Positions 1 through 23,373 of a stretch of DNA of 23,373 nucleotides are shown here, one piece after another. The notes beneath the pieces were generated by a model that was not told the origin of the DNA, made no database searches, and saw nothing but the letters and a program-made list of their open reading frames with translations. Origin of the DNA: a virus; the IMG/VR virus record IMGVR_UViG_3300017746_000168, positions 1-23,373 of that record. One strand, written 5' to 3'. Each line of letters starts with the position of its first letter. Position 1 is the first letter of the stretch. The translations under genes were made by a program, and so were the position numbers.

Positions 1-467
1 ACTCTTACACTATCAGGCATTTCTCCAATGATGCCTTGTAAATAACCATCAAGTGAAGCTCTAACTCCATTTGGATTATTTGGATTATTTTGCAAAGCTA
101 TATTTGCATATTTATTTGAATCATTAGATATTGCTAAAGCATAAGATGCGATAGCATTTTTTTCATATTGAAGCTGAAGATTTCTAGCGTCATTGTCCCC
201 AAAAAAACTATCGGCAACTCCGTAGTTAAGATTTTTTAGTGGGACTAAATTTCCATCTTTGTCATATGTTACGCCAGCGGTTTTGCCATCTATTTCAGCT
301 TGAAGCATTGCTTCTGTAAATTCTCTTTTACGCAATGAAGTTCCAATAGACCCAAGGTTTTCTGAAGCAATTTCTACAGATTTGGCAAAACTTTTGTAAC
401 CACTTAGGTCAGGCATTCCAACTGGCGATACCTTAACCCTACCCATGCCTGTCTTTTTAAATGCCAT
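1..467 (-). CDS. Internal virion protein, N-terminal part (runs off the left edge)
   Basis: This is an open minus-strand frame of about 155 codons that continues past base 1, so the 3' end is missing. The start is the ATG at 467, with GGAGG seven bases upstream inside the 3' end of the previous gene. The visible protein begins MAFKKTGMGRVKVSPVG and is followed by a mostly helical, Asn/Ala-rich stretch with no enzyme motif. In T7-morphology phages the genes after tail tube B and the small internal protein encode large internal core proteins ejected into the host. The position and the basic, soluble N-terminus fit that role. The identification rests on gene order, not on a recognised domain. 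Confidence 0.55.
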   Translation of the reverse strand, partial: MAFKKTGMGRVKVSPVGMPDLSGYKSFAKSVEIASENLGSIGTSLRKREFTEAMLQAEIDGKTAGVTYDKDGNLVPLKNLNYGVADSFFGDNDARNLQLQYEKNAIASYALAISNDSNKYANIALQNNPNNPNGVRASLDGYLQGIIGEMPDSVR

Positions 468-469
468 TA

Positions 470-898
470 CTAAACCTCCGATACACCAGTTTTTATGTCA
501 TATATACTACTGGTAGCCTTGCTAAATCCTGCTATCATAGCACCTTTTGCCGCCATTTTAGAGCCTCTTGCTGAAAGACTAAATCTTCTTTGGTTAGACA
601 TACCCATGAGTTTAATCGCATCAATATCTCTATTGGCAATATTAATTTCATCTTTTTCTAAGGCTGATGTACTAGCAGATGTTCCAAGAGCAACACCCTG
701 CGAACTCATAGATGTGCCAAGACTAGCTAACTGCTGTCTTAAAAGCTTTATTCTGTCTCTTTCATTTTGCATAGACTCAATTGCAGAAAGGTCTTTTTGC
801 TCTTGATAAGACTGAGCTTCTAGCTCATAAGCTTTCTTTGCTTGATTAGCACCAGCTAAACCTAAAACAAGTGAAGCAACTTGTAATTCAACGCCCAT
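470..898 (-). CDS. Small internal virion protein (T7 gp14-like by position)
   Basis: The product has 142 residues. Residues 5-18 are hydrophobic and small-residue rich (VASLVLGLAGANQA). Residues 22-57 form a charged helix likely to be a coiled coil (QEQKDLSAIESMQNERDRIK). A Ser/Ala/Gly-rich middle (GTSMSSQGVALGTSASTSA) follows, and a second small-residue segment lies near the C-terminus. This pattern is typical of the small internal core protein of podoviruses, which enters the host envelope during DNA ejection. Its start codon touches the end of the tail tube B gene (base 898 shared), and its stop precedes the next start by two bases, so it is translationally coupled. Family assignment is from pattern and synteny; a general minor virion protein is the alternative. 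Confidence 0.6.
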   Translation of the reverse strand: MGVELQVASLVLGLAGANQAKKAYELEAQSYQEQKDLSAIESMQNERDRIKLLRQQLASLGTSMSSQGVALGTSASTSALEKDEINIANRDIDAIKLMGMSNQRRFSLSARGSKMAAKGAMIAGFSKATSSIYDIKTGVSEV

Positions 899-2829
899 TA
901 TATTTCTACCTCAAGCATTAATCCGTTTAAAGTAAGGGGAAGAGGCTGATCTTGAGTAAGAGTAACCGTACCCTCTTTTCCCCACCCAAGTAAATACACT
1001 TCTTTGCGCTCAGTAACAGCAGAAGGCTCAACAGAGAAGTCATCTGTTACTCGTCTAATAAGCAAATTAGTGCCTTTTGTTTTTACATCTAAGGTTTCAT
1101 TTAGATCAAGAACAACTCTAACAACTCTTCTCTTCTGACCAATACTAACACCATTAGCTAATTGGAACTCAGGAGGAAGTGTTGTTAATGTAGGAGTATA
1201 GTTAATGCCAATTTCAACTTCGGTAACAGCATCTGTTAAGGTTATGTTTCCACTACCATCTGTAGTATAGCTTCCCAGAGAGTAGTTTCCTGACTTAACA
1301 TATACATCTGTGTTAGGTAAGTATGATATAGTCCAGTTTTTTGTTGCTGAACCATTTGTTTGCTTAATAGCACAATCTAAATGATATTGATTACTCAATA
1401 GCTCTAAAGACGTAAGTGTTGATCCGTTTATGGTTCTTTCTGTGATTGCATACACGTTTCTATTTACATTAACTACATTCTTGTAATTGCCATCTGTAGA
1501 ATATTCCGCCCAACCTTGTAGCTTTTCTTTTCTTATACTGACAAAGACAGGCATCTTGCCATCATCATTAACAGCATATAAATAAGACTCAGCTTGGTCT
1601 GATGCTTCTCTTTGAGAAACCATATTAGAAGGAGAGCCAATTAGGTGCGGAGCTAATAAGGTAAGCGCATCAGCCGCATAGGCTTGACTGATGTCAGAAA
1701 ATATAAACTCTCTAATTGCACCCTTAGATTTTGTTAAGAATACTACAGCACCATCAAATTCTACAGAAGCAACATTTCCGCTACCATAAGATGTTTGTTT
1801 CTTAATAGATATTGTAGAAGGTGTAAGAGGACGATCATCTACAGTAGGAACATAAAGCTCTTGCTCAGATGTAAAAATGATTAAGTGCCTTAATGATGCC
1901 ATAGACTTAATCTCTGACACTTGGTTCTCAGCTATTTGAACTTGAATTGATTCATCATCAAGTCCAGTACCCACATCAAAGTTAAAGAACTGACCAACCT
2001 TAGAAAAGAATATATGGTTCGGCAAATCTCTTGATCCACCGAATATAAGTCTTTGATCATGAAATATTACACTTCTAGCGTAACCCTTACGACTTGAAAA
2101 CACTTGTTCAGACCATGTGTCTCTTGCATTTGTATTTGCGACTGCCTCACTGAATGTTCCTACTACTTCTGTTGCAGACGTGTAACCTGTTACCTCAATG
2201 TGAACAACTGTTCCGGCACTATCAGTATATTGAATATGCTCACCGACCCATTCTGAAGAAAATATTGACGCACTTGCTGTAAATGTTTGACTGTTAGTAT
2301 TGCTGTTCTGAGGAGTAATAGTTACGTCCTCTGCAACAAACCTATAAAAAGGCTCATAATGTGCCGCACCACTATGATCAAAATCATAATCTGATAAAGA
2401 GAATGTATCTACCGCAGTTCTTGTTAGCTTTTGCATAGCCATATCAGGATGAACAATAATCATTGTATCACCAGATTGAGCAACAGATAGACTGCCAATC
2501 ATTGCAGTAGTCCAAGGACAGGAAGTGATTGTATCAACAATTGTATTGGGATTAGATACGTCTACAACTTCTAACTTAGTATTACTAAATAGAAGTATGT
2601 ATGATTCATTTTCATCATAGATATAAGGTTCTGTCTGAAAGGCAACATTAGAAAGGGTTTGCAATCTCTGCATACCCGGTCTGCGTCTTACACCGCCCTG
2701 AGATAGTATCCTATAGTTTCTGAGAGTCTTTAGACCATTCTTATACGCATCAGAATCTACCCTTGAAGACAAGAGAGGACTTAGTTCTCCAGCAGTAAAG
2801 TTTGAATAAAACGATCTAAGTAATGCCAT
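898..2829 (-). CDS. Tail tubular protein B / tail nozzle protein
   Basis: The product has 643 residues, in the size range of podovirus tail nozzle proteins. The N-terminus holds the hallmark of this virion family: FTAGELSPLLSSRVD at residues 11-25, then Y..GL.T..N, then GGVRRRPG near residues 45-52. These proteins form the distal tail tube below the portal/gatekeeper, and the N-terminal segment contacts the adaptor ring. The rest is beta-rich, with repeated Thr/Ser/Val strands and no catalytic motif, as expected for a tube or nozzle. The gene follows tail tube A with a gap of only seven bases and precedes the internal virion genes, the same order as in T7-type phages. Confidence in the family is high; the exact T7 gp12 equivalence is by analogy. 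Confidence 0.85.
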   Translation of the reverse strand: MALLRSFYSNFTAGELSPLLSSRVDSDAYKNGLKTLRNYRILSQGGVRRRPGMQRLQTLSNVAFQTEPYIYDENESYILLFSNTKLEVVDVSNPNTIVDTITSCPWTTAMIGSLSVAQSGDTMIIVHPDMAMQKLTRTAVDTFSLSDYDFDHSGAAHYEPFYRFVAEDVTITPQNSNTNSQTFTASASIFSSEWVGEHIQYTDSAGTVVHIEVTGYTSATEVVGTFSEAVANTNARDTWSEQVFSSRKGYARSVIFHDQRLIFGGSRDLPNHIFFSKVGQFFNFDVGTGLDDESIQVQIAENQVSEIKSMASLRHLIIFTSEQELYVPTVDDRPLTPSTISIKKQTSYGSGNVASVEFDGAVVFLTKSKGAIREFIFSDISQAYAADALTLLAPHLIGSPSNMVSQREASDQAESYLYAVNDDGKMPVFVSIRKEKLQGWAEYSTDGNYKNVVNVNRNVYAITERTINGSTLTSLELLSNQYHLDCAIKQTNGSATKNWTISYLPNTDVYVKSGNYSLGSYTTDGSGNITLTDAVTEVEIGINYTPTLTTLPPEFQLANGVSIGQKRRVVRVVLDLNETLDVKTKGTNLLIRRVTDDFSVEPSAVTERKEVYLLGWGKEGTVTLTQDQPLPLTLNGLMLEVEI

Positions 2830-2836
2830 TTAAGAC

Positions 2837-3463
2837 TCATGAAGTTGTGCCTTCTATTCTATCATAGATACCATTGCCCAATCTTACTCGGTGGTATCTG
2901 CTCAAGCGAAGGCCTTGCGTTGTTACTTGCTGGCTATCTCTAGCCTTTGCTCTTCTAAATTGATTTTCTGCCAATGTTGTAAACTGACCAGCTATATCAG
3001 ACTTTCTTGTAACAGAAAGAGCTAAAATAGAAGCCAATCTAAATATAGTCCACATAGTAAACGCTGGAGGCCAATATTGCGTCTCAGGTCTAAATATATA
3101 ATTCAGTACTACGACATCACTCTCTTGAGCATTAATGTATAAATAACGCTCATAAATATCATATTGTTGAGGCGCATCATCGATAGTAACTGTTTGAACT
3201 TGTAAAACTCTAGGGCTTGTAGGAAGAGCATATGCCGCATCCCATCTATCTGCCGGAACATCTGTTAATCTAGCTAACTGCTTTTGACCAGATGCAAAGT
3301 TCCAGTTGTGTTGAGCTAGGCAATCAGCAACAACATCCTCAAAGATTGTATTCATAACCAGAGCTTCGTCTGTATTATCTGTAAAAGAAGTTAATGGCTC
3401 TAAACCAATTAGAACCATTGCCTTCTGTGCTACTTCAATATCTGTTGAGGGTGTAGTTGGCAT
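2837..3463 (-). CDS. Tail tubular protein A (gatekeeper/adaptor)
   Basis: The product has 208 residues, close to the usual 190-210 for the T7 gp11 family. Recognisable features are the N-terminal helix with AQKAMVLIGLEPL, the signature LAQHNWNFASGQKQLARL around residues 49-66, and a C-terminal helical region ending with NQFRRAKARDSQQ. This protein forms the ring between portal and nozzle and closes the tail after packaging. The start ATG at 3463 overlaps the stop of the 39-residue Cys-rich gene upstream (TAATG). It sits directly before tail tube B, as expected. Confidence 0.88.
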   Translation of the reverse strand: MPTTPSTDIEVAQKAMVLIGLEPLTSFTDNTDEALVMNTIFEDVVADCLAQHNWNFASGQKQLARLTDVPADRWDAAYALPTSPRVLQVQTVTIDDAPQQYDIYERYLYINAQESDVVVLNYIFRPETQYWPPAFTMWTIFRLASILALSVTRKSDIAGQFTTLAENQFRRAKARDSQQVTTQGLRLSRYHRVRLGNGIYDRIEGTTS

Positions 3464-3582
3464 TACTTACCATAACCAGCACTAGACGGCTTACCCATTG
3501 TCTTAGATGACTTTGATTGCTTTAAGCATTTACCAGCACCACGACACTTAGCTGGGTGAGGACATGTTGAACACGTTTTCAT
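3463..3582 (-). CDS. 39-residue cysteine-rich protein (possible zinc-binding mini-protein)
   Basis: The frame runs from the ATG at 3582 to the TAA at 3463-3465. The protein begins MKTCSTCPHPAKCRGAGKC, placing cysteines at residues 4, 7, 13 and 19, followed by a basic Lys/Ser tail and Gly-Tyr-Gly-Lys at the end. Four cysteines and a histidine in 16 residues suggest a metal-binding knuckle or a disulfide-stapled turn. Its ATG overlaps the stop of the upstream 43-residue gene (ATGA), and its stop overlaps the start of tail tube A (TAATG). Coupling on both sides argues that the frame is translated. The function is unknown; a minor virion or assembly factor is possible from position only. Confidence 0.62.
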   Translation of the reverse strand: MKTCSTCPHPAKCRGAGKCLKQSKSSKTMGKPSSAGYGK

Positions 3583-3710
3583 TTTGCATACCTTCCAAGA
3601 GTAACATTCTTACCAAAAGTAACAACTCCATTGCGAAGCTTCTTAACTTTGGAATTAGAAGGGGCGACTTCTTTAGCCGCCACCTTCCGTTTAATTGTTG
3701 GTCTAGCCAT
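3579..3710 (-). CDS. 43-residue basic protein, unknown function
   Basis: The frame opens at the ATG at 3710, touching the stop of the 90-residue virion-like gene (base 3710 shared), and ends with TGA at 3579-3581, overlapping the next ATG. The N-terminus is strongly basic (MARPTIKRKVAAKEVAP) and a short beta-like segment follows (VVTFGKNVTLGRYAK). The overlapping stop/start arrangement on both sides is the evidence that it is expressed. No domain is recognised. It may be a small head- or tail-associated protein, but only its place between capsid and tail genes suggests so. Confidence 0.58.
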   Translation of the reverse strand: MARPTIKRKVAAKEVAPSNSKVKKLRNGVVTFGKNVTLGRYAK

Positions 3711-3982
3711 TAGTCAGAATCAGTCGCTGACAAGCTTACCATGTTAGCTACATCGACTGTGCTACCATCATTAGCATTGACGACAAACATACCATAGATA
3801 GGTGTGCCGCCAGTAGCTGTGTTAGCAAAAATAACATCGCCAATGTTCATCTCATTAGCGGCACTATTAAAGTAACCAGCACCATCAACAACAGTGCTTG
3901 CATCTGCTGTTGTATAATGCCAAATATGGAAACCGTTGCCACTGTAGTTAACAAGGGATAAATCGTCTTTAATAAAAGCCAT
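3710..3982 (-). CDS. Small virion-like protein downstream of capsid (possible head decoration)
   Basis: The product has 90 residues, begins MAFIKDDLSLVNYSGNG, and is beta-rich with Gly/Ala/Thr/Val content and almost no Lys/Arg after residue 6. The start has GGAG eight bases upstream (ATATTATA spacer). The segment GDVIFANTATGGTPIYGMFVV is typical of small beta-structured structural proteins found just after the capsid gene in marine phages. From position and composition it could be a capsid decoration protein or a head-fibre base. No enzymatic motif is seen. The virion assignment is an inference; the CDS itself is well supported by position, start site and length. Confidence 0.72.
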   Translation of the reverse strand: MAFIKDDLSLVNYSGNGFHIWHYTTADASTVVDGAGYFNSAANEMNIGDVIFANTATGGTPIYGMFVVNANDGSTVDVANMVSLSATDSD

Positions 3983-3994
3983 TATAATATCTCC

Positions 3995-4813
3995 TTATTT
4001 CTTCAGTGAAGCTTCAAAGCAACCATTTGGATCAATAAGAACAGCATTCATCTGCATCTTATTAAGCGCAAAGTAGGCATCTTTGTCGTTGTGATACTGC
4101 ATGTTTGATGAAACATCTGCGCCAATTGCATGACCAATTGAGTCAGCATGCCAAGCAAAACACTTACGGTTTGTGCCATCATCAGCAAGACCTGAGAATG
4201 GAAACCATGTAAAGCCAAGCCAACGCTTTGCAGTCATTGCATTTTGGAATGGAAGATCAGCTTCGCCAACATACTCAGCACGAGAAAACTCATCTAAGTC
4301 CATTAGCTGTGACCAATTTTCCCAGCCTACAACTACATAACGGCGACCATCGTCAGGAACGTCATTGTTTCCAAATGATTCCATCAGACTGAATGCCCAT
4401 GCAAGTGTAGCACCATTGGTTGTTTCGTTAGCAGTAGATGTTGTTGTATCCATTGCATCGAGGATCAGTTCATCAGTCTTACGACCAAGCGCATAAGCAC
4501 CTGACTGTTGTGCAACCAGCATTTCATCATGGTTGATACGCAGTTGATCAAGATCATCAATCCATTCACCAGCGAAGTAATCTTCAAGAGTGACAGATAC
4601 GTTTGTGTGTTCAAGGTTCATCGGGGCAATGTTGCCATGACGAGCCTTAGTTGTCGCAAAACCCTTACCGATTTTCTGGAATGTAGTCTTGTTCTTAACG
4701 CCACTTGCGGTACGAACAGTGCTACGAAGCTTTGAACCCATGCGCTGATAAGCCATATGAACGCCAGATTCAAACTCCTCGATAAAGGAAGTACTAATAG
4801 TTGGTGTAGCCAT
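3995..4813 (-). CDS. Major capsid protein (HK97-fold)
   Basis: The product has 272 residues. It lies directly after the scaffold gene with a strong ribosome binding site (AAGGAG, seven bases before the ATG at 4813). Features fitting an HK97-fold capsid protein include an N-terminal helical arm (residues 8-40), the segment WIDDLDQLRINHDEMLVAQQSGAYALGRKTDELIL around residues 84-118 that corresponds to the spine helix region, and alternating beta strands toward the C-terminus with the late motif MNAVLIDPNG. There is no protease domain or long delta region, so maturation probably relies on the separate scaffold. A promoter candidate lies in the gap before it, which fits the need for high expression. 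Confidence 0.88.
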   Translation of the reverse strand: MATPTISTSFIEEFESGVHMAYQRMGSKLRSTVRTASGVKNKTTFQKIGKGFATTKARHGNIAPMNLEHTNVSVTLEDYFAGEWIDDLDQLRINHDEMLVAQQSGAYALGRKTDELILDAMDTTTSTANETTNGATLAWAFSLMESFGNNDVPDDGRRYVVVGWENWSQLMDLDEFSRAEYVGEADLPFQNAMTAKRWLGFTWFPFSGLADDGTNRKCFAWHADSIGHAIGADVSSNMQYHNDKDAYFALNKMQMNAVLIDPNGCFEASLKK

Positions 4814-4904
4814 TACTAGCTCCTTAAAAAAAAGTTAAAACAACGCCATAAGTAGTTTGTCCATCAACGCATAGGCCGTTAGGTTATCTAGCGAATCAGG
4901 GCTA

Positions 4905-4910
4905 ATTATA
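4905..4910 (-). promoter_or_regulatory. Candidate -10 box of a capsid gene promoter
   Basis: The 144-bp gap between scaffold and capsid is the largest gap within the late operon. On the minus strand it contains a perfect TATAAT (plus-strand bases 4905-4910), preceded by TGCT and an AT-rich tract. The best upstream hexamers are weak (TTGTGT at a 15-base spacing). A start near base 4898 would leave an untranslated leader of about 85 bases before the capsid ATG. This is a sequence match only; the weak -35 lowers confidence. Confidence 0.4.
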
Positions 4911-4957
4911 AGCAAATAAAAAATAACACAATATTATCATGTAAAATATTCACAATA

Positions 4958-5698
4958 CTATTGTCGTGATAATTGCTCAAATCCAGCCCTTACTTTTGAG
5001 ATGAATACTGGGTCTTTATCTTTCCAGTACTTGGGGTCTTGTTGCATTTGCATTAAGTCTTCTCTTGTTACACGCTCTTGAAACTGTGTTTCAGTAGTCA
5101 TTGCAAATCTAGGTTGACCATTCAATTCCATAAGCTCTTCAAACAAATGAACCATGTTTGCTGATGCTGGAATATTTGCAAAGGCACTATAGGCATCTTC
5201 TGAAAGATGTTTACCAGCCCAAGAATCTACACGCTCTAGTCTACGCTCTGCATGTTCACCAAGAGATTCTGACTCTACATTCCAGTCAGGACCACGCTGT
5301 GTTTCCATAGCCGCCCACTCTGAAACAAGGCCATTAAACTCATCTTGAGATAGTCCGTATTCATGTGACTTGCCACGAAACCAATCTAATAAAGGATCAT
5401 CTTCGCTAACAGTTAGTTCCATACCATCTGGTGCTTGGAAATTAACTTCATAATCAGCAGGGCTAATTGGAGCATTAGACTTAGCTTCATCGTTAAGCTC
5501 ATTAACAATAGAACTTCTCAACTCTTCTTTTCTTGAGTAAAAAGCTCTCTCTAATTCCTTATAGCTATTTGCTAATTCTTCTGGTCTTTCAAATTTTTCT
5601 GGTAGCCATTCTGGTCTATCAGGTTGCTCCGACATAGCTTCTGTCTGAACCTGTTCTGTAGAACCTTCTTCTACCTGTACTTCTGATTCTTCATTCAT
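4958..5698 (-). CDS. Capsid assembly scaffolding protein
   Basis: The product has 246 residues and is highly acidic at the N-terminus (NEESEVQVEEGSTEQ). It then shows the family signature PEWLPEKF.RPEELANSYKELER at about residues 29-51 and a C-terminal segment with LMQMQQDPKYWKDKDPVFISKVRAGFEQL. Both match T7-type scaffolding proteins, which guide procapsid assembly and then leave. It sits immediately upstream of the major capsid gene. The ATG at 5698 follows the stop of the previous small gene without a gap (5699). Confidence 0.85.
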   Translation of the reverse strand: MNEESEVQVEEGSTEQVQTEAMSEQPDRPEWLPEKFERPEELANSYKELERAFYSRKEELRSSIVNELNDEAKSNAPISPADYEVNFQAPDGMELTVSEDDPLLDWFRGKSHEYGLSQDEFNGLVSEWAAMETQRGPDWNVESESLGEHAERRLERVDSWAGKHLSEDAYSAFANIPASANMVHLFEELMELNGQPRFAMTTETQFQERVTREDLMQMQQDPKYWKDKDPVFISKVRAGFEQLSRQ

Positions 5699-5962
5699 TT
5701 AGCAATCCCACTTCCTTAGTGCTTTGTTGATACGGCTATCAGGGTCATTAGCCGTCTTTTCACTTGTAAGCTTCTTTTTCATACCCATCATCCGCTTACA
5801 AAAACTTTTACGTCTTGCGGCCGCTTTCGGGCTTTTCTTAGCTTGCTTTGCTGAAACAGGTGGCTTTATGTTTTGCCCCTTTGCTTTGAGTGAGGCTCTG
5901 CCCTTTGCATTAAGTCCTCCCTCTGGGTTTTGCCCTTCTTTTCTTTGCCATGTATCTGCCAT
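5699..5962 (-). CDS. Small basic protein, DUF6321-like
   Basis: The product has 87 residues and begins MADTWQRKEGQNPEGGLNAKG, a pattern I associate with a marine-phage family annotated DUF6321 (WQRKEGQNP..GGLN.KGR). The middle is strongly basic (Lys/Ala/Arg) with SFCKRMMGMK, and the C-terminus ends in ALRKWDC. The function is not known; the basic charge and position among head genes suggest nucleic-acid contact or head assembly. It starts two bases after the preceding stop. The domain name is from memory of the pattern, not from a search. Confidence 0.7.
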   Translation of the reverse strand: MADTWQRKEGQNPEGGLNAKGRASLKAKGQNIKPPVSAKQAKKSPKAAARRKSFCKRMMGMKKKLTSEKTANDPDSRINKALRKWDC

Positions 5963-5963
5963 T

Positions 5964-6194
5964 TTACGTCCTTACAAAAGTTGGTTTTTTGCCGCCCTTG
6001 GATGGATTTGATGCCATCTTTCTTTTTGATGCTGATTTTTTCTCTGATGCTGTCATTGATGCCGCTTTCTTTGACGGAACACATTTAGGATAGCTCCTTC
6101 CATCACCCATCTTTCTTCCACAAGGAGGATGCTTACCATCTTTCTTGGTAGAAATATCAACCCATTTTTCATTAAACCACTTGTCTAGACTCAT
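5964..6194 (-). CDS. Small Lys/Ser-rich protein with KWVDIS motif, unknown function
   Basis: The product has 76 residues. The N-terminus MSLDKWFNEKWVDISTKKDGKHPPCGRK resembles a short family common in cyanophages and other marine phages (W..EKWVDI..K..GKH.PCGR...YPKC.P). It carries two conserved-looking cysteines (CGR and KCVPSK) and a basic Lys/Ser tail. Its ATG at 6194 overlaps the TGA of the TTG-start gene upstream. The function is unknown; the Cys/His pattern could bind metal. Confidence 0.7.
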   Translation of the reverse strand: MSLDKWFNEKWVDISTKKDGKHPPCGRKMGDGRSYPKCVPSKKAASMTASEKKSASKRKMASNPSKGGKKPTFVRT

Positions 6195-6328
6195 TTATAT
6201 CTGCCGCCCATTTTCTTATACTGTTGGACTAACTGACCTGATGCGTATGCACTAGGCCATTTCTTGACTCTGGATTTTACAATAGCTTTTGCTTTTGCAT
6301 ACAAGCTTGGATTTGAAGGTTTACTCAA
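6191..6328 (-). CDS. 45-residue protein with TTG start, family seen in marine phages
   Basis: The frame uses a TTG start at 6328 (plus-strand caa 6326-6328), with GGGGAG eight bases upstream, and ends with TGA at 6191-6193 overlapping the next ATG. The product begins (M)SKPSNPSLYAKAKAIVKSR and continues VKKWPSAYASGQLVQQYKK, ending MGGRYK. This is a compact lysine/tyrosine-rich family that I recognise as recurrent in marine phage genomes (KWPSAYASG..V..YKKMGG.Y). No ATG start exists upstream in frame without crossing the preceding gene. It fills what would otherwise be a 126-base gap in a densely packed operon and overlaps the upstream gene by eight bases. Confidence 0.75.
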   Translation of the reverse strand: MSKPSNPSLYAKAKAIVKSRVKKWPSAYASGQLVQQYKKMGGRYK

Positions 6329-6578
6329 CTTGCTTTCTCCCCAACTCAGAACGCTTCTTAATAATAGCCATTAGCCACCTAGCACCTTCAGCATGAGCTA
6401 GTGTTTCGATGCCCACTCCCGCAGGGTATACGTTATTCGTTGTGATCGATTCCAAGTACGATACAAAATCTCTTCCAATACCACTGCCGAAGAGAGCGTA
6501 GGCTTTACTATTAAGGTCTTTTTCAGTTTCTTTAGCATAGACTTTTCCATCTATAGATACCTCTGCATGTTGTTTCAT
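6321..6578 (-). CDS. Hypothetical 85-residue protein after portal
   Basis: The product begins MKQHAEVSIDGKVYAKETEKDL, with a short beta hairpin followed by helices (NSKAYALFGSGIGRDFVSYLESI; AHAEGARWLMAIIKKRSEL). Its ATG overlaps the portal stop (ATGA, 6575-6578), so translation is coupled. No domain is recognised. Proteins of this length and pattern often follow the portal gene in marine podoviruses, which suggests a head-assembly or connector role by position only. Confidence 0.72.
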   Translation of the reverse strand: MKQHAEVSIDGKVYAKETEKDLNSKAYALFGSGIGRDFVSYLESITTNNVYPAGVGIETLAHAEGARWLMAIIKKRSELGRKQVE

Positions 6579-8152
6579 TGTGGCATACCTTGTTGCTGTT
6601 GTTGCATAACTTGTTGCAACTGCTCTAAGTTACCCTTGACCTGTGCTTGATCAGCTAACAAGTCCTCTTGAACACCAAATTTGCTTGCTAAGTATTTTAT
6701 AACCATTTCTTGATTATACAACAATGGAGTTATCTCAGGACCAAATGTCTGTGCAACAGTCTGTTGAAACCTTACAAAGTCTGAGACATCTTGTTGGTCT
6801 TGCGCTCTGAGCAATGGTGAAACTGGTACAATCCGCAGTTCTTTTCCATCAACCTTTGGGATGTCCAGTAATCCCTGCTTTGTGTAGATTGCGATAATTC
6901 GTTCAACCAGAGGCTGTAGAAATTCTTTTTGCATACGACCTGCAACAGCACCCATGTCCCTCGCAACATCCGCAAGCCTTTCAGATACTTCTGTAGCCGA
7001 TAAAGGTGTTCTTGCATTTGGTCTGGTATCAAGCTCATCAATGAACAAAGCCTTTCTAACATTTCTACGCATGTCATCTAAGACAAGTTGTGCAACATCA
7101 AATCTACCAGCACTCTGCAATGAGTCAATACTACTTCCGGGGCTTCTTGGAATAAAAGTTCCCGGCTGTATTGTTATGTTATCTGGGTTAAATACACCAT
7201 CGTCATCATAAACAAATGAACCAGCAATAGCCATTTCAGCATTTTCAAGGATAAGCTGTACTGTAAGGTTAAGAGTCTTAATCGCTGGCATTGCTTGAAG
7301 AACAGGACCTCTTCCCCACACTTCAAATCCAGACTTTGACCAACGTGTAGTAATCCAAGGATTGTCACCGCGACCCTTTAGTGTCTTTTTAATAAGAATC
7401 TGCTTGTCTGTTTCCGAAACAAGATAGTATGTGTACTCATCCTTAAACCTATCTTTTTCATCATACATTGTAGCTTCAATGATCTTAGTTTTTCTATGTG
7501 GGTCTTTTCTCTGAACCTGAGACATCTTATCGCTAAACTTAGCGTCAGGATATCTATGCTTAATTTCAGTCAGTTCTGTTTCATTGTTCCATCTAAACCA
7601 CGAATTAATTCCGTCCATATGCCCCGGAAGTAACGCTACATTAGTTGGTGGCACTGACGTAAAATGTAGATCGCCAACAAAACGACCTTCCTCAACTAGC
7701 ATGTTAAGAGTACCCATACCCAAGTCTTGCAGGCCTTCATGAAGTTCAGAATTAAAATTAGAGTTACGAAGACCCTCATGTAACATGTCTGTTATGCGAT
7801 CAAGCTCTTCTTGTAAGGACTTTGTAATTTCTGCCTTTGGAAACTCTGTTCCGGGCATAAGCTTAAAAGCTCTACCATTTGGAGGAAAGAAACCTAACTG
7901 TAATCTAGAAGCAAACTTAGGAAGACCTGTTACAGCAGTCTCATCATATATGTTTTCAGTACGTCTTGCGGCAGAGCTTTCTTGAAAAAAGCTTTCACGG
8001 TGAGGAATAACGTAATCGTAAACCTCTTCCCATATGTCAGTCCAAGAATGCCAACGACCTTTAGCCTTCTTGTACTTACGCATAATGTTTTCATATTCTT
8101 GCTTATCACCACCAGCAGATGGTGCTTCTGGATTTCCATCACTCGTTCGCAT
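6575..8152 (-). CDS. Portal / head-tail connector protein (T7-type)
   Basis: The product has 525 residues, in the size range of the T7 gp8 family (about 510-550). The N-terminal part shows the family pattern: W..IWEEVYDYVIPHRESFF at residues 36-56, then IYDETAVTGLPKFASRLQLGFFPPNGRAFKLMPG, then LHEGLRNSNFNSELHEGLQDLGMGTLNMLVEEG. The C-terminal half includes RTPLSATEVSERLADVARDMGAVAGRMQKEFLQPLVERI, typical of the long portal helix, and ends in a glutamine-rich tail. The dodecameric ring is the DNA channel, the docking site of the terminase, and the tail attachment point. It overlaps the upstream gene by 14 bases and the downstream gene by four. Confidence 0.92.
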   Translation of the reverse strand: MRTSDGNPEAPSAGGDKQEYENIMRKYKKAKGRWHSWTDIWEEVYDYVIPHRESFFQESSAARRTENIYDETAVTGLPKFASRLQLGFFPPNGRAFKLMPGTEFPKAEITKSLQEELDRITDMLHEGLRNSNFNSELHEGLQDLGMGTLNMLVEEGRFVGDLHFTSVPPTNVALLPGHMDGINSWFRWNNETELTEIKHRYPDAKFSDKMSQVQRKDPHRKTKIIEATMYDEKDRFKDEYTYYLVSETDKQILIKKTLKGRGDNPWITTRWSKSGFEVWGRGPVLQAMPAIKTLNLTVQLILENAEMAIAGSFVYDDDGVFNPDNITIQPGTFIPRSPGSSIDSLQSAGRFDVAQLVLDDMRRNVRKALFIDELDTRPNARTPLSATEVSERLADVARDMGAVAGRMQKEFLQPLVERIIAIYTKQGLLDIPKVDGKELRIVPVSPLLRAQDQQDVSDFVRFQQTVAQTFGPEITPLLYNQEMVIKYLASKFGVQEDLLADQAQVKGNLEQLQQVMQQQQQGMPQ

Positions 8153-8393
8153 TGAATGTCCCCATCTTTTTGGTTTTTGCTAAACTGGGAGGAAGAACAA
8201 ATCCTGTGTATCCCTCTAGCTCTTCTGATTGTAAGGATTTACCACCAAGTAAATTAGCTCTACGCATTCTATCTAGTTCTTCAATGCGCCTTTTTTCAGC
8301 CGCTTGTTCAGCGGCAACCTTTTCCTTTTCAGCCTTTTTTGCGGCTTCCAACTCAGGATCAGCTTTTGGCTTACTGCCACCAAACATACCCAT
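8139..8393 (-). CDS. Small Ala/Glu/Lys-rich helical protein
   Basis: The start was placed at the ATG at 8393 because AAGGAG lies seven bases upstream; an upstream ATG at 8417 lies inside the previous gene and lacks such a site. The product has 84 residues and begins MGMFGGSKPKADPELEAAKK. A charged helix at residues 12-50 (KAEKEKVAAEQAAEKRRIEELD) looks like a coiled coil, and a conserved-looking C-terminal patch includes LLGGKSLQSEELEGYTGFVLP. Similar short proteins precede the portal gene in marine podoviruses; their role is unknown. The 3' end overlaps the portal start by 14 bases. Confidence 0.72.
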   Translation of the reverse strand: MGMFGGSKPKADPELEAAKKAEKEKVAAEQAAEKRRIEELDRMRRANLLGGKSLQSEELEGYTGFVLPPSLAKTKKMGTFNANE

Positions 8394-8394
8394 T

Positions 8395-8799
8395 TCAAGT
8401 CTCCTTCTCAGTCTCAAACATGCGCTTTCCTCCCAATTTTATCAATTCACAATAAAGTTGATAAGGGGTTAAAATCCAAAACTTCTTTATTCCTATTATG
8501 TGTTTAATAAAACTGGTGCAATAGTTTAATCTAGGTAGCTGTATAATATCATTCTTGCACTGTATTTCAACACATGCCGTACTACTCATCATTTTTAAAA
8601 AGAGTTTGTCAGATTCCTCACCCATAAGTAAGTCTATGTGCAGTCTTTCACTAGAAAAATCTACTACTAACCATGATTTTAGCTCCGGAATAAACTTTGT
8701 GGCAAAAACATGTCCATAATCCTGCCTAAAAAGAGTAAAAAGTCGCCATAATCCAATGTTATCTGACTTCTGAAAGCAAATTACCCAGTGATCTACCAC
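8395..8799 (-). CDS. Hypothetical 134-residue protein between terminase and portal
   Basis: The product begins MVDHWVICFQKSDNIGLWRLFTLF and continues with YGHVFATKFIPELKSWLVVDFSSERLHIDLL. The pattern of aromatic, beta-like strands with a His in GHVFA and a Trp in SWLVVD recalls a small alpha/beta domain that recurs between the large terminase and portal in marine phages, but I know of no function. The start overlaps the large terminase stop by seven bases, and the stop lies one base before the next start. The C-terminal third is hydrophobic but does not form a clear membrane helix. It is left as unknown. Confidence 0.68.
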   Translation of the reverse strand: MVDHWVICFQKSDNIGLWRLFTLFRQDYGHVFATKFIPELKSWLVVDFSSERLHIDLLMGEESDKLFLKMMSSTACVEIQCKNDIIQLPRLNYCTSFIKHIIGIKKFWILTPYQLYCELIKLGGKRMFETEKET

Positions 8800-10331
8800 T
8801 TAGAACCTCTAGCCAAACGATTGCTCCGTTTCATACGCCCAAATGGACTCCCAACTCTTTCTACGGTTGTGGGGGTAGGACGACCTCCTGTGCCTACAAT
8901 CACTCTACGACCTTCACCGCCCCCTAACATTGCATACTGAAGAGCATCATGTATGTGACTAAACCTATTCTTAGAAGCCTTCTCTTCAAATCTCTCGTTA
9001 CCCATATGATAAACGCGCTTATACTGATATCCACCCTCAAATCCTGCAAGTAAAACTGTACATGTAGGGCTTATAAGCAAACTAGGATATCCATCGGATA
9101 GTCTGTTAACAACAGATTCAACTGCTTCTATTCTTAGACTGGCATCATTAGATGGTGCTGGCCTAGCATCAATTCCATTTGCTCTCATAATCATAAATGG
9201 AGTTTGCTCACTGGTTTGTGCCATCTGATTACCAGCCGGATCACCTATGAATTTAAAGCTGTGCTTATCCCATCCGTTTCTAGCAATGTCTCTTTTAAGT
9301 ATTTCTGCGAATCTTCCGGCTCCCATGTCTTGCCCGATAAGCTCATGGAATACTGTCCATCTTCCTGAGTGTATTTGTTGACAAAAGATTGCCGACGGTG
9401 TGCGGCCAAAGTCAATGCCAACGATAACTTCCTTGCCGTCTTGCGGTTCGAGCGGTGACGCTGAAACATGAGTTTCCTTTCTAAATGTCGGATATACAGG
9501 CTTACCATCCATAATAGTCTGGTATTCATTAATAACATAAACCTTAACCCAACTTGGGGCTTTACCCAGAATGATCTTATCATAGTAATCAGACTTTAGA
9601 TTCTTACGATTCTCTGAGTGCATATTAGGCTCGTAACCTATAAACTTTCCACTCTCATCCTTCTTCTCAGTCATCGCTCCAGGCTGTGAGTAGAATGTCC
9701 AATCATCAGGCTTGATCATCAAAAGCTTTTCGTCTTCTGGCATGAACTCAGGAACGGGAACTTCTCCGGCCATGATACCCCACCAGTGTGTTTCATCAGG
9801 AGCGTTAGTGTCCATAATGACACCAGCCCAACTAGCACCACCATCTTTCATACTTGGAAATCTGCCAACACGCATAGTACACGCATCAACAATACTCTTC
9901 GGTATTTCCCTAGCCTCATTAATCCAAACGCCAGTTAACTCAAGAGATAGTAGCTTCTTTATGTCTTCCTGTTTATCAAGAGCAAGAAAGATAACCTCTA
10001 ACTCAACAGCAGTCTTATCAGGCAAAGATATGTTTACATTGTGAGTATAAGGTGGCGACCAGACAAACTTCCCCATTTCATCAGAGAACCAATCACGCCA
10101 TGTCTTAATTGTAGTAGTCTTTAGCTGTGGATTTGTATTTCTGATAACAGCCCATCTTGATCTGCGAACACCTGACTGATTAGGCTCTTGCTTAATCGCC
10201 CTACGCATAATCTCCATGCAACAAGTAACTGACTTGCCGGAACCAACAGGACCTCTTATGCCACGCACAAAAGACTCGTCTTTCATAAATGACTTAGCCA
10301 CCTCTCCCGGAGGCTTGTAGTCTATGTTCAT
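8793..10331 (-). CDS. terL: Terminase large subunit
   Basis: The product has 512 residues and packages DNA into the procapsid through the portal. The N-terminal ATPase has Walker A GPVGSGKS at residues 27-34, with a Walker B-like strand and catalytic glutamate in LTGVWINEARE at about 132-142 (Glu139). The C-terminal RNase H-like nuclease shows the three expected acidic sites: Asp307 in VIVGIDFGRT, Asp364 in KFIGDPAGN, and Asp462 in HIHDALQYAM. All key residues are present and the length is normal. The ATG at 10331 overlaps the stop of the Gly/Ser-rich gene upstream (ATGA). No strong ribosome binding site is visible, so translation is probably coupled. Confidence 0.93.
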   Translation of the reverse strand: MNIDYKPPGEVAKSFMKDESFVRGIRGPVGSGKSVTCCMEIMRRAIKQEPNQSGVRRSRWAVIRNTNPQLKTTTIKTWRDWFSDEMGKFVWSPPYTHNVNISLPDKTAVELEVIFLALDKQEDIKKLLSLELTGVWINEAREIPKSIVDACTMRVGRFPSMKDGGASWAGVIMDTNAPDETHWWGIMAGEVPVPEFMPEDEKLLMIKPDDWTFYSQPGAMTEKKDESGKFIGYEPNMHSENRKNLKSDYYDKIILGKAPSWVKVYVINEYQTIMDGKPVYPTFRKETHVSASPLEPQDGKEVIVGIDFGRTPSAIFCQQIHSGRWTVFHELIGQDMGAGRFAEILKRDIARNGWDKHSFKFIGDPAGNQMAQTSEQTPFMIMRANGIDARPAPSNDASLRIEAVESVVNRLSDGYPSLLISPTCTVLLAGFEGGYQYKRVYHMGNERFEEKASKNRFSHIHDALQYAMLGGGEGRRVIVGTGGRPTPTTVERVGSPFGRMKRSNRLARGSKW

Positions 10332-10978
10332 GCCAATCCAAACAATCGTCTGTCAGTAGATGATCCGCCACTTTGAGCTAGTTTAGCTTTGGCGGCCGCA
10401 CTTAATTGTGTGCTTGGACTTGTAGTGTCAACTGCAACAGGAGCGGCTACTGGCTTAGAAGCACTTCCACCACCACCCATTGAGCTATCCATTTTCTGAC
10501 CAGAAGGACTGTAACCAGTCTTGCCAGTAAATGTCTTGGTTTCCATACCAAACATCTCGCCAACTTTAACGACACCAGCAACGTCACCAACGTAACCCTC
10601 GCCAGAACCCTTCGGTGGCTTAGTTGCGCTAACCTTGCCAATACTTCCAGAAGGACGACTTGCAGTCATTTTGCCAAACCCACTACCAACTGCTAGTCCC
10701 ATTGATGCCTTTTCTGCATCTGACTTCATTCCCGGAGCCTCTGTGTAAGCCTGACCTTGTGCCGCAAAAGATGTTCCCGGAACCGCAACTGCGTAATTCT
10801 TTTTATCGTCTAAATCACTAATTTGCTTATTTAAGTTATACCCACCAGCAACATTAGCCATACTAGGAATCTTACCAATAATGCTGTCCTCAATAGATTT
10901 CTTTCTTGCTTTTAATTGAGTCCTAGCCTTTTCGGAGTTAACTCTCTCAGCTCCGCTAGGTCCACCGCTCTTTCCCAT
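10328..10978 (-). CDS. Gly/Ser/Lys-rich low-complexity protein between the terminase genes
   Basis: The product has 216 residues and begins MGKSGGPSGAERVNSEKARTQ. It is dominated by Gly, Ser, Ala and Lys, with no predicted globular core and no catalytic motif. It ends with SSTDRRLFGLA, a short Arg-rich tail like those at the C-terminus of some small phage virion proteins. The start has AGGAG with suitable spacing. It could be a disordered virion protein or a packaging accessory. An extended -10 candidate lies in the 141-bp gap upstream. I do not recognise the family. Confidence 0.7.
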   Translation of the reverse strand: MGKSGGPSGAERVNSEKARTQLKARKKSIEDSIIGKIPSMANVAGGYNLNKQISDLDDKKNYAVAVPGTSFAAQGQAYTEAPGMKSDAEKASMGLAVGSGFGKMTASRPSGSIGKVSATKPPKGSGEGYVGDVAGVVKVGEMFGMETKTFTGKTGYSPSGQKMDSSMGGGGSASKPVAAPVAVDTTSPSTQLSAAAKAKLAQSGGSSTDRRLFGLA

Positions 10979-11018
10979 AATCGACTCCTATGTAAAAAAA
11001 TATTTTCCGATTAAACTA

Positions 11019-11027
11019 CTTATAACA
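11019..11027 (-). promoter_or_regulatory. Candidate extended -10 promoter element
   Basis: In the 141-bp gap (10979-11119) after the small terminase gene, the minus strand reads TGTTATAAG, an extended -10 (TGn) followed by TATAAG. No good -35 lies 17 bases upstream. A small hairpin (TACCT-cat-AGGTA, 11046-11058) lies upstream of it. This could add transcription of the Gly/Ser-rich and large terminase genes. It is a motif match only. Confidence 0.33.
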
Positions 11028-11119
11028 AATATCGTGAGTGTGATCTACCTCATAGGTAAGACAGCTTCCGTATTTCTAAGCCCCTTCTCTACACACAGTC
11101 TATTTCATCTTGGGACCCC

Positions 11120-11563
11120 CTAGTCCACGTTGAAATTAATCTGTACGTTAGTGCCAGTGCTTCTCGGTGCGTCTACCCTAAACCCAGCCCTATCCATCAA
11201 ATCCTTTGCCGCTTCTAATCTCACATGTTGTGACTTAGCATTCAGCAATTCTCTCATTGTCGCCATCGCTTGTGTGGCGTCCCATCCCAATGTACTCATT
11301 GCTAATCCCTGTCTATATTCGATAACATGTTGTTTATTCAGCGTATTATACACCCATGCCTTGTTTCTACCCAACCTTTGTGCAGCTTCTGTTGGGTTGC
11401 AACCATCATGCAAGATCGTATGAACCAATTCAGCCTGAGCATCAGTTACTTTCTTGTGCTGTAGTCTCAGTGCTGGGGCTTCACGCTCGATATCATCTAT
11501 TGGTACGATCCCTTGTTTGTATCGCTCTTGTTGATCACTGTTAGCTTTAATATTGTTATCCAT
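11120..11563 (-). CDS. terS: Terminase small subunit (DNA-binding)
   Basis: The product has 147 residues. A helix-turn-helix covers about residues 39-75 (VTDAQAELVHTILHDGCNPTEAAQRLGRNKAWVYNTL), where the segment NPTEAAQRLGRNKAWVYNTL has the usual turn. A helical oligomerisation region follows (residues 80-125) and the C-terminus is short and polar. Small terminases bind the packaging site, form rings and regulate the large subunit. It is the first gene of the leftward operon and lies 32 bases from a near-consensus promoter. No strong ribosome binding site precedes the ATG at 11563. A generic DNA-binding regulator is the alternative, but its place next to the large terminase argues against that. 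Confidence 0.78.
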   Translation of the reverse strand: MDNNIKANSDQQERYKQGIVPIDDIEREAPALRLQHKKVTDAQAELVHTILHDGCNPTEAAQRLGRNKAWVYNTLNKQHVIEYRQGLAMSTLGWDATQAMATMRELLNAKSQHVRLEAAKDLMDRAGFRVDAPRSTGTNVQINFNVD

Positions 11564-11593
11564 TTGAACACAATCCAGATTATCTACGGAATG

Positions 11594-11622
11594 ATGTTAA
11601 CTACTCCTGTTTTGGCTGTCAA
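11594..11622 (-). promoter_or_regulatory. Sigma70-type promoter of the late operon
   Basis: On the minus strand the -35 box TTGACA is a perfect match to consensus (plus-strand 11617-11622). A 17-base spacer follows, then TAACAT, which matches four of six -10 positions (plus-strand 11594-11599). A start near base 11587 would give a short leader to the small terminase ATG at 11563. The perfect -35 with ideal spacing directly upstream of the first late gene makes this the best promoter candidate in the window. It implies transcription by host RNA polymerase. Confidence 0.65.
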
Positions 11623-11724
11623 GTCACATACTACAAGCCCTTGTACTCATTGACTTTCTCAGGGAGACAAAACCCCCTTCGGCAGTCAATAGCATGAAAC
11701 AGTCCCCCCGGTCGTCGTCCCTAC

Positions 11725-11758
11725 GCGAAGCTCTCTCTTGGCGAGAGAGGCTATTCGC
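11725..11758. other. Two-part imperfect hairpin
   Basis: An inner perfect stem CTCTCTC/GAGAGAG (11731-11737 and 11743-11749) closes a five-base loop. An outer stem GCGAA/TTCGC (11725-11729 and 11754-11758) extends it across an asymmetric bulge. There is no T run after it, so it is not a typical terminator on either strand. It may be a leader RNA structure or a protein recognition site. Confidence 0.55.
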
Positions 11759-11827
11759 TCCGTGACTAGCCCTAGCCCTTTTGCTTTGTTGCGTTGCAGT
11801 TTCATTGCTCTTCGGCCTTACAGCCGA

Positions 11828-11846
11828 TTGTCTTTTCGAAAGACAA
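11828..11846. other. Perfect 8-bp hairpin with 3-base loop
   Basis: TTGTCTTT and AAAGACAA pair perfectly around TCG. The site lies 69 bases right of the two-part hairpin and 13 bases before a third GC-rich hairpin. Its near-palindromic form could act as DNA (protein site) or RNA (stem-loop). Confidence 0.55.
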
Positions 11847-11859
11847 ACAAAGATAATGG

Positions 11860-11877
11860 CGGCCTATCGGCCGTTTT
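11860..11877 (+). terminator. Terminator-like hairpin CGGCC-tatc-GGCCG followed by TTTT
   Basis: A five-base GC stem (11860-11864 with 11869-11873) closes a four-base loop and is followed by TTTT on the plus strand. No plus-strand gene lies upstream, so if it works it would stop transcripts begun in the control region, as an attenuator. The stem and T run are short, so termination strength is uncertain. Confidence 0.35.
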
Positions 11878-12022
11878 CACACACACACAAGTCCCGTTGT
11901 ATCATGCGTATGATGACCCACAAAATACAACCCCCAGTCAATCCCTCCTGCAACTCGTAGTTCTGATTGTCTTGCTCTTTCCGTCTGTGCTTTCTTTCTC
12001 GGTCAACATGAGTCGTTTCGGA

Positions 12023-12035
12023 CCGCCCTTGGCGG
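12023..12035. other. GC-rich short hairpin
   Basis: CCGCC and GGCGG (12023-12027 and 12031-12035) pair around a three-base loop, framed more distantly by AGTC/GACT (12011-12014 and 12045-12048). It lies just upstream of the possible rightward promoter. Confidence 0.4.
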
Positions 12036-12050
12036 CAAGGGGATGACTGT

Positions 12051-12095
12051 TTGTATTTTGGTTGGTCTTTGTAATTTATACACGATCCTGTGTAT
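12051..12095 (+). promoter_or_regulatory. Possible early promoter with overlapping 18-bp inverted repeat
   Basis: TTGTAT (12051-12056) and TTTATA (12075-12080) form a weak -35/-10 pair with an 18-base spacer. The -10 box overlaps a perfect inverted repeat ATACAC-gatcct-GTGTAT (12078-12095), placed where a repressor would block transcription. The first early gene starts at 12124. The hexamers are degenerate, so the promoter is tentative; the repeat itself is plain. Confidence 0.35.
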
Positions 12096-12123
12096 GTGTG
12101 GATTATATCAAATGGAGGTTTAC

Positions 12124-12300
12124 ATGATCGATCCTAAACTACTTACAGAAATTCAGTTCCCTATTACATTACCAGAAGTTCAAGTTACTGAGCTTGATGA
12201 GATATGGTCACATTGGGAAGTACGACAGGCGTTAGAGTCTGGAGATATTGATCGTGCCGCTGAGCTTGCTGAGATGGCACATACTCAACAATGGAGCTAG
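12124..12300 (+). CDS. Hypothetical 58-residue acidic protein, first early gene
   Basis: The start is the ATG at 12124, with GGAGG seven bases upstream; a longer frame to 12043 is open but has no start signal. The protein begins MIDPKLLTEIQFPITLP, is acidic overall, and ends with a helical repeat-like segment (ALESGDIDRAAELAEMAHTQQWS). No domain is recognised. As the first gene after the control region it may be a host-takeover or regulatory factor, but only position suggests that. A hairpin follows it at 12312-12338. Confidence 0.68.
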   Translation: MIDPKLLTEIQFPITLPEVQVTELDEIWSHWEVRQALESGDIDRAAELAEMAHTQQWS

Positions 12301-12311
12301 TAAGCAAATCA

Positions 12312-12338
12312 GATGGGGGTGTATCAAGCATCCCCATC
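12312..12338 (+). other. Intercistronic hairpin GATGGGG/CCCCATC
   Basis: A perfect seven-base stem (12312-12318 with 12332-12338) closes a 13-base loop between the first two early genes and lies just before the ribosome binding site of the second. No T run follows, so it more likely affects mRNA stability or processing than termination. Confidence 0.5.
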
Positions 12339-12359
12339 ATTATCGTAAGGAGAATCATT

Positions 12360-12959
12360 ATGACTTATACTATGGATGACTTAACACCAGAGATTCTGGA
12401 TCGTATCGCAACCAGCATTCGTAAGGATGCACTACCCAAGCCAGACTACATGGAAGCTTGGACAGAGGAGTTTGCCAAGCGTGTACAGGCACTTATCGAC
12501 ATGTTCGATGAGAGCTATGAGATCGTAACCAAGGCAAAGCTTGCCGACCAGATGACGCAGATGTTTGAGCGTATCGCTACTAATCTCAAGACATCAGGTA
12601 CTCGTAAGCGTTGGGAGCTTCGTGATGCCAAGCGTGGTCATCAGGGTATTGAGATTACGCAACTTGAGATCGACAAGCTAGAGGATCAGCTTGAGTCTAT
12701 GCGTAGTCAGTACTACATGATCATGCACGCCTTTCGCACTATGCGCTACAATGTCAGACCTAAGGTTATCTCGGACTCAGGTCTTAACTGGGGATCGTAT
12801 ACTCCCATTGCCGAGCTACCCAGAGTTCGCCGTCAGCGTTATGCTCGTAACAACCTGACCATTCAGGACTACATGAATGATGACGAACAGTTCTGGCGTA
12901 ACGCTCGTGAAGCTGGACTTGCAGAAGTTCCACAGGAGGATCAAGAGTCCTTCGCTTAA
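12360..12959 (+). CDS. Hypothetical 199-residue helical protein, early region
   Basis: The start is the ATG at 12360, with AAGGAG seven bases upstream; the longer open frame from 12291 lacks a site. The product begins MTYTMDDLTPEILDRIATSIRK and is helical and highly charged. A likely coiled coil lies around residues 85-125 (RHQG-like turn, then QLEIDKLEDQLESMRSQYY). The C-terminal third has basic patches (LPRVRRQRYARNN) and an acidic end. Codons favour C/G endings and CGT for arginine, unlike the AT-ending codons of most early genes, which suggests high expression or different ancestry. A terminator follows directly. No family is recognised; nucleic-acid binding is possible from the basic patches. 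Confidence 0.72.
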   Translation: MTYTMDDLTPEILDRIATSIRKDALPKPDYMEAWTEEFAKRVQALIDMFDESYEIVTKAKLADQMTQMFERIATNLKTSGTRKRWELRDAKRGHQGIEITQLEIDKLEDQLESMRSQYYMIMHAFRTMRYNVRPKVISDSGLNWGSYTPIAELPRVRRQRYARNNLTIQDYMNDDEQFWRNAREAGLAEVPQEDQESFA

Positions 12960-12968
12960 CACTCACTC

Positions 12969-13003
12969 GCTGAGAGGGCTAGTCCCTCTCGGCACTATTT
13001 TTT
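12969..13003 (+). terminator. Rho-independent terminator after the 199-residue gene
   Basis: GAGAGGG (12972-12978) pairs with CCCTCTC (12984-12990) around CTAGT. The stem is extended by a wobble and two further pairs, and TTTTTT follows at 12998-13003. It lies nine bases after the stop codon, so it should end or reduce transcription from the first early genes. Confidence 0.75.
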
Positions 13004-13008
13004 GTGCT

Positions 13009-13028
13009 GGTGAACACCGGGGTTCATC
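13009..13028 (+). other. Hairpin before the 26-residue peptide gene
   Basis: GGTGAAC (13009-13015) pairs with GTTCATC (13022-13028), with one G-U pair, around ACCGGG. It sits directly after the terminator and 20 bases before the next start codon, so it may shield or expose the ribosome binding site (CGGAG). Confidence 0.42.
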
Positions 13029-13047
13029 GCCTCAAACGGAGATTGTT

Positions 13048-13128
13048 ATGTTTAATCTAGTAAAGTTTTTTACTGTATTCACATTAATTACCATTTACAC
13101 ATTCATCTTGTTTGCTTATTATATATAG
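13048..13128 (+). CDS. 26-residue single-pass membrane peptide
   Basis: The ATG at 13048 has CGGAGA upstream with usable spacing; the frame ends at 13126-13128. After MFNLVKF the peptide is almost entirely hydrophobic (FTVFTLITIYTFILFAYYI), enough for one membrane helix. It is followed by a separate ribosome binding site for another membrane protein. The DNA is very AT-rich compared with the flanking genes. Small phage membrane peptides can alter host envelope functions or exclude other phages, but nothing here shows which. The small size keeps confidence moderate. Confidence 0.5.
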   Translation: MFNLVKFFTVFTLITIYTFILFAYYI

Positions 13129-13167
13129 CAACAAGCAAATAATTAATAATTAAATCAGGAGGTTACA

Positions 13168-13497
13168 ATGGCATTTTTTGTTCTAGCTGGTGTTTTTTCA
13201 GCACTAGCCATACTCTTTCTTTTGTTCAAATTAGATATAAAGAAAGTTTTAGCATTTGATTTTTTCGTTGATATTTCATCTTCATTACTGCTTACCGTAC
13301 TTTTCTTCGGTACTTTTGCAGGTATGATGGCGGCTGTCATCGGTGGTGCATTGATATCAATGGTCTTGTATTTCACCAAGCGGATCATTGGTTACAAAAA
13401 GCCAACATTTAAAAAGTACAAGTTTGTGTGGGAGGATGTTCCCCCTCACAGAAAACATACCAGTACCAGACATGTATGGTCGCAATCTGGTAGATGA
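13168..13497 (+). CDS. Small integral membrane protein, unknown function
   Basis: The product has 109 residues, with AGGAGG seven bases before the ATG. One membrane helix covers residues 2-20 (AFFVLAGVFSALAILFLLF). A long hydrophobic stretch at 38-70 (SLLLTVLFFGTFAGMMAAVIGG onward) could form one or two more. The C-terminal tail (71-109) is basic, with His and Trp near the end, and is probably cytoplasmic. It lies between a membrane peptide gene and SSB. No family is recognised. A host-envelope or superinfection-exclusion role is possible but is not shown by sequence. Confidence 0.68.
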   Translation: MAFFVLAGVFSALAILFLLFKLDIKKVLAFDFFVDISSSLLLTVLFFGTFAGMMAAVIGGALISMVLYFTKRIIGYKKPTFKKYKFVWEDVPPHRKHTSTRHVWSQSGR

Positions 13498-13516
13498 GGC
13501 TAGACGTGACGCCTCA
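13495..13516 (+). other. Intercistronic hairpin TGAGGC/GCCTCA upstream of SSB
   Basis: A perfect six-base stem (13495-13500 with 13511-13516) closes a ten-base loop and begins at the stop codon of the membrane protein gene. No T run follows. It may mark an mRNA processing or stability boundary before the SSB gene. Confidence 0.42.
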
Positions 13517-13551
13517 ACAACTCAACCATAGCTAACGCAAGGAGAATCGCT

Positions 13552-13959
13552 ATGAATATCGCACAAATCACAGTATCAGGTAACGTAGGTTCAGACCCAG
13601 AGGTTCGTGATGTTAACGGCACTAAAGTCGCTAACTTCTCAATCGCTGTCAACGAGAAGTACCGCACCAAGTCAGGCGAACAGGTAGAGAACACTCACTG
13701 GTTTCGCATTGAGGCTTGGGACGGCTCTAACGGTAAGGGTCTTGTATCCAATGTTATTGAACCGCTTGTCAAGAAGGGTACTACAGTGTACGCTCAAGGT
13801 ACTCCTATCATTGAAGAGTATGAGAAAGATGGTATCAAACAACGTGCATTTAAAGTCAAGCTTGCAGGATCAGGTTCAACCTTCCGTCTTGCATCACGCA
13901 GTGACGATGCACCGTCTGGTTCATCTGCCCCATCATCTTCAGAAGATGTTCCTTTCTAG
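13552..13959 (+). CDS. ssb: Single-stranded DNA-binding protein
   Basis: The product has 135 residues, with the bacterial-type OB fold. It starts MNIAQITVSGNVGSDPEVR, continues with VANFSIAVNEKYR and HWFRIEAWDG, and has VKKGTTVYAQGTP as the late strand; a Ser-rich linker follows. The last residues are SSEDVPF, the acidic tip with terminal Pro-Phe that recruits host replication and repair proteins in bacterial SSBs. It therefore both coats single-stranded DNA and could bring host enzymes to phage DNA. The ribosome binding site (AAGGAG) lies in a context almost identical to that of the 199-residue gene. Codon use is also more C/G-ending than in its neighbours. Hairpins flank the gene on both sides. 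Confidence 0.93.
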   Translation: MNIAQITVSGNVGSDPEVRDVNGTKVANFSIAVNEKYRTKSGEQVENTHWFRIEAWDGSNGKGLVSNVIEPLVKKGTTVYAQGTPIIEEYEKDGIKQRAFKVKLAGSGSTFRLASRSDDAPSGSSAPSSSEDVPF

Positions 13960-13990
13960 ACCCTCTATTTAGAACCTCCCTGTAGAGGGT
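13960..13990 (+). other. Hairpin ACCCTCTA/TAGAGGGT after SSB
   Basis: A perfect eight-base stem (13960-13967 with 13983-13990) closes a 15-base loop and starts right after the SSB stop codon. It precedes a stronger terminator hairpin by six bases and could protect the SSB mRNA 3' end or assist termination. Confidence 0.55.
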
Positions 13991-13996
13991 TAAACT

Positions 13997-14030
13997 GGGG
14001 TGTGATTTTTCGGATTCACACCCCTTTTTT
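13997..14030 (+). terminator. Rho-independent terminator after SSB
   Basis: GGGGTGTGA (13997-14005) pairs with TCACACCCC (14016-14024) in a perfect nine-base stem with a ten-base loop. TTTTTT follows at 14025-14030. This is the strongest terminator in the window and it ends the SSB transcript. The next gene starts 14 bases later with its own ribosome binding site, so later genes need read-through or their own promoter. Confidence 0.88.
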
Positions 14031-14043
14031 ATTGGAGACAACC

Positions 14044-14397
14044 ATGAAAGCATTTATCATTGATCCATTCAGAGAAACTATCACCATGATAGATTACAGT
14101 GGAGACTGGCACGACATTAAAACTCACATTGAATGCAGTATGTTCACAGTAGTTAGAGTAGATGAAGGGGATATATTTTTAGATGACGAAGGACTTTACA
14201 GCAAAGGCTCTGAACAAATGTTCTTCCTCCATAAAGATTATCCATCGCCTCTTGCTGGCTACGGCCTTGTCCTTGACACAGATGAAGAGGGCGAAGCTAT
14301 TGAAGCCAGCACATCTATTGAGGAACTAAGCAAATCAATTACTTGGTTAGGAGGACCTTATGAAGCAATGGCCTACGCAAAGAAACACAATCTCTAA
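14044..14397 (+). CDS. Hypothetical 117-residue protein, MKAFIIDPF-type
   Basis: The start is the ATG at 14044, with TGGAGA nearby; the longer open frame from 14002 would begin inside the terminator. The product begins MKAFIIDPFRETITMIDY and contains GDIFLDDEGLYSKGSEQMF, PLAGYGLVLDTDEEGE and a C-terminal helix. I recall similar MKAFxIDPF..TI proteins in marine phage early regions, but none with a known role. The DDEG and DTDEEGE segments are acidic, and the fold looks alpha/beta and soluble. Confidence 0.7.
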   Translation: MKAFIIDPFRETITMIDYSGDWHDIKTHIECSMFTVVRVDEGDIFLDDEGLYSKGSEQMFFLHKDYPSPLAGYGLVLDTDEEGEAIEASTSIEELSKSITWLGGPYEAMAYAKKHNL

Positions 14398-14411
14398 ACA
14401 GGAGACTGCAA

Positions 14412-14636
14412 ATGAATATATATCAACGTATGACCCACATGATGGGCATAAAGACAAAAGCCTCATGGATTGGCTGGTTTGTCACTGTTCACCTAATACT
14501 CACGTTGTCTATCACACTTATGATGATAGTCATTGGCCTCAACCCAACACTAATGATGTCGGTTATCAGCGCACCAATATGGATTTGTACAGTCCTCGCA
14601 AGCAAATATGTTACCGATAGAATCATGGAGGATTAA
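14412..14636 (+). CDS. Small two-helix membrane protein
   Basis: The product has 74 residues, with AGGAGA eight bases before the ATG at 14412. Two hydrophobic helices at residues 18-43 and 48-65 are separated by a short turn around IGLNPT. The N-terminus is basic, and the C-terminus ends in an acidic DRIMED. Its stop codon is followed at once by the next ATG (14637). A second open frame on the same strand (14360-14620) overlaps it but lacks a ribosome binding site and a plausible composition. The function is unknown. Confidence 0.65.
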   Translation: MNIYQRMTHMMGIKTKASWIGWFVTVHLILTLSITLMMIVIGLNPTLMMSVISAPIWICTVLASKYVTDRIMED

Positions 14637-14831
14637 ATGCTTAATCTAAAGAAACAAGAATATGTCTTTACTATAGAGACAATCAATAAATACTACATCA
14701 CTGTAGAATCAACTACAGAAGACTCTGCCATTGAAGAAGCTGAGAGACAAATCCTTGACGAACAAGGACAACTAGACAGTATTCATGTAGAACACGTCAT
14801 CCTAGAGGAGATAAATGATGTCTATGCATAG
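14637..14831 (+). CDS. Hypothetical 64-residue acidic protein
   Basis: The ATG directly follows the stop of the membrane protein gene, with GGAGG within the upstream coding end. The product has a beta-alpha-beta look: EYVFTIETINKYYITVES, then a helix SAIEEAERQILDEQG, then a strand SIHVEHVILEEI. This layout is seen in many small phage proteins of unknown role. The 3' end overlaps the next start. No function is assigned. Confidence 0.66.
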   Translation: MLNLKKQEYVFTIETINKYYITVESTTEDSAIEEAERQILDEQGQLDSIHVEHVILEEINDVYA

Positions 14832-15081
14832 TCCATATGTGTCAGGTCACTTGACATTTGATGTATCAAAAGCAACTATAGAGCCACAGGATGATGGGTA
14901 TGTCTATATCAGACTGTATCAACCTACAGGTAGAAGCTTTCACCCTCACAGAGTTTGCCTAAACATTGCCTTAACTGACAATGATGGCAAGGTTCGTGAG
15001 ATGTTTAATGGCCTCGAAATTAACGAAGAAACAATTTTAGTGGAGTACATAGACGATGCTATCACAGATTCCCCTGAGTGA
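14818..15081 (+). CDS. Hypothetical 87-residue protein
   Basis: Two ATGs lie in tandem at 14815 and 14818. The second is preferred because GGAG (14807-14810) is then seven bases away, like other genes here. The product begins MSMHSPYVSGHLTFDV, is beta-rich (YVYIRLYQPTGRSFHPHRV), and ends acidic (EYIDDAITDSPE). It overlaps the gene before by 14 bases and the ParB-domain gene after it by 26 bases, so the three are translated as a unit. No domain is recognised. Confidence 0.65.
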   Translation: MSMHSPYVSGHLTFDVSKATIEPQDDGYVYIRLYQPTGRSFHPHRVCLNIALTDNDGKVREMFNGLEINEETILVEYIDDAITDSPE

Positions 15082-16690
15082 ACTTAAGTTTGATCTTAAC
15101 AATGTTCGCAAGGTATCAACAGACAAAATTGCGTATCAGCAACTAGAGGCTTCCATAGCCTCAAAAGGTCTTCTTCACAATCTGGTCGTTACCAAAAATG
15201 GTAATGGCTATATTGTGATTGACGGCAATCGAAGACTAGAAGCACTCAAAGCTTTAGCAAATGACACCTTTCCAGTACCATGCTTTGTAGTAGACAGCTA
15301 CGACAGAGAACTTGGCTTACATGCCAACATGATGCGTGAAGCTATGCACCCTTTAGATGAGTGTGATGTTATTGCTGGCATAGCCTCAACAGGTGCTGAT
15401 GACTATGATGGTATTGCCAAACGCTTTGGTCAGACAACTAAATGGGTTATGCAACGACTTGCTCTTGCGGATTTGTCAGAAACGGCTAAAGAACAGTTCC
15501 GTCAAAACAAGTTTGGAATGGCTGTTGCATCTGCTCTCTGCATTGGCAGTCACGAACAACAAGATCAATTCCTCGATATGTATGAAGAAAGCACATACAT
15601 AAATGCAAACCAAGCTACACACATGATGACAAAGAACAAAGCAAAAACAACTGATTTGCTTTTTGACATCGACTCTTTATCTGAACATGAATTGTCTCAA
15701 CTAAATATTGAATCAGACTTGTTCAGTGATGTTTCATATATAACAAACATGAATCATTTCAATAGTTTACAGTATGAGTACATAAGCCAACAAAAGTCTG
15801 AATACCAAAAAGTCTATGAAGATGTAGAAGTTTATTTTGACAAAATGGATTTTGAGATACCAAGCCTTAGAATGTTCAAAAAGATATATGATGTAGAACA
15901 AACTGAGTTCAACAAAGCTAACGCCATTATGGTTATTACATATGATAGAGAACGCTTTCGTTACAACGAGTCAGTTTTTCAACGCTATGAGGTAGAGGAG
16001 ATTAACGACCAAGCCTCTGACGAAAACGGTGAAGTCGTTGAAGATAATATAACACCTCTTAATATGAGCAATGCTCAAGAACAGCAAGTTCATGGTTACT
16101 TTGCAGACTTCATAAGACGTGAAATGTTTCAAACGCCTATGCTTAACTTTAGATTGTGCAAAGCATTAGTTGCACACAGAGTCCTACATTTGGGCTTTGA
16201 GTGGGCTAACCGTGTTGGCAATGTAATTGTGGAAAGCAAACTTAACTCTGATTACAAAAGGGATGAACAACCCGATGACTACACTGACCCTAATTTTGAG
16301 AAATTTATTGACGATCATAAACTCGCTCTTGACACTTGGAGACATGATAATGACGGTACAGCGGTTCACTATTGTCTTACTCTCGAAGATGAAGTACTTG
16401 ATAAACTCTTTGTCGCGGCTGTTATCCGCACTATTGACAAGACAGACATCCAAAGGGATGACTGCAAAACACTCTTCAACACAGATGAATATGCTAACAT
16501 GGAGTGGTTCAGACCAGACGCAACATGGCTCAACAAATACAAAGTAGAGCAGATAGATATGCTGTCACAAGAGTTTATTGGCGGCACGTTTGGTACTAAC
16601 AAAAAAGAGAAGATCAATAAGCTTCTAGAGTTTAAAGACCTTCTTGCTAAGTTCAATCCCTATGGTTCATGGCCTCAAAAGTCTGAGTAA
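15056..16690 (+). CDS. ParB/RepB-domain DNA-binding protein with long C-terminal extension
   Basis: The product has 544 residues. Residues 1-95 form the ParB N-terminal domain: IPLSELKFDLNNVRK, the strand GNGYIVIDGNRRLEALK with the conserved D-G-N-R-R box at 56-60, and NMMREAMHPLDE. Residues 117-142 give a KorB/ParB-like helix-turn-helix (DYDGIAKRFGQTTKWVMQRL). The remaining 380 residues match no domain I know and are acidic and helical. ParB-family proteins bind specific DNA and use CTP or act as nucleases. In phages they serve as partition factors, regulators or nucleases, and which applies here is open. No ParA neighbour and no classical parS palindrome is visible. The gene meets the RuvC-like gene tail to tail with a 16-base overlap. 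Confidence 0.82.
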   Translation: MLSQIPLSELKFDLNNVRKVSTDKIAYQQLEASIASKGLLHNLVVTKNGNGYIVIDGNRRLEALKALANDTFPVPCFVVDSYDRELGLHANMMREAMHPLDECDVIAGIASTGADDYDGIAKRFGQTTKWVMQRLALADLSETAKEQFRQNKFGMAVASALCIGSHEQQDQFLDMYEESTYINANQATHMMTKNKAKTTDLLFDIDSLSEHELSQLNIESDLFSDVSYITNMNHFNSLQYEYISQQKSEYQKVYEDVEVYFDKMDFEIPSLRMFKKIYDVEQTEFNKANAIMVITYDRERFRYNESVFQRYEVEEINDQASDENGEVVEDNITPLNMSNAQEQQVHGYFADFIRREMFQTPMLNFRLCKALVAHRVLHLGFEWANRVGNVIVESKLNSDYKRDEQPDDYTDPNFEKFIDDHKLALDTWRHDNDGTAVHYCLTLEDEVLDKLFVAAVIRTIDKTDIQRDDCKTLFNTDEYANMEWFRPDATWLNKYKVEQIDMLSQEFIGGTFGTNKKEKINKLLEFKDLLAKFNPYGSWPQKSE

Positions 16691-17151
16691 AAGTGATGAC
16701 CCCAATAGGCAATCATTGCTGATTCAGCAAGACCATCATGAGATTTAAGCGGCCAGTATTCTTCATTGCCAAATATACTGGTTGCTTTCTCTCTTGCCTC
16801 TTGCTTGTCAGCAGAAACGCCTAAATCTTTCTTCCAGTCTTTTGGTCTAACTTCATCGTAAGAAAAACCAAGGGCTATAAAAGTACCTATGCAGATACCA
16901 TACTGGAAACCAATACTAAAAGTAGAAACAACTCCTTGCCTTGGCATAGCCTGTTGCTTTTCTACTACAATTCTATTTGGGTTTTCATCTAACAATATAT
17001 TGCAAAACCTATGGCAATTAAGAAACTGCCTCTTTTTCTTTGCAATAGTTTTAGTGACGACAGGCATCTTATATACTTTGAGATATCCTGCATCTTTATC
17101 AAAAAATGCTATGCCACCTTTTAATCCGGGGTCAATACCGCATATCAACAT
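16675..17151 (-). CDS. RuvC-like Holliday junction resolvase
   Basis: The product has 158 residues, close to RuvC length. The RNase H-like fold is shown by GIDPGLKGG at residues 5-13 (Asp7), IVVEKQQAMPRQG at 61-73 (Glu64), and the C-terminal SHDGLAESAMIAYWG at 137-151 (Asp139, with Glu143 nearby). These are the acidic residues that bind metal and cut junctions. VRPKDWKKDLG is also typical of phage RuvC-like enzymes. It would resolve branched DNA made by the exonuclease/annealase pair and clear it before packaging. The ribosome binding site GGAGG is seven bases upstream, within the end of the repressor gene, which it overlaps by 20 bases. Confidence 0.85.
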   Translation of the reverse strand: MLICGIDPGLKGGIAFFDKDAGYLKVYKMPVVTKTIAKKKRQFLNCHRFCNILLDENPNRIVVEKQQAMPRQGVVSTFSIGFQYGICIGTFIALGFSYDEVRPKDWKKDLGVSADKQEAREKATSIFGNEEYWPLKSHDGLAESAMIAYWGHHFYSDF

Positions 17152-17362
17152 CTTTAGCCTCCAATTTAATGTCGCATCCTAAGGCTTCTGCCCAACAATA
17201 CGCATTAAACAATGTTGGCTTACGATTACCAATTTCCCATTTAGCAACGAGTCCCGGAGCAACGCCAATCTTCAAGTCAATATCCATTTGGGTAAAACCA
17301 AGAGAGTACCTACGTCTTTGAAATTGCTTAATTAATTCTTCAGTAAAAGCTTTTTCAGTCAT
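17132..17362 (-). CDS. XRE-family helix-turn-helix repressor
   Basis: The start was set at the ATG at 17362, which has GAAGGAG six bases upstream; a longer frame to 17458 crosses the operator and the divergent gene. The product has 76 residues: MTEKAFTEELIKQFQRRRYS, then the helix-turn-helix FTQMDIDLKIGVAPGLVAKWEIGNRKPTLFNAYCWAEALG (about residues 23-62). This is a minimal Cro/CI-type DNA-binding domain without a cleavage domain, so control would be by level or partner. It is divergent to the recombination operon and separated from it by a 32-bp palindrome, which suggests autorepression and control of that operon. The resolvase gene follows in the same transcript. Confidence 0.85.
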   Translation of the reverse strand: MTEKAFTEELIKQFQRRRYSLGFTQMDIDLKIGVAPGLVAKWEIGNRKPTLFNAYCWAEALGCDIKLEAKDVDMRY

Positions 17363-17372
17363 GCAAATCTCC

Positions 17373-17404
17373 TTCACATAAGCAAACAATACTGCTAATG
17401 TGAA
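17373..17404. promoter_or_regulatory. 32-bp palindromic operator between repressor and recombination operon
   Basis: TTCACATAAGCA (17373-17384) and TGCTAATGTGAA (17393-17404) are inverted repeats with a single mismatch in 12 and an eight-base spacer. The palindrome lies in the 72-base gap between the divergent repressor start (17362) and the plus-strand gene at 17435. Each half also holds TTCACA with a TGC-preceded TAATGT or TTATGT 17 bases away, so weak face-to-face promoters may lie in the palindrome itself. It is the obvious binding site for a dimeric XRE repressor. Confidence 0.75.
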
Positions 17405-17434
17405 TTGAACACAACATAAAAAAGGAGGGCCAAA

Positions 17435-17680
17435 ATGGCTAATCTCAGCAAAAAACATTTTGAGTGGCTATCAACCGATATAGCTGGAATGATTACGCCT
17501 CATATGCGTAGACAGTTTGTAGATTCTATCATTAACTTCAATGACAATCCTCAATTTATCAGGTTCAAGTTTGAAAACAAAATGATGGAAACTATTGTTG
17601 ATCAGATAGCTGACGATCAAGCAAACGAAATCAGTCCAGAACTTTACAAAATTCAAGATATGGGATGGAGAAAGACATGA
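17435..17680 (+). CDS. Hypothetical 81-residue protein, first gene of recombination operon
   Basis: AAAGGAGGG lies six bases before the ATG, the best ribosome binding site in the window. The product begins MANLSKKHFEWLSTDIAGMI and is helical, with FNDNPQFIRFKFENKMME and a C-terminal QDMGWRKT. It has no recognised domain. As first gene next to the operator it would be made with the exonuclease and annealase. Proteins of this size and N-terminus (KKHFEWLA..I) occur beside SSB and recombination genes in marine phages, but their role is unknown. Confidence 0.7.
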   Translation: MANLSKKHFEWLSTDIAGMITPHMRRQFVDSIINFNDNPQFIRFKFENKMMETIVDQIADDQANEISPELYKIQDMGWRKT

Positions 17681-17904
17681 GCAAATACACTGGAACTACA
17701 TCGGCTGTTGACAAAAACTATCGCAGTAAATTTATGGTTAATTTTCATGTGGAGTTTTTAAAGTCATTGCCTGTTGCGGCACTCAATAAAGAGGAAGCCG
17801 AAGAAATTGCTAAGCAAAGAATACTTCAAAAGCAGAAAGGCATGCTCCTAAGTGGATACCATTTAGGCGACATAGAACTTATCAGCGTAGAGGATAGAAA
17901 GTAA
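17677..17904 (+). CDS. Hypothetical 75-residue protein
   Basis: The start is set at the ATG at 17677, overlapping the stop of the previous gene (ATGA) with GGAGA upstream; an in-frame ATG at 17665 is too close to that site. The product begins MSKYTGTTSAVDKNYRSKF and has a helical middle (NKEEAEEIAKQRILQKQKG) and a beta end (YHLGDIELISVEDRK). Its stop overlaps the exonuclease start. No domain is recognised. Confidence 0.66.
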   Translation: MSKYTGTTSAVDKNYRSKFMVNFHVEFLKSLPVAALNKEEAEEIAKQRILQKQKGMLLSGYHLGDIELISVEDRK

Positions 17905-18764
17905 TGCTTACAGAATCACAACTTGCAGAACGCAAAACCTATATTGGCTCATCAGATGCAAAGTCAATAGCATCTGGAGATATTGTGCAATGGGAAAACA
18001 CTGCCGCTATCAAACGTGGTGACAAGGAGTTCAAAGTATCTAAGGATGTCCAGCTAAAGATGGACACTGGTTCTTACATGGAATCCTTTGTTATTGACAA
18101 ATGGCAAGAGATGTCTGGCATCACAACTAACATGCGTGGTGCTGGTCGTACACAGCTATTTGGGGACGTTCCCCTTCACAGCACATATGACGCTATGATT
18201 GTTGGGAGTAAAATTCCTGTTGAGGTCAAGTGTCACTTTGGCTTCATGGATATGGACGATCTAATTGAACTTTATTCGCCTCAGATTCAGCATCACATGC
18301 TCGTATCAGGTAGCGAATCAACAATGTTTGTAGTATTTCACGGACTCAGATGCACCATAAAGTGGCGTAAGGTTATCAAAGACAATGACTGGTGCAGTAT
18401 GTATCTCTTACAAGCAAAAAAGTTTTGGGATTTTTACCAAGGCAATGGTGTAGATGATTCTATCTATACACTGCCACCAATCGTCTATGACGACATGTAT
18501 ACTATGGACTTGCGTGAACATGATGACTTCAGTCCTGACTTTGAGTCATCTCTCAATTTGTCTGTAGAAAACATGATTGACTACAAAGGTGCTGAACACA
18601 TGAACACAGAATCTAAGAATATGTTCAAAGAATGGCTACCTCCCAAATGCAGAAAGATGACATATGCGCTAACCGGGAATCGCAAAGGTTGGTCAGTTGT
18701 TGTTACAAGAAGCAAATCAGGGACTGTTACATGCAGATTAAACACACCAAAGGATGGAGAATAA
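17904..18764 (+). CDS. YqaJ-type phage exonuclease (lambda Exo superfamily)
   Basis: The product has 286 residues. The PD-(D/E)XK nuclease core is clear: YIGSSDAK at 13-20, Glu60 in DTGSYMESFV, STYDAMIV with Asp96, VEVKC with Glu107 and Lys109, and the helix SPQIQHHMLV with Gln127 and Gln129. Such enzymes resect one strand of double-stranded ends so an annealing protein can load. The annealase gene follows two bases after the stop. Start and stop overlap neighbours, which points to tight co-translation. The C-terminal 100 residues match no further known domain. Confidence 0.88.
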   Translation: MLTESQLAERKTYIGSSDAKSIASGDIVQWENTAAIKRGDKEFKVSKDVQLKMDTGSYMESFVIDKWQEMSGITTNMRGAGRTQLFGDVPLHSTYDAMIVGSKIPVEVKCHFGFMDMDDLIELYSPQIQHHMLVSGSESTMFVVFHGLRCTIKWRKVIKDNDWCSMYLLQAKKFWDFYQGNGVDDSIYTLPPIVYDDMYTMDLREHDDFSPDFESSLNLSVENMIDYKGAEHMNTESKNMFKEWLPPKCRKMTYALTGNRKGWSVVVTRSKSGTVTCRLNTPKDGE

Positions 18765-18765
18765 C

Positions 18766-19353
18766 ATGAGTATTTGGAAAACACTTAGCGCAATCGACTG
18801 CTCAGATCACACTGAGAAAAAAGCTGGGATGACATATTTGTCTTGGGCCTGGGCTTGGATGATTGTCAAGCAACATTACCCACAAGCCACATTCACAAAA
18901 TATATATTCGACTATAATGAAATGCAATTACCATACATGCTAGACCCTAACGGTTACGCTTATGTAAAAGTAACTGTAGATATCGATGACGACTCTGCTA
19001 CAGAGATCTATCCTGTGCTTGATCATCGCAACAAAGGCATTCAAAACCCAAACAGCTTCGATGTTAACAAGGCTCATCAACGTTGCCTTGTAAAAGCATT
19101 AGCTTACATGGGTCTTGGCGTAACAATTTATGCTGGTGAAGACTTGCCTCTTTCAGAGATTGAAGATAAAAAGGAACAAGATAATGATGAAGAATCTAGA
19201 ATACTCCAAGAGTTTTTGGGCGCAACATCCTCAGATGAACTTGATGATTGCTGGCGTATCAACAGCCAACGCATCGGCAAGCTCGGTCAAAAAGCGAAAG
19301 ATAGACTTACTGATGGCTTCAAGAAAAAGAAAGTCCAAATCAGAGCCGCCTAA
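18766..19353 (+). CDS. DUF1071 / Sak-type single-strand annealing protein
   Basis: The start is taken at the ATG at 18766 with GGAG eight bases upstream (a nearer ATG at 18754 sits inside the preceding gene). The product has 195 residues with the family pattern SIWKTLSAIDCSDHTEKK, MTYLSWAWAWMIVKQHYPQA, then NKGIQNPNSFDVNKAHQRCLVKALAYMGLGVTIYAGEDLP. The MTYLSW and KAHQRCLVKALA segments are hallmarks of DUF1071 annealing proteins, which are Rad52-like. With the YqaJ exonuclease this forms a two-component recombination system. The C-terminus is acidic and charged (EDKKEQDNDEESRIL) and may contact SSB or the exonuclease. Confidence 0.85.
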   Translation: MSIWKTLSAIDCSDHTEKKAGMTYLSWAWAWMIVKQHYPQATFTKYIFDYNEMQLPYMLDPNGYAYVKVTVDIDDDSATEIYPVLDHRNKGIQNPNSFDVNKAHQRCLVKALAYMGLGVTIYAGEDLPLSEIEDKKEQDNDEESRILQEFLGATSSDELDDCWRINSQRIGKLGQKAKDRLTDGFKKKKVQIRAA

Positions 19354-19513
19354 AGAAATCATTAAGGAAAGGTGTGTGTCTTGCGGCACATACCTATCTT
19401 GCCGCAATGAACCTTTTGTCATCTACTTTAATAATAACTTAAAGTGTATCAAGTGTTATGAATCTAATGCTAATGTACGCTTCAAACCTGACGCAAAGTT
19501 GTTTAAAACATGA
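19313..19513 (+). CDS. 66-residue zinc-ribbon-like protein
   Basis: The frame opens at the ATG at 19313, inside the 3' end of the annealase gene, and its stop overlaps the next ATG (ATGA at 19510-19513). After a basic N-terminus (MASRKRKSKSEPPK) come CVSC (21-24), Cys30 and CIKC (45-48). Two CxxC pairs 20 residues apart suggest a zinc ribbon. The tail is basic. It may bind nucleic acid. The ribosome binding site is weak, so expression probably depends on translation of the annealase gene. A longer frame upstream exists but overlaps most of the annealase. Confidence 0.6.
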   Translation: MASRKRKSKSEPPKEIIKERCVSCGTYLSCRNEPFVIYFNNNLKCIKCYESNANVRFKPDAKLFKT

Positions 19514-19881
19514 CACCAATTCAATCTTTGTTGCATGACAAACGTATACACAAGATACTTTGCAATCACGCACAAATCTTTCTTAATGAAGCAAATCAAT
19601 CTAACGACTGCTTAATGTTGTCTGGTAGTGGTATCAAGACTGACAAGCGATCCTTGTTTATGCACATATCCAAAATGTCATTTGAAGAGATTGCAATATC
19701 TATTACTATCACAGATAACGATAACAATGGCTCAACTTGCTATATGACAATATCTACATTCAACACCCTAGATGATGCAGAATCAGTTATACTTAGGTTT
19801 TGTTTGCTTATGATAGATAGAATATTAGATGGTCACGGTGCGCCAATACAAGTATTTGAAAGCAATCATTATGTCACATGA
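19510..19881 (+). CDS. Hypothetical 123-residue protein
   Basis: The ATG at 19510 overlaps the upstream stop, with no separate ribosome binding site, so translation is coupled. The product begins MTPIQSLLHDKRIHKILCNHAQ and has a helix, then beta strands (FEEIAISITITDNDNN, GSTCYMTISTFN), then a helix with RFCLLMIDRILDG. This looks like a compact alpha/beta domain, but I do not recognise it. Its end overlaps the next gene by 11 bases. Confidence 0.62.
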   Translation: MTPIQSLLHDKRIHKILCNHAQIFLNEANQSNDCLMLSGSGIKTDKRSLFMHISKMSFEEIAISITITDNDNNGSTCYMTISTFNTLDDAESVILRFCLLMIDRILDGHGAPIQVFESNHYVT

Positions 19882-20179
19882 TGAAGCAATATTAATATCA
19901 GAATACGAAGCAAGAAAAAGGTTTGAAGACTGGATAGATGATGGTGAGCTAATAGACGTAACAGGCATTCTCTTTGAGCCAAGCAGAATAATGAGAGAAC
20001 TAGAGCCACTATCCTATCAAATAGGTTTCTTACAATTCATTGATGGCCTCAAAAAGAGTAACATACTTGTTGAAGGTCACACCTACGATGAATCAGACGA
20101 ATATGATGTTCCCATTAAAAAACACAAGTCAGGCTTTATAATCTATGACTTTACAGAAAAAGAAAACGGAGAGAAATAA
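19871..20179 (+). CDS. Hypothetical 102-residue protein
   Basis: The start was placed at the ATG at 19871, giving a short overlap with the previous gene; the open frame from 19829 would overlap it by 53 bases. The product begins MSHDEAILISEYEARKRFEDW and is acidic, with FEPSRIMRELEPLSYQIGFLQFIDGLKK and a C-terminal segment YDESDEYDVPIKKHKSG. It may be soluble and mixed alpha/beta. No domain is recognised, and no clear ribosome binding site is visible. Confidence 0.6.
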   Translation: MSHDEAILISEYEARKRFEDWIDDGELIDVTGILFEPSRIMRELEPLSYQIGFLQFIDGLKKSNILVEGHTYDESDEYDVPIKKHKSGFIIYDFTEKENGEK

Positions 20180-20201
20180 TCCTCCCCGTCTTCCCCCCAC
20201 A

Positions 20202-20219
20202 ACCGCAGAAATGAGCGGT
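20202..20219 (+). other. Hairpin ACCGC/GCGGT before the DUF6378 gene
   Basis: A perfect five-base stem (20202-20206 with 20215-20219) closes an eight-base loop in the 63-bp gap between two early genes. It follows a C-rich, T/C tract (20181-20199). No T run follows, so a role in mRNA processing is more likely than termination. Confidence 0.35.
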
Positions 20220-20242
20220 GTTACCTATTATAGGAGATATCT

Positions 20243-20590
20243 ATGCTTAAGTACAGAGAAGAATTTTGCAGTAGTCTTTTTGAAACTCTAAATGAAAGAC
20301 AGCAAAGTTATGGTGATCCCAGTGAAAGCATGAAACACATAGCTGATATGTGGTCTTCGTATCACGAAAGACGCATAACACCACAGGAAATGGTTTCAAT
20401 GATGATTATGTTAAAGCTTGGAAGGCTAAAGGAAACTCCTTGTCATCTTGACTCATGGCTAGACATAGCTGGATATGCGGCTATTGCATATGAATCTATT
20501 CTTTGCGAGATTGAAGATGAAGAAGCCATTGATGACCCATCTTCGGACATGGAAAGCATTGATGACGAAGAAATGGATCATGACTTCTAG
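20243..20590 (+). CDS. DUF6378 family protein with acidic antisense-overlapping tail
   Basis: The product has 115 residues, with AGGAG seven bases before the ATG. Residues 1-84 match the pattern I know for DUF6378: RQQSYGDPSESMKHIADMW, then ITPQEMVSMMIMLKLGRLKE, then DSWLDIAGYAAIAYE. The function of this family is not established; the helical pattern resembles small nucleotide-metabolism proteins. Residues 85-115 are an acidic tail with a ten-residue tandem repeat (EAIDDPSSDM, ESIDDEEMDH). This tail is exactly the part that overlaps the metallophosphoesterase gene on the other strand. It is the last early gene. Confidence 0.75.
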   Translation: MLKYREEFCSSLFETLNERQQSYGDPSESMKHIADMWSSYHERRITPQEMVSMMIMLKLGRLKETPCHLDSWLDIAGYAAIAYESILCEIEDEEAIDDPSSDMESIDDEEMDHDF

Positions 20591-21518
20591 GATCAATAAC
20601 TTGCATAATTGATTGACCAAAGTTCTGTTGATCAAACCCCTTAACAAACGCATAACTATCATGGTATTTGAAGCCTCTTGCCCTTGCTAACCACATGATC
20701 TTTTTTTGCTCTACCTCTTCCATTTGCGCTAAAGCCCAATTGTGACGATGACCACTAATGTAAAGATCAGAATTGCTTTTAAACTTAGCCATCTTGGTTT
20801 GTGCATGTAGAGCATTCCATTGACTGTGACCCGGCATATCATGTGCGGCATGTATTCTTATGTTTGTTTTGTTAGGAAAGTTAATCTGTATTCTAGCTTC
20901 CCAGTCTTCCATAATAGCTCTGTGACCAGCCATCCATTTTAATGGATCACCAGCACCTGACCACATGTCGTGATTACCAGCAATTAATATCATAGGCTTC
21001 ATGCTATCTATAAGCCATTCAACTAGCTTTAAAGCAGTCTTCTTTGAGTTCTCTTGCTCACCATAAAGACGAGACAATCTGCCTATCCAATTGTTCTGAA
21101 AGTCACCTAAAGAGCAACCAAAGATTCTATCGTTGCTATTAATAATTGATAGGTGTTCTTGAAGTACATCCCAATCACAATAATTATCATCAATGTGAGG
21201 ATCGCCAAGCCAAAGCAGAGCAAAAGGCTCATCAGATTCCATATTAACTTGTAACCATTTTTTAGATTCCTTGTGCTTCTTACGCTTCTGGAATCTCTTG
21301 TGGAGCATATCCACGATTTCTTCAACGTCAACATCATCATCCTCCTGTGTGGGTAGGGAGTATGGTTTATCCTCAGATTTCATTAACAATTGATGTTCGT
21401 ATGCTTTCAGTCTGTTATGCAAAGTACTTTTAGGTATGCCTATAGCATCAGATGCTTCACGAACAGTACCATAAGTTTGAACAGCTTCGTAAGCTTCTAA
21501 GTTCTTATCATTAATCAT
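20496..21518 (-). CDS. HTH-metallophosphoesterase fusion
   Basis: The product has 340 residues. Residues 8-40 form a helix-turn-helix (YEAVQTYGTVREASDAIGIPKSTLHNRLK), then an acidic linker (DDDVDVEEIVD). From about residue 98 comes a calcineurin-like phosphoesterase with GDPHID (Asp106, His108), SLGDFQNN (Asp139), GNHD (181-184), HAAHD (about 223-227) and GHRH (256-259), the full metal-binding set. The C-terminus SIMQVIDPRSHDPF and QCF..PKMG fits the usual end of this family, so the part overlapping the early gene looks genuine. It may cleave nucleic acid or nucleotides while bound to DNA. It overlaps the endolysin gene by eight bases, so it is expressed with lysis genes. Confidence 0.82.
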   Translation of the reverse strand: MINDKNLEAYEAVQTYGTVREASDAIGIPKSTLHNRLKAYEHQLLMKSEDKPYSLPTQEDDDVDVEEIVDMLHKRFQKRKKHKESKKWLQVNMESDEPFALLWLGDPHIDDNYCDWDVLQEHLSIINSNDRIFGCSLGDFQNNWIGRLSRLYGEQENSKKTALKLVEWLIDSMKPMILIAGNHDMWSGAGDPLKWMAGHRAIMEDWEARIQINFPNKTNIRIHAAHDMPGHSQWNALHAQTKMAKFKSNSDLYISGHRHNWALAQMEEVEQKKIMWLARARGFKYHDSYAFVKGFDQQNFGQSIMQVIDPRSHDPFLRHQCFPCPKMGHQWLLHLQSRKE

Positions 21519-21921
21519 TGCAATCCAACATCATGTTTTTTAATTCAACGCCTCTAGTTTTTATCTGATTGTACCAAAGAGAATCTTCCATCTCTAAAGC
21601 CGCTCTAGAATAGTCTCTGTCTTCTAGTGCAGATCGAAACTTTTTAAACTGTGAGAATCGAGGCCAACCAAGGTTGAATACCATAGAAGCTAATACTATC
21701 TGAGCTTGGTGAGGCAAATCTCTCCACCATTCCATACGATCATCTAGCTCTTGTACAGCTACACTTACATCATCTTTTAGTATTTGCTTAGCGGCTGTTT
21801 CGCTTATAGGTGTTTGTAAGTTATGACCATATCCAATAGTTGGCACACCCACTGTATCCATATACATGTCAAGCCTCAAGCCTTCATGCTTTGCTATAAT
21901 GTCAGTTAGTTCATCAATCAT
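21511..21921 (-). CDS. Endolysin, T4-type lysozyme (GH24)
   Basis: The product has 136 residues. Catalytic residues follow the T4 lysozyme spacing: Glu13 in AKHEGLRL, Asp22 in YMDTVG and Thr28 in PTIGYGHN. The C-terminal lobe includes VLASMVFNLGWPRFSQFKKF, typical of GH24. There is no signal peptide, so it needs a holin, and a holin-like gene lies just upstream with a four-base overlap. It would cut the glycan strands of host peptidoglycan at lysis. Confidence 0.92.
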   Translation of the reverse strand: MIDELTDIIAKHEGLRLDMYMDTVGVPTIGYGHNLQTPISETAAKQILKDDVSVAVQELDDRMEWWRDLPHQAQIVLASMVFNLGWPRFSQFKKFRSALEDRDYSRAALEMEDSLWYNQIKTRGVELKNMMLDCND

Positions 21922-22277
21922 TTTTTACCCTTTACGCTATCAATAACGCCACCGCCAAAATAAAATCCAAGTATAATTAACATAGCATAGTTGATGCTAA
22001 ACTGCTCCATCACCTTAGTCACTGCGTCAGGATCGCCATAACCTGAGATAGTCATGCCAAGAACAATCAAGTAACTACCAAGAAATGTGCCTCCAAACAT
22101 CAAGGCCAAATATCTTTGTGCAATCTTGAATGATGCGTACGCTCCCATCAAATCAATCTTGGCCTTACTCTTAGCCGCAATCTCTTCTTCAGTGCTGGTA
22201 TGCATGTCATCGATAAGGCTCAAGCCTTTCTTGATTACATCACCGCCCCCAAGGATAGAATTTAGAACGCCCATCAT
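21918..22277 (-). CDS. Putative holin (3TM/GTA-type)
   Basis: The product has 119 residues, with AAGGAG seven bases before the ATG at 22277 (a tandem ATG). The N-terminus holds a charged helix (STEEEIAAKSKAKIDLMG), then AQRYLALMFGGTFLGSYLIVLG (about residues 53-74) and a second hydrophobic helix FSINYAMLIILGFYFGGGVI (about 93-112), with a basic end. The pattern AQRYLALM.GG fits the GTA-type holin family found in marine phages. It would make the membrane holes that release the endolysin. The gene overlaps the endolysin start by four bases. Confidence 0.75.
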   Translation of the reverse strand: MMGVLNSILGGGDVIKKGLSLIDDMHTSTEEEIAAKSKAKIDLMGAYASFKIAQRYLALMFGGTFLGSYLIVLGMTISGYGDPDAVTKVMEQFSINYAMLIILGFYFGGGVIDSVKGKK

Positions 22278-22279
22278 AG

Positions 22280-22708
22280 CTAACTCCTTAAATAATAAGC
22301 AACTGTACCAGCAATGCCGACCATAATAAGGACCGCCATTGCACCTACGAACATTTCTAATATGAATTGTTTGCGTCTTCTAGCTTTCTTCTGTGCTTCA
22401 CGTCTCTCTGTGCGACACTTAGCTTGAAAAGCTTGCCAGTCAGACCACAGCCTTGGCCTGCCAGTATATATCATGATTTGTTTGAGTTGATACTCAGATT
22501 CCTTAACTTGCTCTAATGCAAGAAAAGCTTGTAGGTCTGAGCCGCCAACAGATGACTTGCTCTTGCCAGCAACTTTCTTTTCCAAGTCTTCTTTAGCACC
22601 GACAAATTTCGCAATAGCAGTCCCTGCCCTAGCCAAATCACCAGAGTTCGTCACTGCTTGCTTTATAACAGCAAATGCGGCATTGGCGGCGGCTAATTCG
22701 GCTAACAT
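22280..22708 (-). CDS. C-terminally anchored protein next to lysis genes
   Basis: The product has 142 residues and begins MLAELAAANAAFAVIKQAVTNSG, an Ala-rich helix. The middle is charged and helical (EDLEKKVAGKSKSS; ALEQVKESEYQLKQIMIYTG). A basic patch (residues 98-113, CRTERREAQKKARRRK) precedes a single membrane helix at 116-140. This is a cytoplasmic protein tethered by its C-terminus. I have seen similar proteins near lysis genes in marine podoviruses, without a known role. It could aid lysis or sit in the virion. It starts at the stop of the next gene (TGATG). Confidence 0.65.
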   Translation of the reverse strand: MLAELAAANAAFAVIKQAVTNSGDLARAGTAIAKFVGAKEDLEKKVAGKSKSSVGGSDLQAFLALEQVKESEYQLKQIMIYTGRPRLWSDWQAFQAKCRTERREAQKKARRRKQFILEMFVGAMAVLIMVGIAGTVAYYLRS

Positions 22709-22947
22709 CAGTATACCTTCGTTTTGTTAGGGTCTATTGCTTTCGGTAAGCAGTATGCTGTAACCCTATCTCGTGGGTCAACTAAATCCAGATGCTGGTA
22801 ATTTCCGTGGGTTCTGGTGATTTGTTTTGCAAAGTAATTGCAATCATCAATAGAACGAAAGTGTAGCAAATTCTTAGCAATTGATCTTCGGTCATCCCCT
22901 ACCCCTTGATACATAACTAACAAAAAAGCAACAACCCATTCGCCCAT
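22708..22947 (-). CDS. 79-residue protein with N-terminal hydrophobic segment
   Basis: The product begins MGEWVVAFLLVMYQG, a hydrophobic stretch that could be a short signal or anchor. A soluble domain with two cysteines follows (DDCNYFAKQI; TAYCLPK). Two cysteines outside the membrane could form a disulfide in the periplasm. The start overlaps the upstream stop (TGATG at 22945-22949), and the stop overlaps the next start. It lies among membrane and lysis genes, so an envelope role is likely; a spanin-like part is only one possibility. Confidence 0.62.
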   Translation of the reverse strand: MGEWVVAFLLVMYQGVGDDRRSIAKNLLHFRSIDDCNYFAKQITRTHGNYQHLDLVDPRDRVTAYCLPKAIDPNKTKVY

Positions 22948-23126
22948 CAGACTAGCCTAGCTACTACAGCCGTTGCCATTACAACCATAGCCAAAGTAGA
23001 ACCCATTATCAGAGCCTCAAGACGCCACATACGTTTGTCTAAGGCTTTTATCCAGCCCTGTAACTGCTCATAACGAACAGCGCACTCAGCTTCGTGGCGT
23101 TCTAGATGTGCTTTAGTTTCGTCCAT
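22947..23126 (-). CDS. 59-residue coiled-coil and membrane-anchor protein
   Basis: The frame runs from the ATG at 23126 to the TGA at 22947-22949. The product begins MDETKAHLERHEAECAVRYE and continues with a helix (QLQGWIKALDKRMWRLE) and a C-terminal hydrophobic helix (residues 38-58, LIMGSTLAMVVMATAVVARL). This coil-then-anchor shape resembles XhlA-type accessory proteins of lysis cassettes. It overlaps both neighbours by one to three bases. The role is inferred from shape and place only. Confidence 0.66.
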   Translation of the reverse strand: MDETKAHLERHEAECAVRYEQLQGWIKALDKRMWRLEALIMGSTLAMVVMATAVVARLV

Positions 23127-23373
23127 CAGTCAGCCTCCGGCCAATCAGCAATAGGGGCGTTCCCAGTTGGGTTATTGTCAGCATCAACAGGCACATCGAA
23201 CAACGCCATAAACGCTGTATGGTCAGCCGCGCCATCTATTGCCGCCTCGATTGTGTTTGAGGCAGTCCTCACGCTTGCTCTATAATCGAGTGTCGCTTGG
23301 CCAACAGAATAGTCAGCAACCTCACTAGCCTTGATTACCATCCAATCGGTAGGCGCAAGTAATCCACCAGCCT
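23126..23373 (-). CDS. Tail assembly chaperone-like protein, C-terminal part (runs off the right edge)
   Basis: The frame is open to the right edge, so the N-terminus is outside; an internal Met at 23341 is not the likely start. The visible part reads GGLLAPTDWMVIKASEVADY, then a helix with DYRASVRTASNTIEAAI, and ends in an acidic, Pro/Asn-rich tail. The LLxxTDW....YR..(V/L)R pattern is typical of phage tail assembly chaperones and tail fibre assembly proteins. It would help the tail fibres fold or join the tail, and tail fibre genes probably lie just outside the window. The stop overlaps the next start. Confidence 0.6.
   Translation of the reverse strand, partial: AGGLLAPTDWMVIKASEVADYSVGQATLDYRASVRTASNTIEAAIDGAADHTAFMALFDVPVDADNNPTGNAPIADWPEAD

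Follow-up and report, generated by a model that had tools for sequence, protein, structure and literature searches.

This locus raises the question of how a short-tailed phage with a T7-type particle copies and transcribes its DNA when no polymerase, primase or helicase is recognised in its early region. The sequence analysed (the window, 23,373 nucleotides) is the entire IMG/VR record IMGVR_UViG_3300017746_000168, a linear, incomplete fragment truncated within genes at both ends. Its early block runs on the plus strand and its late block on the minus strand, with back-to-back starts at 11.6-12.0 kb. The T7-type particle genes reported by the first-pass annotation (portal, scaffold, tail tubular proteins A and B and a T7-like head) were all found, and the late genes include the following.

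898-2829, minus strand, tail tubular protein B (PHROG 1e-127)
2837-3463, minus strand, tail tubular protein A (PHROG 9.2e-32)
6575-8152, minus strand, T7-type portal, the head-tail connector (PHROG 3.2e-74)
8793-10331, minus strand, terminase large subunit (PHROG 5.9e-23)

Two same-species contigs from one other sample, L094 and L156, were 99.5-99.7% identical to the window and overran its ends, L094 by 2720 bases on the left and L156 by 8145 bases on the right. They overlapped exactly over 123 bases, of which 54 are within the stored locus and 69 had been trimmed off it, and this closed the three sequences into a circle of 34,184 bp (34.2 kb). The window covers roughly two thirds of this 34-kb circular-map phage, and the blocks at its edges do join outside it, as had been supposed. 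The 10.8 kb outside the window carries only late minus-strand structural genes (tail, fibre and internal virion), indicating that the early region is complete in the window. A polymerase or primase in this outer part, which had been named beforehand as contrary evidence, was looked for and none was found. The record is linear and broken inside genes at both ends, which could mean that the window is artefactual or incomplete and that the polymerases lie in a second early region of the real genome. This explanation is scarcely credible and was largely refuted by the closure of the circle from same-species contigs and the structural content of the gap; moreover, 13 relatives share the gene set and size, and the circular Pelagibacter phage EXVC031P (Hodr; OQ414635; 34,238 bp) has the same layout. 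One local difference from the same-species contigs L002 and L003 was observed, at a ribosome-binding-site repeat whose two copies flank the segment concerned.

12342-12362, no strand, 21-bp repeat junction; 259 bp present in L002/L003 is missing here

The missing segment held an ORF of about 80 aa, which is therefore removed, and the next gene gains a false 23-aa N-terminal extension.

The early region and its borders contain the following genes.

12043-12300, plus strand, first ORF of the early block, 85 aa (3 of 13 relatives have a homologue)
12360-12959, plus strand, u222, conserved helical protein with a true length of 199 aa (alignment of 28; model pLDDT 78)
13168-13497, plus strand, u109, small membrane-like protein (conserved in 14 of 14 genomes)
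13552-13959, plus strand, single-strand DNA-binding protein, SSB (Pfam SSB 5.1e-16; PHROG 2.7e-22)
14002-14397, plus strand, DUF3846-like protein (Pfam 1.4e-6; homologues in relatives)
15056-16690, plus strand, ParB-like protein, 544 aa (Spo0J 2.5e-15 by profile; in 13 of 13 relatives)
16675-17151, minus strand, RuvC-like Holliday junction resolvase (PHROG 5.1e-29)
17135-17362, minus strand, stand-alone HTH protein, 76 aa when counted from the conserved start (Pfam HTH_3 1.2e-6)
17435-17680, plus strand, u81, small conserved protein (in 10 of 14 genomes)
17904-18764, plus strand, YqaJ/RecE-like exonuclease (Pfam 1.1e-5; PHROG 6.9e-17)
18754-19353, plus strand, Sak (DUF1071) single-strand annealing protein (Pfam SSAP_Sak 1.2e-44; PDB 8qe9 2.4e-27)
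20243-20590, plus strand, DUF6378 protein, the final plus-strand early gene (Pfam 6.1e-24)
20496-21518, minus strand, metallophosphoesterase/DNA repair exonuclease-like protein with an N-terminal HTH (PHROG 7.7e-37)

The SSB, ParB-domain, RuvC, YqaJ and DUF1071 genes listed by the first-pass annotation are all present, but the RuvC-like gene lies on the minus strand and not, as stated there, on the plus strand. The recombination genes are conserved in all 14 genomes. No Rfam match and no tRNA was found.

The earlier claim that the early region lacks DNA and RNA polymerase, primase and helicase was upheld by Pfam and PHROG scans and by T7-controlled family searches that included the 13 relatives. 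None of the early ORFs scanned matched a polymerase, primase, helicase or helicase loader (listing limit E = 1), nor any initiator family; profile searches of this kind can miss an initiator of unrecognised type or an enzyme that has diverged strongly. DNA_pol_A (PF00476) and DnaB_C (PF03796) were absent from the contigs that complete the window and from 13 near-complete relatives; in this search of 21 records, including the same-species L003, L094 and L156, the T7 control was the sole match. The window's own proteins, scanned against Pfam, likewise gave no DNA polymerase or primase-helicase match. RNA_pol (PF00940) was absent from the window contigs and 23 related records, while the T7 control was matched at 9.9e-110. 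Among the relatives' variable early ORFs, one weak UmuD-like match was the only sign of a replication family. Two large virion proteins were considered as places where a polymerase or helicase might be concealed; the 1376-aa protein gave no Pfam or PDB match (1318 residues searched) and the 986-aa protein no Pfam match. It is very unlikely that a polymerase or primase is hidden here, the ParB-like protein being the only conserved early protein longer than 350 aa.

As a new detail, the sole early protein of the clade longer than 350 aa is of the ParB type with invariant motifs. Thirteen of the 14 genomes have no other early ORF of that size, and the 14th contig ends inside the ParB-like ORF. 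CTP-binding motifs and an HTH occupy residues 5-188 and are followed by a C-terminal part of about 350 aa. The motifs GxRR and N..R....P.D/E are invariant in 14 sequences (D56, G57, R59, R60 and A63; N91, R94, P99, D101 and E102), and the Foldseek match was to the ParB/Noc/KorB fold. By both profile and fold, the window protein shares the N-terminal CTP-binding motifs and HTH of these CTP-dependent DNA clamps, whereas its long C-terminal part stands in place of their short dimerisation domain. No ParA family match was found among the early genes scanned (Pfam and PHROG), and no parS-like palindrome was recurrent.

Two elements of the region lie between genes.

11564-12042, no strand, long, hairpin-rich divergent intergenic region between the late and early operons; may serve as promoter, leader, origin or packaging site
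12969-12993, plus strand, intrinsic terminator directly 3' of u222

The conserved intrinsic terminator behind the first conserved early gene is also a new detail; its stem is kept while its sequence has diverged, and it was found in 18 of 28 homologues versus 0.8 expected. Positions 11806-12064 are mostly 90-100% conserved in L005, and 85% overall. E. coli-type promoters were not enriched, and none was conserved 3' of the terminator. Iteron searches in the early region returned only short two-copy repeats.

Taken as a whole, the data are best explained by a host-replicated, host-transcribed short-tailed phage with its own recombination system, to which we give a probability of roughly 75%. Counting against this explanation are the lack of a recurrent parS-like palindrome, the lack of enriched or conserved E. 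coli-type promoters, and the fact that phages with their own polymerase can also carry SSB, exonuclease and annealase. The most serious competing explanation, tentative and clearly less probable, is that the phage encodes its own O/DnaT-type recruiting initiator, which escapes recognition through divergence or short length and which, as in lambda or SPP1, loads host helicase at an origin in the phage DNA. Such an initiator among the early proteins is possible; several conserved early genes belong to no recognised family, and the candidates are u222, u81, the HTH protein and the C-terminal part of the ParB-like protein. Hodr gp31 has an HTH and a DnaT domain above the Pfam cut-off, its HTH half shares homology with the HTH protein of the window (phmmer 6e-9), and gp55 of Methylophilales phage MEP301 is O-like. 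However, the DnaT domain (PF17948) was absent in 14 clade members while the Hodr and E. coli controls were detected, and the window proteins had no initiator family match, including none to an O-like initiator in PHROG. The Foldseek search with the predicted model of helical u222 gave no informative match (best E 0.45), with nothing above chance coiled coils for an initiator or primase. Another new detail, as judged by profile, is that Hodr's DnaT-like domain and MEP301's O-like initiator go undetected here while Hodr's helix-turn-helix is detected.

A satellite or temperate element, replicated from a helper or a chromosome instead of drawing directly on the host replisome, would also lack a polymerase, and ParB-like proteins are known in plasmid-type prophages. 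This is very improbable given the complete set of packaging, capsid, tail and lysis genes and the lack of an integrase or ParA family match among the early genes scanned; moreover, the sole terminase match in GTDB contigs was a 150-aa stretch of 60% identity at the end of a Chitinimonas contig, too little to point to a host.

In a host-replicated, host-transcribed phage, host RNA polymerase would transcribe both operons, and the terminator 3' of u222 would act as a checkpoint. Host DNA polymerase III, DnaB and DnaG would copy the phage DNA, and the exonuclease, annealase, SSB and resolvase would make and process concatemers for packaging by recombination-dependent replication. In the most speculative step, the ParB-type protein would bind a phage DNA site and help to organise or start replication. 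Recombination-assisted host replication with such an organiser is our guess. The more specific proposal, that a putative CTP-dependent ParB-family clamp replaced the O/DnaT-type initiators of the cousins, loading at a phage site while its C-terminal part recruits the host replisome, is unlikely; the loading site would perhaps be the conserved intergenic element at 11.8-12.06 kb.

The window belongs to a large uncultured clade of marine short-tailed phages, and the closed map and 13 relatives confirm that this common podovirus clade lives without its own polymerases. Ocean surveys by polymerase marker genes overlook such phages. The question of how replication starts is narrowed to a few genes, chiefly the clade-wide ParB-type protein, the initiator domains of the cousins being undetected.

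The portal tree separated the 14 genomes from Hodr and MEP301 (100/99). Hodr is the best isolate match to the window portal (41% identity) and, like the window, has YqaJ, SSB and a resolvase and no DNA_pol_A, DnaB_C or RNA_pol match. On the other hand, its resolvase is RusA-like and not RuvC-like, its HTH is joined to DnaT where the window has the HTH alone, and it has no ParB-like protein of the window's family. MEP301 (MW452941; 34.8 kb) shares the T7-type portal, tail tubes, YqaJ exonuclease, annealase and SSB, but has an Erf annealase, a RusA resolvase, an O-like initiator candidate and no homologue of the window's ParB family. The early clusters are not common to both, so that the window clade falls outside an MEP301-type genus defined by the Erf, RusA and O-like module. 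Published work describes MEP301 as host-dependent, with neither an RNA nor a DNA polymerase (PMC8024684), and HTVC010P-type pelagiphages such as Polarivirus skadi as host-reliant podoviruses that likewise have neither polymerase of their own (PMC10504331); the latter, compared with the window by published description, are reported to encode a helicase loader together with two regulators of transcription (PMC10504331). The first-pass reading of a short-tailed lineage relying on the host for replication and transcription and keeping its own recombination therefore stands as the best one, but the lifestyle is not unusual or new, as these related marine phages already show it. T7 (Autographiviridae) has a portal and scaffold detectably homologous to those of the window, which also matches the tail tubular A and B profiles, whereas the RNA polymerase, family A DNA polymerase and primase-helicase of T7 are all absent from the window phage. 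With no DNA or RNA polymerase in its complete genome of about 34 kb, and with a YqaJ exonuclease, annealase, SSB and resolvase, the phage is a host-dependent marine podovirus of the kind typified by MEP301.

The window spans all of IMG/VR record G000 (23,373 bases), which is classed as linear. ORF calls and profile scans reproduced the gene list of the first-pass annotation. On the left side, the minus strand has the genes for packaging, portal, scaffold, head, tail tubular proteins A and B and an internal virion protein. The plus-strand early block occupies 12.04-20.59 kb, and to its right the minus strand has phosphoesterase, lysozyme and small genes. The early block was annotated as plus-strand, but its RuvC-like gene and an HTH gene lie on the minus strand. 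Two same-species IMG/VR contigs from one other sample ran past the window's ends, L094 matching 1-3199 at 99.7% and L156 matching 18420-23373 at 99.5%. Their own ends overlapped exactly, by 54 bases in the stored locus and by 123 when the full contig is used, and the composite, built from contigs of two metagenome samples, was a circle of 34,184 bp. All genes in the extra 10.8 kb were on the minus strand; they are listed with one gene of the window's right side.

Extra 10.8 kb, minus: 180-aa protein
Extra 10.8 kb, minus: 788-aa lectin/DUF7483 protein, position suggests tail or fibre
Extra 10.8 kb, minus: 493-aa protein, clusters with tail/fibre proteins
Extra 10.8 kb, minus: 1376-aa protein, lysozyme/ejection cluster
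Extra 10.8 kb, minus: 986-aa protein, positioned as an internal virion protein would be
Window 20496-21518: phosphoesterase/repair exonuclease-like protein with N-terminal HTH

The composite layout matched that of the circular, cultured Pelagibacter phage Hodr (EXVC031P, OQ414635; 34,238 bp), and recurred in 13 relatives, near-complete contigs of 30-36 kb whose records do not state completeness and whose break points were scattered over the map. The closed circle, the minus-strand-only gap and the repeated layout bear out the proposal that the early region is complete. The phosphoesterase-like protein was found in only 2 of the 13 near-complete relatives, yet numerous other viral contigs have it. 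The lysis gene set differs within the clade, since in some relatives a different endolysin-family gene is located near the lysis genes (L212:9967-10482). At window 12342-12362, 259 bp present in the same-species contigs L002 and L003 are missing between two copies of a ribosome-binding-site repeat, at the cost of an ORF of ~80 aa; this is either a natural variant or an assembly skip.

The proposed profile search of the early ORFs against Pfam-A and PHROGs (E up to 1) matched no polymerase, primase, helicase or loader. DNA_pol_A and DnaB_C had no match in related records or the completing contigs, while T7 and bacterial control genomes were positive. RNA_pol was unmatched in the window's contigs (T7 control, 9.9e-110) and in 23 related records, a search that did not include T7. 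Moreover, in 13 of the 14 clade genomes no early ORF other than that of the ParB-like protein exceeded 350 aa (in G010, the fourteenth, the contig breaks within this gene), and nothing in Pfam matched the 1376-aa and 986-aa virion proteins. On these results, the polymerase absence claimed from the first reading is real at profile sensitivity.

The conserved early protein u109 (13168..13497, plus), SSB, ParB-like, RuvC-like, YqaJ and Sak were each present in 14/14 genomes, u222 (12360..12959, plus) in 13 and the HTH protein in 12; DUF3846, merged with YqaJ in gene clustering, was seen separately in most relatives. Four of these, YqaJ, Sak, SSB and RuvC, make up a recombination module of standard type. 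Residues 5-188 of the ParB-like protein were clearly homologous to Spo0J/ParB/Noc (2.5e-15, profile search), with CTP-binding and neighbouring motifs invariant across 14 sequences. Structure comparison also matched the ParB fold in the N-terminal part; the ~350 residues after residue 188 had no known match among solved structures. The closest viral structures to the ParB-like protein were mostly other phage ParB-like proteins. No ParA family was matched in the Pfam/PHROGs scans of early ORFs, and a search for a parS-like repeat showed none.

Hodr gp31 (L082:15431-15958), a protein annotated as hypothetical, combines an HTH with a DnaT domain that scores above the Pfam cut-off, and is a likely replication-initiation adaptor of this pelagiphage. 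The Methylophilales phage MEP301 (MW452941) encodes an O-like protein, and both phages thus own recognisable candidates for host replisome recruitment. An HTH-DnaT protein resembling Hodr gp31 was seen on a metagenomic contig (L201:7319-7828). The HTH half of gp31 has a homologue in the window's 76-aa HTH protein (6e-9), but a family search found no DnaT domain among clade members. The clade would therefore recruit the replisome, if at all, by something unrecognised. Candidates for initiation are the ParB-like protein, u222 and recombination itself.

A hairpin with a T tract (window 12969-12993) lies directly 3′ of u222 in 18 of 28 distinct homologues, against 0.8 expected from mononucleotide shuffles, with position and stem kept and sequence diverged. 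Such a hairpin followed SSB in 6/27 homologues, and none followed u109, ParB, YqaJ or Sak. As judged from sequence, the u222 terminator is a predicted signal for bacterial-type RNA polymerase, consistent with host transcription and with a stop that separates the first conserved early gene from those that follow. It may be an early transcription checkpoint or antitermination site, and because no conserved consensus promoter was found downstream, read-through control is possible. The 480-bp divergent early/late intergenic region is noncoding and shared with the relative L005, conservation being mostly 90-100% over 11806-12064, a stretch containing three small hairpins; hairpins on its late strand had z -3.8. 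The region is a natural candidate place for promoters, leader, origin or packaging site.

Polymerase-less marine podoviruses are a kind already known. Published work reports MEP301 to be without RNA and DNA polymerase and highly host-dependent (PMC8024684), Polarivirus skadi and HTVC010P-type phages likewise, Skadi having a helicase loader (PMC10504331), and a cyanopodovirus clade is without DNA polymerase (PMC9860041). The present analysis adds another uncultured clade that has a closed map, a clade-wide ParB-type protein, a conserved early terminator and no detectable DnaT or O-type initiator. Its recombination set also differs, with Sak and RuvC in place of Erf and RusA. Portal identity was 41% to Hodr and 32% to MEP301, with Vibrio podoviruses next; in the portal tree the 14 genomes form one tight group (100/99) that excludes Hodr and MEP301. 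Portal and scaffold proteins are detectably common to T7 and the clade.
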